From positions 1 to 59,232 of IMG/VR virus record IMGVR_UViG_3300033153_001737: 59,232 bases of DNA, one strand, 5' to 3'. Positions 1-59,232 of the stretch are shown here, one piece after another (the first letter of the stretch is position 1; every line of letters begins with the position of its first letter). The notes under the pieces are model-generated. The model searched no databases. It saw only the letters and a program-made list of their open reading frames with translations, and had not been told where the DNA came from. Source of the stretch: a virus. The position numbers were made by a program, and so were the translations under genes.

Positions 1-227
1 GGCGAAGACTGGATATTATTCCCAGATGCGGCTAATTTAGGACACGCATATGTTTACAGATATGGTCGCGTACTTGGCGCAATTTCAGCCGATGTAATTG
101 ACTTAGGTACTACTATTGGACAGAAGCCTGTCTACTATTCTGTTGACGGCATTGTCAGAATTAGCGATGCTAATTTCGGGGCTAACAATTCAAACAAGTG
201 GCACGGCTACATTAAACGTACTCATTT
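1..227. repeat. Left copy of terminal direct repeat
   Basis: Bases 1-227 match 59006-59232 except at three positions (105 A/C, 124 A/C, 138 T/G). The repeat lies inside one structural gene that stays open only in this left copy, so the overlap is best read as closure of a circular or circularly permuted genome of about 59,005 bp. A physical short terminal repeat is possible but less likely in the middle of a gene. Confidence 0.9.
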
Positions 228-2643
228 TGACGGCTTAACTCCAGGTGGAAGTGCAGACGACTACGACGACTGGTATACGAAAAACCAAACGCTAGCACCT
301 CCAACTCGCGGTGTTTTCGGCGGGATAACAAAGGTAAAGATTTTATCCGCAAACGGTACTGACTCAACTATACTTACTGAAACTGGTGCATTTGTCGACA
401 TTGAGGACGAAATCGACTCAGGTGAATATGTTGCTGGAAATATAAACGAAACGCTAACGGTAGCGATAAATTCATGGACTAATTCCGACTCTGTTGTGAC
501 TGATGCGGTTACTGACTGGACTGGCGACACTGTATATTTAGCTCCTGTTGCTGGTTATGGTTTCAACGTCGGAATAACTACTTCAGCTTCTGGAGGTACT
601 TGGGCTGCTGGCGATTATGAATTAGCTCAGACATTTATATACGACGGGAATCAGGAAAGTTTGCCGTACAAGATGGATGGTACGGATATTTCTGTTGTAG
701 CAGACGACTTGATGACAATTACTGTCTCAGCAAATTCACCTTACAATCCGAGAATTACAGACGCAAGAATCTACATTAGACTTGCTGACTCTGACAACAG
801 TTGGGCTTTACTTACTCATATTTCGCTAAAAGAGGGTTGCATTTCAACTCTCGGCTCTGAATATTCTGGCTCGAATTTGTGGGGAATTGGCTCAAGCGCT
901 CTTACCTTAATGTTAGCATCTTGCATTTCCATCAGTGAGAATGTAGAAACTTACGAGACTCTTAACGGGTTTTCCCCAGACCAACAAGATATAGCTATTG
1001 GCGATGACGGGATGGGCTATAAGTGTGCTTGTATAGCAGGTAATAGAAAAGCATATGTAGCGAATGTTAGAATGACTGACTCTGACGGCGAGACTGTAAC
1101 TCGTGGCGACTTGATGCTGAAGTCTAGACCTAGCCGCTTCGACACGTTTTTATGGGAAGACAGGGTTGAGGTAGCAATAAACGACGGTGACGAAATTACC
1201 GCACTCATTCACTTTGCTGACCGAATACTGCAATTCAAGTCTAAAAAGTTGTATATTATAAACGTCAGCCAAGACATCGAATTTCTCGAAAGTCAACATC
1301 AATTCATGGGCATTGAAGGTTTATGGCAGGTTGCGATGACTAATATTGGGCCAGTGTGGTTTAACGAGAATGGCATATTTTTATACGACGGTAGTAAAAT
1401 CATCAACATCTCAGAGGACATTAAGCTCAAACAAGAGAAGTTGAATTGGACTTCATACTATGCAAACATTGAAGACGTTGCAATAAGTTACATAGCTAAA
1501 AAGGAACAGGTTTTTATATATCTGAACACTTCGGGCGACACGCTATATAGCGACGTATTAATATACGACATTAAAACACAGTCTTTCGTCACTGGTTACC
1601 GGAAGCTACTTAACGGCGTAGCTCTCAGTAAGGCAACCAACCTCATTAACGACTGGAATGACGACGTTGTATATGCAGGCTTTGGCGACGACAACCCACT
1701 ATTAAACTACCCGTCGAATAAGACTTTCGATTCCGATATTACTGGCTGGAGTTATTATACTTTTTTAAATTATGTCCCAGACAATTTCCAGATAGATAAC
1801 GCAACATTCGGCGTTGCGCAAGGTTCCTTATATTTTAGAGATATTGTAAACTCAAGCGGTAAAATTTATCAACATACAAGGACTGATGCTCCAATAGCTC
1901 TTGAGCCAGGAACCTATACGCTTACATTCTGGCTAAAGGGAGTTAACCTTTCTTCTGCCGGTAATTCCTGGGTGAGAGTATTTTTTACCGAAGAAACTGG
2001 CGACCCACCAGGCGGAGGTGTTGAAATATCGAAAGTTTCCGCATCGGTAGCCGACAATATAGGGAATGCCTACACTTCTGGGAGTTATGGTTGGATAGGT
2101 GACGTTGTTGGTCAGAGTTATAGTTTTACATTCACTATTTCGGGTACGCATTCGGCGGCATATCTTTGTTTCCAGCTAGGTAGAATACAGGCCGTAAACG
2201 GATATGCTGGCTTTTATCTTGACGACATCTCGTTTGATGTTGCGGCTAATGTTTATTTTAGAAAGTGGAATCCAGAACCAGCATTAAATGCAGATGACAG
2301 TCTCGAATTAATAAGTCGCGCTGAAGACTTCGGTACGCCAGACGTTGACAAGTATGCCTACAAGGTCAATATTACACACAACAAAAGCACGACTACTACC
2401 GCAGTATTAGCCTTGTATTATAAAGTTACTGACTTTGACGACACGACTACTGGTTGGGCTGAAGTAGCTGAATTTGTCGACAATAACGGTGACATGAAAT
2501 TGCAGGAGTTTGAATTTAGCAGTCGCGTTGACGACTTCAAGTCAATGCAGTTAAAAGTTGCTGTCAAAACTACTGGCAACATACAAGCCGACTTCGCAAT
2601 AGACGAGGTTTCGGTAGTTGTCAGGGATAAGGTAGTCGTATAA
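1..2643 (+). CDS. Large beta-rich tail/neck protein, 3' part of a gene crossing the contig junction
   Basis: The reading frame is open from base 1 and joins in frame to the start at 58754, giving a product of about 964 residues. The N-terminus on the right end (KGFWGGINDVFSPRDL, then DVDVSQLGKVRMIG) has the style of phage proteins that list 'connection' or propeller modules, seen in P22-like and T7-like tail accessory and nozzle proteins. The body is rich in Thr, Asp, Gly and Tyr with many short beta-like segments and no membrane helix. Around residues 640-760 a stretch resembles a carbohydrate-binding-like jelly roll. It is followed immediately by small virion genes and the internal virion proteins, which supports a tail hub, nozzle or muzzle role. 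The exact role is inferred from position and style, not from a catalytic motif. Confidence 0.75.
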   Translation, partial: GEDWILFPDAANLGHAYVYRYGRVLGAISADVIDLGTTIGQKPVYYSVDGIVRISDANFGANNSNKWHGYIKRTHFDGLTPGGSADDYDDWYTKNQTLAPPTRGVFGGITKVKILSANGTDSTILTETGAFVDIEDEIDSGEYVAGNINETLTVAINSWTNSDSVVTDAVTDWTGDTVYLAPVAGYGFNVGITTSASGGTWAAGDYELAQTFIYDGNQESLPYKMDGTDISVVADDLMTITVSANSPYNPRITDARIYIRLADSDNSWALLTHISLKEGCISTLGSEYSGSNLWGIGSSALTLMLASCISISENVETYETLNGFSPDQQDIAIGDDGMGYKCACIAGNRKAYVANVRMTDSDGETVTRGDLMLKSRPSRFDTFLWEDRVEVAINDGDEITALIHFADRILQFKSKKLYIINVSQDIEFLESQHQFMGIEGLWQVAMTNIGPVWFNENGIFLYDGSKIINISEDIKLKQEKLNWTSYYANIEDVAISYIAKKEQVFIYLNTSGDTLYSDVLIYDIKTQSFVTGYRKLLNGVALSKATNLINDWNDDVVYAGFGDDNPLLNYPSNKTFDSDITGWSYYTFLNYVPDNFQIDNATFGVAQGSLYFRDIVNSSGKIYQHTRTDAPIALEPGTYTLTFWLKGVNLSSAGNSWVRVFFTEETGDPPGGGVEISKVSASVADNIGNAYTSGSYGWIGDVVGQSYSFTFTISGTHSAAYLCFQLGRIQAVNGYAGFYLDDISFDVAANVYFRKWNPEPALNADDSLELISRAEDFGTPDVDKYAYKVNITHNKSTTTTAVLALYYKVTDFDDTTTGWAEVAEFVDNNGDMKLQEFEFSSRVDDFKSMQLKVAVKTTGNIQADFAIDEVSVVVRDKVVV

Positions 2644-2834
2644 TGCGCGACAAGCTCAAAAACTTACTCCATTCAAAAAGCGAGCGCACAGTAGTAAAGG
2701 TCGGCGCTCCAGTTGTTAGTGGAATGCGCGAAGGAGTTGTCGAAATTCGAGACATTAAAGGTCGCGGTTTATACTTGTGCGTGAAAAATAACTCAATACT
2801 ATACAGTATAAAACTTGACAAAGGTATTGTCTAA
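2643..2834 (+). CDS. Small unknown protein, 63 aa
   Basis: The ATG overlaps the stop of the upstream tail gene (TAATG), so translation is probably coupled. The product is basic at the N-terminus (MRDKLKNLLHSKSER) and continues as alternating hydrophobic and polar residues that look like a small beta-barrel (RTVVKVGAPVVSG, GRGLYLCVKN). No known domain is recognised. Its position between tail and internal virion genes suggests a minor structural protein. Confidence 0.6.
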   Translation: MRDKLKNLLHSKSERTVVKVGAPVVSGMREGVVEIRDIKGRGLYLCVKNNSILYSIKLDKGIV

Positions 2835-2861
2835 GTTTATATTAACTAAGGAGAATTAAAA

Positions 2862-3341
2862 TTGGCCGACAAAATAAGATATTCGATAAGCATAACTCCA
2901 ATTGAGGAATTAACAAGTAGCGAGGACTCGTCTACTAATGACATTTTGTCCCCAGTTACTGGAAAAAGTTTAGGTGGAGGGAATGTGCTCGACTTGACTG
3001 GCTCTATTGACGGGTCATTTGGCTACGACTCTGGGACTCCAGCTTACCTTTCTGTCACTTCTGGCGGTGTTGCCTTAAATGCTGACTCTGCCGAGAGGCG
3101 ACTAATTCTTATCAAGAATACTGGGAGTGAATTTGACTCTGCTACCGTTTTAGGCGCGGCAATAACCAAGAAGTTTACAGTAACAGTAGGCGGTAAAATA
3201 ATTGCACAACTTGGCTCTGGTGACTTAATGGTGTTACCTAACTCTGGTGGTGGCGCTAACGACTTGGACACCGCTGAATTTACGTTAACGGCAGAAGACT
3301 CGACTAATATAGCCTGTGAATTCTTAGCAGTGACACTGTAA
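2862..3341 (+). CDS. Probable virion surface or decoration protein, 159 aa
   Basis: The start is TTG at 2862, chosen because AAGGAG at 2849-2854 sits 7 bases upstream and no in-frame ATG follows closely. The protein is acidic, rich in Gly, Ser, Thr and Asp, and beta-like throughout (YDSGTPAYLSVTSGG, RRLILIKNTGSEFDSATV). Its size and composition resemble the two small head proteins at 47380-48320. It has no signal peptide or membrane helix. Capsid or tail decoration is a guess from composition and context. Confidence 0.65.
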   Translation: MADKIRYSISITPIEELTSSEDSSTNDILSPVTGKSLGGGNVLDLTGSIDGSFGYDSGTPAYLSVTSGGVALNADSAERRLILIKNTGSEFDSATVLGAAITKKFTVTVGGKIIAQLGSGDLMVLPNSGGGANDLDTAEFTLTAEDSTNIACEFLAVTL

Positions 3342-3398
3342 TTAAAATGACAACCCCCTTGCTAAATTTAAATCTTTTAAAGAATTAATTATATTAAT

Positions 3399-3437
3399 TA
3401 ATATAAGAATAATATGAGCTTTGTCAAGGGTTATTTT
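3399..3437. promoter_or_regulatory. Bipartite motif, copy 1
   Basis: In the 112-base gap between genes, TAATATAAGAATA (3399-3411) is followed after 13 bases by CAAGGGTTATTTT (3425-3437). The same two halves occur in another gap at 20358-20397. Read on the - strand, the site holds TTGACA, 16 bases, TATATT, a sigma70-like promoter shape, but that would run antisense to the preceding gene. Read on the + strand, it sits just upstream of the internal virion genes. Function unknown. Confidence 0.45.
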
Positions 3438-3453
3438 AAAAAAGAGGTAAAAT

Positions 3454-4443
3454 ATGTCTGATGCGTATTCAGGTTTCGTAAAATCGAGGGCTAGACTGTC
3501 CAATATGGAGACTAGGCGAGCTTACGAGGAGCGCGAAGCCGACAAAGCTGAGAAGATGGCATACATCGGTCTTGCCGGGAAAGGCTTGACGGCTGCTGCT
3601 AGTATTCGTAGAAATGTAGTTAGCGACAAATTTCTAGGCCAAAAGACCGAGGAAGGTTTGCAGAAGTTTACGATGAAAACGGATGGTGGTTTCGGTGCTG
3701 CTTTAAAGCGAGCTTATTTGCCTACCGAGAGTGACTATGAGTTGACTAGTGCTGGGATGAAGGAAATGACTCCAGTTGACGTTGAGAAGTTTGAATTAGA
3801 TGCGATTCCCGGGAAAAAAGGTATGTCAGTTTCTACCGGAAGTATAAAAGATACTGGTGTATTTAAAGACAAATTCCTCGCTGACAAGAAAAAGGATTTT
3901 AAGTTGCAGACGACTGACCCTGATATTCCGCCAGTAGGTCGCGAAGGAAGGCCGTTCACTACTACAAATTCTGAGGCTGTATTTAGAGGTGCTGAAAAAG
4001 CGCATGAAGCTAAAAATATAGTTGATGTAACATCTCAAGCTAGAGGGTATGACGCAATTAGCAAGTCAGGACAGCGACTATCAGACAAAGTATTTGCCGC
4101 AAAAGGTGGCGTTTCGATAAAAGAAAATATTGTAACAAAAGCATTTGGCGGGCCTGAAGCCCCTAAAGCACTTGACGAATTAACTTCAAAAGTGTCACTT
4201 CTTGGCGACAAGGCTGGTGCAATTACTAAAAGTTTAGGGCCAGCAGCTAGCGCGTTAAGTATCGGCTCAGATATTTTTAAAGGCACTACGGCAAAGACTG
4301 GGGCTGAACGAGACAAGGCTTTAGGCGATGCGGCATACACGGGAGCTGCATTAGCTGTAAATGCTATTCCTGGAGTTGGCCAGATTGCAAGTCTTGGAAT
4401 GACTATAGGAAAACCACTTTTTAATATGTGGAGGGACAGATAA
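3454..4443 (+). CDS. Internal virion (ejection) protein candidate, 329 aa
   Basis: The N-terminal 60 residues are charged and helical (SRARLSNMETRRAYEEREADKAEK). The middle is Lys/Thr-rich. The last 80 residues are Ala/Gly-rich and weakly hydrophobic (GDAAYTGAALAVNAIPGVGQ), as in proteins that are packaged in podovirus heads and insert into membranes during ejection. AGAGG at 3444-3448 precedes the ATG. It begins a run of four closely spaced genes ending in the giant virion polymerase candidate, which is the main support for the role. No family is recognised. Confidence 0.6.
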   Translation: MSDAYSGFVKSRARLSNMETRRAYEEREADKAEKMAYIGLAGKGLTAAASIRRNVVSDKFLGQKTEEGLQKFTMKTDGGFGAALKRAYLPTESDYELTSAGMKEMTPVDVEKFELDAIPGKKGMSVSTGSIKDTGVFKDKFLADKKKDFKLQTTDPDIPPVGREGRPFTTTNSEAVFRGAEKAHEAKNIVDVTSQARGYDAISKSGQRLSDKVFAAKGGVSIKENIVTKAFGGPEAPKALDELTSKVSLLGDKAGAITKSLGPAASALSIGSDIFKGTTAKTGAERDKALGDAAYTGAALAVNAIPGVGQIASLGMTIGKPLFNMWRDR

Positions 4444-4988
4444 TGCCTTTTGAAAATACTTGGCTAGGTAGAGCATTTAAAGGTGGCACAAGTCTTAGTG
4501 GTGGGAACTACATGGGTGATGTCAGGGGTAGTGATGTTGACTACGAAACTGATGTAAAATCATTCGAGACATTCCAGAAAAGCTTCGGGTTACTTAGCGA
4601 CCGCCTTGGTGAAATAGGTGGTGAATTTGAACAGCGAGGACAGTTCGCTGAAGAGGCTTCGGCGCTTGAGAGACAAGGAATTACAAGACAAGGGCTTTCG
4701 AGCCTTTCTCAGTCTCAGGAAGCTGAGGGCAGGACGGGTTTTGCAACTTCAGGCGGTGCCGAACAGGCTGTCGAGGATACCCGAGCTGGCTTTCTTGACC
4801 AACTTCGGGGCAATTCACTGTCGTTAATGCGCGAGAAATTCAACCTAGGGCTTCAGGAAAAAGAATCGCGATTCGGGATGCAGACTAACATGTTAGACCT
4901 GTACGCTAACTATCAGTCTGGCAGAATCAATTTAGACGCAGACGCTATGGGTGGTTTTGACATCGATAAAGAAGTGGGGTTAGGATAA
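4443..4988 (+). CDS. Internal virion protein candidate, 181 aa
   Basis: The chosen ATG at 4443 overlaps the previous stop (TAATG) and has GGAGGG at 4430-4435; an in-frame GTG at 4428 would lie inside that ribosome-binding site. The start (MPFENTWLGRAFKGGTSLSGGN) is Gly-rich. The rest is a Glu/Gln-rich helix (EFEQRGQFAEEASALERQG), consistent with a coiled-coil structural protein. Gene order (small tail genes, then three medium proteins, then the giant protein) suggests ejection or internal core protein. No recognised domain. Confidence 0.6.
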   Translation: MPFENTWLGRAFKGGTSLSGGNYMGDVRGSDVDYETDVKSFETFQKSFGLLSDRLGEIGGEFEQRGQFAEEASALERQGITRQGLSSLSQSQEAEGRTGFATSGGAEQAVEDTRAGFLDQLRGNSLSLMREKFNLGLQEKESRFGMQTNMLDLYANYQSGRINLDADAMGGFDIDKEVGLG

Positions 4989-6520
4989 TGGCTAGAGCTA
5001 GCAATGTAGAGCTAATTCGTTCTATTGGAAGTATTGTCGGTGATGTATCGGGAATGTTACAGGCGACTCCTCAAGAGTTGCAAGCTGCCAGAATTGCCGC
5101 TGACGAAACTTCACAGACTCGTACTATGGAATTTCAGGAAGAGATGAAGGAAGTCGATTTCCAGAATCGAATGTTAGCTGACGAAGTACAGCGACGGGGT
5201 GATGAATTTGAAGACAATGCTAAGTTGATAAATGCAGCTAAGTTGGACATGGCTAACAGGGGAGTTAATTACGAGGCATTTGTAGCTGATGGCGGAGTTA
5301 CCGAGAAACAAAATAGTTTAGTAAATGTTATCAATCGAAAGTATGACAACGCTCTCGGTATTAGCGAAATGCAACTACAGAAACAAAACGACGAGTTGTC
5401 ACATATGATAAACGTACTCGGTCACGACACGCAATTGCAGAACGAAGCTCGCGGCGTATTTGACATGGCTAGAGTTCTTGAAGAAGGTGGCGACGACTTT
5501 ACAATATCTAAAGAAGAATGGGAACTAGCTGGCGACAAGCTCACGGGTGACGAATACGGATATACAGCCGAAGATGTCGAGCGATTGAAAACACTTATGG
5601 CGCCTCAGTATGATGCTCAAATGCAGAGATTCGGCGAGCAACTTGACCGAAGTAAAACTGTCGCTGAAAAAGAAGGCATTAAATCTCGAACCGAATTAAC
5701 TAAAGTGCAGACTGAAAAGTTAAGAGATGAGATAGATGCGAAAGCTAAACTTGACGAATTCCGCAAGGCTGGCTACAAAACAGAGGAAGAAAAGAGTGAA
5801 TATTTTGTTAGTAATATAGATGCAATTGCCCAAAGCGTTACCCTTAATGATGAAGATGACCAAAAAGAATTCAATACAGTACTTGGTCAAATAAAAGAGA
5901 TAAATCGAAAAGGAATTGACCCATCTTTAGCTTCTGATGCAATAGAAAGTAAACTTGATATTTTAATCACGGGTAAAGATTGGGGAAGTACTGGCTGGAA
6001 TGATGCTATTCTAAATGAATTTTTAGCCAGTGACAATCCTGATGAATTCTTGTTAGAAAAGAAACTCGATTTTAACGGTAGAGATGGAAAGTCTGACCCT
6101 AAGAATCAGCGATATGATGCGATAATTAAGCTTCACTCACTGAATCGAATTCTTGATAAAACTCAGGAAGTAGGTTTAGCTGATGGTAGTATTGAATTGA
6201 ATCTTGAAGGAATGGGCGATGCGGATGTCGAAACGACTGTTGTGGAAGATATAATTCCAGCTAAAGTAGATTCTAGCGAAGAAGTTGTTGTCTCTGATGA
6301 ATTAAGAGTTGAGATAAGAGCAATGGATAGTGAAATCTCATCAATAAGGTCAAGCATAGAGGGTCTAAAAAGGAGTAGAAGTCAAAGAGGAATTGGCGAT
6401 TTATACAAAAGAGAAAAGAAATTAAAATTGGCAAGAAAAGCTAAGAATGAAATTCTGAAATCAATGACGAAAAAAGAGTCAAGAAAAGTAGCTAGAAGAA
6501 AACAAAAACAAGCTCAATAA
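4988..6520 (+). CDS. Coiled-coil internal virion protein candidate, 510 aa
   Basis: ATG at 4988 overlaps the preceding stop. Nearly the whole product is charged, Glu/Lys/Gln-rich helix (MQLQKQNDELSHMINVLGHD, DRSKTVAEKEGIKSRTELTK). The end is strongly basic (RKVARRKQKQAQ), which could contact packaged DNA. There is no membrane segment. Adjacent genes make an internal core or ejection protein likely, comparable in position to T7 gp15 or the N4 internal proteins; sequence similarity to those is not evident. Confidence 0.6.
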   Translation: MARASNVELIRSIGSIVGDVSGMLQATPQELQAARIAADETSQTRTMEFQEEMKEVDFQNRMLADEVQRRGDEFEDNAKLINAAKLDMANRGVNYEAFVADGGVTEKQNSLVNVINRKYDNALGISEMQLQKQNDELSHMINVLGHDTQLQNEARGVFDMARVLEEGGDDFTISKEEWELAGDKLTGDEYGYTAEDVERLKTLMAPQYDAQMQRFGEQLDRSKTVAEKEGIKSRTELTKVQTEKLRDEIDAKAKLDEFRKAGYKTEEEKSEYFVSNIDAIAQSVTLNDEDDQKEFNTVLGQIKEINRKGIDPSLASDAIESKLDILITGKDWGSTGWNDAILNEFLASDNPDEFLLEKKLDFNGRDGKSDPKNQRYDAIIKLHSLNRILDKTQEVGLADGSIELNLEGMGDADVETTVVEDIIPAKVDSSEEVVVSDELRVEIRAMDSEISSIRSSIEGLKRSRSQRGIGDLYKREKKLKLARKAKNEILKSMTKKESRKVARRKQKQAQ

Positions 6521-6529
6521 ATATAACAG

Positions 6530-6543
6530 GCGTGGGTTCACGC
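6530..6543 (+). other. Short hairpin before the giant gene
   Basis: GCGTG (6530-6534) and CACGC (6539-6543) can form a 5-bp stem with a GGTT loop in the 39-base gap before the giant virion gene. There is no U-tract, so it is more likely a translation or RNA-stability element than a terminator. Confidence 0.25.
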
Positions 6544-6559
6544 TCGAAAGGATTAAATC

Positions 6560-9500
6560 ATGCCCACAGAAGCCCAAGTAAGACAGTCTGTGCTTAGTGC
6601 GTACAAAGCAAAAGGTTACAGCAACCCTCCAGAAGAAAATGTACAGGCGTCCATAGACCAGTACTTTAAAAAATCTACAAATAATACAAACTTCTCTCGC
6701 GGAAAAGCACTGTATGATAAATATGGTGACGAAGCCGCGTCTGGTTTTACTGACCAACTAGCATTTAATCTTAGAAACCATGCTCGCGAATTTAAATCGG
6801 GTACTGTCGGTATGGTAGGTTATTTAGCTGGCGCTCTAGGGTTGGACAACGCCTCTATAATCGACTACTCAGAAGAATTGAGAGCTGACGGACAGAGAGC
6901 AATGCAAGAAGAAGTTCGTAACGACGTACAGTTGCAAGCCCTTCTAGCGTGGCAAGCTGACGACCCAGTGACATTCACGGGTGAGAATGCCAACTTCTGG
7001 GAATGGGCTATGATTAAACGCGGAGCCGCATCTGCACTTCCTTCTATTATTGAAATGACTGCAACTTCAGCAATTGGTTATTTGACGGGCTTAGGTGGCG
7101 TTGCATTAGCTAGTAAATTAGGCAAAGGTGTCAGTGCTTCGAGTAAGGCTTTGAAAGCTACTAAGGCGTTGAATGCGACTGAGCTATCTTCATTAGCTAC
7201 CGCTTTTAAGGTTGAATCTACTGTCGAGAACGTCGCGTTAGCGATGACTAAGCGCGGCATATATGATAAGACCTCTAAGGGTTTAGCTATGGCCGGAATG
7301 ACGGGCCTGGAAGGTTCTAGTCAATATAATGAGGCTATGCGCTATCTAGTAGACGAGGAAGGTATGTCAGTCGATGAAGCTAGTGACAAAGCTGGCCTTT
7401 CAGCCGTCATGTATGCACCAATAGCCGGAGCGCTAGAATACCTACCTATGGGACACTGGGCTAAAGGATTAGGACTGTGGAAAAAGGGAGCTAACGAAGG
7501 TACTAAAATATTCGCACGGTCAGCAACTAAATTATCTAAAAAACTAGCCGAACAACAATTACCAGTCAGGATGATAACAGGTGCAGTCAAACAAGCAACT
7601 ATGGAAGCGACCACTGAGTGGACTCAATATATGGCTCAAGTTGCTATGGATGAAGCTTTTGTTAAAGGCGATTACGACACACCCGAACAAGCACTAGAAG
7701 CAATCACGGCTCGCTGGAAAGAGTCGAAGTTTAATGCTGAAGCTAGAGAGTCAATTTACGGCGGGTTCTTGATGGGTAGCGGAATGGGAGTATTTACCCC
7801 AACTGACGGAATCGCTAAAGAGGCTAAAGATACTGAGACATTAGCTGGTCAAGCAATGGCTGCCGCCGAGGAAGCTATGCGTCCCGAAGCTTCAGCAACT
7901 ACAGTAGAAGCCGAAGACATTCTGAAAAAAGCTAGTGAGGCAGAATCAGAAGAAACATTTACTTCTGGCGTGACACCCGAAACTGAAGAAGAGCGTGGAC
8001 AGCGAATTGCTGAAGAGAAGGCAACTCAGGCTGCTGAAGCTATTGAAGGCGAGCAACAACCCGACGTTCCAGATGTCGGCGACACTCAGCGACCTGGAAA
8101 GAAAAAAGCTTCAAATGCAAGAGGCGAAGCGGCATCTTACAAATCTCAGATATTAAAGAATCCCAATACTACGGCTGAAGAAAAAGAAGAGGCTGAAAAG
8201 GCTTGGGAGCTTGGGAAGGGTGACAATTCTAAGTGGGGTCAAATTTCTGAAGACCTTGGTTTTATGGCTGGTAAAATTCGCGAACGAGGAAAAGATGTCA
8301 AGGATGAAAATGCAGAGTTAACTCCAGCTGAACAGGAAAAGTTAATCGAATTAATTGCCGACCCTGAGATGAAATCAGTTGATAGGTCTGCTATGATGTT
8401 AGAGCCTAAAGAACAGCGAAAGCTTATGGCTGATTTAGATTCACCTATATTTGAGAAGGAAAAACCAGCCGAACAAGCCGGATATGAACTTGATAGAAAA
8501 ATAACAATCAAAGCGATGCGTAAGGTTGCTGAAGATAATAAAATTGATATACCTACTACTCTAAAGCTTAAAAAAGATATTGCTGACCATATTGATTCTG
8601 AGTTAAAAAAGCTTTCTGAAAAGCCTAAAGTTTCAGATAAAAAAATTAAACCTAGTGAGATAGAAAGACTTACTAGTATTGTAGAGAATGGAAAGCTACG
8701 CGAAAAAGAAATGTCAAATATTGAATGGGTTCAGTTTGACAAGGCGAAAAAACGATTGAAGGTATTAACCAAAAAATCTACTAAGCCAATTAAGCACGAA
8801 GTTACTATTGACAAGTCTCCAGAATTATCTAAAGAAATGTCTAACGTTCTTCCTGAACAGAAAAACCTTTCGTCTGCAATTGCTAAGGCTATTAATAAGA
8901 CAGGTAAAAAAGTATCTGTTATCTATGATGATACTATTGAAAGTTATGCTAATGCTGTTGATACTGGCACTGAGTTGATAGTTAGGATTAACAACGAAAG
9001 GCTTAAACCTGATTCTAAAGAACGCGGTAGAGTTATACTTCATGAGGCAACTCACCTTATAACTGCTACGGAAATCGAAAGCTGGACTGAAGATGATTCA
9101 AGACAGAAGAATAACGATGACCCCGTAAGTCGCCTTGCTGATTTGTACGACTATGTACTTGGAGAGATGAGTCAAGAAGTTGGTTATTCTGAATATTGGG
9201 AGTTAAGAAAGCGACGTAAAGAATTAAAGGCAGAGAATAAGACATTAAATGCTAAGGATTCTAAGCGCGTTCGTGAACTTCAAGATACTTATTATGGACT
9301 TGACAATTTAAAAGAGTTCGCTTCAGAAGTATTTACGTCAAAGGATTTCCAGGCAAGACTTCAGGGGATGAGGGTAGTTGGCGAGACTACTGTCTGGGAT
9401 AAATTTGTTCAGATAATTATGGATATTATCGGCATAGAGGCGGACAGCGATGTGTTGACAGAAGCACTAGCCGCAGTTATCGAAATAGCCGGACTTGAAG

Positions 9501-12500
9501 TTGAGACTGTTGCGACTAAAAAACCTACAAAGAAGCCAGCTAAGAAAAAACCATCTCGCGGAGAATATAAACGCACTACTCACGGTGGTAAAATTGCAGG
9601 TGGTTTATTTGCCGACTTAACTGGCGAAGAGGTTAGTATTCAAAAGGCTGTCGAAGCTGACCCTAAAAAAGTTGACATCAAAGGGCTGATAGACAGGGCT
9701 AAAGACCTCAATTATACTAAGCTAGGTATCAAGCGCTACGGTTCAGTAACGGCGTTAGCTGACACCCTGAGAGCTTATTACAACGGTACTATCACCGATG
9801 TTAAGCTACAAAAAAGCATGAGTATCTATACTCGTAATTTCTGGAACGCAATCGACAAGTCACTAAGGGATACTGATTTTTCAGACCTGATAGACCGAAA
9901 CAATCCGATTAACGACTTTGCAGATTTCACAGCACCTCAAGAAAAGAGCGACCCTAACGACGAGATTCCAAATCAGAACGGTACTGAGAAGAATATTTTC
10001 ATAGGCTGGCTTGGCGTTGACATGACTTCAAAAGAATACGCGACGATGATGGAGAAGACAAAAGAATATAACACTCCTTCTGAATATACAGCGTGGTTAG
10101 AAGGATGGATGAAGAAGACTTTCAAGAGTCGCGTACCGTCCGAGAGGCTTCATTTATTGGACAAGGGTTTATCAAGACAAGTGAGGAATGTTGTGCATAG
10201 TTTTTATCAGAAGAAACATTCGCTTGTTAATCGCTGGTTTCCAGGGATACAAGATAAGTTAAGTAGACTATATTTTGAAGTAGAGTATGTAGCTAAGAAA
10301 TACCAAGAAGGTCGCTATGGTCACGAGAGAGCATCGTGGATTTCATCGTCTGAACAGATGCCCGGACGTACTTGGGACTTGTCACAGAATAAGTTGAATC
10401 CGAAGTATGAGACTAGCAACTTCACCGAACAGGACAAAATCAGCGGATTAAGAGATGATGATATTCGCACGGTTCATTTGTCTGCCTCACAAATAGTTGA
10501 CAAGCGATTCAGGGGCGACGGTAGTGTATTTCATCAAAAAAGACATGCCGGAATTACTCCTGAATTAATGCAGGAATTAGATTCTGACTTCTCTGAACGC
10601 TGGGAGTTTGACGACTTCGATGCCCTTCTGACCGTTATCGGCGCAAAAGGTGGCGGACGTACTCAGTTGATTATGACAACAGTTGAGGAAAAGTGGCACG
10701 GCGTACTAACTCAAGAACAGTTTGAAGAATATTTAGATGCTGAAATTGAGGCTGGTAACTTGACTGACAAACACAAGTATGAGTTTGTCAAGTCGGCTGA
10801 TACTATGGATGGCAAGTTTCGATACGCACAGTTAATAGGTCAACATGAATGGGCTAAAAAGAATCGACATGACCGCTATGCAATGCCAGGTTATTGGAAA
10901 GGTATTGAAGACTTTCTGAATCGTTTAAGAATTGACCTTGCTGAGGGTTACAGTATTCAGGGTATGAAGAAAGCAATCGAAGGTGGTCGAATTAATAACA
11001 AGCTGATGATAATTCCAGTTGAGACTATTGTTCGATATAATGGACAAGAAACTACTTACGGGAAGTTCGACGGGGCTACCTTTTCATCTAGGCGCTGGTT
11101 TGACGTAGTCCAGGGTTTAATCGGGCAGAAGCCAGGAGTTGACGAGTTCGACTTGTCGTTTGTCAAGTCAGTATTCAGACACCGAAGTAAAGACGGACAG
11201 GATTATTTAGGAGCTAAACATGCACAGTTTACGGCTCCAGCTGGGATGGAATTTGTCAACCCTGAGACTGGCGAAGTTATTGCTAAAGTTGTGATGGACA
11301 AGGTAGGCGAGAAGTCAATACTTGTTGACGCTAACAATAATCAGTTTGACCATATATCATCTGACAACGAAATCAAAAACAAGGCTGGTAGCTTTGAAGA
11401 CTATTATAAACTTCACGACCTTGGCGAAGATGACATTAAGATTCTGTTCACTGGAAACAACAAGGCTAAGGACGTTTCGGTAGTACCGTTTGCGGCAACC
11501 GAGTTTATGTTATCGCACGAAAGTACCGACAACATTAAACGCTTGATTGATATTCTATCAGATAATTATATTGCACAGGCTGACGAGTATATCACTAAAT
11601 TGTACGAGTTCCTGGACGGCAAGACAGTTGACGGTAAGTTTATTCCTGGACAACAGTTGTTAGTAGATGAATTAAAGCGCGACATCCTAGCAGGTGAAAC
11701 ACCTCCTGAGATACAGCTATTGATAGGCTTAGACCCTACTGGCGCGCTACTACTTCATCCTAGCTCGGCTATGGAGCTTACAGCGTACTTTAATAACAAG
11801 TACTTACTTGACACAGCATACAAGGGAAGACGACTTGACGGGACTTCTACACAGGCGTATTTAAAGCCACAAGCAGGAATGGACATCAATCCTGGAGAGG
11901 TCAAATTCTCTATCGGTAATAAGCCGATGTTATTACAGGCTCAGAAAATGTATTCAGAAGCTATGGATATTAGTATCGAGGACTTCAGGGCCATGCCTGA
12001 GATTGAGATGATAGACTTGCTCAACGCTTGGCTCGAAGACGAAGGTGGCTTCTACGTACTTGGCTCTAGACAACCTGTTAACAAGTGGACTGCCGTAAGG
12101 CCATTCAAGGTAAAAGGTTTTGACCGACTGTCTCGCGGCGCAGAAGTATTTCACAACTACGATGATGTTATGAAAATTCTCGAAGGTGACTGGGATGGCG
12201 ACAAAACATACTTTGACGCATTCCGCAAAGCTGACGATGAATTGTTAGCACTGTACAAAGATGTTATCAATAACGACATCTCGAAAATTGACAGACAGTT
12301 ACCACTAACTCACTTTGGCGAAAAGCTAGACAAGGGCGACAAAAACAGTTTCGCTAATCTCGAACAAAGACTTCAAGTTGCTGAGAATATTATGGCAGCA
12401 GACGGAGCAGTCGGCTTGTCAGTATCTAATGCAGCATTGTTTAAAAGCTTGGCGTTCAAAAACTTCAAGCTGTCGTTTAAAGTCAAGGGTAAAGAAGATG

Positions 12501-15500
12501 TTGTCTATGAGATACAACAGCCTACCGGAAAAGACTTAGCCGCAAACTACACTTTCCAAATCCCACTTCGTATTAGTCAGATGAAAATAAAAGAAGAATA
12601 TGATATTGCTACACAGGCTACCGACAAAATATGGAATGACAAAGCTGAGGAAGTATCATACGCTCAGGTCAAGAAATGGGACGAAAAAACTGACGGTAAA
12701 CTGTGGTTACGCACTACACGCGAACACGCCTTTTCGCTAATGACGCAGATGGCTACCGATGACGCTAAATTCGGGCTATTGTCTAAGCTTTACAATTCAG
12801 CAACTACTACACTGAAGGATTTTATTGTCAGAGACATCATGTTTGCTAGCGACATTAAAGACAAGAAGCACCTGAAAATTATCAAGAATGTAATGAGCCA
12901 ATTCAATGCTCTGCAAAAGCGACAAGGTAGATTCAACGGAAAGGGTATGAATCTTGAGCAGAATATAGCTACGAGCATGCAACTCAGTGACTTGTATTCT
13001 CAAGCTACAGAAGAAGAATTTCTGTCACATCTCAATACTTCGTTTGCTCCAACGCCGTCGAAAAAAGATGTCTCGTCAGTATTTATAGAGATGGACAACT
13101 CACCAACTCCTATGGAAAAGATGATGATGGTAGTCGGCGAGAGGCAAATTGAAAGAATTAAGTCTTCTGATACAAATATGTATTCTAGCAATCCGCTAAG
13201 ATTTGAAAAAGACTATGAGTTGTTTTCTCATTATAAAGCGGTGACTGAAAGCTGGGAAACGTATCAGAAAATTATCGGTAACACTTCGATAAAAGACCAG
13301 ACTGTAGCTGTGTCGGCTATGGAAGAAATATCAGACGCATTTTACTTCATATTGCAAGAGTATTTTGACGAGACTGGAAGCGTTAAGGACAATGTCAGAA
13401 TTGACAAGAATGAAATGTTCGACTTATTTAAAGAAGAATATTTACCGATATATGAATCGCTAACTGACGCTCAAAAGGCAGTTGCTAACATGCGCTTCTT
13501 GACAGGTTCGTGGATGACAATGACTGACAAAAGACGCGGTAGGGAAGTCAGGACTAGAAGGATTAGGATTGAGAAGTTATTGCCTGCTAAGTTTCTACAT
13601 AAGGAATTAATGACCGAGTATGCAACAAGACGACTTGAGATATTGACAAATATTAGAAAAGCTGAGGGTATGATTCCAATTGCATATCCTGGACAGCGGC
13701 TCAAGGAATCGAAGGAAATATACAGGTCGTATGAGAAGAATTTTAAGAATAAGGGCTGGACATTTACGGGAATAGAGTCAACATTGTCGGCAATTAACGA
13801 AGCTGATGAGTTTTCTGACTTCTCAGATGGGATAGAAGCCGAGACGGGTGAAGAAACTAGTCACAAGGAACGTGAAGCTTATCGAATGACTGCCGAGGTA
13901 CTTGTTAACAGTATGGTAGGTAAGGTATCAGAGTCAGACATCGAGACAGCTAGAGGTATCAACAAGGCTAGGCTGAGAGCCGCAAAGGGGTTGAATGATG
14001 CAATTTACGCCGATATTGTCAATGTAGGTCAGTTAAAGGGTTGGGACTCTGAGGACATTCAAGGTCAGTTACAGGGCTGGAATGATATGTTGATGAGATT
14101 CAATCACGGACAGAAAGTCACCCCAGCTTCTATTATGTTCGGTGAGAGAAAGGCGCTAGGATTGTTAAAGCGGGCCAATACAATGATGCAACGTCGAAAT
14201 CAGCTAATGAAAAAGGCCAAGAAGAGTGGCAATATGTCATTGTGGGAGCGAGCAGTAGGTAGACCCGAAGTAGTGATGTTTATGTGGGACAGGACGGGTA
14301 TCGCTAATCGTATTGTTGAGAAAGCTTTGAAGGTCGGCGATTCTGCACAACAGGTTTTCAATCAGATGTATTTACCCGTCGGGAAACAAACTAAGCTAGT
14401 AAACGACGCGCTGACTAAAGCCGTATCTCTTGTAGAGGGTGGAATAACTTTAGGGAACGCAGGCGTTGGCTATATGGAGTATGAGGAAGATGGCAAAGCT
14501 GGAAACTCATACATCATAAAGGACAAAAGGCGTATTTCCGGAATAGTCGAATATTATATACTGTCTAAAACTGACAGGGATGGAAACACTGAGGTCATGA
14601 ATAAGTGGGTAAGCTCTGACATTATACAGATGACTGAGGATGAATTTAACAGCAAGCTTATCGAAAAGATTTCTAGTGAATTTGTATATGAGATAATGAG
14701 CGGTCAGTCTCGCTATATTTCATTTCAACGAATTGACAGCTATAACACTTTAAGAAAAGAGCACAAAGGCTTATACAATCAGATTGACAAATTAGCTACT
14801 GACAAAAATCACCCTGAATACAGACATACCTTTAAACGCGGAGGAGTTACTTATCAATATGTTATGGTGAAATCTGGAGAAGCTAAGTTGCAAACAGACC
14901 TGACCATGCCTGAATTTTACGGTGCATTTATCGTAAATATGGTTGACGCAAGCGGTAACTATACAAACTTCCTGAAGGGCAGTAGCCTGACTTCAAACGT
15001 CGGAGACACTATTGTCCCAGATGTTGCTATTCCTAAAGACGGCTGGTTCAGGTCTGAGATGGCTTCTAATATCGAAACACCGAGCGGCAAGACGTACAAA
15101 AGTTTTGTCAAATTTAGACCGTCAGAAGAAAGTTTCGGCGTCAAGGTCAATAAGGAATTGTTTAAGGACGAAGACACTTTCGGTTTGTGGAGACTTGTAG
15201 CTGAAAATAGAGCCGCATTATTCTCAATGTTTAATTTCACCAAACAAAAGAATCAGAAAACTGAAGCGATATTGCAGAAATATATTGACCGACTGAGAGT
15301 ACAATTAGGTAGGCGTTTTCCTAAAGAGATGGACCAGGAACAAAGAGAAGAAGCTATTAATGACTACATAAAAGAGAATCTTCTTTCTGGCGACATCGAG
15401 GGTAGAATGTATATCGACAAAGATGGGAAGATTCGCACTGGGAATACTGGCTTTCGTGAAGTGTTCGACAACTATATGCCTCGAATGTATCCTATTGACG

Positions 15501-17524
15501 CGCTTTATGAAATGATGGACACCGAACACGAGAGTATTCAAAGTGAATTGAATGACAGGAAAACTGAACTGTTGTCAGCAAAAAGCAAACGTGATTCAGG
15601 CAAAATCAAAAAAGAGATTGAGAAGCTTGAAGAAGATTTCAAGCATATCAATAATATCCGAAATTACAACTATGATGTTGCTGAGGGTGACGCTAAGGAA
15701 ATCAATCGTAATATTGTGTCGAGGCAGATACTTGCAGCGAAAAAACGCAAGCCATTCACTAGACCCGAACTTGCAAGAAAAGATTCACAGGTACTCAGCG
15801 ACTATATGAATGCCACTCTAGGCGTTGCATTTAACAACGAATTAGTCGCTAACCTAGTACAGTCATTGACTAAGATGTTGAATGCTGGCTTAAACGAGGA
15901 CGTTATCGACTATTCAGTTAATAAAGTTAAACAGGCGGTAGGTGACGCAGGAACTAGAGGACTGTTCGGCAAAGACAGACAGGTAGGTAGTTACAAATGG
16001 GTAGCTAAGATGTTGAACAAACTACCATTCGTCGAACAAGAATATAATGCTGATAGTGCAAGAACTGCAATATTACATGCAGGCGGCTTTGTCAGCATGA
16101 GATTCCTAGGAGCTACGGGTGCATTGCAAAACAATACACAGATAGCTAATGCTTATATTCGAGAGGGCATGGGTACAATAACCGAAGCGTGGGGTTATTT
16201 ACACGGAGACGACGAAAGTAAACAGTTGTGGAAAGAGCGAATCTCACACACTGGAGTAGAGAACACATTGTCGATGTTCGAGCATTATATGACTAAAGAC
16301 AACAAGGTCAAGTCTACCGATTTCTTTACATATCCTGGAACTATTATCCCAGGTAAGAATATGGTTCAGTGGGTTAAATTATTGAGGTTGTCAAGAAAAG
16401 AGTTCGCAAACGGAAAAGGCGGAGACTTTGAAAAGCTTGACGATTTTATAGCTAAGTTTCAAGATGCTTATCCTGGGATAAAAGGCAGGAGCATATCGTA
16501 CATCAGGAAAGCCTTGTACGACTTAATGAAGACCGACAAGGTTGAGAGCCAGGACATCAAGCTCGTTGAGTCGCGTATTAGAAATGTATTCGGAGACTTA
16601 GCTAAGGACAAATTTAGAGCCGCAGTAACGTGGAAGTTGAGTTGGTGGTTTGAAAAAGCTCCTGGAAAGGAATTGTTTACATTCACCGAGGGTGAGAAGA
16701 ATATGCGACGAATGGTTGCATTGACGGCTATCATAGGAGCTGTAAAGCGCGGCCTAATAACAATACCTAAAGAATATTATGACAAGTACGGCGACAACGC
16801 ATTCAGCGAATATATTAAGACTGACGAGTTGTACATTAATGACGAAGCTATCGACGTTGGTAGAAAAGCCGTGTATGCAATGATGTTCGGAATGTCTGAG
16901 GTACATCTAGGCGAAGCATTCTCTGGAGCGTTCAAGTTATTGAATCAGTTTAGAGGCTACCCAGTACAACAGACGCAATTTGAGTTCGATACAATGAGGT
17001 CATTCTTCGACGGAAGTAAAAATAAACAGGATAGTATTACGCGACTATTTAATGCTCAGATGGCAATATTAAAACAGGTAGCGAGTGGGAAGAAAAACAT
17101 TAACATTTACGACGATTATAAAGACCACGATGCAGTCGTGATGCTACGCTTGATGTACACGCGCTTTTTAGCCTCATCAGTATCAGTATTAATTAAAATG
17201 ATACCTATGGCTGGCGGCCTAATTAGAAGGGTGACACCCTTTGAGTTTGGGTATAGTGTTGTTCGCGGAGCTGAGTCGCCAGCATTGTCATTCACTTTAA
17301 GAATGGCAATGTGGGGTTCGCTTGCGATGTTGGGATTTGACGATGACGATGACATTTTTGAGAAAGTGTCGGAAGACGGCATCAGAAGTTTGTTGATGTT
17401 TACAACGCCTGCATTACTAGGAATGTTAGCGCGTGATGTTTATGAGTTCGCTGAGTGGTTTACCGAAATAAACGACAACGCTTCGTTTACGAATATCTTG
17501 AAAGCTAGTCCTCTGGTTGGATAA
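6560..17524 (+). CDS. Giant virion protein: putative double-psi beta-barrel RNA polymerase with a zincin domain, 3654 aa
   Basis: ATG follows GAAAGG at 6545-6550. Domains in order: an N-terminal region with an amphipathic, Gly/Ala-rich segment near residues 155-195 and repeated helical blocks to about 430; a charged linker; a zinc metallopeptidase-like domain with HEATH at 828-832 and downstream NLKEFASEVF (916-925), the pattern of peptidase domains in phage polyvalent proteins. Next comes a polymerase-like core: DG at 1504-1505 followed by FSSRRWF, and a Lys (GAKH, K1553), resembling the first barrel of single-chain DPBB polymerases; then RQP at 1837-1839 and DWDGDK at 1877-1882, matching the RAP and DFDGD signature of the second barrel, with D1877, D1879 and D1881 as predicted magnesium ligands. 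About 1,700 residues follow, ending in hydrophobic segments (around 3535-3640). Related architecture is known for the virion RNA polymerase of crAss-like phages (phi14:2 gp66). Polymerase activity is inferred from motifs. Confidence 0.7.
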   Translation: MPTEAQVRQSVLSAYKAKGYSNPPEENVQASIDQYFKKSTNNTNFSRGKALYDKYGDEAASGFTDQLAFNLRNHAREFKSGTVGMVGYLAGALGLDNASIIDYSEELRADGQRAMQEEVRNDVQLQALLAWQADDPVTFTGENANFWEWAMIKRGAASALPSIIEMTATSAIGYLTGLGGVALASKLGKGVSASSKALKATKALNATELSSLATAFKVESTVENVALAMTKRGIYDKTSKGLAMAGMTGLEGSSQYNEAMRYLVDEEGMSVDEASDKAGLSAVMYAPIAGALEYLPMGHWAKGLGLWKKGANEGTKIFARSATKLSKKLAEQQLPVRMITGAVKQATMEATTEWTQYMAQVAMDEAFVKGDYDTPEQALEAITARWKESKFNAEARESIYGGFLMGSGMGVFTPTDGIAKEAKDTETLAGQAMAAAEEAMRPEASATTVEAEDILKKASEAESEETFTSGVTPETEEERGQRIAEEKATQAAEAIEGEQQPDVPDVGDTQRPGKKKASNARGEAASYKSQILKNPNTTAEEKEEAEKAWELGKGDNSKWGQISEDLGFMAGKIRERGKDVKDENAELTPAEQEKLIELIADPEMKSVDRSAMMLEPKEQRKLMADLDSPIFEKEKPAEQAGYELDRKITIKAMRKVAEDNKIDIPTTLKLKKDIADHIDSELKKLSEKPKVSDKKIKPSEIERLTSIVENGKLREKEMSNIEWVQFDKAKKRLKVLTKKSTKPIKHEVTIDKSPELSKEMSNVLPEQKNLSSAIAKAINKTGKKVSVIYDDTIESYANAVDTGTELIVRINNERLKPDSKERGRVILHEATHLITATEIESWTEDDSRQKNNDDPVSRLADLYDYVLGEMSQEVGYSEYWELRKRRKELKAENKTLNAKDSKRVRELQDTYYGLDNLKEFASEVFTSKDFQARLQGMRVVGETTVWDKFVQIIMDIIGIEADSDVLTEALAAVIEIAGLEVETVATKKPTKKPAKKKPSRGEYKRTTHGGKIAGGLFADLTGEEVSIQKAVEADPKKVDIKGLIDRAKDLNYTKLGIKRYGSVTALADTLRAYYNGTITDVKLQKSMSIYTRNFWNAIDKSLRDTDFSDLIDRNNPINDFADFTAPQEKSDPNDEIPNQNGTEKNIFIGWLGVDMTSKEYATMMEKTKEYNTPSEYTAWLEGWMKKTFKSRVPSERLHLLDKGLSRQVRNVVHSFYQKKHSLVNRWFPGIQDKLSRLYFEVEYVAKKYQEGRYGHERASWISSSEQMPGRTWDLSQNKLNPKYETSNFTEQDKISGLRDDDIRTVHLSASQIVDKRFRGDGSVFHQKRHAGITPELMQELDSDFSERWEFDDFDALLTVIGAKGGGRTQLIMTTVEEKWHGVLTQEQFEEYLDAEIEAGNLTDKHKYEFVKSADTMDGKFRYAQLIGQHEWAKKNRHDRYAMPGYWKGIEDFLNRLRIDLAEGYSIQGMKKAIEGGRINNKLMIIPVETIVRYNGQETTYGKFDGATFSSRRWFDVVQGLIGQKPGVDEFDLSFVKSVFRHRSKDGQDYLGAKHAQFTAPAGMEFVNPETGEVIAKVVMDKVGEKSILVDANNNQFDHISSDNEIKNKAGSFEDYYKLHDLGEDDIKILFTGNNKAKDVSVVPFAATEFMLSHESTDNIKRLIDILSDNYIAQADEYITKLYEFLDGKTVDGKFIPGQQLLVDELKRDILAGETPPEIQLLIGLDPTGALLLHPSSAMELTAYFNNKYLLDTAYKGRRLDGTSTQAYLKPQAGMDINPGEVKFSIGNKPMLLQAQKMYSEAMDISIEDFRAMPEIEMIDLLNAWLEDEGGFYVLGSRQPVNKWTAVRPFKVKGFDRLSRGAEVFHNYDDVMKILEGDWDGDKTYFDAFRKADDELLALYKDVINNDISKIDRQLPLTHFGEKLDKGDKNSFANLEQRLQVAENIMAADGAVGLSVSNAALFKSLAFKNFKLSFKVKGKEDVVYEIQQPTGKDLAANYTFQIPLRISQMKIKEEYDIATQATDKIWNDKAEEVSYAQVKKWDEKTDGKLWLRTTREHAFSLMTQMATDDAKFGLLSKLYNSATTTLKDFIVRDIMFASDIKDKKHLKIIKNVMSQFNALQKRQGRFNGKGMNLEQNIATSMQLSDLYSQATEEEFLSHLNTSFAPTPSKKDVSSVFIEMDNSPTPMEKMMMVVGERQIERIKSSDTNMYSSNPLRFEKDYELFSHYKAVTESWETYQKIIGNTSIKDQTVAVSAMEEISDAFYFILQEYFDETGSVKDNVRIDKNEMFDLFKEEYLPIYESLTDAQKAVANMRFLTGSWMTMTDKRRGREVRTRRIRIEKLLPAKFLHKELMTEYATRRLEILTNIRKAEGMIPIAYPGQRLKESKEIYRSYEKNFKNKGWTFTGIESTLSAINEADEFSDFSDGIEAETGEETSHKEREAYRMTAEVLVNSMVGKVSESDIETARGINKARLRAAKGLNDAIYADIVNVGQLKGWDSEDIQGQLQGWNDMLMRFNHGQKVTPASIMFGERKALGLLKRANTMMQRRNQLMKKAKKSGNMSLWERAVGRPEVVMFMWDRTGIANRIVEKALKVGDSAQQVFNQMYLPVGKQTKLVNDALTKAVSLVEGGITLGNAGVGYMEYEEDGKAGNSYIIKDKRRISGIVEYYILSKTDRDGNTEVMNKWVSSDIIQMTEDEFNSKLIEKISSEFVYEIMSGQSRYISFQRIDSYNTLRKEHKGLYNQIDKLATDKNHPEYRHTFKRGGVTYQYVMVKSGEAKLQTDLTMPEFYGAFIVNMVDASGNYTNFLKGSSLTSNVGDTIVPDVAIPKDGWFRSEMASNIETPSGKTYKSFVKFRPSEESFGVKVNKELFKDEDTFGLWRLVAENRAALFSMFNFTKQKNQKTEAILQKYIDRLRVQLGRRFPKEMDQEQREEAINDYIKENLLSGDIEGRMYIDKDGKIRTGNTGFREVFDNYMPRMYPIDALYEMMDTEHESIQSELNDRKTELLSAKSKRDSGKIKKEIEKLEEDFKHINNIRNYNYDVAEGDAKEINRNIVSRQILAAKKRKPFTRPELARKDSQVLSDYMNATLGVAFNNELVANLVQSLTKMLNAGLNEDVIDYSVNKVKQAVGDAGTRGLFGKDRQVGSYKWVAKMLNKLPFVEQEYNADSARTAILHAGGFVSMRFLGATGALQNNTQIANAYIREGMGTITEAWGYLHGDDESKQLWKERISHTGVENTLSMFEHYMTKDNKVKSTDFFTYPGTIIPGKNMVQWVKLLRLSRKEFANGKGGDFEKLDDFIAKFQDAYPGIKGRSISYIRKALYDLMKTDKVESQDIKLVESRIRNVFGDLAKDKFRAAVTWKLSWWFEKAPGKELFTFTEGEKNMRRMVALTAIIGAVKRGLITIPKEYYDKYGDNAFSEYIKTDELYINDEAIDVGRKAVYAMMFGMSEVHLGEAFSGAFKLLNQFRGYPVQQTQFEFDTMRSFFDGSKNKQDSITRLFNAQMAILKQVASGKKNINIYDDYKDHDAVVMLRLMYTRFLASSVSVLIKMIPMAGGLIRRVTPFEFGYSVVRGAESPALSFTLRMAMWGSLAMLGFDDDDDIFEKVSEDGIRSLLMFTTPALLGMLARDVYEFAEWFTEINDNASFTNILKASPLVG

Positions 17525-17529
17525 TAGAA

Positions 17530-17572
17530 ACAGGTAGGGGTGGTCGGTTAACTCCACCCCTATTTATCCTGT
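17530..17572. terminator. Bidirectional terminator where late and early blocks converge
   Basis: TAGGGGTGG (17535-17543) pairs with CCACCCCTA (17554-17562), and an outer ACAGG (17530-17534) with CCTGT (17568-17572). An A/T-rich tail flanks both sides. It lies between the end of the giant + gene and the end of the - strand block, so it probably stops both transcripts. Confidence 0.8.
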
Positions 17573-17584
17573 CAGGAGATTAAA

Positions 17585-18370
17585 TTATTTCTTGCTGAAA
17601 TTGTCTAAGTCTGATTTGATTCCAGATAATGATTTTATTGCAGTACCTATTCTATTAGATGCCGCTTCTGTATTTTCTAATAGTGAATCTATTTGATTTG
17701 TGTCAGTTATATTTTCTGATTTTAATTTTCTCAGTAATCCTAATAACCTGTAATAATTACTCCAGCCATATTCACCTAACAATTTTTCTAAACTACTTTT
17801 TTCTACATCTGTGTTTATATTTTCTTCAGCATCGGCAAGTCTTTTAACTAATTGTGATTTTATTATCATTGAAAGTCGTCTTGTAGATATTTTCTTTAGT
17901 AGCCAATCTCTCCAGTATTCCTCTTTAGTCGAATAGAATGGTATTCTGTCACTATCAATTTTGTTCATGATAATATATGTAGCCATCTCAGGTGGAAATT
18001 GTACGTCTCTAAACAGAGCCTTTTTCATAATCCTAAGCCCATTTTCAACCTTGTCGTTATAGTATATTAAGCCACATCTGTCATCAACTTCGTGCTTTTT
18101 AATCAAGCCAGTTGGGCATACCCAGTAAAAGAAATTGCAATAGCCTAAATAGTCTACCCATTTAGTATCATTAATAAAATCAGAACGTGATATTTTTATT
18201 TCGTAGGCTGTAAAGTGATTTTTAACCCACGACTTTTTCATAGCTAAAGCATCAAGAATTTTAAGTTGTCCTTTCGGTACGTAGCTTGGTCCATTCTTTA
18301 CCTCAGTCATGAAAAAGTCGTCTTCGTGTTTCCTTGCTAACGCTTTTTTTATCTCAGTTGATGAAATCAT
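17585..18370 (-). CDS. MmcB-like PD-(D/E)xK nuclease, 261 aa
   Basis: The N-terminal half carries YEIKISRSDF (56-65), then KWVDYLGYCNFFYWVCP (70-86) and DDRCGLI (96-102). This is the pattern of the MmcB family (Pfam DUF4287/MmcB-type DNA repair nucleases), in which the E-x-K of the PD-(D/E)xK fold is followed by a 'W-DY--YCD-FYF--P' stretch. The C-terminal 120 residues are helical and unassigned. It is the last gene of the early block, with a 4-base overlap to the gene upstream. Likely job: processing or repair of DNA ends or branched DNA; the target is unknown. Could also be a Holliday-junction or nicking enzyme of the same fold. Confidence 0.65.
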   Translation of the reverse strand: MISSTEIKKALARKHEDDFFMTEVKNGPSYVPKGQLKILDALAMKKSWVKNHFTAYEIKISRSDFINDTKWVDYLGYCNFFYWVCPTGLIKKHEVDDRCGLIYYNDKVENGLRIMKKALFRDVQFPPEMATYIIMNKIDSDRIPFYSTKEEYWRDWLLKKISTRRLSMIIKSQLVKRLADAEENINTDVEKSSLEKLLGEYGWSNYYRLLGLLRKLKSENITDTNQIDSLLENTEAASNRIGTAIKSLSGIKSDLDNFSKK

Positions 18371-18732
18371 ATTCGTACTAAATCTTTAATCGGGTAAAAA
18401 ACTTGCAAGTCGAATCCGTCTGATTTAAAGTGTAGGAATATTTTCTTTTCTAGTATTTCTTTTGCCATTACTGAATAGTATTTTTGATTCATTCTTATAT
18501 ATATCGGCTTCTTTGAAAGTCGCTTATGCTCAGCCAGCCACTGGAGGGCGTAATAATTAAAACCAATCATTCCACCCCCCGCTCTCATTATTCCGTTTTT
18601 ACTTACAAATTTGATAACTTTACCGTCTTTGAATGCAAATATTTGCTTGTTATTTATATCCTTTTTTAGCTTTAGGTAGATACCCGTATCTCCGATGAGT
18701 AGCTTGTTCCCTTGGTCGTCTAGTTTCTTCAT
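18367..18732 (-). CDS. Unknown protein, 121 aa
   Basis: A basic protein with alternating beta-like segments (LLIGDTGIYLKLKKDI, KKIFLHFKSDGFDLQVFYP) and no membrane helix. Its start lies 83 bases inside the upstream gene in another frame, and its stop overlaps the MmcB-like gene by 4 bases. The start is uncertain: the ATG at 18732 has only a weak GA-rich site upstream. No family recognised. Confidence 0.6.
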   Translation of the reverse strand: MKKLDDQGNKLLIGDTGIYLKLKKDINNKQIFAFKDGKVIKFVSKNGIMRAGGGMIGFNYYALQWLAEHKRLSKKPIYIRMNQKYYSVMAKEILEKKIFLHFKSDGFDLQVFYPIKDLVRI

Positions 18733-18835
18733 CTTTCATCTCTTCCATTCTGCATACGGCCTTAAACCATTGTCGCGTGTCCCATAACATTGGGTCGTAA
18801 CCTCTCTCGACCGCAAATTCTTTAGCTTTGCTCAT
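18650..18835 (-). CDS. Small basic protein, 61 aa
   Basis: Starts MSKAKEFAVERGYDPMLWDT and ends with a strongly basic tail (RRPREQATHRRYGYLPKAKK). Overlaps the next gene downstream by 83 bases in a different frame and the upstream gene by 14. The long overlap makes either an unusual pair of overlapping genes or a wrong start in the downstream gene; the first 30 residues look like real protein. Function unknown. Confidence 0.5.
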   Translation of the reverse strand: MSKAKEFAVERGYDPMLWDTRQWFKAVCRMEEMKDEETRRPREQATHRRYGYLPKAKKGYK

Positions 18836-19055
18836 TCGGAATGTCTTTGAGTGAAAATTCTATTTGCGCACATTTGTCGTGATTGTAAAGAGTTGAAGAA
18901 AGTATTAATTTTATTTTCTGTAACAATTTCAAATAATCACTTTCACAATCTCTGTCAATAGAATCTACCATTTCAAAACCTTCATAATTATTAGCTGGCT
19001 GTCCCGTATATGATTTGTTCATTTCGTCAATCATTGCATCAGTTGTTTTACTCAT
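18822..19055 (-). CDS. Small acidic unknown protein, 77 aa
   Basis: ATG overlaps the stop of the upstream gene by 4 bases. The product is acidic and helical (NNYEGFEMVDSIDRDCESDY, then a Leu/Lys-rich helix). No domain or membrane segment is recognised. Part of the tightly overlapped 17.6-20.3 kb gene run. Confidence 0.55.
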   Translation of the reverse strand: MSKTTDAMIDEMNKSYTGQPANNYEGFEMVDSIDRDCESDYLKLLQKIKLILSSTLYNHDKCAQIEFSLKDIPNEQS

Positions 19056-19270
19056 TGTGACTGCCTGTAGTTTAGTATCATTGCAATATTCGACACATCG
19101 ACCCAGTCCTCAGACATAATGTTCTCTTTCATTCTTTCTTCCAACAATTCATCTGATATTGCCTCGCTCGGCTCATCCCATCCGGTATATCCCTGTGTTT
19201 CTTTTTGATTAAACTTAGTGATACATTTTGAATGAAATGCCGTTAATGCTTTTTGTAGTTTACTATTCAT
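19052..19270 (-). CDS. Small acidic unknown protein, 72 aa
   Basis: A Glu-rich soluble protein (SEAISDELLEERMKENIMSE) preceded by a short Lys-containing helix. Overlaps the RuvC-like gene upstream by 8 bases and the next gene by 4, so it is probably co-translated with them. No recognised family. Confidence 0.55.
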   Translation of the reverse strand: MNSKLQKALTAFHSKCITKFNQKETQGYTGWDEPSEAISDELLEERMKENIMSEDWVDVSNIAMILNYRQSQ

Positions 19271-19772
19271 TATTTACCTTTCTAAGATATTCAGCGATTA
19301 ATAGTCCATCCATATCCTTGCAATTATGTACGTTTGCATTTGGATACAATCGCTTGCCTAATGTTAATGAAGCTATTTTCAACTCCTCTTTTTCCACACC
19401 TTTTGGTAGCATCTCGCGTTGCCACTTCTTCGAGTCAATATAGTCAAACGGTATTTCGAGTTCTTCAAGACATATCTCAGTAGCTTCGTGTGACCTTGCG
19501 GCTGACACGGTTTGATGAAAGCGAGTGTTGTTTATCATCGGTCGCTCAAGTCTACAAATAATACGGTCTGCGTCCTTTATCATCAAGGCTAGGTTTTTCT
19601 TCAAGTCCTTGTATTCGATTCTGCTTACCATTCGCTTTACTGACTTAGTATAATTCATCACTTTTTTAACAGGAGTCTTGATTTGAATTGCATTTAATAA
19701 ACTATCTTCTAATGTTATACAGCCTATTGAGCCTGTTACACCGTTGTCTATTCCAATATATACTATTTTCAT
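19263..19772 (-). CDS. RuvC-like Holliday junction resolvase, 169 aa
   Basis: RNase H-fold signature: IGIDNGVTGSIG with Asp9 near the N-terminus, LERPM with Glu76, YIDSKKWQREMLP (111-123), and CKDMDGLLIAEYL (151-163) supplying the last acidic pair. Length fits the RuvC/phage resolvase family. Expected role: cutting Holliday or branched junctions made during replication, recombination or before packaging. Its neighbours are a zinc-ribbon protein and helicase, consistent with DNA processing. All expected acidic positions are present. Confidence 0.8.
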   Translation of the reverse strand: MKIVYIGIDNGVTGSIGCITLEDSLLNAIQIKTPVKKVMNYTKSVKRMVSRIEYKDLKKNLALMIKDADRIICRLERPMINNTRFHQTVSAARSHEATEICLEELEIPFDYIDSKKWQREMLPKGVEKEELKIASLTLGKRLYPNANVHNCKDMDGLLIAEYLRKVNNE

Positions 19773-20020
19773 CCGTAAAATTCATCCTTGTTAAATAATC
19801 GTGAATAACCACATTGACCACAACGAAGACTTACAAATCCACCCTTTTCGGTAACTGACTTGAAAGTTATGTTGCAATTAGGGCAGTACTTATCATCACC
19901 CAGTGGTTTACCTAAAACCAATCCAGCCTTGTTTCTCGTATAATAATCTTGATTATACTGAGCAACTTTCTCAGGATTGTTTTTTCGCCATTCTCTTATG
20001 TAATCTTTACGCGAGTTCAA
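19769..20020 (-). CDS. Zinc-ribbon protein, 83 aa
   Basis: A basic helical N-terminus (SRKDYIREWRKNNPEKVAQYN) is followed by a C-terminal zinc ribbon with CPNC (46-49) and CGQC (67-70). The N-terminal helix has the look of the short 'REWRKNNPEK' motif seen next to some HNH and DNA-binding proteins. Overlaps the RuvC-like gene by 4 bases. Likely a small DNA-binding or adaptor protein; partner unknown. Confidence 0.65.
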   Translation of the reverse strand: MNSRKDYIREWRKNNPEKVAQYNQDYYTRNKAGLVLGKPLGDDKYCPNCNITFKSVTEKGGFVSLRCGQCGYSRLFNKDEFYG

Positions 20021-20330
20021 GATTTTCTACCTCATTTTTTAATGAGAGAAGCTCACTCTCTAAGTAACATTTTTCATCTTCTAAAGTATCAATTTGGTTT
20101 TCTGCCGCTTTTCGCATATCTTCATTCGTTGACCTGACAGCTTCAAAGCTGGTTTCAAATTCATCATAAATTGCTTCAGCATAACTTTTTATATCGCTCT
20201 CCATTTCTTTTTCTGTTACTCTTGGTGAAAATTCAGTTATAATTTCTTCTACATATTCAGCAATCGCATCTTTTAATTGTCCGATACTTTTATCAATATC
20301 TGGGCAGGTATTCCCGTAATCAAAGCTCAC
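20007..20330 (-). CDS. Acidic coiled-coil protein, 107 aa
   Basis: Start taken at GTG (20330), preceded by AGGAGG with about 10 bases spacing. Acidic and helical, with a C-terminal Leu-heptad stretch (QIDTLEDEKCYLESELLSLK) that should form a coiled coil. It is the first gene after a short gap carrying the bipartite motif, so it may head its own transcript. Function unknown. Confidence 0.6.
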   Translation of the reverse strand: MSFDYGNTCPDIDKSIGQLKDAIAEYVEEIITEFSPRVTEKEMESDIKSYAEAIYDEFETSFEAVRSTNEDMRKAAENQIDTLEDEKCYLESELLSLKNEVENLELA

Positions 20331-20357
20331 AGGCTCATTTCCTCCTATTTGACCGTC

Positions 20358-20397
20358 TAATGTAAGAATACAGCCGTACTCCTACAAGGGTTATTTT
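20358..20397 (-). promoter_or_regulatory. Bipartite motif, copy 2; possible internal early promoter
   Basis: On the - strand AAAATAACCCTTG (20397-20385), 14 bases, then TATTCTTACATTA (20370-20358). The two halves match the site at 3399-3437 in 25 of 26 bases with a gap one base longer. TTGTAG and TACATT are spaced by 17 bases, a weak sigma70-like promoter reading toward the 20330 gene. A 9-bp inverted repeat TAAGAATAC / GTATTCTTA (20363-20371 and 20407-20415) surrounds the right half. Confidence 0.45.
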
Positions 20398-20422
20398 TTC
20401 AGTATAGTATTCTTAAAGTATT

Positions 20423-21721
20423 TTAACCGTCTTGCGCCTCCGCTTCAATAGCCGTTTTGTAAAACATCATCTTGTCTCCGTTAAAGCCGACATCATAAGT
20501 TGCTGGTTCACCATAGCGAGACTTCGCTACTATAATATTAGCTTCATATTTACTAGCTTCTTCATGGTCAAATAAATACTGTCTGAATATAAACATAGCT
20601 GATTCAGCAACCTGCTCAATAGTACCACCTTCGGCAAAATCTGAGCCTCTAGGCATCGGGTCAATACGAGACTCAATACCTCTAGAAAGCTGACTGACGA
20701 GTATTACATGACAGTTAGTGCTTTTCGCAATCCACTTATATTCATTCATTATTTCTTCGATTTGGAAGCGTCGTTCAGTAACTCCGGCAACTTTAATTAG
20801 CTGTATATAATCATCAATAATTACATCTGGTTTATGTCGCTTAATTTCTCGCATTGTTTCTTCTAAGTCTCTGACATCATCATACATCAATAAGTTTGCA
20901 TAACGCTTTTTCATTGTTTCTCTTATGTTCTCAAGTTTTGCGTAATCCTTTTCTGTAAACTGTTTTTTCCGTAGCTGTTTAGAGCGAAAATGTTCATTAA
21001 TAATTACCAACTTCTCAATCATTGCTGAATTACGCATTTCGCGATTAAACATCATTACTTTTAATTTTCGACTAGGAGCTGTCAGATTATGAATAATGTT
21101 TGTAACAAGCGTAGTTTTTCCATGGGAAGGCCTGCCGCCGATAGCCGTAATTTCTCCACGGGTTCCGCCACTAGCCGCATCATCCATTGCTGGTACACCG
21201 AATTGTATGAGATTGTCAGCAGTAATAATATGGTCAATAGAGTCGTCTATAACGTCGGCAATGTCAACTTTACGCGTAGGTTGTAAGTTTGCGAGTTCTT
21301 CAATATATTTTTGATGTTTGACTAATATCTCTGAGGTATCTTGATACGAACCGTCTAGCGCTACCTTTTGCATTTCAGCAGAAGTTTCAGCAACTTTACG
21401 CTGTACGTATTTAGAGTATACGATTTTAGCGTAATGTCCTGCATTAGCGGTAGACGGAATATTGTCAGTTAGTTCGGTTAAGTAATATGCTCCACCTGCT
21501 TCTTCGAGTTTGTCAGTTTCTTTAAGTGCGTTCACTACGGTCACTAAGTCAACAGTTACTTTTTCTTTTATAAGTTGTTTAATTGCTTTCCATATGGCCC
21601 TGTGTCCCTTTTTGAAAAATACATCCTTTTTCAGCCAACCCTCAACTTCTTCAAATCGAGTATTGTCTAACATTATCGAGCCAAGTACGGCAATTTCTGC
21701 TTCAGAACTATGCGGTATCAT
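20423..21721 (-). CDS. DnaB-like replicative helicase, 432 aa
   Basis: N-terminal DnaB-type helical domain (SSEAEIAVLGSIMLDN, 5-20; GGAYYLTELTDNIP, 76-89) followed by a RecA-type motor domain with Walker A GGRPSHGKTT (195-204), Walker B VIIDDYIQLI (300-309) and SQLSRGIESR (343-352). Length and domain order are those of DnaB/SPP1 gp40. It should unwind DNA at the replication fork. No DNA polymerase or primase is recognised nearby, so it probably loads host replication proteins; a loader has not been identified. The stop is followed by a 92-base gap. Confidence 0.92.
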   Translation of the reverse strand: MIPHSSEAEIAVLGSIMLDNTRFEEVEGWLKKDVFFKKGHRAIWKAIKQLIKEKVTVDLVTVVNALKETDKLEEAGGAYYLTELTDNIPSTANAGHYAKIVYSKYVQRKVAETSAEMQKVALDGSYQDTSEILVKHQKYIEELANLQPTRKVDIADVIDDSIDHIITADNLIQFGVPAMDDAASGGTRGEITAIGGRPSHGKTTLVTNIIHNLTAPSRKLKVMMFNREMRNSAMIEKLVIINEHFRSKQLRKKQFTEKDYAKLENIRETMKKRYANLLMYDDVRDLEETMREIKRHKPDVIIDDYIQLIKVAGVTERRFQIEEIMNEYKWIAKSTNCHVILVSQLSRGIESRIDPMPRGSDFAEGGTIEQVAESAMFIFRQYLFDHEEASKYEANIIVAKSRYGEPATYDVGFNGDKMMFYKTAIEAEAQDG

Positions 21722-21903
21722 GAAGAAGTATCTTCCATTATAGAAATAAATATTTCATTTGATTCTTTATCGTAATAATATATACAAGCAACTTGGCTTT
21801 CATTGTCACGGTCCAATGCTGAATATTTTTCAGCTTTAGGGTGAGAACAAAGCCATTCATTTTCATCCATTGGTTTAATTTTAATATCACTAAATACACT
21901 CAT
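21718..21903 (-). CDS. Small acidic unknown protein, 61 aa
   Basis: Overlaps the helicase start by 4 bases (ATGA). Acidic with beta-like segments (SQVACIYYYDKESNEIFISI). No domain recognised. Its coupling to the helicase suggests, but does not show, a role in replication. Confidence 0.55.
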   Translation of the reverse strand: MSVFSDIKIKPMDENEWLCSHPKAEKYSALDRDNESQVACIYYYDKESNEIFISIMEDTSS

Positions 21904-22178
21904 TAGAAATATTCAACTCCATTATTTGTCATTTCTCTTCCATTCTCAGCTTGCAATTGAATCATTTTTCCTATTTCGACTAAAGCTTCACCAAAACCAA
22001 AAGCTCGAGGTCTATTCCCATCGTATACTGGTTTCGTAACTCTAAAAAGTTGTTTATTTATATAAATTTCAGTTATATCAAATCTTCTTTTAGAATTATC
22101 AATACCTCCTATTGCCATTTGGGCAAACGGGCTTGGCTTTTCGGAATAAAAGGCCATATTTATTTTTAGTTGATTCAC
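21903..22178 (-). CDS. Unknown protein, 91 aa
   Basis: Starts MNQLKINMAFYSEKPSPFAQ and has a central beta-rich part (RRFDITEIYINKQLFRVTKP). Overlaps the methylase gene by 4 bases. Soluble, no motif recognised. Confidence 0.55.
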   Translation of the reverse strand: MNQLKINMAFYSEKPSPFAQMAIGGIDNSKRRFDITEIYINKQLFRVTKPVYDGNRPRAFGFGEALVEIGKMIQLQAENGREMTNNGVEYF

Positions 22179-23023
22179 AGTTTCAATTCCTCCTGTTTAG
22201 GTAATTCATAATTAACAATAACTAATTCTTCTACATCTTTGTTATTGGAAGCGTACTTCATCTTAAACGGTATCTGATTCCAATGAGGCTCGGAATAGAG
22301 GTCTTCAATCAATTTCAACTTGTCGTAAGTAATCATAACCTTGCCTCCAAATTGATGTATTCGATTCATTTCAATATGTAACTTTTGATGTTCTTCAATG
22401 CCAAAATTAAACTGGTAATAAGGTACGGTTCCAGTAACCACATAGGGTGGGTCAACAAACCAAAATGAATCTGGCTTCTCACAATATTTCTTGACAAGCT
22501 TTTCATATGGAAGATTTTCAACAACTACTTTGTTAAATTTGCGTCTTATCTCCCAAAGCCTATCAACAAGTCCTGTATTCCAGTTACTTGGCTTGTCTGA
22601 CAGGCCGGTATTTATTTGCTGATTAAAACTATTCTGAATATAGTAATAGTAAGCTACTGCTGCATTAATATTAGGTATTCTAAACCAATTCTCCTTCTCT
22701 CGATGATTTTTCATGAAATCTTTATACCACGCTTCTTGAGTTTTGTAAATATCTTTTGATTGTATTAGCCATTTTACTCGATGTACAAATTCTTCAAATA
22801 CTTCAGAGCTTGCAGACATTACGAAATAGAGATTGGAAATAAGAGAGTTGAGGTCATTGACAATATTGAGATTTGCGTTGGCCTTACGGAAAAACAATGC
22901 GAGGCCACCCGCAAACAATTCAACAAATAATTTGTGTTCGGGAATCATCGGGACTAGCCTTCCCGCAACTGCTTGCTTTCCTCCGAAGTAGGCAAACAGT
23001 TGCTTTATGTTACCTTCTACCAC
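22175..23023 (-). CDS. Dam-type (D12 class) adenine-N6 DNA methyltransferase, 282 aa
   Basis: FGGK (13-16) and FAGG (37-40) form the S-adenosylmethionine site, IVNDLN (54-59) follows, and DPPY (191-194) is the catalytic motif of D12-class amino-methyltransferases. Length matches Dam. It would methylate adenine in phage DNA, protecting against restriction or marking replicated DNA. The recognition site cannot be read; Gly-Ala-Thr-Cys is only the commonest for the class. No partner nuclease is adjacent. It overlaps the DUF932 gene by one base. Confidence 0.88.
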   Translation of the reverse strand: MVEGNIKQLFAYFGGKQAVAGRLVPMIPEHKLFVELFAGGLALFFRKANANLNIVNDLNSLISNLYFVMSASSEVFEEFVHRVKWLIQSKDIYKTQEAWYKDFMKNHREKENWFRIPNINAAVAYYYYIQNSFNQQINTGLSDKPSNWNTGLVDRLWEIRRKFNKVVVENLPYEKLVKKYCEKPDSFWFVDPPYVVTGTVPYYQFNFGIEEHQKLHIEMNRIHQFGGKVMITYDKLKLIEDLYSEPHWNQIPFKMKYASNNKDVEELVIVNYELPKQEELKL

Positions 23024-23859
23024 TAAGCGACACTTTTCATTGCGAAGCGATAAATATCACGTTCAAGATTATGGACAGATTCTTTACTTCTATCCATCGA
23101 ATGCGAGAGCACATAAGTTCCGGCATTATAGACATCCCAGACATTAGTGCTTGTCAATTGAGCAGTTACTTCATCTTGAAATTGTTTAGGGAAATGAGCT
23201 ACGAATTTGTTAATGTCAGTTGCTAACATAGTTGAGTTAACCATCGGCTGAAATCCACCTTCAATCATATCGTTCATATTTACAAATACTCGCTGTATGA
23301 TTTGCTCGATGTTGTTAAGTGGTGTATCTTTACCGATGTGCATATACATCTCAGTTGATGACTTCCCGATAGTCAAACCGTTACTACATACAAGCCTGTA
23401 AGCTCCGTATCGGAATCCTACGCGCTTCGTGCCGTCATAGCTATTCATCAGCGTAATACGAGGGTGAACGATGTCATTCCCTATCTTGACCTCTCGCTCT
23501 GGGAAGTCAAACGCAAACTGTGAGCGAGCATTGCCAAACACGCGATTGATTTCGATGTCAGCTTTGTTATTAGGTGAAGGTATTACGCCACCATATTGGT
23601 CAATTAACGGTAACGCTGATTCTAACAATTCACGATTAGTAATAAGTCGATAGTCAGCCGACATAACAGAAATAGGCTCCATTGTATCATGTCTTACTAT
23701 CATCTTGAATTTAGACTTTGCATTATCATCGTCACCAAACCAAGCTTTTGCTCCTTGAGTACCATATTCAATACTGCCATTTGGCGCAAAGAATGGTTTC
23801 TCAATTGGGACTTCTTTGACGGGGAATAAACTATTTTCATATTGGTCAATATTTAACAT
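23023..23859 (-). CDS. DUF932 / phage-plasmid-like protein, 278 aa
   Basis: Contains the DUF932 pattern: SADYRLITNRELLE (68-81) near the N-terminus and FRYGAYRLVCSNGLTIGK about two thirds through. Proteins of this family occur in phages and plasmids next to replication and recombination genes; the biochemical role is not established. A good site (AAGGAGCTGTAAA) precedes the ATG. Length is typical. Confidence 0.75.
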   Translation of the reverse strand: MLNIDQYENSLFPVKEVPIEKPFFAPNGSIEYGTQGAKAWFGDDDNAKSKFKMIVRHDTMEPISVMSADYRLITNRELLESALPLIDQYGGVIPSPNNKADIEINRVFGNARSQFAFDFPEREVKIGNDIVHPRITLMNSYDGTKRVGFRYGAYRLVCSNGLTIGKSSTEMYMHIGKDTPLNNIEQIIQRVFVNMNDMIEGGFQPMVNSTMLATDINKFVAHFPKQFQDEVTAQLTSTNVWDVYNAGTYVLSHSMDRSKESVHNLERDIYRFAMKSVA

Positions 23860-23860
23860 T

Positions 23861-24244
23861 TTACAGCTCCTTCTTTTTAGGTGCGCTTCCTATTCGCTTT
23901 TTTTCTGCATAAGCTACCGAACTAGAATTCTGACCTACATTTTTGATAATCGCAGCTAGGTAATTCCAGCCTTTTCCTTTTTGCCAATGTACACTATTTA
24001 GGTATGCTTCACACCCTCTGACAAATTCAGGGTCAGGTATTTTAGAAACCTTGTACATAAATTGCAACTTTGATTCGATACTTTTGTCGGATGGTATATA
24101 TTGTTGAATTTTGTCCGAGACTTTCGACAATGCAACTTTAGCCTTATTGCTTCGTTGTCCGTATAGTGACCGCAATTCATTTAGGGGATTTTTCTTCCTA
24201 TACGTACTGTGGCCACATACCGGACAAGTTCCCTGAAATGCCAT
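23861..24244 (-). CDS. Zinc-finger basic protein, 127 aa
   Basis: N-terminal CPVCGHSTY zinc knuckle (one CxxC visible), then a Lys/Arg-rich helix and a C-terminal part YLNSVHWQKGKGWNYLAAII that looks like a helical DNA-replication adaptor tail. It is immediately upstream of the DUF932 gene. Possible helicase-loading or DNA-binding role; this is a guess from position. Confidence 0.55.
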   Translation of the reverse strand: MAFQGTCPVCGHSTYRKKNPLNELRSLYGQRSNKAKVALSKVSDKIQQYIPSDKSIESKLQFMYKVSKIPDPEFVRGCEAYLNSVHWQKGKGWNYLAAIIKNVGQNSSSVAYAEKKRIGSAPKKKEL

Positions 24245-24456
24245 TAGAAAAAGTGTCGCTCTCTGATTTCTTCTAACAGCTTGACAAAGCCAGTGATTGC
24301 ATTTAATTCAAGAGGAATAACTATAGCTTCGGGGACAATCAACGGATGTGATTGTTTTAACTTTTTGTCGTGAATGGCAATAAAAACATAACCACCATTA
24401 TTAAAATCAGTATCTGCAACTATTTTGACACTCTCATTCTCGTGAATATATTCCAT
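24244..24456 (-). CDS. Small acidic unknown protein, 70 aa
   Basis: The ATG at 24456 is preferred over the one at 24465 because AAGGG lies at suitable distance. Beta-like N-terminus (VKIVADTDFNNGGYVFIAIH) and a helical end. Overlaps the upstream membrane-protein gene by 23 bases. No family recognised. Confidence 0.5.
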   Translation of the reverse strand: MEYIHENESVKIVADTDFNNGGYVFIAIHDKKLKQSHPLIVPEAIVIPLELNAITGFVKLLEEIRERHFF

Positions 24457-24739
24457 TGGAATCATCCCTTTCTCTGAGTGAAATGTTAGCTCCCCACATC
24501 ATTGCGGCGAGTTCTAGACTTTCTTTTCTTCGATGAATGTTAGCAGTAAGTATAAATGTATTAAGTTGGGTATTGAATTCAGTTACTTGAACAAGTATTT
24601 GGCGTCTTAATTCGTTACTTTGTCGATACTCGTATAAGATAGATAGAAATATTAAGAATACAAGTAAAATAGCTAACTTATTGATAATATTAGAATTAAG
24701 TAGCTTTTTATATGGTATTCCCTGTACTTCCAAAACCAC
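24434..24739 (-). CDS. Small membrane protein, about 101 aa
   Basis: A single strongly hydrophobic helix (KLAILLVFLIFLSILY) near the N-terminus, followed by a charged helix. The frame is open further upstream but overlaps dUTPase; GTG at 24739 or TTG at 24733 with GGAG upstream are the likeliest starts. It resembles the coiled, single-span proteins common in phage early regions. Role unknown. Confidence 0.5.
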   Translation of the reverse strand: MVLEVQGIPYKKLLNSNIINKLAILLVFLIFLSILYEYRQSNELRRQILVQVTEFNTQLNTFILTANIHRRKESLELAAMMWGANISLRERDDSNGIYSRE

Positions 24740-25208
24740 TTTCTCCGCGTTTTGTCTCAGATAGTTGGCTAACGATTTGAACGTTACAATGTTCCCCAAC
24801 AAGTAGTTGAAATAATGACGTACCTTTTTTAACTTCAATTTCAGCTCCTAAGTTGTCTACTTTTGCTATCAAATTTCCCCTATAAGAAGAATCTATTATT
24901 CCAACTGCATTAGCTAGTCGCAATCCCGTCTTGCTGATACTTGAGCGTGGAAACATCAGTATATGTGATGGATTATTTTTAAGTCCTTCTATTCTTGCAA
25001 ATTGCGGGCCTAATTTCTCAATCTCATTTTTGTGATATTCAATCTGTATTTTGTGGTCAATAGCATTTGACGTTTTTAGCTTTTGAATCACATGAGTGTC
25101 TGGGATGAACAAGTCAAATCCAGCATCCATTGGATTACGATTTTCAATATGTTTCTTATATGAATCGACCATCGACTCTTCAAGAATCTTAATTTTAAGC
25201 AGTGACAT
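24708..25208 (-). CDS. dut: Deoxyuridine triphosphatase (dUTPase), 166 aa
   Basis: All trimeric dUTPase motifs are visible: DAGFDLF (28-34), PRSSISKTGL (87-96), GIIDSSYRGN (103-112) and the C-terminal glycine loop RGESGFGSTG (154-163). It hydrolyses dUTP to dUMP, keeping uracil out of phage DNA and supplying dTMP synthesis. A helical insert between motifs 1 and 2 makes it slightly longer than the usual 150 residues. Overlaps the downstream membrane-protein gene. Confidence 0.93.
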   Translation of the reverse strand: MSLLKIKILEESMVDSYKKHIENRNPMDAGFDLFIPDTHVIQKLKTSNAIDHKIQIEYHKNEIEKLGPQFARIEGLKNNPSHILMFPRSSISKTGLRLANAVGIIDSSYRGNLIAKVDNLGAEIEVKKGTSLFQLLVGEHCNVQIVSQLSETKRGESGFGSTGNTI

Positions 25209-25396
25209 TAAACTTTCTCCTTTTCGGTTATAAATTGACTCCTAGCCCATTTGCGTATTGTATTGTGTACAATTCCGCGACTTCTATTAAATGTATTTTC
25301 AACATTAATCATAACATGCTTGTTATCAGCATCAAAATGCAGCCAATAACCATCTTCTTTTTCTTGCAAAACTAACTTGACAATTACTTCTTTCAA
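25208..25396 (-). CDS. Small basic unknown protein, 62 aa
   Basis: Beta-like N-terminus (EVIVKLVLQEKEDGYWLHF) with a basic helical end (IRKWARSQF). Overlaps the dUTPase start by one base. No domain recognised. Confidence 0.5.
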   Translation of the reverse strand: MKEVIVKLVLQEKEDGYWLHFDADNKHVMINVENTFNRSRGIVHNTIRKWARSQFITEKEKV

Positions 25397-25416
25397 CTTC
25401 TACCCTTTCTATTTGC

Positions 25417-25659
25417 TCAATCATGTGTCCCATATTCGCCTATTCGAGCCATTACAGCCAACCCCTCTTTAGTCAAGGTTTCTTCTTGCCGAATATATTC
25501 CAACTGCATTGGTAGCATTCCGCTTGCCCATGATTCGACTTTAGCTGCTATGGCATTAAAGAAAGTCGCCTGTTCAAGTGAATCCATCTCGCACCATAGT
25601 TCTCCAATCTCAGTCGCAGACAGGCTAACCTTAACATCTACCCTTTTATTAATTATCAT
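25417..25659 (-). CDS. Small unknown protein, 80 aa
   Basis: MIINKRVDVKVSLSATEIGELWCEM looks like a soluble helical protein beginning with a beta strand; the tail ends GEYGTHD. The 'SATEIGELWCEMDSLEQA-FFN' stretch is of a kind common in phage early proteins of unknown function. No motif assigned. Confidence 0.55.
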   Translation of the reverse strand: MIINKRVDVKVSLSATEIGELWCEMDSLEQATFFNAIAAKVESWASGMLPMQLEYIRQEETLTKEGLAVMARIGEYGTHD

Positions 25660-25674
25660 CTTTTTCCATCCTTT

Positions 25675-26184
25675 CTAATTAGTCTTGGGTGTAGGGGGTT
25701 TCATTAGTGAATCTATCAGCTTCTTATCTGGGTGTCTGTAATTCTGTATCCATTCAGGGGTTTTGACAAACCTTCCCTTTTCCCTGAGCTGGACATACAT
25801 ATCAAAACCAGCTTCATACTCAATAGCATCATCCATCTCTGACAGCAAGAGATACATCTTTTGTTGCCAAGAATCAGGCATTGCGTGTAATAAAACTCTG
25901 GGGACTACAAGCCAAGATGCGTATGAAAGGCCGAACCATCCCCAGAGATTGCTATTGCCAACCCCGTCACCGATACGTTCCCCACTCTTTTCTTTCAATC
26001 TCTCTATTTCGGATTGCTGTCGAGCGTCACGATTCACAAGGAATACTACCCTGCGTAAGTCTTTATTATGAAGCATTGTTCCAGAATAATGACTTGCGCC
26101 TGCATGTGCTTTGGCTCTTTTGATACAATCATTTATCGTTATGTCATATGCGCCTATCATCTCATCATTTATTAATTTATCCAT
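25675..26184 (-). CDS. Unknown early protein, 169 aa
   Basis: The ATG at 26184 is chosen because AAGGAGG lies just upstream; longer in-frame forms would begin inside the HNH gene. Contains NSNLWGWFGLSYASW and RVLLHAMPDSWQQKM, a Trp-rich pattern found in phage early proteins of unknown function. Soluble; a short Trp-rich region may mediate a protein contact. Confidence 0.6.
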   Translation of the reverse strand: MDKLINDEMIGAYDITINDCIKRAKAHAGASHYSGTMLHNKDLRRVVFLVNRDARQQSEIERLKEKSGERIGDGVGNSNLWGWFGLSYASWLVVPRVLLHAMPDSWQQKMYLLLSEMDDAIEYEAGFDMYVQLREKGRFVKTPEWIQNYRHPDKKLIDSLMKPPTPKTN

Positions 26185-26186
26185 AC

Positions 26187-26711
26187 TCAACTCCCTCCTT
26201 CGGTTTCGGCCTTTTGGGTGCATATTGGATAGAACTCACCAAACACCTCTACAGCCTTCTTATCATAAGCTTCACCAGCTTCATCTATTGTGTCGTATGT
26301 TCCAATATAGATATGCTCCTTGTTTTTCATGAGATAAGCGGCGTATTTATCCCCTCTTTGAGCTACGCCACGCCTGCCAGTTGGACCTAAACGATGATGC
26401 CTATTCATTGCGTTCTGGGAAGAAGATGCTTCTCTTAAGTTACAAAGCCTATTGTCTGACTTGTTCATGTTTATGTGGTCAATAGTCTCTTTTGGGAAAT
26501 TACCAAATATGTATAGCCAAGCAAGCCTATGAACGAGTAATGACTTTTTATTTACAACAATATTGATATACCCAAGTGAATTTACACCACCTGCAACAAC
26601 CCCGATTCTATTTTTATACGTATGCTTTTTCCATGTGAAGATTCCAGTTTCACTGTCGTAAAAAAGGACTTCTTTAAGACTGGCCTGAGTCAAAGAATTA
26701 TTATACTTCAT
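26187..26711 (-). CDS. HNH homing-type endonuclease with AP2 DNA-binding domain, 174 aa
   Basis: N-terminal DNA-binding beta strands lead to VHRLAWLYIFG (60-70), then IDHINMNKSDNRLCNLR (77-93), the core of HNH nucleases of the T4-like/AP2 type. After this comes a C-terminal AP2-like module (GTYDTIDEAGEAYDKKAV). Free-standing genes of this kind behave as selfish elements that move between phages by cutting related genomes. It sits in the accessory block of small genes; no intron or intein is seen beside it. Target site unknown. Confidence 0.9.
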   Translation of the reverse strand: MKYNNSLTQASLKEVLFYDSETGIFTWKKHTYKNRIGVVAGGVNSLGYINIVVNKKSLLVHRLAWLYIFGNFPKETIDHINMNKSDNRLCNLREASSSQNAMNRHHRLGPTGRRGVAQRGDKYAAYLMKNKEHIYIGTYDTIDEAGEAYDKKAVEVFGEFYPICTQKAETEGGS

Positions 26712-27021
26712 CTGTTTTACTCCTGCATACTTCCCAAAGTGCCTGAATGATATTCTCTAATGGTTCGCTACTTCTGCCTTTAGACTCGAGATTCTTTGCG
26801 ACTTCATCCATTAGGCTAATATACTCGCTTACATCACAAGTTAGAGCTTCCTTAATCATCTCATAAGGCGACACTTCAATCTTAGGTTCGGGGCGTTGAC
26901 TGTTTGCATACTGTACCATAATTTCAGCAATAGCTAATGGCTTCAATGTTCCAAAGTTCATATTCCATCCAAGAGCATTACCTAAGAACTGTTGTGCGCT
27001 TGCTGTGTTTGGCTTATTCAT
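26701..27021 (-). CDS. Unknown helical protein, 106 aa
   Basis: Begins MNKPNTASAQQFLGNALGWN and is mostly helical and acidic. Overlaps the HNH gene by 11 bases. No domain recognised; one of the block of accessory genes at 25.7-29.3 kb. Confidence 0.5.
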   Translation of the reverse strand: MNKPNTASAQQFLGNALGWNMNFGTLKPLAIAEIMVQYANSQRPEPKIEVSPYEMIKEALTCDVSEYISLMDEVAKNLESKGRSSEPLENIIQALWEVCRSKTDEV

Positions 27022-27052
27022 TTATTCCTCCAATCTCTCAGTTACTTGGGGA

Positions 27053-27403
27053 TTAACCCTCTATAACCTGACATTCTGTAATATCAAATTTCTTAGTCAT
27101 GTTATCCTTTTCCAAAACAAGTGTCAGGTCAGTGGAGTAATAGCCATTATTCCAGCCATATCCAGGAACCTTTACATCCCACCCCTTAATTGGCCTGAGT
27201 CCGATACCGTAACCATCTATTTTGGTAAAGAATTTATCATCTTCAAGGCTGAACTCAAGCCCATCAAAATCCTTAAGGTTCAAGTCATCGAATGAAAGAT
27301 AATGTGATTCACAACAATCATTTTCATGATATGTTGACAGCTCAGAACCATCAGAGAACTCTATCCTATACTGCTCTACTTTTACCACTCTTACATTTTC
27401 CAT
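27053..27403 (-). CDS. Unknown acidic protein, 116 aa
   Basis: Beta-rich and acidic (VRVVKVEQYRIEFSDGSELS, YGIGLRPIKGWDVKVPGYGW). Soluble, no motif recognised. Preceded by AGAAGGAGAAGG, a good ribosome-binding site. Confidence 0.5.
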   Translation of the reverse strand: MENVRVVKVEQYRIEFSDGSELSTYHENDCCESHYLSFDDLNLKDFDGLEFSLEDDKFFTKIDGYGIGLRPIKGWDVKVPGYGWNNGYYSTDLTLVLEKDNMTKKFDITECQVIEG

Positions 27404-27442
27404 AACCTTCTCCTTCTCTAACTCTATGTTATTCGTTGGGGT

Positions 27443-27739
27443 TTAGTTGTCACAAGGTCGATAGTTTGGATTAAACCCAGATGGTTTATTCTCCAATTCC
27501 TTAATCCTCGCTTCCAACTGAGCAATTTTATTGTTTAGCTCATCCAATGTACATTGCCCATCAATGGCATCTTGCTTGCGTTCCTTATTTAGTTCAGCAA
27601 TCTTCTCAAGGTTCTTGGAGTCAGGGGCTTCCAGCCATTCTAAATAGACAGGGTTGATAACTTCAAATCCTAATTCATTCTTATAGACTGCTTTTTGTAA
27701 TATTTCTTTCTCAAACGCCTCTCTTGCGCTATTGCTCAT
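27443..27739 (-). CDS. Coiled-coil protein, 98 aa
   Basis: Two helical, charged segments; the second (LDELNNKIAQLEARIKELEN) has clear heptads. The end is PNYRPCDN. Likely a small oligomeric protein; no function inferred. Confidence 0.55.
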   Translation of the reverse strand: MSNSAREAFEKEILQKAVYKNELGFEVINPVYLEWLEAPDSKNLEKIAELNKERKQDAIDGQCTLDELNNKIAQLEARIKELENKPSGFNPNYRPCDN

Positions 27740-27947
27740 TGGGAACCTCTATAGTTATTGGAATACATCTTAATTCGCTTTTTCTTTTTTTATAATGTGC
27801 ATCTACTGAGTTTCTATGAATACCACATAGTTCATAAATTTTCCCCAGTATTGGCTCTGGAGACACCCATTTTGCAGGGTTAGAGCAGTATGCAGCTTCA
27901 GCATAATAGCCAACACTCCCCATTGTCATATCGCATCTACCCTTCAT
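27729..27947 (-). CDS. Small Cys/His protein, 72 aa
   Basis: Contains YCSNPAKWV and YELCGIHRNSVD. Cys-x-x-x-x-W and Cys-Gly-x-His may bind a metal, as in small zinc-containing phage proteins. The first ATG is used; a later in-frame ATG (MTMGSV) is possible. Function unknown. Confidence 0.5.
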   Translation of the reverse strand: MKGRCDMTMGSVGYYAEAAYCSNPAKWVSPEPILGKIYELCGIHRNSVDAHYKKRKSELRCIPITIEVPNEQ

Positions 27948-27991
27948 CCTCTAACTCCTTTGGTAAATTGTTTTACCGTTTCTGGTGACGC

Positions 27992-28198
27992 TCATAATGA
28001 TTTCAGGATTTCACTCTTAAAGCGGTCCATAATCTCATCTAATGTTATGATACTGTTCTCAAGTGCTGAATCTATTGCACCGACACCTAATTCTTCATCT
28101 TCTTTACGGTCATAGTACATAAACTTAGCAACGAGGTCTGATACCGTATCAAGGATTACCTTTTTAGTCTTAGCTTCTTCTAATGTAAATTCGTTCAT
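27992..28198 (-). CDS. Small acidic protein, 68 aa
   Basis: ATG at 28198 directly follows the stop of the upstream gene with one base between. Acidic and helical (MNEFTLEEAKTKK, DEIMDRFKSEIL). The frame is open upstream but would overlap that gene fully. No domain recognised. Confidence 0.5.
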   Translation of the reverse strand: MNEFTLEEAKTKKVILDTVSDLVAKFMYYDRKEDEELGVGAIDSALENSIITLDEIMDRFKSEILKSL

Positions 28199-28199
28199 G

Positions 28200-28391
28200 T
28201 TAAAGCTTCTCAATCTTGGTGATATGGTTGGGCAATATAAAATAACGGCAATCACTTCCCTTGGTAAACTCACGCCATACAGTAATCCAGAAACCATCTT
28301 TGACCTCATCCAAGGCAACATTCACTACTATCGAGCATTCTTCAACACCAGCAAACATAAAATCACATTTAATTTTACTCATACTACTCAC
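28200..28391 (-). CDS. Small unknown protein, 63 aa
   Basis: Beta-like (CDFMFAGVEECSIVVNVAL) with AGAAGGAGAGGG upstream of the ATG. Ends one base before the next ATG. No domain recognised. Confidence 0.5.
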   Translation of the reverse strand: MSSMSKIKCDFMFAGVEECSIVVNVALDEVKDGFWITVWREFTKGSDCRYFILPNHITKIEKL

Positions 28392-28414
28392 CCTCTCCTT
28401 CTAATGTTATCATG

Positions 28415-28636
28415 TTATGAGGTTTCTCTAACATAAGCGTGATTCCATCTTCTTCTATGTCGCTCATGTCCAGCAGGTTCATCATGTCCGACTACTTTTC
28501 TTCCGCACCCAGGGCAGTTTGCTTGGTCATCGCAAATAGCGGTATTGCAGCACAAAGTAAAGAATGTGCTATTAGTTCCGCTTGGGTAAAGACTATGTAG
28601 CCCTACTGGGTAATCATCATTTGGAATCATCCTCAA
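28415..28636 (-). CDS. Zinc-ribbon protein, 73 aa
   Basis: Has CCNTAICDDQANCPGCGRK: a pair of Cys-x-x-Cys-like groups typical of small zinc ribbons, followed by a His/Arg-rich tail. Overlaps the upstream gene by 4 bases. Likely nucleic-acid or protein binding; partner unknown. Confidence 0.55.
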   Translation of the reverse strand: MRMIPNDDYPVGLHSLYPSGTNSTFFTLCCNTAICDDQANCPGCGRKVVGHDEPAGHERHRRRWNHAYVRETS

Positions 28637-29160
28637 TCCTCCTCTATAGTTACTAATGCGACTTTGATTGGTTCATCTTCCCATTTAAGGCTTGGGAATA
28701 AATAATTACTTAATCGTTCTGAGATACCAAAATATACCATGTCAATATCGCCCTTATTAAAGAGCCATTCACTTGACTCTATATCTCTTTCTGGCCTCAT
28801 TTCATACAAACAAGTACCACCTGAATCGTCTGTTGCCACCCACAACACCTCAGCTTCATCAATCTTAGACTTCAAGACTTCATATTTGGATTTCCAATGA
28901 GATACATCTTGGTCTACTACTGTTTTCAGTGAGTCTATTTCACGTTTCTTGTGTCCAATCAGCCTTTTCATTCCTTCAAGCTCGACACTTAAACCTTGAG
29001 CTATTCCAATGTATTTGTCCAAACTTTTATGGAGGCTTAAATTCTCTTGTTGTGATTTTTTAAACATCTCAATGATAAATGGCTTAGTCGCTTTCATCAT
29101 TTCTTTTTGCCAGCTATCATCAAACGGCTCAAACTTCTCTATCAATTCTTGTCGATTCAT
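28633..29160 (-). CDS. Coiled-coil protein, 175 aa
   Basis: ATG at 29160 is chosen over an in-frame ATG at 29196 because it follows a GA-rich site and keeps the overlap with the upstream gene short. Long helices with heptads (SLHKSLDKYIGIAQGLSVEL, KKREIDSLKTVVDQDVSHWK) and an acidic C-terminal beta part. No family recognised. Confidence 0.55.
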   Translation of the reverse strand: MNRQELIEKFEPFDDSWQKEMMKATKPFIIEMFKKSQQENLSLHKSLDKYIGIAQGLSVELEGMKRLIGHKKREIDSLKTVVDQDVSHWKSKYEVLKSKIDEAEVLWVATDDSGGTCLYEMRPERDIESSEWLFNKGDIDMVYFGISERLSNYLFPSLKWEDEPIKVALVTIEED

Positions 29161-29347
29161 ATTCAATCTCGCCTTTCGCATTCTCAAAAGTTGCATGTTC
29201 TCTACAATTTGAGCAAATATTCATATCATTCCATTTGTTAGCAGTACAACATGTAGATAAATATTCATCGTTATTAATAATAATCGGTTCATCAGGTGGG
29301 TCAAGATGTGACTCTTGACCCCTAAAATTATGATGATATTGATTCAT
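29129..29347 (-). CDS. Zinc-ribbon protein, 72 aa
   Basis: Carries STCCTANKWND and NICSNCREH, that is a Cys-Cys and a Cys-x-x-Cys about 15 residues apart, a small zinc ribbon. Similar layout to the 28415 gene, suggesting related adaptor proteins. Function unknown. Confidence 0.55.
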   Translation of the reverse strand: MNQYHHNFRGQESHLDPPDEPIIINNDEYLSTCCTANKWNDMNICSNCREHATFENAKGEIEYESTRIDREV

Positions 29348-29766
29348 TATCGTCTTCTCAAATATACTGAAAAGTGTTTACTGTTAGTTTTACTTGAATC
29401 TCCACTTTTTGAATAGCCACCTTTAATTGGATGTCTATATCTAATTTGAAGTTTATACAATGACTTAGACTTTTTCATCAGTCTATTGATAGAAGCAACA
29501 TAGCTTCGATTGCCTTGTACATTCTCAATATCATTAACTAAATGAACATTAAACTGACTTCTAATTTGTTCAACTTTTTCCTGTGCCTTAATTATCTCAC
29601 CATAATTGTAACGCATATTCTCATATGATTTCATTATACTAAAATAACGGTCTTTATATTCCTTACGGAGAGCATTGGCTCTAATAAATAAAATAAAAAC
29701 GGTTACTAGACACAAGAATAAAATTAGTATCGAATAATATATGACATCAAACTGCAAATTTAACAT
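29347..29766 (-). CDS. Membrane-anchored coiled-coil protein, 139 aa
   Basis: ATG at 29766 follows GGAAG. N-terminal single membrane helix (SILILFLCLVTVFILFI), then a charged helix and a basic tail rich in Lys, Ser and Arg. Probably in the inner membrane with most of the protein in the cytoplasm. Function unknown. Confidence 0.6.
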   Translation of the reverse strand: MLNLQFDVIYYSILILFLCLVTVFILFIRANALRKEYKDRYFSIMKSYENMRYNYGEIIKAQEKVEQIRSQFNVHLVNDIENVQGNRSYVASINRLMKKSKSLYKLQIRYRHPIKGGYSKSGDSSKTNSKHFSVYLRRR

Positions 29767-30421
29767 CAGCTTCTTCCTCTGCATTTGTTAAATTTTGTTC
29801 GTAATAAGCTATTTGTTTTCTAGCATCAAGTGTTGTTTTCTTAACCCATCGCTCTTTAGCCTTTGCGGCAAGCATTTCAAAAGACATTGCTACATCACCC
29901 CAGCGAGCAATCAAATAGCGACCTGTTTCGGTAAAGTTAGGATGTTTACCTCCAGCAGATTTAACATCTTCTTCTGAGCTAAATTCTTTATCTTTTAATT
30001 CCTTTGCTGAGTCCTCGTAAAAATCATATTCAGACCAATGTCCGGTATATCCAACAAGAATAGGGTCTGGACTTTCGTCATCATAGTGTACTTCCATCTT
30101 GATAAAATATTGTTCGTCAATAGAAAGTTTTGCAAGGCTAAGAACCTCAACAGGTATTGGTGCAATTCTATAGTTTTTAATATCTTCTCTTCGCCCACAC
30201 AATTCGCCAAATATATCTCTCAGTACGCGATTCATTGGCGTGAAAGGTATAGGCGACTTAGATGGTGTTAATACTTCATTTTGACCCTTTAACCCTAGTG
30301 ATGCTGTCAATTCTTTCCACTCTTTTTGTTTTTCTTTGTCATAGACTAAATTTTTCGTCTCTTCGACCATAAAGGACTGTACGACATTTGCTACATTTAC
30401 GGGTGTTTTCATTTGTTCCAC
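29747..30421 (-). CDS. Unknown early protein, 224 aa
   Basis: GTG at 30421 has AAGGAA 8 bases upstream and is preferred to the ATG at 30412. The middle is mixed alpha/beta (YRIAPIPVEVLSLAKLSIDE, YFIKMEVHYDDE); no recognised fold. It follows a terminator, so it probably begins a transcript reaching the accessory block. Confidence 0.6.
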   Translation of the reverse strand: MEQMKTPVNVANVVQSFMVEETKNLVYDKEKQKEWKELTASLGLKGQNEVLTPSKSPIPFTPMNRVLRDIFGELCGRREDIKNYRIAPIPVEVLSLAKLSIDEQYFIKMEVHYDDESPDPILVGYTGHWSEYDFYEDSAKELKDKEFSSEEDVKSAGGKHPNFTETGRYLIARWGDVAMSFEMLAAKAKERWVKKTTLDARKQIAYYEQNLTNAEEEADVKFAV

Positions 30422-30440
30422 AATATTATTCCTTAAAATA

Positions 30441-30470
30441 AAAAGGGGCTAGACTTTCATCCAACCCCTT
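30441..30470 (-). terminator. Rho-independent terminator after the SSB-like gene
   Basis: On the - strand AAGGGG (30470-30465) pairs with CCCCTT (30448-30443) and is followed by TTTTTATTTT. It lies in the gap after the SSB-like gene. Its 3' arm shares 15 bases (30440-30454) with the terminator at 37665-37691. Confidence 0.8.
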
Positions 30471-30499
30471 CGGTTTATTCTCAACTGTCCTTTAATTCC

Positions 30500-31156
30500 T
30501 CAAAATGGAGCCTGTTCATCACCGTCGCTGATTTCAATTTTCTCACCTTCAGTCCAGGGTGAATAACCGATAACCTTTAACGACTCGCCGTACACTTGTT
30601 TTCCGTCAGAATCTTTTACATCTTCCCATTGTTCAGTATCTTCATTTTTGACCCGACGTTTGTATTTCTTCCAGCCAAGCTCAATAATACAGGGAAGTCC
30701 GAGTACGTCATCTGCGTCAATTTTCTGAAGAAGTGGCTTCTCGACCTTAAACTTACCTTTGCCAAATTCCTTCATCGGAAATTCAACGCCAATAGCTTCC
30801 ATTCGGTCAGCATACACTTCGTTAGTCATCCAATCCTTTGTAGACTCTTCATAAAACCAACTACCGTCGTCCTCTACTTCAGCGCCAGTCATAAAGTCAG
30901 CACTAATATAAACCTGTTTACCATCGTCACCAATAATCGGAAGCCGTCTACGGTCAGCAGTTTCATTATATACATATTTAGGGACTTTAATTTTCTTAGC
31001 TTCGTCGGCAATTCGACAAGTTAGGTTGAATACCTCTTTACTGCCTGCCCATTCACGGCTTTTCATTCCAATTACATGAGCTGGATATGTGCCCTCAACT
31101 CGCATCGAACGTCGGTCATCTTCGCCAAAAGGTGTTTCTTTTTCTGGACTTCTCAT
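30500..31156 (-). CDS. Single-stranded DNA-binding protein-like, 218 aa
   Basis: Compact beta-rich protein with an acidic C-terminal tip EISDGDEQAPF (208-218); such D/E-rich ends with Pro-Phe are the partner-binding tail of SSB proteins. Its place next to Rad52-like and Cas4-like genes and its own transcription unit bounded by terminators fit an abundant ssDNA-binding protein. Family could not be named from sequence alone; OB-fold strands are expected but not proven. Confidence 0.65.
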   Translation of the reverse strand: MRSPEKETPFGEDDRRSMRVEGTYPAHVIGMKSREWAGSKEVFNLTCRIADEAKKIKVPKYVYNETADRRRLPIIGDDGKQVYISADFMTGAEVEDDGSWFYEESTKDWMTNEVYADRMEAIGVEFPMKEFGKGKFKVEKPLLQKIDADDVLGLPCIIELGWKKYKRRVKNEDTEQWEDVKDSDGKQVYGESLKVIGYSPWTEGEKIEISDGDEQAPF

Positions 31157-31188
31157 TATTTACTTCCTTTAATTTATTAAGACTAAAA

Positions 31189-31219
31189 AACCCCACCGAA
31201 ACATTGTCTCGATGGGGTT
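31189..31219. terminator. Bidirectional terminator between the SSB-like gene and the next unit
   Basis: AACCCCA-CGA (31189-31199) pairs with TCG-TGGGGTT (31209-31219), with an A-run on one side (31185-31190) and a T-run on the other (31221-31227). Acts after the 31248 gene on the - strand and could act on both strands. Confidence 0.85.
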
Positions 31220-31247
31220 CTTTTTTTAGAATTTAGTATGTGTACAA

Positions 31248-31703
31248 TTAACTCTTTTTGGACGATTTTGCAGGAGCTTCGGCTACTGGAGCCTCTTCTA
31301 ATTTGCAATACTTCTCCATAAGAGTTTTGAATTCGGCACGAAATGCCTTTTGTTCATCTGAAGCAACACCGCCTCCTTTAAAATAAAGGTTAGGATATAC
31401 ATGGCCTTTATCTGCGTTTAACATGAACATTTTTGGTCCCTTTGAGCGACCAGCGCCATCACCACCAACGGTTCCGGCTTTACAAATACCAGCTTTTTGA
31501 TATTCTTCTACAGTTTGCGTCAAAAGTTCATCAGCGATATATTGTTTAATATCTTTGATTGCAACTTTCTTCTGCAATTTGGTTTTACCAATAGCGACAT
31601 CCAAACTGTCTGAAATGTCTCCAGTTTCGATTCCGCGTACTAGGACTTCTACACCAAATTGACTTCCACCAGCATCTAACAGCTCTTGCAATAAACCTGA
31701 CAT
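31248..31703 (-). CDS. Unknown early protein, 151 aa
   Basis: ATG at 31703 has AAGGAG upstream; the frame is open further upstream but that part covers the promoter. The N-terminus is helical (MSGLLQELLDAGGSQFGVE), the centre carries Gly-rich KAGTVGGDGAGRSKG and the end is Ala/Ser/Lys-rich. It sits between a promoter-like site and a strong terminator, as a separately expressed, probably abundant protein. Function unknown. Confidence 0.65.
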   Translation of the reverse strand: MSGLLQELLDAGGSQFGVEVLVRGIETGDISDSLDVAIGKTKLQKKVAIKDIKQYIADELLTQTVEEYQKAGICKAGTVGGDGAGRSKGPKMFMLNADKGHVYPNLYFKGGGVASDEQKAFRAEFKTLMEKYCKLEEAPVAEAPAKSSKKS

Positions 31704-31750
31704 TGTTAATGTCTCCTTTTTACGTTGTGTTTGCTTATCTTCATACACAC

Positions 31751-31778
31751 AATATAACGCGTGTACCTCTAAAAACAA
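31751..31778 (-). promoter_or_regulatory. Sigma70-like promoter for the 31703 gene
   Basis: On the - strand TTGTTT (31778-31773), 16 bases, TATATT (31756-31751), then AAAAGGAGACATT before the ATG at 31703. Sequence shape only; the start of transcription is not shown. Confidence 0.5.
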
Positions 31779-31789
31779 GCGATATTTGA

Positions 31790-32053
31790 TTAAAACTCAG
31801 TGTTTGAATTACTTTTTTCTGATAAAATTAATTCGCGTACCTCAACTTCGTCGTCAAAAGTTTCAATTAAATCTATACGAGATATGTAACTGGGGTTACG
31901 TAATAGCTGTTTCCCGTCACTTTCAAACACTAACCAAGTCTTACCAGAAGGATGTGTAACGCCTTGGAAAACGGCGTAAGGTGTTAATTCTCCTGAGTTT
32001 AGCTCGACTTCATAAGCGTTGTCCACGTCTAATATTTCTTCCCAGCTATTCAT
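31790..32053 (-). CDS. Small unknown protein, 87 aa
   Basis: ATG at 32053 overlaps the stop of the Rad52-like gene by 8 bases, so it is probably translated by coupling; no clear Shine-Dalgarno. Acidic, beta-like with a C-terminal acidic helix (MNSWEEILDVDNAYEVELNS). No domain recognised. Confidence 0.55.
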   Translation of the reverse strand: MNSWEEILDVDNAYEVELNSGELTPYAVFQGVTHPSGKTWLVFESDGKQLLRNPSYISRIDLIETFDDEVEVRELILSEKSNSNTEF

Positions 32054-32729
32054 CTTTAACCCACCCATCTTCAAGGTCAGCATCACACAAACGAATCCAC
32101 TTCTCAATTTTCTGAGTAGATAGATTTAGCGAAGCCTTGTTAATAGTACCGTTAAGTATCTTCTCATCCATTTGCTGTCTTGTAGTTCCTTGTTCTTGTT
32201 CAAGCCAGTCAGCATCAATTTTAGACAACAAATTTAGAAGTGTTGTTCGTTCATCTTGTGACAATGAGGTGTCAACATTTCGATAAACGTCATCTGCAAT
32301 ATTCATGAATGTATTAAAAGCTTTCTTCATACACTCAGTATTGGCAGACTTCCAGGCATTAGATACGGAAACATAGCCGGTCTTGTCCTGTAGCAAGTAA
32401 TTAGCGTGTCCTGCCGTCATATCTCCAGTCCTGATAATGCCATTGTCATACCATGTCAGGCGACCATGTATGCTAAATGCTATTTCTAACTCACCAACAG
32501 GATGTACCATTCGGTCAATAATAGTCCAAGACCAGCCAGGAAAGTATTCGTCAGCGATTCGTCGCATGTATGACATCTCAACATAGTCCATCCCGCCATA
32601 ATCTTTCTTGACCTCATTCTTTGGTGTCTCAAGTGCAGATATTTCTTTGTGTACTTTTTGCATCTTCTCGAAAATTTGAGGGTCGAACATTCCGACCTGA
32701 TTACTAATTGGCGTCAATTGACTGTCCAT
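32046..32729 (-). CDS. Rad52-like single-strand annealing protein, 227 aa
   Basis: Central domain resembles phage Sak/Rad52-type recombinases: YVEMSYMRRIADEYFPGWSW (49-68), then GDMTAGHANYLLQDKTGYVS and NAWKSANTECMKKAFNTF, which fits the 'A-K-AETDA-KRA' pattern of that family. Length near 230 matches. It would anneal complementary ssDNA coated by the SSB-like protein upstream. Assignment rests on motif shape; Redbeta- or Erf-type families are alternatives. Confidence 0.65.
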   Translation of the reverse strand: MDSQLTPISNQVGMFDPQIFEKMQKVHKEISALETPKNEVKKDYGGMDYVEMSYMRRIADEYFPGWSWTIIDRMVHPVGELEIAFSIHGRLTWYDNGIIRTGDMTAGHANYLLQDKTGYVSVSNAWKSANTECMKKAFNTFMNIADDVYRNVDTSLSQDERTTLLNLLSKIDADWLEQEQGTTRQQMDEKILNGTINKASLNLSTQKIEKWIRLCDADLEDGWVKDE

Positions 32730-33006
32730 GCGGTATATCTCCTATTGTTAATATTTTGTCTCGTAGTATTGTAACTATTCCAGTACCTACGACTTTAGCG
32801 ATTGGAAATTGCATTTCTCTCACTTTTTTGTTAATGTCTTGGAGTCTAGAAGTTTGTAAGAATACATCGTCTAAGACGGCTTCTAAGGCTACGACTTGAC
32901 GTTCTAGGTCGAATGAGCGAACTGTATAGGTTTTACCCCCTACAATTACCTCAGACCCTATAGTTATGTCGAAAGCTATAGTCCTAATTACTCTAATTCC
33001 GTTCAT
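32704..33006 (-). CDS. Unknown beta-rich protein, 100 aa
   Basis: Starts MNGIRVIRTIAFDITIGSEV and continues as alternating strands (VIVGGKTYTVRSFDLERQV), with a helical end. Overlaps the Rad52-like gene by 26 bases and the next upstream gene by 4. No domain recognised. Confidence 0.55.
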   Translation of the reverse strand: MNGIRVIRTIAFDITIGSEVIVGGKTYTVRSFDLERQVVALEAVLDDVFLQTSRLQDINKKVREMQFPIAKVVGTGIVTILRDKILTIGDIPHGQSIDAN

Positions 33007-33215
33007 TTTGATTTCTTCATCAGATAATAAGTTGCTAAAATATCTTCATCTCTAATATTTTTAAAAGATGACTTTCCGTACCAACTCCAACTATCTACAA
33101 AACCACCAGTATAGCTGCCGAGAGAGGCTATAATTGGATTATTCATCAATTCATAAGTAGGACTTTGTCCCATAAATAAAGCAATTAAGTCCTTTCTGTC
33201 TAATTCTACTTTCAT
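33003..33215 (-). CDS. Small unknown protein, 70 aa
   Basis: A soluble protein with Gly/Trp-containing turn (TGGFVDSWSWYGKSS) and basic end. 4-base overlaps with both neighbours. No family recognised. Confidence 0.5.
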   Translation of the reverse strand: MKVELDRKDLIALFMGQSPTYELMNNPIIASLGSYTGGFVDSWSWYGKSSFKNIRDEDILATYYLMKKSK

Positions 33216-33613
33216 TCTGATAATTCCTTATAGTAAATTAAAGTTGGATAAACTTCTTCTTCATAACGATGATAGCCAAGAAACTCACCTTCAAGTGCAT
33301 CAATATATGGCATTATCCAGTTAAGAAACATCTCAATTTCATCATCATAATTCTTCAGATTAGATTGAATGAATAAAACATATTGATTAGTAATATCGTC
33401 ATATTTAAATATTGAATGACTTGGCGCATTAAAGTAATAACTATCCATCCAAAATAGCCATTCCCATTGCTCACATTTAAAAAACGGATGTTCAGAAATA
33501 GCTGGTGGCTCATTATCCTTATTGCTTTCTAGCCACTTTAATATATCAATAACATATCCTGGAGTCTCTTTTTTTAATTCTACTGCAAAGTGTAATTGTG
33601 TATACATTCCCAT
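33212..33613 (-). CDS. Unknown acidic protein, 133 aa
   Basis: Rich in Tyr, Trp, Glu and Asp (CEQWEWLFWMDSYYFNAP); one Cys. Helical and acidic, without membrane helix. Overlaps both neighbours. Phage-type small protein with no recognised domain. Confidence 0.55.
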   Translation of the reverse strand: MGMYTQLHFAVELKKETPGYVIDILKWLESNKDNEPPAISEHPFFKCEQWEWLFWMDSYYFNAPSHSIFKYDDITNQYVLFIQSNLKNYDDEIEMFLNWIMPYIDALEGEFLGYHRYEEEVYPTLIYYKELSE

Positions 33614-33951
33614 TATTCGCTAAGCTCCTTTATAATGTCTCTAATTTGTTGATACGACACTGTAACTTTTATCAATATGTCACAACACGGGCCAAAATTA
33701 GCACGGGTAGACAATTCAAGCTCAGCATTAGAAGCAGGATTATCCCACAACATTTGCAGAAACTCGCGAGAATTGTACGACTTAGACTTTTCTTCGTCAA
33801 ACGTGTGAAGATGTGAAGCGACAAAGTAGCCACTGTCAGTCTTTATAACAACGCGACCAGGCATAGTACAAGCTTTAACAATAGCTTCTTCTGGCGTAAT
33901 AGAATAAAAAGACCGACCGGCTACACGATATAAACGTTCAATTGCTGTCAT
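33613..33951 (-). CDS. Unknown protein, 112 aa
   Basis: ATG at 33951 is chosen: it avoids a longer N-terminus with a stretch of Ile/Val that would overlap the upstream membrane-protein gene. Mixed alpha/beta, with SYQQIRDIIKEL at the end. No domain recognised. Confidence 0.5.
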   Translation of the reverse strand: MTAIERLYRVAGRSFYSITPEEAIVKACTMPGRVVIKTDSGYFVASHLHTFDEEKSKSYNSREFLQMLWDNPASNAELELSTRANFGPCCDILIKVTVSYQQIRDIIKELSE

Positions 33952-34120
33952 TATTTCTAATTCTTGCAATGTCAAGGTCAATATTATTATAACATTTAAA
34001 GGCATCTTTTTGCCATTTTTCTAATTCTTTTATCTCTTTAGACTTTGATTCAATTGTGGCCCATGCGCCAACTAAAAAACCAACTAATATTCCTAAGAAT
34101 AAACCAGCTAAAAAACTCAT
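33938..34120 (-). CDS. Small membrane protein, 60 aa
   Basis: N-terminal glycine-rich hydrophobic helix (SFLAGLFLGILVGFLVGAWA) followed by a charged helix, as in small single-span phage proteins. Overlaps the 33951 start by 14 bases. No function inferred. Confidence 0.6.
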   Translation of the reverse strand: MSFLAGLFLGILVGFLVGAWATIESKSKEIKELEKWQKDAFKCYNNIDLDIARIRNNDSN

Positions 34121-34122
34121 GA

Positions 34123-34857
34123 TTATTTACCTTTCTTTTTAAATGGACTAGGGCACTGCCAGCTAAAATCGCAGTAATTGCACTCCCAGCTTTGTACAGG
34201 ACATCCGAAGTCATCACCTGGGTATAATATTTCATCTTTTAACATAATACAGTCATCCCAATATTGAAGGGCTTGATTCTTGTACTTTTTATAGTTAACT
34301 TTCAACTCTTTGAGTTCACCGTCTCCTTTGCGCCAATATAAATTGTGCAGGACAATATTCTTGACATCGAGTTCAGGGTATTTCTCCATCAAGCCATGCG
34401 CATAGCTGATAAGTTGGAATATATACCCTAATTTATCGTAAGCATCTTTACCGAATACATATCGCCACGCCCACGAGTTAGTCGTCTTCTCGTCAATTAC
34501 CTCCAGCACGCCATCAGCAGTATGATAAAAAGCAATGTCGAGGTGGCCAACCACTTTACCATCATGCAGAGACACTTCTTCTTGGATAAATAGTCTTCCA
34601 TTTTCTTCCAACACCTTTCGCTTCAATTCGACGGCTAATTCCATGTCGTCACCAATTAGTGTACCTGTCCTCATGTTTCTCAAACTTTTAGCTGGCGTTT
34701 CCTTTTCGATTCCCTGTCTAGCGTACTGATGTTTAAGGAAACAGCTATTGCCACTAGACATTCGCCATTTGTCGGGGTTGTTGTTTTTTTGAGCCTCTGC
34801 ATTTACATCAATTAGATACTGATTATAAATATGAGGTATCATCTGTATTAGTCTCAT
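34123..34857 (-). CDS. Cas4-like PD-(D/E)xK exonuclease with Fe-S cysteines, 244 aa
   Basis: VVGHLDIAFY (102-111) with D107 and EVIDEKT (119-125) form the PD-(D/E)xK core; QLISYAHG (148-155) is the QxxxY motif. C39 and C219, C226, C229 and C235 form the split four-cysteine set of Cas4/AddB-type Fe-S nucleases. Expected to resect DNA ends to give single strands for the Rad52-like protein. There is no Cas gene or CRISPR array here, so the role is recombination or replication, not adaptation. Confidence 0.8.
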   Translation of the reverse strand: MRLIQMIPHIYNQYLIDVNAEAQKNNNPDKWRMSSGNSCFLKHQYARQGIEKETPAKSLRNMRTGTLIGDDMELAVELKRKVLEENGRLFIQEEVSLHDGKVVGHLDIAFYHTADGVLEVIDEKTTNSWAWRYVFGKDAYDKLGYIFQLISYAHGLMEKYPELDVKNIVLHNLYWRKGDGELKELKVNYKKYKNQALQYWDDCIMLKDEILYPGDDFGCPVQSWECNYCDFSWQCPSPFKKKGK

Positions 34858-35001
34858 TTATTCACCTTTCGCATATATGTACAACACAAATAAATATATC
34901 AAGCCATTAGGTATTTCACCATCAAATACATATAGCCCAATTATTGTTCCAATTAAAGCAACTGAAATATTAAGAAGTCTGTCTTTCAATTTCTTTGTCA
35001 T
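34858..35001 (-). CDS. Small membrane protein, 47 aa
   Basis: Too short for routine calling: ATG at 35001, stop at 34858, directly abutting the nuclease start. A basic N-terminus (MTKKLKDRLL) leads to a hydrophobic helix (ISVALIGTIIGLYVF) and a second weak one. Overlaps the upstream gene by 4 bases. Likely real by packing; role unknown. Confidence 0.55.
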   Translation of the reverse strand: MTKKLKDRLLNISVALIGTIIGLYVFDGEIPNGLIYLFVLYIYAKGE

Positions 35002-35201
35002 TTGTCAATTTCCTTTAAAAAGTCTTCAATAGTTGCCTTGATTGTTATGAGAGTATTTCTTGAGAATGGAACATTAATAACAACTTTAACTTCTTTTTTA
35101 ATTTCATTAAGAATGCAAAATTGAAGCAAGTTTATTCTTGCATCCAATTGAGTAATTACAACTGAATCGCCTTCTTGTGTAAGACTTGTTACGCTTTTCA
35201 T
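34998..35201 (-). CDS. Small unknown protein, 67 aa
   Basis: Two-part protein with a Val/Ile-rich N-terminus (DSVVITQLDARINLLQFCI) and a helical end (IKATIEDFLKEIDK). 4-base overlaps on both sides. No domain recognised. Confidence 0.5.
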   Translation of the reverse strand: MKSVTSLTQEGDSVVITQLDARINLLQFCILNEIKKEVKVVINVPFSRNTLITIKATIEDFLKEIDK

Positions 35202-35389
35202 TGTTGTTTCATCCCTTCAAGTATGTTTTCATGGTCTTTACGATACTCAATATATTTACCTAATATAGCATTCATTTGGTCCATTGTTATGATACCAAGA
35301 CTGTTTATAAGTGAAAGACAAAACAATCGTTCAGCATCGTCATGTTTTACAGCAAATTGAGATATTTTCAAGTCAAGTCCTTGTTTCAT
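35198..35389 (-). CDS. Small unknown protein, 63 aa
   Basis: Helical, acidic end (NILEGMKQQ), Leu-rich centre (AERLFCLSLINSLGIITMDQ). Overlaps the next upstream small gene by 4 bases. No domain recognised. Confidence 0.5.
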   Translation of the reverse strand: MKQGLDLKISQFAVKHDDAERLFCLSLINSLGIITMDQMNAILGKYIEYRKDHENILEGMKQQ

Positions 35390-35502
35390 TTCTTCTTCAA
35401 CTCCTTTTGTACTTGTTCTGATTCTCTAAGTATTCTAGCAATATAAAACACGCCTAATTTGTCAATTAGACTTTGTATATAATCTAGCGGATTCAGGGGC
35501 AT
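35386..35502 (-). CDS. Very small protein, 38 aa
   Basis: ATG at 35502 preceded by GGAAAG; stop overlaps the next ATG by 4 bases. The product is one amphipathic helix (LDYIQSLIDKLGVFYIARIL) with a Lys-rich tail. Supported by overlap structure rather than composition. Confidence 0.4.
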   Translation of the reverse strand: MPLNPLDYIQSLIDKLGVFYIARILRESEQVQKELKKK

Positions 35503-35620
35503 TACTTTCCTTGAGAATCGCGAGCTGAATTATCATACATTGGTACCAGTTACCTGTAATTTGTTGTGCATTAGCGAGGGCTACCTCCAACTGTTTTAGT
35601 TTGTCGTCGTCGTCGGTCAT
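35462..35620 (-). CDS. Small acidic protein, 52 aa
   Basis: ATG at 35620 overlaps the upstream stop as ATGA. Starts MTDDDDKLKQLEVALANA and is helical. Overlaps the 38-residue gene by 41 bases in another frame. No domain recognised. Confidence 0.45.
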   Translation of the reverse strand: MTDDDDKLKQLEVALANAQQITGNWYQCMIIQLAILKESNAPESARLYTKSN

Positions 35621-35841
35621 GGTAACAATTCCGTCTGACCCGCAAGATATTGAATGTATGTCGTCATTACATCGACTACGGCCTGTGCTTCTTCTCTGCT
35701 CTTGATGGTGAAGAATTGTTCTATTCCCCTGTCAGTATTAGCGGCAGTAAGTATAGTAACCGACTCAATACTACTTACCATCGTAATAACATTGTCACCT
35801 TGTACATTTCGTATTGTTTTACTTGTCTTAAATTGTTTCAC
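35617..35841 (-). CDS. Small unknown protein, 74 aa
   Basis: GTG at 35841 with AAGGAG 6 bases upstream is preferred; a GTG at 35874 lies within the terminator stem. Beta-like N-terminus (SIESVTILTAANTDRGIEQF) and a helical end. It begins the transcript after the terminator at 35863. Confidence 0.55.
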   Translation of the reverse strand: MKQFKTSKTIRNVQGDNVITMVSSIESVTILTAANTDRGIEQFFTIKSREEAQAVVDVMTTYIQYLAGQTELLP

Positions 35842-35862
35842 AACCCACTCCTTTAAAAAGTT

Positions 35863-35886
35863 AGGGGCAGTCACACAACCGCCCCT
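35863..35886 (-). terminator. Rho-independent terminator
   Basis: On the - strand AGGGGC (35886-35881) pairs with GCCCCT (35868-35863) and leads into AACTTTTT. It separates the 35988-36310 genes from the 35841 gene. A 38-codon open frame that follows the 35988 stop crosses it. Confidence 0.75.
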
Positions 35887-35987
35887 TTGTAGTTAGCCAT
35901 CGCATGTCCAGATAGTTTGGCTAATTCATCAACATCCTTTCTAGCGATGTCAGTAATATAATAATTAGAAGTATTAAACCAGCTTGT

Positions 35988-36194
35988 TTAACTTGAGTTA
36001 TTATTAGCTGTCTCATTTTTGATAACCTCCTCTATTAACATAATTGCCGTAGTTAAATATTCGTCAATACCTTTAAATGACTGAAAGGAAGCATCACTAT
36101 ATTCATCCGTATTCCTGACTGCATCTAGCGATGTGTTAATTTGGTCAACCTGTAGCGCAATTTGTTTCAACGACTGTAGGTCTATTTTGTTCAT
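35988..36194 (-). CDS. Small acidic protein, 68 aa
   Basis: Helical (MNKIDLQSLKQIALQVDQIN) and acidic, no motif. ATG overlaps the upstream stop by 4 bases. The stop TAA is followed in frame by 38 sense codons ending at 35871, but no standard start codon is visible there. Confidence 0.55.
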   Translation of the reverse strand: MNKIDLQSLKQIALQVDQINTSLDAVRNTDEYSDASFQSFKGIDEYLTTAIMLIEEVIKNETANNNSS

Positions 36195-36310
36195 GTTAAT
36201 ACCATCCTTATTGCTCTTACTATTAAAAATACGCTAGCCCAACATCCGACTAAAAATATTGTAATAATAGTTAAGCATCCTATTCGACTAGGCAATTCTT
36301 TAGAATACAT
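36191..36310 (-). CDS. Very small membrane protein, 39 aa
   Basis: ATG at 36310 preceded by GGAG; stop overlaps the next start as ATGA. Consists of one hydrophobic helix (TIITIFLVGCWASVFLIV) flanked by charged residues. It is the first gene after the structured RNA at 36343-36406, whose transcript includes it. Confidence 0.5.
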   Translation of the reverse strand: MYSKELPSRIGCLTIITIFLVGCWASVFLIVRAIRMVLT

Positions 36311-36342
36311 TGCATCTCCAGCTGTTTATATTTTGATTAGAG

Positions 36343-36406
36343 AAAGGCCAGCAAGTGTTATCACGCGCTGCAACCTGGGGAGGGTCACAGCACCTTGCCA
36401 GCCTTT
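36343..36406 (-). ncRNA. Structured RNA element, two stacked stems
   Basis: In the - strand RNA, 36406-36394 pairs with 36355-36343 as a 13-bp stem (AAAGGCUGGCAAG with CUUGCUGGCCUUU, two G-U pairs), and 36393-36383 pairs with 36375-36365 as an 11-bp stem (GUGCUGUGACC with GGUUGCAGCGC) closed by CUCCCCA. A nine-base bulge (36364-36356) lies on the 3' side. The G-U pairs would be A-C mismatches on the other strand, so the structure is specific to the - strand transcript. It lacks a U-tract. Confidence 0.6.
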
Positions 36407-36425
36407 AGGGGTTAGTTAATTGTCC

Positions 36426-36571
36426 AGAGAATAGAAAAGGTTTTCCAGTTTAGTCGCCCAGTCATTAATGTATTAAAAGTCGGACATGGTCACATGAGCA
36501 GATATTTGCGCGGTGACTGCGGAATCAATACAACCTTACCGCTATTTGATTGACTTTTTATCCTATTCTCT
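36426..36571 (-). ncRNA. Candidate structured RNA of about 146 nt
   Basis: In the - strand RNA the ends AGAGAAUAG (36571-36563) and CUAUUCUCU (36434-36426) form a perfect 9-bp stem, extended by AAAAG with CUUUU around bulges. Inside, AAUCAA-UA pairs with UAUUGAUU, GUCAC with GUGAC, and a GCGGU loop can pair with ACCGC, a possible pseudoknot. No protein gene covers it. A leader, ribozyme-like or separate small RNA are all possible. Confidence 0.45.
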
Positions 36572-36584
36572 AAATTGTTTGTCG

Positions 36585-36752
36585 TCAGCTACTACGATTA
36601 CGTCGCTTACTAGCCAACGCAATTTTGTTCTTTGACTTACGCGACAGTCTGGCATCACGTCCTTTGTGATTGAGACATTCATCAATATCCCACCCATTAG
36701 ATTTTCTGACAACTAACACTCTCTCGATTCTCGCTTCTTCTCGTCGCTTCAT
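36585..36752 (-). CDS. Small basic protein, 55 aa
   Basis: ATG at 36752 follows AAAGGTG. Very basic (MKRREEARIERVLVVRKSNG, then SRKSKNKIALASKRRNRSS), consistent with nucleic-acid binding. It lies between the structured RNA and the 51-residue gene. Not recognised. Confidence 0.55.
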   Translation of the reverse strand: MKRREEARIERVLVVRKSNGWDIDECLNHKGRDARLSRKSKNKIALASKRRNRSS

Positions 36753-36754
36753 TA

Positions 36755-36910
36755 TTATAAACACCTTTCTATTCTTATTCGTACAAAATGATTACCATCC
36801 CTTAAACGCTTAAACAAACTCCACAACAACTTAGCCAACGACCGATAAGTTGTATACTCTGGCCCTCTACCATTTCGATGCTGTTGCATTAAATTGTAGC
36901 GTACAGACAT
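36755..36910 (-). CDS. Small basic protein, 51 aa
   Basis: ATG at 36910 with GGAGGTG 4 bases upstream is preferred to an earlier TTG. Basic and helical (TTYRSLAKLLWSLFKRLRDG). Stop lies two bases before the next gene's ATG. Likely an early nucleic-acid- or host-protein-binding factor; function unknown. Confidence 0.55.
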   Translation of the reverse strand: MSVRYNLMQQHRNGRGPEYTTYRSLAKLLWSLFKRLRDGNHFVRIRIERCL

Positions 36911-37221
36911 CCAACACCTCCATCTAAATTTTGATTCTGCGACCCTAAGTTTCTCGGTACGTCTCGCCAATTAAATTAGCAATGTTACAAGCAGAATTAA
37001 ATTGAGAGTTTTAACAGCAGAATGACTAATATTTTTTCAGTACTTAGACTATCATATTAAGATATAATTATTAACTATAGTAAGTAATACTATTATTATC
37101 ATATCATCTTTATCTATTCATATTAAGTTTTAACTCAATCGCCGTTAGGCTAAATTTAACTTCAAAAACACCTATTCCTACTATATTCTTAACAATGTTG
37201 ATAACTTTATTTTGTAGGTAT

Positions 37222-37249
37222 AGTATAAACAGTAGTTTACGAGAGTAAA
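37222..37249 (-). promoter_or_regulatory. Sigma70-like early promoter
   Basis: On the - strand TTTACT (37249-37244), 16 bases, TATACT (37227-37222), in the AT-rich gap. It reads toward the small basic genes at 36910 and the structured RNA. Sequence shape only. Confidence 0.45.
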
Positions 37250-37307
37250 ATATATTCATTGACAAAATGTTATAGGTCACTAACCTTCATGAGCTAAGTG
37301 TAATAAA

Positions 37308-37354
37308 AACAACAAACGCACGTAAATCAGGGGGTTTACGACTAACGTGTTGTT
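37308..37354 (-). terminator. Terminator-like cruciform
   Basis: CGTAAA (37321-37326) pairs with TTTACG (37335-37340) within an outer arm AACAACA (37308-37314) / TGTTGTT (37348-37354). On the - strand it is followed by TTTTTATTAC. It lies downstream of the 37414 gene. Confidence 0.6.
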
Positions 37355-37413
37355 ATTACTTAACTTACAAACTCGAAAACAGCCTAAAAACGTCCTCGCC
37401 TTAAGTATAGTAA

Positions 37414-37626
37414 TTACAGTCCTTTACGGTACTTTGAGCACCCTGAGAAGCACGAGAGCCTTATTACTTTAGCCTTATTACTATGTATATTTACAATACA
37501 ATAGCCCTTGTCTTCGTCCGTTTTAGAGTAAAACCAACAGTTTCCACACTTACGCTTAGTCTTCCAACGCTTCTTGAACTCACTTGCACAATCAATAGCA
37601 AGCCTGCAATCCTTACAGCTATTCAT
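37414..37626 (-). CDS. Small cysteine-rich protein, 70 aa
   Basis: ATG at 37626 is chosen; the longer frame begins inside the upstream terminator. Eight Cys arranged as CKDCRLAIDC, CGNC, YC and SCFSGC suggest two metal sites. It is a short separate transcript between two terminators. Possibly a zinc protein acting early on the host. Confidence 0.6.
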   Translation of the reverse strand: MNSCKDCRLAIDCASEFKKRWKTKRKCGNCWFYSKTDEDKGYCIVNIHSNKAKVIRLSCFSGCSKYRKGL

Positions 37627-37664
37627 AGTAGTATACCATTCAGTATTAGTTATTATTAATCGGG

Positions 37665-37691
37665 TAAAAAAGGGGCTAGACAACAGCCCCT
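37665..37691 (-). terminator. Rho-independent terminator after the first early gene
   Basis: AGGGGCT (37671-37677) pairs with AGCCCCT (37685-37691); on the - strand it is followed by TTTTTT. A 15-base sequence (37667-37681) is identical to part of the terminator at 30440-30454. Confidence 0.9.
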
Positions 37692-37698
37692 CTCAGTC

Positions 37699-37941
37699 TT
37701 AGACTGGCACCTCAGTAGTTGAACCAGTACCGTTGACAAATACACCTACGCCCTCTGGGATACCTGTCTCTTTGTAGAATGCCTGTAACTTGAGGTTGGT
37801 GCCCTTCGCTGATACCTTGGCAATCTTTGCAACGAGCGCGTCTTCCTCACCTGAATAGAATGCTTCCCTCTCGTAGCGAGTTGTACCTACAAAGTTGTCG
37901 TTACTGTCATACTTGTCAAATGAATTCAATGCTGTCTTCAT
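37699..37941 (-). CDS. First early protein, 80 aa
   Basis: ATG at 37941 with AAGGAG upstream. Soluble and beta-rich at the end (GIPEGVGVFVNGTGSTTEVP); Lys/Ala-rich centre (KIAKVSAKGTNLKLQAFYKE). It is the first - strand gene after the divergent region and ends at a strong terminator, so it is probably made early and in quantity. Function unknown. Confidence 0.65.
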   Translation of the reverse strand: MKTALNSFDKYDSNDNFVGTTRYEREAFYSGEEDALVAKIAKVSAKGTNLKLQAFYKETGIPEGVGVFVNGTGSTTEVPV

Positions 37942-38224
37942 AATCAATACTCCTTTTGAATGAAACTTAACTAAAATCCGAATAACCGAATCCGGAAACC
38001 GAGGGGTACGTGTTGCAATATAGGTCACGTTTCAAAATTACCTCATTTTCTAGACAAAAGTTGCTGTTACACGTCCTAATTGTCTCACTTCCCGGCAAAA
38101 AGTTGTTATCGAACGAAAGTTAACGAAGTCGAAGTTGTCAGTAGTTGCGTTGCTTGACTATATAATGAAAGTTGGTGTGAAAAATTCTGTTGTTTTTTGT
38201 CATTTTTCGGTTTAGGTTAATAAC
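37942..38224. promoter_or_regulatory. Divergent early/late control region
   Basis: 283 bases between the first early (- strand) gene and the first late (+ strand) gene. On the + strand TATAAT lies at 38161-38166 with no good -35; on the - strand TATATT-like sequence precedes 37941. If the virion polymerase uses special promoters they are likely here; no long repeat was seen between the two sides. Confidence 0.5.
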
Positions 38225-39193
38225 ATGGGTGCCGTAGCAAAGCCGCGAGTTGTTGAAATTGAGTCTGTGTACGGTCTTGAGGTTCGTTTTCAGGTGATTC
38301 GGCCTCGGGGTGGTGCCTCTCCGCGTAAGCATCTGGTGTTTGATTGTTTGGCTGACTTCGAGTTGTTTCACATGGCGCGAGATGGCGTGGTGCCAAAAGT
38401 GTCGCCAGATTGGCGCTTAGCTGACGAGGGAGATTGGGTTGTTGCTGATGCTGATGGCGGAGTTGCTCAGATTCTCAAGCGTGGTGGGTTGAAGCACCCG
38501 AAGGACTCGGTAAATTGTAAGGTTGCCCCGAATGGTTATTGCCGGACGGTAGTTGGTACTTTCAGTACTAACAAACGGTATCGCATGGATACCGATTTTA
38601 CTGCACATGCAAATCGCTACACTTTTACCAACAATCCTAATGCTTATTCGTTAAGGTATGCGATGACGCATCGGACGAAGTTGACTAACAAGGAAAAAAA
38701 GTTTGTCTCTACGTTGATGATGTGCTTGCAACAGGGGAATGGCAGGCAAGAGTCGCTAATTATCGCGGTCAAGGAAGCGGGATATGCGGCTAGGGATTTG
38801 CACAGGACTATGGAGAAGGCTAATGTTTTATTGCAACAGGATAGAATTATGAAATTAATATCAGAACAGATGGCAGATGCTGCTGAGGAAATCGGCTTGA
38901 CGGTCAAGTTCGTGATGCGGGGAGTGTACGAGTTAGCTTCAAGTGCAAGGCGTGAGGATGTGCGCCTGTCGGCTTTGAATCAGGCTGGTAAGTATATTGG
39001 CATGGAGCGCGAAGAAATCGACACCGAGAATCAGTTGGGAGCTGGCTATCAGGGTTTCGGTAACAAGCCGCTGACTGATGGTAAACCTAATGGCGAGTCA
39101 GAGGTAGAAGCGCTAGAGGCCGAGTTTGATGACTTTGGAGCGGCAGAAGATGTTGACAACAACGAAACAAATGACGGAGAAACAACAAAATGA
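38225..39193 (+). CDS. Small terminase subunit with an extra N-terminal domain, 322 aa
   Basis: The C-terminal half (LTNKEKKFVSTLMM, then VKEAGYAARDLHRTMEKANV and LLQQDRIMKLISEQMADA) follows the Terminase_2 style: KE-FV, a helix-turn-helix around AGYAA, and a helical oligomerisation part. The first 145 residues (DWVVADADGGVAQILK, GYCRTVVGTFS) form a separate domain not part of usual small terminases. Its position two genes upstream of TerL supports DNA recognition for packaging. It is longer than typical (150-200). Confidence 0.65.
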   Translation: MGAVAKPRVVEIESVYGLEVRFQVIRPRGGASPRKHLVFDCLADFELFHMARDGVVPKVSPDWRLADEGDWVVADADGGVAQILKRGGLKHPKDSVNCKVAPNGYCRTVVGTFSTNKRYRMDTDFTAHANRYTFTNNPNAYSLRYAMTHRTKLTNKEKKFVSTLMMCLQQGNGRQESLIIAVKEAGYAARDLHRTMEKANVLLQQDRIMKLISEQMADAAEEIGLTVKFVMRGVYELASSARREDVRLSALNQAGKYIGMEREEIDTENQLGAGYQGFGNKPLTDGKPNGESEVEALEAEFDDFGAAEDVDNNETNDGETTK

Positions 39194-39753
39194 GCGAAGA
39201 ACAATCGCGACCTACGGCGTGGGGTACATTTTCACAGCGACCTAACGTAATTGACGCAGTTCAATATGTAGTAGTCGAAAAGGATGGCAAGAAGTTTAAC
39301 AATTTCCTGAAGATAATTGAAAAGCCTCACGTTAATGGCCGCGTCTATCAAGATGGCGAGGTTATCCGCGTGAGCAGTAAGAATGGACGAATGCAGCTAC
39401 GCGACGGCATGTGGCTAGTGATGACGCTACTTGGCGAGTTCGAGGTTTATACTGACGAACAGTTTCAGCGACTATTTGTCTCTGGCTTTTCTTCGTCGAG
39501 CGAAGCGGAGACAGGAGGGAGTGGAACGACCGCGCAGGGCGAAGCCCTTCTAGAACACGGAAAAGAGTTGACTGGAATAAAGGCTGACTTCATTTCATTG
39601 CAAACCGCTTTTACTGAGGCGAAAGCCGAGGGTGTTGAATTGTCCAAGAGAACTAGCGAAGCTGAAAAAGAAATTGCAGCAATATCAAAACAGATTGCAT
39701 TTATGAAGAAAGGTACTACTTCTAATGTTAAAAGTAAAGCCGGCAAATCCTAA
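39190..39753 (+). CDS. Unknown protein with a beta domain and coiled coil, 187 aa
   Basis: N-terminal half is a beta-rich module with DGMWLVMTLLGEFEVYTDEQ (77-96), similar in style to the small 'GDWIV-G--GE-Y' phage module. The C-terminal half is Glu/Lys-rich coiled coil. Overlaps the upstream stop by 4 bases. A head or packaging helper is possible; unproven. Confidence 0.55.
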   Translation: MSEEQSRPTAWGTFSQRPNVIDAVQYVVVEKDGKKFNNFLKIIEKPHVNGRVYQDGEVIRVSSKNGRMQLRDGMWLVMTLLGEFEVYTDEQFQRLFVSGFSSSSEAETGGSGTTAQGEALLEHGKELTGIKADFISLQTAFTEAKAEGVELSKRTSEAEKEIAAISKQIAFMKKGTTSNVKSKAGKS

Positions 39754-40072
39754 ATTGTTAATACTCCCAATGGGAGTCGAGATAAAGACCAAGGGTGGTC
39801 TATTCATGCCAGGTAAAGTTTTCGGCCAAGACCTTGAACTTGCCAGAATCGTTTCGGTATCTAGGGTAGTCGAGGAACTTAACGAGCCTGATATTGCTAA
39901 GGATAAAATTGTATTGGTTAACGTTCACTCAGGCTTTCAGGTTACTTACGAGGGTACGACTATGCGACTTGTGACAGTAAATGACATTCACGCATATGTC
40001 GAACTTGACGGTGAGGAATTAGCCGAACAAAAACCAATGCCAGCCAATATCGAAATGCCCGAAGATTTTTAA
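39725..40072 (+). CDS. GroES-like co-chaperonin, 115 aa
   Basis: Resembles the Cpn10 fold: KPANPKLLILPM at the start, an exposed loop VEIKTKGGLFMPGK (18-31) matching the GroES mobile loop, where Gly-Gly precedes a hydrophobic tripeptide that docks to GroEL, then ELARIVSVS and IHAYVELDG near the end. Phages such as T4 (gp31) carry their own GroES so GroEL can fold the major capsid protein. It sits just upstream of TerL, portal and capsid genes. Confidence 0.6.
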   Translation: MLKVKPANPKLLILPMGVEIKTKGGLFMPGKVFGQDLELARIVSVSRVVEELNEPDIAKDKIVLVNVHSGFQVTYEGTTMRLVTVNDIHAYVELDGEELAEQKPMPANIEMPEDF

Positions 40073-40293
40073 TGAGAGAGGCTAATGTATCACATCGAAA
40101 TGCTACATTACCAGACACTTTTACTGACACCGAGCTACTCGAGACCTTCGACAAGATGGTCAAGAGTGGCTGGGTGATGTCTAGAGGTCATGAGCGAGTC
40201 TCGCTAGTTGGTCCAGGTACTACATATTACGGTACTGACGTCAGGCAAATATTGAACGTAGTGACTAAAGAGAGGATGGAGCGATTCTTTTGA
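40072..40293 (+). CDS. Small basic unknown protein, 73 aa
   Basis: ATG overlaps the stop of the GroES-like gene by one base. Starts MREANVSHRNATLPDTFTDT; the C-terminal half has GHERVSLVGPGTTYYG. Soluble, no domain recognised. Overlaps the next small gene by 4 bases. Confidence 0.5.
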   Translation: MREANVSHRNATLPDTFTDTELLETFDKMVKSGWVMSRGHERVSLVGPGTTYYGTDVRQILNVVTKERMERFF

Positions 40294-40469
40294 CTCCAAT
40301 GCCAAATCATTGCATTGACTGCGACAAGCCAACGACTGGAACTAACTCGTTGTGTGACCGCTGTTTAGTAGACGAGCGAACTAGACATCATTCTGGAATA
40401 ACTGGCGACAATCAGCCGACCACTACCGCAGACCTAGAACAGAAAACAGTACCAAGCGAGCGCAAATGA
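40290..40469 (+). CDS. Small zinc-ribbon protein, 59 aa
   Basis: Start at TTG (40290), 8 bases after GGAG; an ATG at 40299 is a weaker choice. CIDCDKPTTGTNSLCDRC shows two CxxC pairs, a compact zinc ribbon, followed by a polar tail. Its stop overlaps the next start (ATGA). Likely real by overlap structure. Role unknown. Confidence 0.55.
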   Translation: MTPMPNHCIDCDKPTTGTNSLCDRCLVDERTRHHSGITGDNQPTTTADLEQKTVPSERK

Positions 40470-40654
40470 TAGATAGAAGTTATGAAATAGAAGAACGAAA
40501 AGTTATTGAAAACTGGCGAATGCTTGACTATACTGGAAAATCATGCCCAAATTGTAATCGAGTTAGGCTTTGCAAGTGTGTAAACACCAAAACTCGCTGT
40601 GAAAAATGCAATTGGGTTGTAGAAGATAAAAAATATTGTCCAGTGAGCGATTAA
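40466..40654 (+). CDS. Small zinc-binding protein, 62 aa
   Basis: Carries CPNCNRVRLCKC and CEKCNW plus YC, three close CxxC/CxC groups for metal binding. Immediately upstream of TerL. Probably a small adaptor of packaging or transcription; unproven. Confidence 0.55.
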   Translation: MIDRSYEIEERKVIENWRMLDYTGKSCPNCNRVRLCKCVNTKTRCEKCNWVVEDKKYCPVSD

Positions 40655-40655
40655 A

Positions 40656-42344
40656 ATGATTATAATGCCAAATGGCTTACACCATGCTTCAGCCGAGGAA
40701 CGAAAGTTGTACCTTGCCTACAAGCATATGATAGCCTTTGGCAAACTGTTCCTTCCAGGTGATTTCCTCAAGTCCAAGACTCCTGAAGTACACTACAAAT
40801 TAGGCGCGGAATTCGACTCTGACTCGCAAAAGCCAGTCGCATTTATCTTAGCACGTGAATCAGCCAAAACTACCTTAACAAAGTGTTCAATACTTCAAGA
40901 CTTCTGTTTTGCTTACAAGGCAGAAGAATGGGGCTGGGCTAAAGAACGTGAACAATTGTTTCATGTCTGGGTGTCGAAGTCTCAGGTTGATTCGTATGCT
41001 AACATGCACTACATACGGATGAATCTAGAACACAACAAGCGCATAAAATACTACTTTGGTAACATGCGCGGCTCAATCTGGAACATCGAGAACATTGTTA
41101 CCTCAACTAATCAAAAACTTCAATCATTCTCTACACTCAAGTCAGTACGTGGACAAACATGGGCTGATTTAGAGAAAGGTACTCTGCGTTTATCCCGCGC
41201 CTTTATTGATGATGCCGAGACTGAGGCTAATACCAAGACCGACAACTCGCGCAAGTTTATCAAAAATACGATAATGAACGCAATTTACCCCGCTATCGAG
41301 AAAAACACTCCAAGACGGAGATTATTCTTGACCGGAACCCCAGTTCACTGGGATTCAATGGCTCAGAATCTAATGGATGACTGGGCGCAGGCTGAGCGAG
41401 ACGGAAAAACGGCTGATTATCCGTGGAATGTACACGTATACGGCTCCACACAGCCTGATATGGAGGGTGGCGTACTCTGGCACAGCTTTAGGCCAAGACA
41501 CGTTCTTGACCAGATTAAGGCAGTGTTCGAGCGTTCACCAGAAGGTGTTGCTGGCTACTATCAAGAATATGAGTTACAGGTAACTACCGAAGATAATGCA
41601 ACATGGTCGCGTAAACACCTGTTATACCACGACGCGCAATACGAATGGGATGAAGAAGAAAAACAGAGCTATATCTGGGTTAATAAGGTTCGCTATCCGT
41701 GCAACACATTTCTTGGATGTGACCCTGCTACCGACATTGACAACAAGGACTCTGACTATTCGGTAATTATGATAATTGCGGTAGATGCCGAGAATCGCAA
41801 GTATGTGATGGAGTACGTACGGAACAAGTATATGCCGACAGCCGGAATGCGCGACAAGGACATGAAGATTATCGGGAAAAAGGGTGTTGCTGACTACATT
41901 ATTGAACTTGGGCAGAAATATCACATTAATAATGGCCGTGTTGAAGATGTTGCTATGAACAGGTCGGTATTCAAGGACTTGAACAACCTGAAGCGACAAC
42001 TAGACGCTTACGACGTACATATAGCCCCTCATCCTCCTGGGGGACAGAACAAACACAATAGGATACATACCTTCCTTAATAGCGACTTCTCATCAGGGCT
42101 GATATTTATTCGTAAAAATATGTATGATTTAGAGAGCGAAATCGTTAAGTTTGGCCCTAAGATGGCACACGACGACACAATAGAAACATTATACTATTCG
42201 TGTCTAGGCGCATATCGCTACAAGGGAGAAAAAAAGAATAAAGATGCTCCTCTACCTCCAAATCTCCTGGACTACAAGCGGAAAAAACTAGAGGCATTGA
42301 GAGCAAGAAATAGAAAGGTTCAATCATCATGGATAACAATGTAA
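40656..42344 (+). CDS. Terminase large subunit, 562 aa
   Basis: ATPase domain: Walker A-like ARESAKTT (66-73), Walker B RAFIDDAETE (181-190), and coupling motif LTGTP (225-229). Nuclease domain: DPATDIDNKDSDYS (356-369) supplies the first acid and HDDTIETLYY (505-514) the last. It drives DNA into the prohead and cuts the concatemer. Length and order fit the podovirus/headful-type TerL family. An alternative start is an ATG at 40665. Confidence 0.92.
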   Translation: MIIMPNGLHHASAEERKLYLAYKHMIAFGKLFLPGDFLKSKTPEVHYKLGAEFDSDSQKPVAFILARESAKTTLTKCSILQDFCFAYKAEEWGWAKEREQLFHVWVSKSQVDSYANMHYIRMNLEHNKRIKYYFGNMRGSIWNIENIVTSTNQKLQSFSTLKSVRGQTWADLEKGTLRLSRAFIDDAETEANTKTDNSRKFIKNTIMNAIYPAIEKNTPRRRLFLTGTPVHWDSMAQNLMDDWAQAERDGKTADYPWNVHVYGSTQPDMEGGVLWHSFRPRHVLDQIKAVFERSPEGVAGYYQEYELQVTTEDNATWSRKHLLYHDAQYEWDEEEKQSYIWVNKVRYPCNTFLGCDPATDIDNKDSDYSVIMIIAVDAENRKYVMEYVRNKYMPTAGMRDKDMKIIGKKGVADYIIELGQKYHINNGRVEDVAMNRSVFKDLNNLKRQLDAYDVHIAPHPPGGQNKHNRIHTFLNSDFSSGLIFIRKNMYDLESEIVKFGPKMAHDDTIETLYYSCLGAYRYKGEKKNKDAPLPPNLLDYKRKKLEALRARNRKVQSSWITM

Positions 42345-42508
42345 TTGTCCTGGACAACGTTTCGATAATTTACGAGCACAAATTAATATCATTCGCGAGA
42401 GCCGTAAGGGCTGTCAATAGCGGTGAAGCGGTGTTAGAGCTGAAAAGTAATGGCGTTGAAATTAATATGTTTATCAAGGAGAACGACAATGGTCGAACAG
42501 ACACCTGA
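42329..42508 (+). CDS. Very small protein, 59 aa
   Basis: Starts at ATG 42329, overlaps the TerL stop in another frame, and ends inside the portal gene. Starts MDNNVIVLDNVSIIYEHKLI. Its short overlaps on both sides suggest a coupled small gene; chance cannot be excluded. Confidence 0.4.
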   Translation: MDNNVIVLDNVSIIYEHKLISFARAVRAVNSGEAVLELKSNGVEINMFIKENDNGRTDT

Positions 42509-44765
42509 CCAAGTAGCCACTGGTCAAGCTGAAAATAACTGGTACTTACTACAGCGAGCAAATACGCCGAGGCGACAAGTATGGTTGCGCGACCTGTATA
42601 GGGGCGACGACTATTACGAGGATATTCAGCTAACGACACAAGAATTGCAAGATTTAAGAGATGCTGGGATGCCGACATTCACCACAAATCGAATGACGCC
42701 AGTTATCGAAATCATGAAGTATTTTATTACCTCTAATAGACCGCGCTGGAAAGCAACCGGATGGACTGGCGACGACAGTAAGATGTCTGGAATCTTTGAC
42801 GGATTGTTCGAGTATTCGTTCCAGATGTCAGATGGCGACATGCAGATAGGGCAAATCGTACTTAATACACTGACTAAAAGTTTAGGCTGGTTTAACATCT
42901 ATGCTGACCCAATGGCAGACAGGGGTATGGGTGAAGTGATGTTCAATAGCATTGCTCCCGATACTGTATATGTAGACCCTACTTGTCGAGACTTGATGTT
43001 TAGGGATGCCGCGTTCATTATCGTTGCAAAGAACGTGACTAAGAGTTGGCTCAAAAACCACCTTCCGCAGTATTCGGCAGAGATTGACGAGGCTAACGGG
43101 ACTCCATTAACTACATCTTCCGCTGACAGTAGCAACCCTTCTAGAGACGAGGAAATTACTCAGGACGCAATGAGCACGAAGGAAGGCCTTAACGAAGTTG
43201 TCATCCCATTTGTCGAGACCTATAAGAAGAAAAAGGTTCTGTTTTACAATCTATTCATTCATCAAATACCCACGCCTGACGAAATTGGCTCAATAGAACA
43301 AGAAGCCAAGGTAGCAATCGAGGAATTGCAAGTTGAGCTACAGGTTCAATATGAAGAAGCTCAGAAGAAGCTGTCTGAACAAGTTGAAGCTGGAGAGATA
43401 ATCGAATCCAGAGCTAAATTTGAACTGCAAAAATTACAGCGAGCAAGTCAAGTTGAGCTTCAACAAAAGCAACAATATTACGAATCTGCGTTCGAGCAGA
43501 TGCAATCTAATGTCATTAACAAATCCATCCGCAAGTCAGAATATGAGGAGTTAATCAAGTCCGGTTCTATTGTCGAGACTGACATCATGCAGAAGATTCC
43601 TTACTGGGAAGACCGAGTATTTAAAGAGGTTAGTGTTGGGACTGATACTTTGTTGTATGACGAAGATACTGACTATATCGAATATCCGACTATACCGCTG
43701 CCATTCATGTTCAACGGCGGCCCGTACCCAATATCAGCCGCGAAGCCAATGATAGGTAAGCAACAACAAATTAACAAAGCTAATCAGATTACAATTCACC
43801 ACGCTACGCTATCTAGCAACTCTCCCTGGTTAATTCAGGCCGGCACGTTAACTAGTGAGGAAGATTGGGACATGAATGTTTCGATGCCCGGCGGTCGGTT
43901 AGAGTACGAATATGCAGGGCCAGATTCTACGCCAGTCAGACAGAAACCTGAACCTCTAAACAACGCTTTTTTCAGCATCTCAGAAAACGGGAAGTCTGAA
44001 CTCGAATATACGGCAGGTGTACCTTCGTCGCTGATGGGCCTAGCTGACAACCCTTCTGAGACATTCAGGGGTAAGATGGCTAACGATGAATTTAGTACGC
44101 GTAGATTGAAGGCTTGGATTAAGACGGTTTTTGAGCCTGTATTGACTCACGTAGGTAACGTATTTCTCGACGTGTCGCAGCATGTTTACAAGATTCACAA
44201 GGTATTCAGGGTAGTTAGCGAGACTGGGTTTAAAGAGTATGAAATCAACGTGCCGATATTTAACGACATTGGCGACATCATCGACAAGATGTACGACTAT
44301 GAAACGCTCAAGTTTGACATTCGTGTAGTATCTAACTCTACGCTTCCAACTAACAAGGAAGCTGAAGAAGGTCGCTGGATTGAATTGCAAGAAAAAGGCA
44401 TCACTGACGACGTTGAGACGATTAAGCACATACAGGGTATCGACGACAAGGAAGCACTGATGAAACGCAAGTCTGTATATTCACAACAGGCTGGTCAAAT
44501 CGAGTCATTAGATGGCGAGGTCAAGAAGCTACAGGGTGACTTGCAGACCGCACAGCGAGCAGTTGTCAACGCTCAGATTCAGAACGATGTGCTTAGAGGT
44601 AACATGGAAAACCACAAGGATGTTGTCGAAACTGAGGGGCAACAAAAGAATCTACAGAAACAGATGAAGAACGAACTTGATTTATTTAAAAAGGAGCTAA
44701 GATTGCTAGCGAAGCAGGTGGCTCAGAATAATAAGACGGAGACAAAACCGGACAAGAAAGATTAA
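42489..44765 (+). CDS. Portal protein, 758 aa
   Basis: Start at ATG 42489 with AAGGAG 7 bases upstream; a longer frame begins in the small gene. Contains NNWYLLQRANTPRRQVW and a typical portal wing/stem sequence (RMTPVIEIMKYFITSNRPRW), followed by a long helical, Gln/Glu-rich part (IEELQVELQVQYEEAQKK) and a coiled-coil tail. Length is near the P22/N4-type portals. Forms the 12-mer entry for DNA between head and tail. Follows TerL directly, as expected. Confidence 0.88.
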   Translation: MVEQTPDQVATGQAENNWYLLQRANTPRRQVWLRDLYRGDDYYEDIQLTTQELQDLRDAGMPTFTTNRMTPVIEIMKYFITSNRPRWKATGWTGDDSKMSGIFDGLFEYSFQMSDGDMQIGQIVLNTLTKSLGWFNIYADPMADRGMGEVMFNSIAPDTVYVDPTCRDLMFRDAAFIIVAKNVTKSWLKNHLPQYSAEIDEANGTPLTTSSADSSNPSRDEEITQDAMSTKEGLNEVVIPFVETYKKKKVLFYNLFIHQIPTPDEIGSIEQEAKVAIEELQVELQVQYEEAQKKLSEQVEAGEIIESRAKFELQKLQRASQVELQQKQQYYESAFEQMQSNVINKSIRKSEYEELIKSGSIVETDIMQKIPYWEDRVFKEVSVGTDTLLYDEDTDYIEYPTIPLPFMFNGGPYPISAAKPMIGKQQQINKANQITIHHATLSSNSPWLIQAGTLTSEEDWDMNVSMPGGRLEYEYAGPDSTPVRQKPEPLNNAFFSISENGKSELEYTAGVPSSLMGLADNPSETFRGKMANDEFSTRRLKAWIKTVFEPVLTHVGNVFLDVSQHVYKIHKVFRVVSETGFKEYEINVPIFNDIGDIIDKMYDYETLKFDIRVVSNSTLPTNKEAEEGRWIELQEKGITDDVETIKHIQGIDDKEALMKRKSVYSQQAGQIESLDGEVKKLQGDLQTAQRAVVNAQIQNDVLRGNMENHKDVVETEGQQKNLQKQMKNELDLFKKELRLLAKQVAQNNKTETKPDKKD

Positions 44766-44777
44766 CTTGTCCTATTG

Positions 44778-44801
44778 TATAATCTAGTACTCAAGATTAT
44801 A
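44778..44801 (+). other. Hairpin between portal and scaffold genes
   Basis: TATAATCT (44778-44785) pairs with AGATTATA (44794-44801), loop AGTACTCA. It precedes AAAGGAAATT and the scaffold ATG. It may be an RNA processing or regulatory hairpin. TATAAT inside it could also act as a -10, but no -35 is seen. Confidence 0.35.
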
Positions 44802-44823
44802 TTGTAAATGAAAGGAAATTGAA

Positions 44824-45669
44824 ATGGCTGGACAAGGCGCAAGCGCAAACGAAGACCAAATGCCACAGGCAGATAACTTCTTTGCAACACTAGACCAAGA
44901 AGGCGAAACACCAAATCCACAAACTCGGATAATCGAGGAAAATGTCACTCAGACTAAAACGTCACAAATGGGCGTTGATTTTACTCAAGAGGCTGACAGG
45001 TTGGAAAACGGTGAAGTCGTCAAACCTTCAGATGCAAATATTGCGGAGGACAAGTCAGATAATTCTGAATTAGTAGAGGCAATGAAAACTCAGAATGATA
45101 GCATTAATGCCTTAATCAAATCACAACAAGATTTGAAACCAATTCAACAACAGACTCAGACTGAGCAACCTAAAAACTTGGCTGAATACCTATTCGGGAA
45201 AGAAGCCGCAAGTGAATTTGTGTACGACCCCGAAGAAGCCGTCTCAGACCCTTCTAGTGACTCTGCAAAGTATCATAGAGCTGAGATAGCCCTAGAAACA
45301 CGCAAACAGATTGACAGGGACAAGGCCGAGACTAAAGAACAGGATGCTCAAACGATTTTCTCAAACGAGAAGACCGCATTAATGTCTGAGTATAAGATGT
45401 CTGAAGCTGATTTTGACGCATTTGAGAAAAGTGCTAAAGACAGAAACGTATCGTTAAAGGATATTTACCTCATGATTCACCGTGAAGAAATATCGAAGAA
45501 TATTGCGCAAAATACTGCAAAACAATATTCAACTCAGCGTACAAAAATGTCACAAATGGCTCCAGCGTTTGCCGCAAAAGGTGGACAGGAAATTCAGAAA
45601 GAAACTGATTCTCAATTCTTTGGCTCACTTTTCGGTATAAACGACAAACAGTTTGAAACTACAATTTAA
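44824..45669 (+). CDS. Scaffolding protein candidate, 281 aa
   Basis: Acidic, Gln/Glu/Lys-rich and helical, with a short C-terminal basic/aromatic end (SQFFGSLFGINDKQFETTI). These are traits of scaffolding proteins, which are needed to build the prohead and then leave. Location between portal and major capsid protein fits exactly. Length near that of P22-type scaffolds (about 300). Confidence 0.75.
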   Translation: MAGQGASANEDQMPQADNFFATLDQEGETPNPQTRIIEENVTQTKTSQMGVDFTQEADRLENGEVVKPSDANIAEDKSDNSELVEAMKTQNDSINALIKSQQDLKPIQQQTQTEQPKNLAEYLFGKEAASEFVYDPEEAVSDPSSDSAKYHRAEIALETRKQIDRDKAETKEQDAQTIFSNEKTALMSEYKMSEADFDAFEKSAKDRNVSLKDIYLMIHREEISKNIAQNTAKQYSTQRTKMSQMAPAFAAKGGQEIQKETDSQFFGSLFGINDKQFETTI

Positions 45670-45681
45670 GGATAATTAATA

Positions 45682-47370
45682 ATGGCTAACGATTATAGCG
45701 GAATTACCAGACCTTATGGTGATACTCCCCGCACCGTTCAAGCGCCAGCTACCGACCTTAATCAGTCCGACCTAAATGAAATTGGTCGCTCTGGTTCGCC
45801 GGATACTGGTGACCTAAGACGCTCGTACAATTTTGGAAAGGATTATACCAAGCTGAGTTATCAGCGTGACCCGTATCTTCACTTTCTGAATATGATGCGT
45901 AAAATTCCAACAGATGACCCCAAATTCAAATCAACTACCCGTCGCGGTGGAGCTAGTCTTCGTCGGTTTGGCTACGTTGTTGGTCTTGGAGCCGTCGGTG
46001 AAGTATGTACCGATGATTTGACTGAAACGCTTTCTTCAGGTGCATGGGATAGCGCAGGTTTGCGTGAATGTTTACAGGCTACCGCTCCTGGAATGGGCGC
46101 AACATCATTCTCTAACGCCTCGTTTGACACCACTCAGGGAAATTTACAGTCAATTATGATTATGGCTGACTACAAACGCGTAGGTCAGTTGCAGAATCGT
46201 GTTGGTTGGACTAGTTCTGATGCAGGCTTTATCGCATTAGGTGAGGCCGGAACTAAACCTAATTGGTTCCATCCGAATCAAACGATTCAGATTCCAGTTA
46301 GTTCAACAGCTCCTGCTGACGCATTTAACACTCCTACTGATTATGTGATTGCTCGCATTATCTCCGTTTATGATGTTACTGCCGCTAATGGCGGTACTAC
46401 ATACGGCGAGGGCGTGATTCTGAATTGTCGTCTTATCAAGACTCAGTCAACGCACATCTATCCTACTGCATATTATGGCGCAGGCTGGGATGGAAGTACT
46501 CATACTGACCTTCTGAGTGTAACTCACTCAACAGGGACTTCAAGTCTTGCTCAGAAACTAGAGCCTATGCGCTCCTATGTTATGGGTTCAGCTTATCACG
46601 AGTTGTCAGGTTATGGCGAAAGTCATCGCGACCAGTTGTATTCAACCGATTATGGTCTGACTCAGGAGTTTAAAGAGACTGCATTGATGTCATATCGTGC
46701 AATGTCTACCGTGCTGAAGTTCGAGAAAAATCCTTGGACTGAGGAATGGCAAGATAAGATGTTGGCTATCAACCTTCAGTTAGCTTATACCGCTTACTTC
46801 GGTGAACAGTATGAAGATGCTGACGGAATTACTTATACTGAGGGTATTATCAACTATATCCTCAATAACGGTAATCAGTTTGCATTATCATATGCCGACA
46901 AAGATGTTGACGACTTCCTAGAAGATATGTCAGCATTTAACGACCCACGTTTCAAACCCGACATGGGCGCGAATACCTATTACTTCGTACCTACTCGCAC
47001 CTGGAACTGGTTAGCTAAACAATCCGGTTATCAGAAAAACAACGTTGAAATCTCACCAAACTATCGCCTACAGGCTTCCGGTAAGGGTAAGAAACTCGGC
47101 GTTCCAGTACGAACGATTGACGCAGACGGAACGACTATGAAAGTTGTCCGTGATGTAAACCTTGACCGCACAAACGTCAAGATGGTAGCCATTGACATGA
47201 ACGGTTGTGCAATTCGCCCACTTGTTGGTAACGGATATAACAACGATGTTACGGTTCATGTTGGCGTAAAAGATAAAGCAAACTCGGGTGAGAGTTACAG
47301 GGTTGACTTGATTGATGCTGATATTGGCTTCAAGCACAAAGTTCCTGAACTTCACGCGGTTTGGGTTTAA
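45682..47370 (+). CDS. Major capsid protein, 562 aa
   Basis: Placed after portal and scaffold, starting AAGGATAATTAATAATG. Long, Thr/Gly-rich and mixed alpha/beta, with KFKSTTRRGGASLRRFGYV near the N-terminus and a regular C-terminus (FKHKVPELHAVWV) typical of HK97-type capsid proteins, though the sequence signature is weak. The size is above the usual 300-400, so an inserted domain is likely. It is the strongest candidate for the main capsid component. Confidence 0.8.
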   Translation: MANDYSGITRPYGDTPRTVQAPATDLNQSDLNEIGRSGSPDTGDLRRSYNFGKDYTKLSYQRDPYLHFLNMMRKIPTDDPKFKSTTRRGGASLRRFGYVVGLGAVGEVCTDDLTETLSSGAWDSAGLRECLQATAPGMGATSFSNASFDTTQGNLQSIMIMADYKRVGQLQNRVGWTSSDAGFIALGEAGTKPNWFHPNQTIQIPVSSTAPADAFNTPTDYVIARIISVYDVTAANGGTTYGEGVILNCRLIKTQSTHIYPTAYYGAGWDGSTHTDLLSVTHSTGTSSLAQKLEPMRSYVMGSAYHELSGYGESHRDQLYSTDYGLTQEFKETALMSYRAMSTVLKFEKNPWTEEWQDKMLAINLQLAYTAYFGEQYEDADGITYTEGIINYILNNGNQFALSYADKDVDDFLEDMSAFNDPRFKPDMGANTYYFVPTRTWNWLAKQSGYQKNNVEISPNYRLQASGKGKKLGVPVRTIDADGTTMKVVRDVNLDRTNVKMVAIDMNGCAIRPLVGNGYNNDVTVHVGVKDKANSGESYRVDLIDADIGFKHKVPELHAVWV

Positions 47371-47379
47371 TAGGAGGTT

Positions 47380-47886
47380 ATGATGACTTTAGTAAAATCA
47401 AATCGCGCTCCTTCCGGTGACCAAAAGTATGTTGTTGGCCCATACAATCTAAATCAAGCTCAACTCGCATCAATGGTTAACGCTGGCGTGAGTGAGGCTG
47501 TAACCGCTAATAAAGCGCTAGTTGCTAATGACTCAGGGAAGACGCTATTTGTTGACCCTGCCGCGACTACATTGATTCAGTTGCCATCCGCTGTTGCTAA
47601 TCCTGATTGGAAGATTCGGATTTATATTACAGAAGGTGATGGCGGGACAATGGACCAGAAGATAAACATTGGAGCTTACGCAGGTGAGTTTTTCAACGGT
47701 TATCTTGTTGGTGGCGATGCAGGTGGTTCTGTAGTCGGTAACGGTTCTTCAAATGATTTCATTACTTGCGCAACAGGTTCTACAAGTGGTGAGTTCTTTG
47801 ATATAATGTCTAACGGTGTGGCTATGTATGCAACTGGTATAGTTAATGATGTATCTCACACTCTGTTTGCTGACACAGCAGGTTAA
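47380..47886 (+). CDS. Head decoration-like protein A, 168 aa
   Basis: Preceded by TAGGAGG. Shares order and pattern with the next gene: 'LVANDSGKTLFVDPAAT' versus 'ILNGDSGKVFMLDATDG', then a short strand with Gly-rich turns. Beta-rich, no membrane segment. Position right after the capsid gene suggests a head decoration or stabilisation protein. Confidence 0.65.
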   Translation: MMTLVKSNRAPSGDQKYVVGPYNLNQAQLASMVNAGVSEAVTANKALVANDSGKTLFVDPAATTLIQLPSAVANPDWKIRIYITEGDGGTMDQKINIGAYAGEFFNGYLVGGDAGGSVVGNGSSNDFITCATGSTSGEFFDIMSNGVAMYATGIVNDVSHTLFADTAG

Positions 47887-47897
47887 GGAGTAAATAA

Positions 47898-48320
47898 ATG
47901 AGAACAAGATTAGGTTCCCGTGGAAGTTTCAGTGGGCAAGTATTTGAGAAAATAACTGCCGCAGAATCAATTCTAAACGGCGACAGTGGCAAAGTGTTTA
48001 TGCTCGATGCTACTGACGGAGCTTATAGCCTTACGTTTCCTACAGTCTTAAAAGCTGGCGTAAACTATAAATTCATTGTTCAAGAAGATACCCCTACTGG
48101 AGCTATCACATTAGCTTTCGGTAGCGCTATTGTACAAGGTAACGTTTTGGCTGGAAATCCAACTACAGCTAAGATGGAAAGTACCGAAGGTACAGCAGTA
48201 TCTAATGTGATTATCGGAACAGGCGCGAAAAAAGGCGCATGGCTCGGTATCTCATGTGACGGTACTGGTTGGTTTTTTGAAGGTCAGGGTTCTCCTGATA
48301 ATTGGATAACAACTAGCTAA
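47898..48320 (+). CDS. Head decoration-like protein B, 140 aa
   Basis: AAGGAG precedes the ATG. A smaller relative of the preceding gene by motif order (SILNGDSGKVFMLDATDG), with a C-terminal GAWLGISCDGTGWFFEG. Followed by a hairpin terminator. Probably a second decoration or stabilising protein; the pair may have arisen by duplication. Confidence 0.65.
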   Translation: MRTRLGSRGSFSGQVFEKITAAESILNGDSGKVFMLDATDGAYSLTFPTVLKAGVNYKFIVQEDTPTGAITLAFGSAIVQGNVLAGNPTTAKMESTEGTAVSNVIIGTGAKKGAWLGISCDGTGWFFEGQGSPDNWITTS

Positions 48321-48327
48321 TTGTAAT

Positions 48328-48357
48328 CAAAGGGGTGGGTTAACGCTCACCCCTTGT
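48328..48357 (+). terminator. Weak terminator after the head genes
   Basis: AAGGGGTG (48330-48337) pairs with CACCCCTT (48348-48355), and the tail TTGTTAC is only weakly U-rich. Likely lowers read-through from the highly expressed head genes into the connector genes. Confidence 0.55.
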
Positions 48358-48376
48358 TACATACGGAGTATTTATA

Positions 48377-49486
48377 ATGGCAGTAACTACTTTAGTTAGT
48401 AGAATACGTGCTTTGACTAAAAGCACTACAGTATTGGGTATCAGTGATGATAATGTGGTAGATGAATTGTCTGCCGGTTGTAAATTTGTCATGGCTGTAG
48501 CGCCTAAATATCTTTTATCCCCATACGCTGAATTTTCAGCAATCACAGACGGGAACGGATTCTCATTCGGCAACGATACGGTGTTGTCAGTAGAGCGAGA
48601 TGGCAGCGATGCTAAGCTATTACCATCTAATCAATTTTATTCAGAGGGCGTGTCGGATGCAAGCAGTTTGTTTGCGAGAAGTAAGTTGTTTCCAGGGGTA
48701 TACATTAGGGGCGGTAAAATGTACATTAAGCCAGACCCTACTTCTGGCGAACCTGGAAGTATAACGCACGTAAAAGTGCCCGAAATATTAGCCGGAACTT
48801 TCGAGGTCTTCGGAATGTTAGAGGATGCCGTAGTTCATTATGCGTGTGCTCAAGACTTTCTGGCCCTGTCCGGAATATTCAGGGACAAGGCGATAGTCGA
48901 GCTTGACGCAATCAAAGATTATTTCACTACATTCATCTCGTTAATTCCGGACTACTCAGCCGTCTCATCGGTACTGCCTCAACAGCCGAGCTTGTCATTG
49001 ACGGCTCCTTCTTTTACTTATTCCTCGCCCGTAACCTCTCCAGACTATTCGACTATAGATTCTAAAATATCATCTGACGATACAGAGGTCGCATCATCTG
49101 TCTCACAAAAGATTTCAGCACAATTAAACGAATATCAGGCCGACATTCAGAATCAATCTACTAAAGTAAAGACCGAAGCTGAAGAATATGGCGCTACAAT
49201 ACAGCGATACGCTAACGAGTGGACAGCATACCAAAAAGAGGTACAAGCTATTGTCAGTAAGTATTCGGGCGACATACAAGGTAGTGTCAGCGAGTTCCAA
49301 TCAAATTTATCGAAAGCTACTTCATATATACAACTTGCACAGACGCGAATACCGCTAATGAATGAATATAGTAACATCTCAAGAGTTAACGCAGAACAAT
49401 CATCCTCACAATTTTTACTCGCTTACAAATTCATGGAAATGCACGTTGTTAAGTTTTCAGGGACACCACAGGAAGGTGGTAGATAA
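48377..49486 (+). CDS. Head-tail connector protein candidate, 369 aa
   Basis: The N-terminal 190 residues look like a head-completion/adaptor domain (DELSAGCKFVMAVAPKYLLS, ALSGIFRDKAIVELDAIKDY) of the helical type found in ring proteins below the portal. The C-terminal 170 residues are a long Gln/Ser helix coil (QKISAQLNEYQADIQNQSTK). Follows capsid genes and precedes another ring-like gene, the expected place for an adaptor. Confidence 0.55.
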   Translation: MAVTTLVSRIRALTKSTTVLGISDDNVVDELSAGCKFVMAVAPKYLLSPYAEFSAITDGNGFSFGNDTVLSVERDGSDAKLLPSNQFYSEGVSDASSLFARSKLFPGVYIRGGKMYIKPDPTSGEPGSITHVKVPEILAGTFEVFGMLEDAVVHYACAQDFLALSGIFRDKAIVELDAIKDYFTTFISLIPDYSAVSSVLPQQPSLSLTAPSFTYSSPVTSPDYSTIDSKISSDDTEVASSVSQKISAQLNEYQADIQNQSTKVKTEAEEYGATIQRYANEWTAYQKEVQAIVSKYSGDIQGSVSEFQSNLSKATSYIQLAQTRIPLMNEYSNISRVNAEQSSSQFLLAYKFMEMHVVKFSGTPQEGGR

Positions 49487-50661
49487 TGCAAATATTAGAA
49501 GTTTTAGAACGCGTTAATTCTACGCAGACAAATTTAGTCATAAAATATATTAGAAACGCATTTCAAGAATTACAGGAAAGTTATTACGAGAAAACCAAAA
49601 CCTCATATATAAACCTTATTAGTGGTGTTTCAGACTATAACCTTCCTGTTGACTATGTCGCATTAGTGCCAGGAGGTACTGACAATGGTATTCAAGTTAA
49701 TGATAATATTACTGATTCAGGCGATTATCGCTGGACTATTGTTGGTAGAAAGTTACGTGTCTATAAAATCAATGACGAGAACCAGCTTTCGACACCTGAC
49801 CAAAATTACGCCAACGGAATTGCAATCGCTCACACTTATATTGGCTACAGTTTTATTCGGAATCCAAGCGGCGATTCTAACTACTATACTGCTGGTGGAA
49901 TTACAAGTGGTGATGAAATTCTGATTCCCGACCCAGCGGCATTGCTAGACACGGTCGTGAGTGTTACTGACCAAACCCCATCTATTCGTACTGACTACGC
50001 TAAACTTGGACATCATTATCAGCGAACGGCTTATGACAAGATTGAGAGTGAATTGTTGATGACTACCGGCAACGTATACATGATTGCAGCAAGGTCATTA
50101 GTTGATTTTACTTCAGTAGGTGCGTCGGCTAATACTGTTGGTACTATCTTTTTGACTACCGACCCTAGCGGTTTAACACTCACCCAGAACGACGCAGTAG
50201 AAGAGTTAGGGACACCGATAACTAGCGGTCAATTGACTAAGGACGTGACGTACATGATTACGGCTCAGAGCGCGATTGACTTCACTCTTGACGGGGCGGC
50301 TGACAGTAACCTGAATACCGTATTCACATCGACGGGTAGCATCAATACGATGACCTCAGTTGACAACGTGATAGCCCTACCTACCTGGGAATCTATCAAT
50401 TTTCTCGACACTAGCCTCTATACGGACGTTTCTAACTTGACTTCACCCGATGAGTATAGCTATATTGAATGTGACGAGACAATAGCCGAGGCTATCATCG
50501 AAAATGTTAAAGGGCAATTAGCTGGTGAGGATGTAGCGATGGAAAAATATCGACATCTAAAATTTAGAAAAAGGGCAAGTGCGGGTATGACTATTCGAGG
50601 TGGGAGGAAAAGAAAAATTAATGTACCACCTAGAGTATATCGCCTGGACATGAATGACTGA
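49486..50661 (+). CDS. Connector or tail protein with two internal repeats, 391 aa
   Basis: ATG overlaps the upstream stop by one base. N-terminal helical domain (EVLERVNSTQTNLVIKYIRN) followed by two matching blocks: residues 194-226 (TGNVYMIAARSLVDFTSVGA) and 251-284 (TKDVTYMITAQSAIDFTLDG). The C-terminus is basic (GGRKRKINVPPRVYRLD). Repeats of this type are known as small insertion modules in phage structural proteins. Role: head-tail joining or tail hub. Confidence 0.6.
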   Translation: MQILEVLERVNSTQTNLVIKYIRNAFQELQESYYEKTKTSYINLISGVSDYNLPVDYVALVPGGTDNGIQVNDNITDSGDYRWTIVGRKLRVYKINDENQLSTPDQNYANGIAIAHTYIGYSFIRNPSGDSNYYTAGGITSGDEILIPDPAALLDTVVSVTDQTPSIRTDYAKLGHHYQRTAYDKIESELLMTTGNVYMIAARSLVDFTSVGASANTVGTIFLTTDPSGLTLTQNDAVEELGTPITSGQLTKDVTYMITAQSAIDFTLDGAADSNLNTVFTSTGSINTMTSVDNVIALPTWESINFLDTSLYTDVSNLTSPDEYSYIECDETIAEAIIENVKGQLAGEDVAMEKYRHLKFRKRASAGMTIRGGRKRKINVPPRVYRLDMND

Positions 50662-50686
50662 TTAAATAAAAATAGCTAATAGCCAA

Positions 50687-50730
50687 ATGTGAATACTAGT
50701 ATCAAAAGTCTTGGGTGGCGGGATTCACAT
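50687..50730 (+). other. Hairpin in the gap before the tail genes
   Basis: ATGTGAAT (50687-50694) can pair with ATTCACAT (50723-50730), 28-base loop, before the AAGGAG of the 50751 gene. No U-tract, so a regulatory or processing role is more likely than termination. Confidence 0.3.
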
Positions 50731-50750
50731 AACAACAAAGGAGACTACCA

Positions 50751-51659
50751 ATGGCTAATCTTGAACGCAAAGCGCGTGGTGCAGTAACTAACGAAGCTTT
50801 ATCTAACATCACCGCAGAGTATCATCCCAAACATATTGTAACGCTTAACGATGATATACCAACCGCTGTTCCAATTACATACCCGAATTTCTGGGTAAAC
50901 ATACAGTCGGACAAAGATACTTATTATCACTGGAGTCGAAGGACGCCAGAGGATAGATATTCTACTGTAGTTGATAAAATTACATTTGAAGATAATACCG
51001 TTAATGATTTCGTAAAGGGTACTAGCGCATATGCTTTATCTAGCATGGACGTTGACGGCTCATCTACACTCGAAGGTACATATTGCCTCCAGGGTACTGA
51101 CGGAGCGGCGATTAATAACGCACATCGTTTTGCATACGGGGTTCCAATAGAGTGGAAGGCTGGAACTGTTTATGTTATTCGATTCTATGCAAGCGGTCAA
51201 CTTCTAGATTCTGTTAACAGTTATATACTATTAAGTCACTATACTGAAAATGGTGTTGGTACTTTCGGCAACGCGATTACTGGCACATGGCGAGCAATTA
51301 GCGGAAAGTTAGGTCTTAGCGATTTGCCTCAGTTACAGACTAACGGTAAAACTTGGTATGAATTTGCATTCGAGCCAGATGCTACGCAGACTGGCTATCT
51401 TCATTTTGTATTCAACAACGGTGACGGTGTTTTGCAAAAATTATTCATCGACAACTTTGAAGTCTTGTCAATAGATTCTTCTGAATATGTTCCAGTTGAC
51501 CCACTCGATACATCTACAGCATTACACCTTTACGGGAATACTGAATATGAGCGAAGGGTTAGATGGGGAGTTGCTGACGACAGAAGCATTAACGCCTTGT
51601 ATTTGATTCTTCAGCGAAAAGTTGCAGCATCAACTACTGTCCGAATAGCGGAGGGATAA
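50751..51659 (+). CDS. Tail/fibre-associated protein, 302 aa
   Basis: Strong RBS AAAGGAGACTACCA. Beta-rich with jelly-roll-like central part (EFAFEPDATQTGYLHFVFNN) and a C-terminal domain RRVRWGVADDRSINALYLIL. It may join fibres to the tail. Sequence has the general pattern of receptor-binding or adaptor proteins; no family recognised. Confidence 0.6.
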   Translation: MANLERKARGAVTNEALSNITAEYHPKHIVTLNDDIPTAVPITYPNFWVNIQSDKDTYYHWSRRTPEDRYSTVVDKITFEDNTVNDFVKGTSAYALSSMDVDGSSTLEGTYCLQGTDGAAINNAHRFAYGVPIEWKAGTVYVIRFYASGQLLDSVNSYILLSHYTENGVGTFGNAITGTWRAISGKLGLSDLPQLQTNGKTWYEFAFEPDATQTGYLHFVFNNGDGVLQKLFIDNFEVLSIDSSEYVPVDPLDTSTALHLYGNTEYERRVRWGVADDRSINALYLILQRKVAASTTVRIAEG

Positions 51660-51662
51660 GCC

Positions 51663-54632
51663 ATGAGTGATATGGGAAATCAATACGTAGCTCAGCGAGT
51701 ACAACTTGTAGAGGTCGCGGATATTACCGACCCTTCTGCTGAATTGAACGAATTAAGTTCTAGCGAAAAAGGCGGAATTGCAGTAGTTTACGATACAAGT
51801 GCTGGCAATGATGCTATGACTTTGTACGCATGGGATGACGCATCTTCTGAATCTGAAAATGTACCTTATTCCGTTGATGGTGCTGAAGGTATGTGGCTTG
51901 CAATAGCTGGTGAATATAACTATTTTGACCCAGCTTCACTTCCGATGGATATTGTAACAGACCCGCCAACTAATACTATAGCTACGACAGCTAAGGTTGA
52001 CACATATTCTGGTGTTATAGTCACACTGACAACTTCTGGAAATTCTCAGACAATGAGCAGCCCTACCGAGACTACTCCAGGTAGGCGATTTACCGTAGTT
52101 AATCACAGTACATCTACTGATACTATTGAAGTTGCTGGAATAGTAATAGAGCCGCTGTTTGCACAATGCTTTATGTGGGACGGGGCAGTTTGGATTCCAG
52201 TTACGTCTGTTGATGCTGAAGATATTACTTACAATCCTGCCGCAGAATGGTTGACATCGACTAATGTACAGGACGCTCTCGATGAATTGGCTGGTAAAGA
52301 ACCACTTGTCAGCCACGACGTAGGTGGAGCAGGCTCAGTCTCAGTAGTAGACGATGTAGAATCAGCATCCATAGCACTTGAACTATTCGGCTCACCCTTT
52401 AGAAATGATATTCTAAAAGGCAATGCTACCTTTGAAGGTGTAAGCGGTGATGTCTATTTGTATCGCATTAATACCGCTGGTACAATCACATATGAAATGT
52501 TCACCTCATCTACCACGGGTGCAAATACTCCAACGGCTAATACTGAATCAGTATTCGATATGACTAAGTTGGGTGTCTACAATACCGACCAAGTATTAGC
52601 AATGGCTTCTCTTGGTGTGGTTGTAACTACCTCAACCCGTATTGATGCCTTGTCAACAGGTGATGCTGGTACAGTTATGCCAACACTCCAACCTGATTAT
52701 GTTTATGGATTAGCTTCCTCAGAGGTTCATAGTGCTGTTAATCGTGGGAATAACTTCTTCTTTGGTGACTTGCTTTATGATGCAGGGTCTAATGGTGGTG
52801 GTGTTATTGTAAATTCACCGACAGATTTTAGATTTGATAATGACAGTGCATCAACTTATGTTTTACCAAGACTTGTATTAAAAGTCGCTAAAGGTGAACA
52901 ATACACAATCGGCTTGTCTGTAGAAGATTTTGAATCTAATGGTGGTGTCAATACAATCTATATGGACGGGCAATCAGCCGCTTGTTCTGACGGTGATAAA
53001 TCAATCACATTTACAGCCAGTGATAATGAGGTTGTATTTTATATAGACACCCCGACATCGAACACAAGTAGCGCACATATTTATGACATCCAACTAAACC
53101 AAGGCTCCACAGCCCTACCCTACAAGACCCCATTAGATTCAGGATTCCTTGCTGGGAGTTTGAGTGAGAATCAGTTAAGGAATGGTAATGGTGAGTTTGG
53201 GGTTGATGGGTGGGAAGATTCTGTTGCCAATACAGGCTTTGAGCATGATGGGACTGAGTTTATTATTACGCATGAAGCTAACGCTGCGGCATCTGAACAG
53301 ACCGCAGTGCTTAACTCATTCGAGGGAACTTTATATGCTAATCTAACTGCGATTCCTTCCGCAAAAGCGATTGAAATGCAAGTCTATGTTTATGAGCAAA
53401 ATGATAGTGATGTAGATTTGGTCGCTGATGGCTGGACATGGGATGGCGCGAATGATAGATATTACAAGGCGTATACTTCGGCCACTGAGTTTGTTGCATA
53501 TTTCAATGCTATTAAGTATATCAAGTTTTATTCAACATCAACAACAATTACAGACGAGGCTAAATTTAAAAAAGTTCAACTCTATAAAGGCTCATACACC
53601 CTCGCAGAAATGCAAGCCAAGCCTTATGTATCATTCTCACCCCTCCTACTCCTAAACTCAGGAAACGGCACTACTAATGTCTCAGACTCTTTAGAACAGG
53701 TTGGCCCTAATGTCATGCTTAATCGTAAGGTTGAGACTGTTGAAGGGTTTGTCTTGGGTGATGATGAGATTGATGATACAGCGTTAAATACTAACACTGT
53801 GACAAATTCAGGCAATACCTCTTTTGACTATGATAATTTCAGTGGTGCAAGTGCAACTGGTTTTACTGCTGATACTGTATCAGCCAATGGTGCTTATGTT
53901 AACTTGCAGTTAATAGCTAATTTTGTAGCATCAAAACATTATCGTATTTATTATAATTTAGTTATTAATGCTGGTACTGCACCGTATGTCAAAGAGGTTA
54001 CAGGTTCACCCGATTTAGGACAATTATCTGCCGGGACTGGATTGTATCTTGATTTTGTAACTACAGATGCGTTTAGTGAATTGTATCTTGCTCATAAGGC
54101 AGGTGAAACTGCTGACTTTATAATATCTAACATCTCGGTACAGGCTTACAATATCTGGCAAAACACATCCCAAGAACCTATCAACTTGACTGAGACAGGG
54201 GTAGCTATTACCTCACTTATCCAAGTTGCCCATGAAGGACCAAATTATATCGTTATGCTTGGTAATATGCTTGCCATATTCACATACGAAACAGGCTTTC
54301 AGGCAGTTGCTAATGATGTCAGGACTAACAAGCAAGAGATTCAGGCATTGCAACAAAAGTCATTCTTGCCACAGTTCCTGTCGTTAACACCAACATCTGA
54401 TTTGATTGATACTGATGGTGCAACCTATGAGTTTAAAGATAATCCGGTAATCAGAGACTTCTTTAAAAATATAGATGTGGTAGAATTTGCCAAGCATGGG
54501 AATGTTACTGACGTAATATTTTTCCCCAATTCAGTAGTTGTAATTACTAACTCAACAGGTGTAACTGGTGGACAAGAAGCATTTCACGGGACGCTAACAC
54601 CTGCTGAAGCGCCTTCGTACTGGGAGGTGTAA
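51663..54632 (+). CDS. Tail fibre / receptor-binding protein, 989 aa
   Basis: N-terminal domain with a Gly/Ser-rich anchor, followed by WLTSTNVQDALDELAGK (a module common in phage fibres) and several jelly-roll-like domains. From about residue 300 onward Asp is almost always GAT and the base use differs from the earlier part and from most structural genes, suggesting recently exchanged receptor-binding sequence. No chaperone or enzyme motif was seen. Confidence 0.75.
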   Translation: MSDMGNQYVAQRVQLVEVADITDPSAELNELSSSEKGGIAVVYDTSAGNDAMTLYAWDDASSESENVPYSVDGAEGMWLAIAGEYNYFDPASLPMDIVTDPPTNTIATTAKVDTYSGVIVTLTTSGNSQTMSSPTETTPGRRFTVVNHSTSTDTIEVAGIVIEPLFAQCFMWDGAVWIPVTSVDAEDITYNPAAEWLTSTNVQDALDELAGKEPLVSHDVGGAGSVSVVDDVESASIALELFGSPFRNDILKGNATFEGVSGDVYLYRINTAGTITYEMFTSSTTGANTPTANTESVFDMTKLGVYNTDQVLAMASLGVVVTTSTRIDALSTGDAGTVMPTLQPDYVYGLASSEVHSAVNRGNNFFFGDLLYDAGSNGGGVIVNSPTDFRFDNDSASTYVLPRLVLKVAKGEQYTIGLSVEDFESNGGVNTIYMDGQSAACSDGDKSITFTASDNEVVFYIDTPTSNTSSAHIYDIQLNQGSTALPYKTPLDSGFLAGSLSENQLRNGNGEFGVDGWEDSVANTGFEHDGTEFIITHEANAAASEQTAVLNSFEGTLYANLTAIPSAKAIEMQVYVYEQNDSDVDLVADGWTWDGANDRYYKAYTSATEFVAYFNAIKYIKFYSTSTTITDEAKFKKVQLYKGSYTLAEMQAKPYVSFSPLLLLNSGNGTTNVSDSLEQVGPNVMLNRKVETVEGFVLGDDEIDDTALNTNTVTNSGNTSFDYDNFSGASATGFTADTVSANGAYVNLQLIANFVASKHYRIYYNLVINAGTAPYVKEVTGSPDLGQLSAGTGLYLDFVTTDAFSELYLAHKAGETADFIISNISVQAYNIWQNTSQEPINLTETGVAITSLIQVAHEGPNYIVMLGNMLAIFTYETGFQAVANDVRTNKQEIQALQQKSFLPQFLSLTPTSDLIDTDGATYEFKDNPVIRDFFKNIDVVEFAKHGNVTDVIFFPNSVVVITNSTGVTGGQEAFHGTLTPAEAPSYWEV

Positions 54633-54634
54633 TC

Positions 54635-55429
54635 ATGTCTAATTCATTCTCTCCTGATTTACAGAGTGATTCTATAACTGCTAAATCGTACACAATGTCA
54701 ACACAGGGTATTGGAACAGGTAAGTTTTACAGTGCTGGCTTTTATGATGCTCCTGTTGCCGATGCAAACCTTAACCAAGGGTCGCTAACACAGACCTATG
54801 GAGCTGCAACAGGCTCACCAGCAGCACATGCTTTCATTGTGGCTGGTGGCGCTGGCTCAGTCGATACTGGGGTAGTTGGGTTAAGGGTCACAGGGACACG
54901 AATACAAGATGATGGTACAAGGACAACAAGTTATTCTGAAGTTTTGAGTGCTGATATTACCACGCTCTCCCTGAATGAATATCTTGAAGGTGCTAAGTTC
55001 TTGGGAACTATGACTTTCGAGTTATACGTTGTCTCTGGCGCACCTACTGCTTACTCGCTTGATTTCAATTATGGTTTTTGTAAGTACGAGGATTTTGGGA
55101 ATCAGGATTTCACACTTAGAGGGCTTGAGTGTGTTTGGTATGCAGGGGCTAATGATTCATCTTTTGATATTGAATTATTTCATCATAGTAGTTCAGGGTG
55201 GACATATCATGCTTCGGCATTCGCAGTAGGCGGAACGCTAATTGCTAAATTGAGCACAATTCATTCAACTGAACATGAGTTAATAGCTAACAAGCTCGGT
55301 GCATTCAAGCGTACAAGTTTGAGCAATACTATTAATGGCAGTGCATCCGAAGGATTAGTTCTTCAAATAACTACAGGAACAAACAACTCAATCGAAACCC
55401 TTGATTCACATCTGGGTGTTATAATCTAA
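54635..55429 (+). CDS. Fibre-associated protein, 264 aa
   Basis: GGAGGTG precedes the ATG. Beta-rich, with Gly/Ala-rich regions (AGGAGSVDTGVVGLRVTG) and start MSNSFSPDLQSD that is like the next gene's start (MANSFSSVLVGA). Located after the large fibre gene, so probably an accessory tail fibre or tip. Confidence 0.6.
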   Translation: MSNSFSPDLQSDSITAKSYTMSTQGIGTGKFYSAGFYDAPVADANLNQGSLTQTYGAATGSPAAHAFIVAGGAGSVDTGVVGLRVTGTRIQDDGTRTTSYSEVLSADITTLSLNEYLEGAKFLGTMTFELYVVSGAPTAYSLDFNYGFCKYEDFGNQDFTLRGLECVWYAGANDSSFDIELFHHSSSGWTYHASAFAVGGTLIAKLSTIHSTEHELIANKLGAFKRTSLSNTINGSASEGLVLQITTGTNNSIETLDSHLGVII

Positions 55430-55902
55430 TGGCTAACTCCTTTTCATCAGTATTGGTTGGAGCGCACTTGGCGTCACCCTCTACAACAGTCATAACCTTA
55501 GCTGATACTTATCAATACTTGGTCGGCACATTCGCTAATAATCCATTAGAGGGATTTGCACTTGTTTCTGATGCTTTTGGGCCAGCTCTTGAATGTAGGG
55601 TTGATATACCTGCATGGTATGAAATTGACTACCACATCACCGCAGAGAGTGATAGGAATAGCACAAAAATGCACGGTGGTATTAGTCTTAGTATTGGTGG
55701 TGGAGCTTATGCTATTGAGGACCAGTCAATAGATGGCACTTTCTTAAAAGTATTTAATGAACCATTGCACTTTAGTGGTTCAGCACTTGTATTGTTGGGT
55801 TATGGTGACAGAGTTCAATTATCCATTACTACCGACGGAACAGGTGATTCTGTCATTACACGCCACTACAATACCACAATCATAAAAGCAAGACGGAGAT
55901 AA
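55429..55902 (+). CDS. Tail-tip or fibre-associated protein, 157 aa
   Basis: ATG overlaps the previous stop by one base. Beta-rich (GISLSIGGGAYAIEDQSIDG, SALVLLGYGDRVQLSITTDG), ending in a basic RHYNTTIIKARRR. Style of TNF- or C1q-like tail-tip modules. Likely a receptor-binding tip. Confidence 0.55.
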   Translation: MANSFSSVLVGAHLASPSTTVITLADTYQYLVGTFANNPLEGFALVSDAFGPALECRVDIPAWYEIDYHITAESDRNSTKMHGGISLSIGGGAYAIEDQSIDGTFLKVFNEPLHFSGSALVLLGYGDRVQLSITTDGTGDSVITRHYNTTIIKARRR

Positions 55903-55903
55903 C

Positions 55904-56212
55904 ATGAAATTTAAAGTATTCAGCGGAAAAGTTAAAGATTGTCACTTGGTTACTAAGGGTATCAGTAAAAGGCAGTTTTGGGTTACAGAGGCGGGCTATC
56001 ATGTGGCTACAGTTAGACAAGATGGTTCATTAAAACTTGCTGATGGGTGTTCGATTGTAGCTGAAGTTGTACCACCTCCAGCTATTGAACCTGTTACTAT
56101 TGATAACCTAAAAGCTGAGATACAGACCTACATGGACTTGATGGGTATTGAATTTAATTCAGGTGACACTAAAGATGACCTAATTGCAAAGATTGAATTA
56201 GCCAATGTCTAA
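55904..56212 (+). CDS. Small protein with HeH/LEM-like C-terminal motif, 102 aa
   Basis: N-terminal half is beta-like (KFKVFSGKVKDCHLVTKGIS). The last 30 residues (NLKAEIQTYMDLMGIEFNSG, DTKDDLIAKIE) fit the HeH/LEM-type helical hairpin common in phage structural proteins. Adapter of the fibre region is likely. Confidence 0.6.
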   Translation: MKFKVFSGKVKDCHLVTKGISKRQFWVTEAGYHVATVRQDGSLKLADGCSIVAEVVPPPAIEPVTIDNLKAEIQTYMDLMGIEFNSGDTKDDLIAKIELANV

Positions 56213-56531
56213 GTGTGAGAATAAAGTTCATAACCTATTAGGGCTTAAACTCAGGATGAACCTTGCCGAAGTACACCACCTATACATTGGTATAGCTTTA
56301 GTATCGCTATCGCTTCTGATGCCCACCTGGGGAGGACTGATTACAGCCTTTATAGGTGTCTGGTTAATAATTGACGACATTTGGCAACATGTCCAACAGT
56401 ATGAGAGATTCAACCCCTGCTACCATTCCCCAGTACACCGATTCATTTATGATTATTTAAAACTATACGATAGAAAATGGTTTAGAATATTAAACAAAGC
56501 CGCAGACTGGTTGTTTGGGCTGTTTAAATAA
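56205..56531 (+). CDS. Two-span membrane protein, 108 aa
   Basis: Two hydrophobic stretches (IGIALVSLSLLMPTW and GLITAFIGVWLIIDDIW, residues about 28-60) followed by a basic/aromatic tail (HRFIYDYLKLYDRKWFRIL). Overlaps the upstream gene by 8 bases. Candidate lysis-region protein, such as holin-like, but it lacks clear known signatures. Confidence 0.55.
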   Translation: MSKCENKVHNLLGLKLRMNLAEVHHLYIGIALVSLSLLMPTWGGLITAFIGVWLIIDDIWQHVQQYERFNPCYHSPVHRFIYDYLKLYDRKWFRILNKAADWLFGLFK

Positions 56532-56562
56532 TGGCAAAGAGCTGAACTAAAAGGAGCAAAAC

Positions 56563-57087
56563 ATGCCTAAAATGACAATGAGACAGTTGAAAAAATCGGA
56601 AGATGTAATTTTCACACTTACAGATGTAATAATTTGGGAGGTCGATTTTTCGATTAAGCTAAACATGGAATTGAAACATGCTAGGCAATTACTCGACGGA
56701 TTCAGAGAAAAGTATGTTGAAATTATCAAGTCTAACGGTGGCCAGGAAGTCAATACTCCACAGGGTAAACAGTGGGGAATTAAACCACCACAGCCAGCTT
56801 CCCTTAGCGAGAAGGCTACAAAAGAGGATGTCGAAAAGGCTGACAAGGAATACAATGAGAGTATTTCCGAATACGAAGCTAGAAACACTTCAATCGAAAA
56901 GGCATACATTGCGATGCTTGAGGAAGTAACAGACATTCAAAATAACAAGATTCCGATTAGCGAGTTCAAGTCTAACTTTACTGCATACTTAAATCGCGAA
57001 CTAAAAGGCAAGAAATTCAGCCTTTCGGGTACTGACATTGATGCCGCTGATTGGTTTATTAATTTCTCGACAAAAAAGAAGAAATAA
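56563..57087 (+). CDS. Helical charged protein, 174 aa
   Basis: AAAAGGAGCAAAAC precedes the ATG. Charged helices (LKHARQLLDGFREKYVEIIK) with a Pro/Gln-rich patch (KPPQPASLS) and a Lys-rich end. No signal peptide, no domain recognised. Located in the lysis-like cluster; role unknown. Confidence 0.5.
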   Translation: MPKMTMRQLKKSEDVIFTLTDVIIWEVDFSIKLNMELKHARQLLDGFREKYVEIIKSNGGQEVNTPQGKQWGIKPPQPASLSEKATKEDVEKADKEYNESISEYEARNTSIEKAYIAMLEEVTDIQNNKIPISEFKSNFTAYLNRELKGKKFSLSGTDIDAADWFINFSTKKKK

Positions 57088-57150
57088 CAACAACAACTCA
57101 TGTTCGGCGAAGAAAAAATAGTAACGGCTAAAATGAGAAGGGAAGTCACG

Positions 57151-57549
57151 ATGGCTTGGCTTAAGCAAAATGTAACTGTTGGTAATTGGATTATTATAAT
57201 CGTGTTGATTGCAGGTTGGATAGGTCAGGCATATGTAAGCGACTACAAAAGAGGTATCTTCGCTGACGAAATTAAGAAACTTGACGGCGTTGAGGTTGGA
57301 GAGATTGAGCTAAATTCCGACTATCGTAAACAAGGACATTCGTTTACGGAATCCGACGACATGAGTCTTGAGATTGCGTATTCTCATGCAATTAACAAGG
57401 ATGTTCACATGCCATTCGCCGAAAAGGTAAAAGTGTTCGTCCCAAGAACTGAGTTCGAGACTACAGTAAAGCATCTCGAAAAGGTGTCCGTTAAGCAGGA
57501 CAAGATTTATGACCTTCTTATCGACATGAGTAGCAGACTACCGAAGTAA
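57151..57549 (+). CDS. Membrane-anchored protein, 132 aa; possible spanin-type
   Basis: The ATG at 57151 has GGGAAG; an earlier in-frame ATG at 57100 has no site. One N-terminal membrane helix (NWIIIIVLIAGWIGQAYV) and a charged soluble domain with a helical end (KQDKIYDLLIDMSSRLPK). This fits an inner-membrane anchored periplasmic protein. Followed at once by a strong terminator. Confidence 0.55.
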   Translation: MAWLKQNVTVGNWIIIIVLIAGWIGQAYVSDYKRGIFADEIKKLDGVEVGEIELNSDYRKQGHSFTESDDMSLEIAYSHAINKDVHMPFAEKVKVFVPRTEFETTVKHLEKVSVKQDKIYDLLIDMSSRLPK

Positions 57550-57555
57550 AACTAT

Positions 57556-57621
57556 TGGCAGTGGGTTGTTTTGTCTCCGTCAAAAGAAAACAAACACACC
57601 AGCTCGCCCACTGCCATTTTT
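57556..57621 (+). terminator. Strong terminator in the lysis-like cluster
   Basis: TGGCAGTGGG (57556-57565) pairs with CCCACTGCCA (57607-57616), followed by TTTTTA. TTGTTTT and AAAACAA inside can pair too. The strongest hairpin of the late block; it probably ends the fibre transcript. Confidence 0.9.
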
Positions 57622-57635
57622 AAAAGGAGCTAGAG

Positions 57636-57812
57636 ATGAAGTTTGACATAACGATTAATTTTCATCATCTATTTTCAGTACTTTTATTGATTTCCGTTAC
57701 TTGGATTTCATTATATTTAAAGGCTGAGGAAGTTGCGTTAATAGGTATTCCAGCCGTAGTCGGTTTCTATGCCAATAAGCACTATCAAGACCGGAAAAAT
57801 GGAACAAATTAA
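57636..57812 (+). CDS. Small two-span membrane protein, 58 aa; possible holin
   Basis: ATG at 57636 with AAAGGAG. Two hydrophobic helices (LFSVLLLISVTWISLYL and VALIGIPAVVGFYA, about residues 12-30 and 33-46), a short loop and a charged end. Size and shape match small holins of class II. Followed by a second membrane gene. Holin assignment is inference from topology. Confidence 0.5.
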   Translation: MKFDITINFHHLFSVLLLISVTWISLYLKAEEVALIGIPAVVGFYANKHYQDRKNGTN

Positions 57813-58320
57813 ATCAATATTAATAGTCGGACTTGTATTGATAGCAGTCGCATTATATTACAAGCCTGCTGTCTATGAACCGCCTGTTTATGTCGAAATC
57901 CCTGCGTTGATTGACGATAGTACTAGGGCTGTAATTATTTCTAGCGCGAAGCGAGACTCAGTAGTAGTCAGATATATTGACAGGGTTCGCTGGACGACAA
58001 AAGACTCATTAAGAATACAGGACTCGATTCAAATAGTGAGGCTACCCTATGTCAGTATTCTTACAGATTCGGCTGAATATAGGCTTTCGAGACTTGATTC
58101 GACTCTAGGTGTAGGTTTTAGTCTGAAAATAGGGTTGGCAGATACCGTAATTCTTGAACCATTTGACACTTTTATTCACGACTTTTGGCTGGATAGTTTA
58201 GTGTGGAAGGTCGAGAAACAGCCAGAAGTTAAGCCGCTAAATTGGCTAGAGTGGGTGATGGCGTACCCTGACAAGGTTGCAATAACAGCATTGGTCGCAA
58301 TGATAATAGGTAAACTATGA
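57799..58320 (+). CDS. Membrane protein with hydrophobic segments at both ends, 173 aa
   Basis: Starts MEQIKSILIVGLVLIAVALYY (ATG 57799), with a charged periplasmic-like domain (RDSVVVRYIDRVRW, DTVILEPFDTFIHDF) and a C-terminal hydrophobic segment (VAITALVAMIIGKL). Both ends could be membrane spans. Overlaps the small holin-like gene by 14 bases. It could be a unimolecular spanin-like protein; this is inference. Confidence 0.5.
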   Translation: MEQIKSILIVGLVLIAVALYYKPAVYEPPVYVEIPALIDDSTRAVIISSAKRDSVVVRYIDRVRWTTKDSLRIQDSIQIVRLPYVSILTDSAEYRLSRLDSTLGVGFSLKIGLADTVILEPFDTFIHDFWLDSLVWKVEKQPEVKPLNWLEWVMAYPDKVAITALVAMIIGKL

Positions 58321-58754
58321 GAATATTAGTAGACAGATTTTACGATAACGGTGATGCTACCATTGGCGTAATGATGATAGATACCAAGTTTGAGGCATTT
58401 ACACTAGAGGACGAGAGGCGGACGAAAAAGGTTAATGGTGAAACGCGAATACCTGCTGGATTATATTTTGTCGAATTTCAAAAAATTGTCACCCCTAAGA
58501 CTAATATGTACAGGAGAAAATACGAATGGTTTACGTTCCACCTCCAGATTAAAAATGTCGAAGGATTCACAAATGTTTATCTACATATTGGTAATTACGA
58601 TACCGATACTGATGGTTGCGTTTTACTTGGGTCTACTGCTGACTCTGACTCTGGTACGATAGGGCGAAGCACTAAGACATTCAAGCGTTTTTACAAAAAA
58701 GTTAGCACAGCTCTAGAGGCTGGAGAGCAGGTAAGTATGAGGATAATTAACTGA
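58317..58754 (+). CDS. DUF5675-like protein, possible peptidoglycan enzyme, 145 aa
   Basis: Conserved core HIGNYDTDTDGCVLLG (approximately residues 92-107), where His, Gly-Asn and Gly-Cys occur in an order like the L,D-transpeptidase (YkuD) HG...GC catalytic motif. The fold is beta-rich (RILVDRFYDNGDATIGVMMI) and typical of DUF5675 proteins in phages. Placed beside membrane proteins, it is the best candidate for the lysis enzyme here, but the activity is not proven. Its stop overlaps the next start (ATGA-like). Confidence 0.55.
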   Translation: MRILVDRFYDNGDATIGVMMIDTKFEAFTLEDERRTKKVNGETRIPAGLYFVEFQKIVTPKTNMYRRKYEWFTFHLQIKNVEGFTNVYLHIGNYDTDTDGCVLLGSTADSDSGTIGRSTKTFKRFYKKVSTALEAGEQVSMRIIN

Positions 58755-59232
58755 TGCCTAAGCGACTGTTTAAATTTAAAGGTTTTTGGGGCGGTATAAA
58801 CGACGTGTTTAGCCCGCGTGACTTGTCGCCAACTCAGGCAGTTAAAGCTCAGGATGTTGATGTCTCACAGTTGGGTAAAGTCAGGATGATAGGCAGTGAA
58901 GAAGCTCATGAAATTGGCACTGTCGAATTGTACGACTGTATTCAAAATTACGGACTATACTTCTACTCTACTGATAGACTTGATGGCGCTAGCGCACTAG
59001 AAACTGGCGAAGACTGGATATTATTCCCAGATGCGGCTAATTTAGGACACGCATATGTTTACAGATATGGTCGCGTACTTGGCGCAATTTCAGCCGATGT
59101 AATTGACTTCGGTACTACTATTGGACAGCAGCCTGTCTACTAGTCTGTTGACGGCATTGTCAGAATTAGCGATGCTAATTTCGGGGCTAACAATTCAAAC
59201 AAGTGGCACGGCTACATTAAACGTACTCATTT
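58754..59232 (+). CDS. Start of the large tail gene that continues at base 1
   Basis: ATG at 58754 after GGATAATTAACTG. Codons run in frame to 59005 and then correspond to base 1 onward. In this right copy a T to G change (59143, matching base 138) makes TAG and would end the frame after 129 residues; the left copy has TAT, so the stop is probably a sequence error or minor variant. Confidence 0.85.
59006..59232. repeat. Right copy of terminal direct repeat
   Basis: Repeats 1-227 with three transversions at 59110, 59129 and 59143 (equivalent to 105, 124, 138). All three lie within 34 bases and one creates a stop, which fits low-quality read ends better than biological divergence. Confidence 0.9.

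What the first reader, a model, noticed from the sequence alone, without database searches (positions are those of the whole stretch)
6560..17524. A 3,654-residue virion protein carries the core motifs of a double-psi beta-barrel RNA polymerase
Residues 1877-1882 read DWDGDK, the DxDGD catalytic triad of DPBB polymerases (NADFDGD in cellular beta', DxDGD in YonO/QDE-1-type enzymes). Forty residues earlier lies SRQP (R1837, P1839), as in the cellular NRAP motif. About 370 residues before, DG (1504-1505) with FSSRR and a Lys at 1553 fit the first barrel. This is the architecture of single-chain polymerases such as the virion RNA polymerase of crAss-like phage phi14:2, but here in a 59-kb genome whose other genes are not recognisably crAss-like. 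Its place among internal virion genes predicts it is injected with the DNA.
Basis: partly seen in the sequence, partly recalled or inferred. Interest (0 to 1): 0.92.

Follow-up and report, generated by a model that had tools for sequence, protein, structure and literature searches.

The report
Two-barrel RNA polymerase in phage protein
A small environmental phage encodes a giant protein that carries, in its middle, an RNA polymerase of the same two-barrel kind as our own cells' polymerases; it sits among virus-particle genes and is probably injected with the DNA to start infection, and it belongs to a previously unannotated family of such proteins.

Summary
In detail: all the motifs are at the stated residues. 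IMG/VR relatives give a 20-member family, about 21-38% identical to the window protein. D1504-G1505, K1536, K1553, R1757, R1837, P1839 and D1877-x-D-G-D1881 are invariant in 20 of 20. An AlphaFold2 model of residues 1345-2140 from this alignment reaches pLDDT 81 and pTM 0.78. Its best match among 350,542 PDB chains is the phi14:2 virion RNA polymerase (E 1.2e-8), then QDE-1, RDR2 and cellular beta'. So it is a single-chain two-barrel RNA polymerase. It is the last gene of the late module, after two probable ejection-protein genes, the same layout as N4's virion polymerase. Virion location, injection and early transcription are inferred. Relatives split the protein into two genes; only the window fuses them. 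No Pfam or PHROG family covers it and no isolate phage in the collection matches. Kind: new variant of a known kind (phi14:2 gp66, P23-45 gp96). Not supported in detail: FSSRR is not conserved, K1882 is not universal, and active-site clustering could not be measured.

The parts
6560..17524 (+). gene for the 3654-aa giant protein carrying the polymerase
   Evidence: open reading frame; relatives
6560..7804 (+). N-terminal ejection-type domain (residues 1-415), with the conserved E251..M260...A274..A278 motif
   Evidence: 23 invariant columns in 10 relatives; weak local profile match to Schitoviridae vRNAP N-terminus (score 35.7, 40 column-shuffle controls at most 19.7)
9041..9055 (+). HEATH (828-832), zincin-type metallopeptidase motif
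   Evidence: relatives carry HEFAH, HEYAH, HEYFH or HEFFH before the polymerase
10592..12979 (+). polymerase core as modelled (residues 1345-2140)
   Evidence: AlphaFold2 pLDDT 81.1, pTM 0.78; Foldseek best PDB hit 6VR4
11027..11452 (+). beta-like barrel DPBB-B (approx. residues 1490-1631)
   Evidence: strand-rich region of the model, invariant D1504-G1505, K1536, K1553
11069..11074 (+). D1504-G1505
   Evidence: 20/20 conserved
11165..11167 (+).
   Evidence: 20/20, in a beta strand of the model
11216..11218 (+). K1553
   Evidence: 20/20, in a beta strand of the model
11822..12220 (+). beta'-like barrel DPBB-A (approx. residues 1755-1887)
   Evidence: model strands plus invariant R1757, R1837, P1839 and DxDGD
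12068..12076 (+). R1837-Q-P1839 (counterpart of the cellular NRAP arginine/proline)
   Evidence: R and P 20/20; R-to-Asp distance 39-40 residues in six members, 38 in P23-45 gp96 and gp64
12188..12205 (+). DWDGDK 1877-1882, metal-binding Asp triad in a loop
   Evidence: DxDGD 20/20; K1882 not universal
12713..12769 (+). T2052...H2056...Q2063-x-A-x-D2067-x-x-K2070, probable bridge helix
   Evidence: T and D 19/19; helix in the model; same pattern H(x6)QxAVDxxK in P23-45 gp64
13847..17521 (+). C-terminal part (residues about 2430-3654), a separate gene in relatives
   Evidence: 39% identity to the separate 1183-aa protein of L002
4988..6520 (+). 510-aa protein directly upstream, probable ejection protein
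   Evidence: same place as an 802-aa protein in the syntenic relative (N-terminal match 1e-5); layout as N4 gp51
4428..4988 (+). 181-186-aa protein, probable small ejection protein
   Evidence: 28% to a 162-aa protein in the relative; layout as N4 gp52
42450..44765 (+). P22-type portal protein (defines the structural module)
   Evidence: PF16510 E 2.4e-31, phrog_156
45682..47370 (+). SU10-type major capsid protein
   Evidence: PF17236 E 4e-10
40656..42344 (+). large terminase
   Evidence: phrog_38 E 2.7e-41
17585..38028 (-). convergent early/replication module (DnaB, Dam, DUF932, dUTPase, Rad52-like, exonuclease), the proposed transcription target
   Evidence: the DnaB and Dam block lies next to the polymerase gene pair in most relatives

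Best explanation
The middle of the giant protein (about residues 1345-2140) is a single-chain, two-barrel (double-psi beta-barrel) DNA-dependent RNA polymerase. D1877, D1879 and D1881 hold the catalytic metal in the beta'-like barrel. K1536 and K1553 of the beta-like barrel face it, and R1837/P1839 and the 2052-2070 helix serve as the NRAP-like and bridge-helix elements. It is made late, packaged, and ejected with the DNA through the tail together with the two small proteins encoded just upstream. The N- and C-terminal parts handle packaging, threading and membrane passage. In the cell it transcribes the early module that runs convergent to it, before the host polymerase takes over. Shown: fold relationship and conservation of the catalytic residues. 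Inferred from gene order, architecture and characterised analogues: virion location, injection, early transcription, and the role given to each residue.
For: 20/20 invariance of the catalytic set in relatives about 21-38% identical to the window protein. AlphaFold2 pLDDT 81 / pTM 0.78; Foldseek PDB top hits phi14:2 vRNAP E 1.2e-8, QDE-1, RDR2, cellular beta', AR9 nvRNAP; BFVD hits include crAss-like phage proteins and proteins named RNA-dependent RNA polymerase. PHROG 'RNA polymerase beta subunit' (phrog_2987) matches three members over the DxDGD region, best E 0.001. RxP-to-Asp spacing as in P23-45 gp96/gp64 and the H(x6)QxAVDxxK pattern shared with gp64. Last gene of the late module, convergent with a replication block; order conserved in a syntenic relative that also shares the portal and capsid genes. 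Layout small protein, medium protein, giant polymerase as in N4 gp52-gp51-gp50.
Against: Sequence profiles alone do not detect known polymerases: no PDB polymerase hit by hmmsearch, no hhalign hit to gp66, gp96 or gp64. Foldseek TM-scores over the whole model are modest (0.44 to 6VR4), so only the core corresponds. Active-site geometry could not be measured. No proteomics or activity data. No convincing phage-specific early promoter motif was found.
Confidence: 0.82

Rival explanations
1. A two-barrel RNA polymerase that is not injected but works in the cell as a non-virion polymerase for middle or late genes, like P23-45 gp64 or phiKZ nvRNAP.
For: Two-barrel non-virion polymerases are known (PMC10770324); injection is not shown here.
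Against: Non-virion examples are stand-alone or multisubunit enzymes, whereas here the domain is fused to more than 2,500 residues with a metallopeptidase motif and placed last in the late structural module after two probable ejection proteins. It is the only DxDGD protein in the genome.
Confidence: 0.1
2. A two-barrel enzyme working as a primase or in replication or repair rather than as a transcription enzyme.
For: The genome has a DnaB helicase, but the proteins scanned showed no primase or DNA polymerase; two-barrel folds also occur in archaeal PolD (PMC10770324).
Against: The significant PDB fold hits are RNA polymerases, not PolD, and the gene lies in the late structural module rather than the replication module.
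Confidence: 0.05
3. A structural ejection protein whose polymerase domain is a dead relic.
For: Most of the protein is not polymerase (one search covers 796 of 3654 residues).
Against: The Asp triad, both lysines, R1757, R1837 and P1839 are invariant in 20 of 20 relatives while most other positions have changed.
Confidence: 0.02
4. Chance motif in an unrelated protein.
For: DxDGD alone appears in 6.9% of shuffles.
Against: Conservation, fold prediction and Foldseek.
Confidence: 0.01

Closest known systems
[quoted passage not shown]
   Same: Single chain with both barrels, top Foldseek hit, Asp triad followed by Lys (DFDIDK / DWDGDK), virion structural gene set
   Different: No detectable sequence similarity; different phage type (P22-type portal, SU10-type capsid, 59 kb versus 100 kb); here fused to N- and C-terminal parts with a metallopeptidase motif, in one 3654-aa chain
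P23-45 gp96, tape-measure-fused virion RNA polymerase (PMC10770324)
   Same: Two-barrel polymerase inside a giant protein with a metallopeptidase domain; RNPV and RxP-to-Asp spacing nearly identical to family members
   Different: gp96 is a siphovirus tape measure with the polymerase at the N-terminus; here no tape-measure gene was recognised, and the polymerase is in the middle; no profile match
N4 gp50 virion RNA polymerase (Schitoviridae; PMC12633501)
   Same: Giant ejected protein of about 3,500 residues with N-terminal domain, central polymerase, HExxH and large C-terminal part, last late gene after gp52 and gp51; weak N-terminal profile similarity
   Different: N4's polymerase is a T7-type fold, unrelated to two-barrel enzymes; HExxH lies after the polymerase in N4 and before it here; C-terminal parts show no profile match
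QDE-1 and RDR2 (eukaryotic RNA-interference polymerases)
   Same: Single-chain two-barrel fold, Foldseek E 1e-7 to 7e-6
   Different: Cellular enzymes with other flanking domains
phiKZ/AR9 multisubunit phage RNA polymerases
   Same: Same catalytic barrel; AR9 nvRNAP subunit hit E 4.6e-4; phrog_2987 hits
   Different: Barrels on separate subunits, jumbo phages

Membership tests
Single-chain two-barrel (DPBB) RNA polymerases | DxDxD metal-binding triad | tested here: met
   DWDGD 1877-1881, 20/20 in the family
Single-chain two-barrel (DPBB) RNA polymerases | Both barrels in one chain, beta-like before beta'-like | tested here: met
   DG/K/K region 373-324 residues before the Asp triad in the same ORF; fold model matches 6VR4 and QDE-1 over the core
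Single-chain two-barrel (DPBB) RNA polymerases | NRAP-like Arg/Pro about 38 residues before the triad | tested here: met
   R and P invariant, 39-40 residues before the triad in the six members measured
Single-chain two-barrel (DPBB) RNA polymerases | Asp triad and barrel lysine meeting in one active site | not testable with these tools
Single-chain two-barrel (DPBB) RNA polymerases | RNA synthesis activity | not testable with these tools
   Needs bench work
crAss-like virion RNA polymerase (phi14:2 gp66 family) | Sequence/profile similarity to gp66 | tested here: not met
   hhalign no hit
crAss-like virion RNA polymerase (phi14:2 gp66 family) | Carried by a Crassvirales genome | tested here: not met
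   Portal, TerL and capsid protein matched P22-, SU10- or Mu-type proteins; no crAss-like phage was listed among tblastn hits
P23-45-type tape-measure-fused vRNAP | Fusion to a tape measure in a long-tailed phage | tested here: not met
   No tape-measure gene recognised; P22-type portal
N4-type virion RNA polymerase (Schitoviridae) | T7-type single-subunit polymerase fold | tested here: not met
   Significant fold hits are two-barrel enzymes
N4-type virion RNA polymerase (Schitoviridae) | Homologous N-terminal ejection domain | tested here: inconclusive
   hhalign probability 18%, score 35.7 versus at most 19.7 in 40 column shuffles, about 50 columns only
Virion (injected) RNA polymerases | Present in virions and ejected | not testable with these tools
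   Only gene position and architecture support it

The most novel reading that the evidence does not exclude
A third, independent solution to carrying a transcription enzyme in the particle: a short-tailed-phage ejection protein built like N4's (shared N-terminal ejection domain, metallopeptidase motif, large C-terminal part, two partner ejection proteins) in which the T7-type polymerase module is replaced by a cellular-type two-barrel polymerase. This would show that the ejection frame and the polymerase are exchangeable modules.
Probability: 0.3. Interest if true: 0.82.

Novelty: new variant of a known kind. Interest (0 to 1): 0.66.

Why it matters
Two-barrel polymerases in virus particles are characterised in crAss-like phages, P23-45 and phiKZ-like jumbo phages. 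This family adds mostly small phages (contigs of about 35-60 kb) with, in the two most complete genomes, a P22-type portal, and with no isolate in the collection. It gives a 20-member alignment good enough for a confident fold. It allows direct tests of how a polymerase is threaded through a short tail, whether the C-terminal part (a separate gene in relatives) must be linked, and how single-chain two-barrel enzymes diversified. It also identifies a class of unannotated environmental phage proteins as polymerases.

Tried and rejected
Pfam, PHROGs and PDB sequence searches with the window protein: nothing. tblastn in 50,697 isolate-phage records with the window, L015, L062 and L065 polymerase regions: no match; L063 matched many phages only through a small extra domain (residues 916-1119), not the polymerase. 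Bacterial and archaeal genomes: none by two pattern scans. First AlphaFold2 job with 3 sequences: pLDDT 37, discarded. hhalign of the family profile to single gp66, gp96, gp64 and phiKZ proteins: no signal. Early promoter motif: best motif likelihood 136 against a null of 127 +/- 3 (10 shuffles, maximum 132), and its core occurs at chance frequency, so not claimed. Sigma-70-like sites in the early region only slightly above chance (77 against 62 +/- 8.5). C-terminal part versus N4 C-terminal part: no match. FSSRR as a motif: rejected, not conserved.

Full report
Observation. The ORF at 6560-17524 (+) encodes 3654 residues. The motifs named are at the stated places: DWDGDK at 1877, SRQP at 1836, DGATFSSRR at 1504, K1553 in DYLGAKHA. 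DxDGD alone occurs in 6.9% of shuffles, DxDGD with an upstream RxP at the right distance in 0.1%, so the motif pair is suggestive but not proof by itself.

Genome. The window is an IMG/VR virus record of 59,232 bases. Its first 227 bases recur at the end with 3 mismatches, so it is probably a complete genome of about 59.0 kb. The late strand runs from the small terminase (38225) through TerL, a P22-type portal, an SU10-type capsid protein and further proteins without family matches, across the junction, to the giant gene at 6560-17524, its last gene. The early strand (17585-38028, minus) holds DnaB helicase, Dam methylase, DUF932, dUTPase, a Rad52-like protein and a nuclease. The giant gene is the only ORF with a DxDGD or an HExxH.

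Relatives. No family or isolate matched. A search with the 111 residues around the motif found one IMG/VR contig with 47% local identity. Iterating with alignments gave 20 distinct members, about 21-38% identical to the window protein. In the relatives whose gene boundary could be seen the protein is split into a polymerase-bearing gene and a separate gene of about 1,180-1,310 residues; only the window has them fused. Its sister L002 is split (tree support 100/100), so the fusion is probably derived. In L065 the polymerase is a gene of its own (1399 residues) between an 853-residue and a 1248-residue gene, which shows that the polymerase is a discrete module.

Catalytic set. In 20 of 20 members D1504, G1505, G1522, K1536, K1553, K1606, G1610, R1757, R1837, P1839, D1877, D1879, G1880, D1881, G1952 and K1967 are invariant. 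R-to-Asp spacing is 39-40 residues in six members measured, 38 in P23-45 gp96 and gp64. A later helix, T2052...H2056......Q2063-x-A-x-D2067-x-x-K2070, matches the P23-45 gp64 segment HAATEMIQVAVDRQK. Three members match the PHROG family 'RNA polymerase beta subunit' (phrog_2987) over this barrel in the same register, E 0.001 to 0.04; each match is marginal alone.

Fold. With 3 sequences AlphaFold2 failed (pLDDT 37). With 20 it gave pLDDT 81.1 and pTM 0.78 for residues 1345-2140. Foldseek against PDB puts phi14:2 virion RNA polymerase first (E 1.2e-8, probability 1.00), then QDE-1 from two fungi, maize RDR2, then bacterial beta' chains and AR9 nvRNAP; P23-45 gp64 (8f72) appears at 4.8e-3. Every hit with E below 0.001 is a two-barrel RNA polymerase. 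In BFVD three unnamed viral proteins align over nearly the whole model (TM 0.70-0.78, E to 1e-35), followed by crAss-like phage proteins and proteins named RNA-dependent RNA polymerase. In the model K1536 and K1553 lie in strands and the Asp triad lies in a loop leading into a strand; distances could not be measured because coordinates are not exposed. TM-scores to PDB entries are modest (0.44), so only the core is shared.

How it probably works. P23-45 (PMC10770324) and N4 (PMC12633501) show that giant virion proteins can carry polymerases that are ejected and transcribe the first genes. The layout here, small protein (181-186 aa), medium protein (510 aa), giant polymerase as last late gene, matches N4's gp52 (150 aa), gp51 (644 aa), gp50 (3500 aa). 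The giant protein has an N-terminal domain conserved in 10 relatives, a zincin motif and a long C-terminal part. Zincin domains are always fused to N4-like virion polymerases (PMC5512222). The N-terminal domain profile has a weak local match to the Schitoviridae vRNAP N-terminal profile (score 35.7; reversed and 40 column-shuffled controls at most 19.7; HHalign probability 18%), so a common ejection frame is possible but not established. Injection, early transcription and promoter use remain inferred; no convincing promoter motif was found.

Membership. It meets the testable defining features of single-chain two-barrel RNA polymerases. It does not belong, on the tests made, to the crAss, P23-45 tape-measure or N4 families; it works like them. 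The P23-45 paper cites a survey (its Supplementary Data 4) of two-barrel polymerases in viral genomes, which could not be read here, so the family may already be listed there. No paper describing it was found.

Noticed in passing
window 1-227 and 59006-59232: The window's ends repeat each other over 227 bases with 3 mismatches, so the genome is probably complete at about 59.0 kb. ORFs 58754-59143 and 1-2643 are one gene cut by linearisation, and one mismatch makes a stop near 59141-59143.
   Followed up: yes
window 9041-9055 and residues about 1040-1060: The window's HExxH (HEATH, 828) is not at the family position: relatives have HE(Y/F)(A/F)H just before a KLG-I-K segment, which the window keeps without the HExxH. 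The ancestral zincin seems lost and another one present upstream.
   Followed up: partly
L002, L009, L011, L013, L015: end of the first gene: In several split relatives the polymerase-bearing protein ends in a cysteine within the last three residues (GC, EC, KC, CK, CKV), and the next gene starts within a few bases.
   Followed up: no
window 20423-23859 and relatives: A DnaB-Dam-DUF932 block convergent to the polymerase gene pair recurs in most relatives (27-58% identity).
   Followed up: yes
L063:1-3678, residues 916-1119: A small domain downstream of the polymerase matches (37-48%) proteins of many alphaproteobacterial large phages (Caulobacter, Rhizobium, Ruegeria), a possible host hint.
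   Followed up: no
L023 / IMGVR_UViG_3300030329_001359: One relative lies on a 111 kb contig, about twice the size of the others, so the family may extend to larger phages.
   Followed up: no
L017 (P23-45 gp64): PHROGs (phrog_25317) and RefSeq/GenBank records call the P23-45 non-virion RNA polymerase a head or capsid protein, a misannotation.
   Followed up: no
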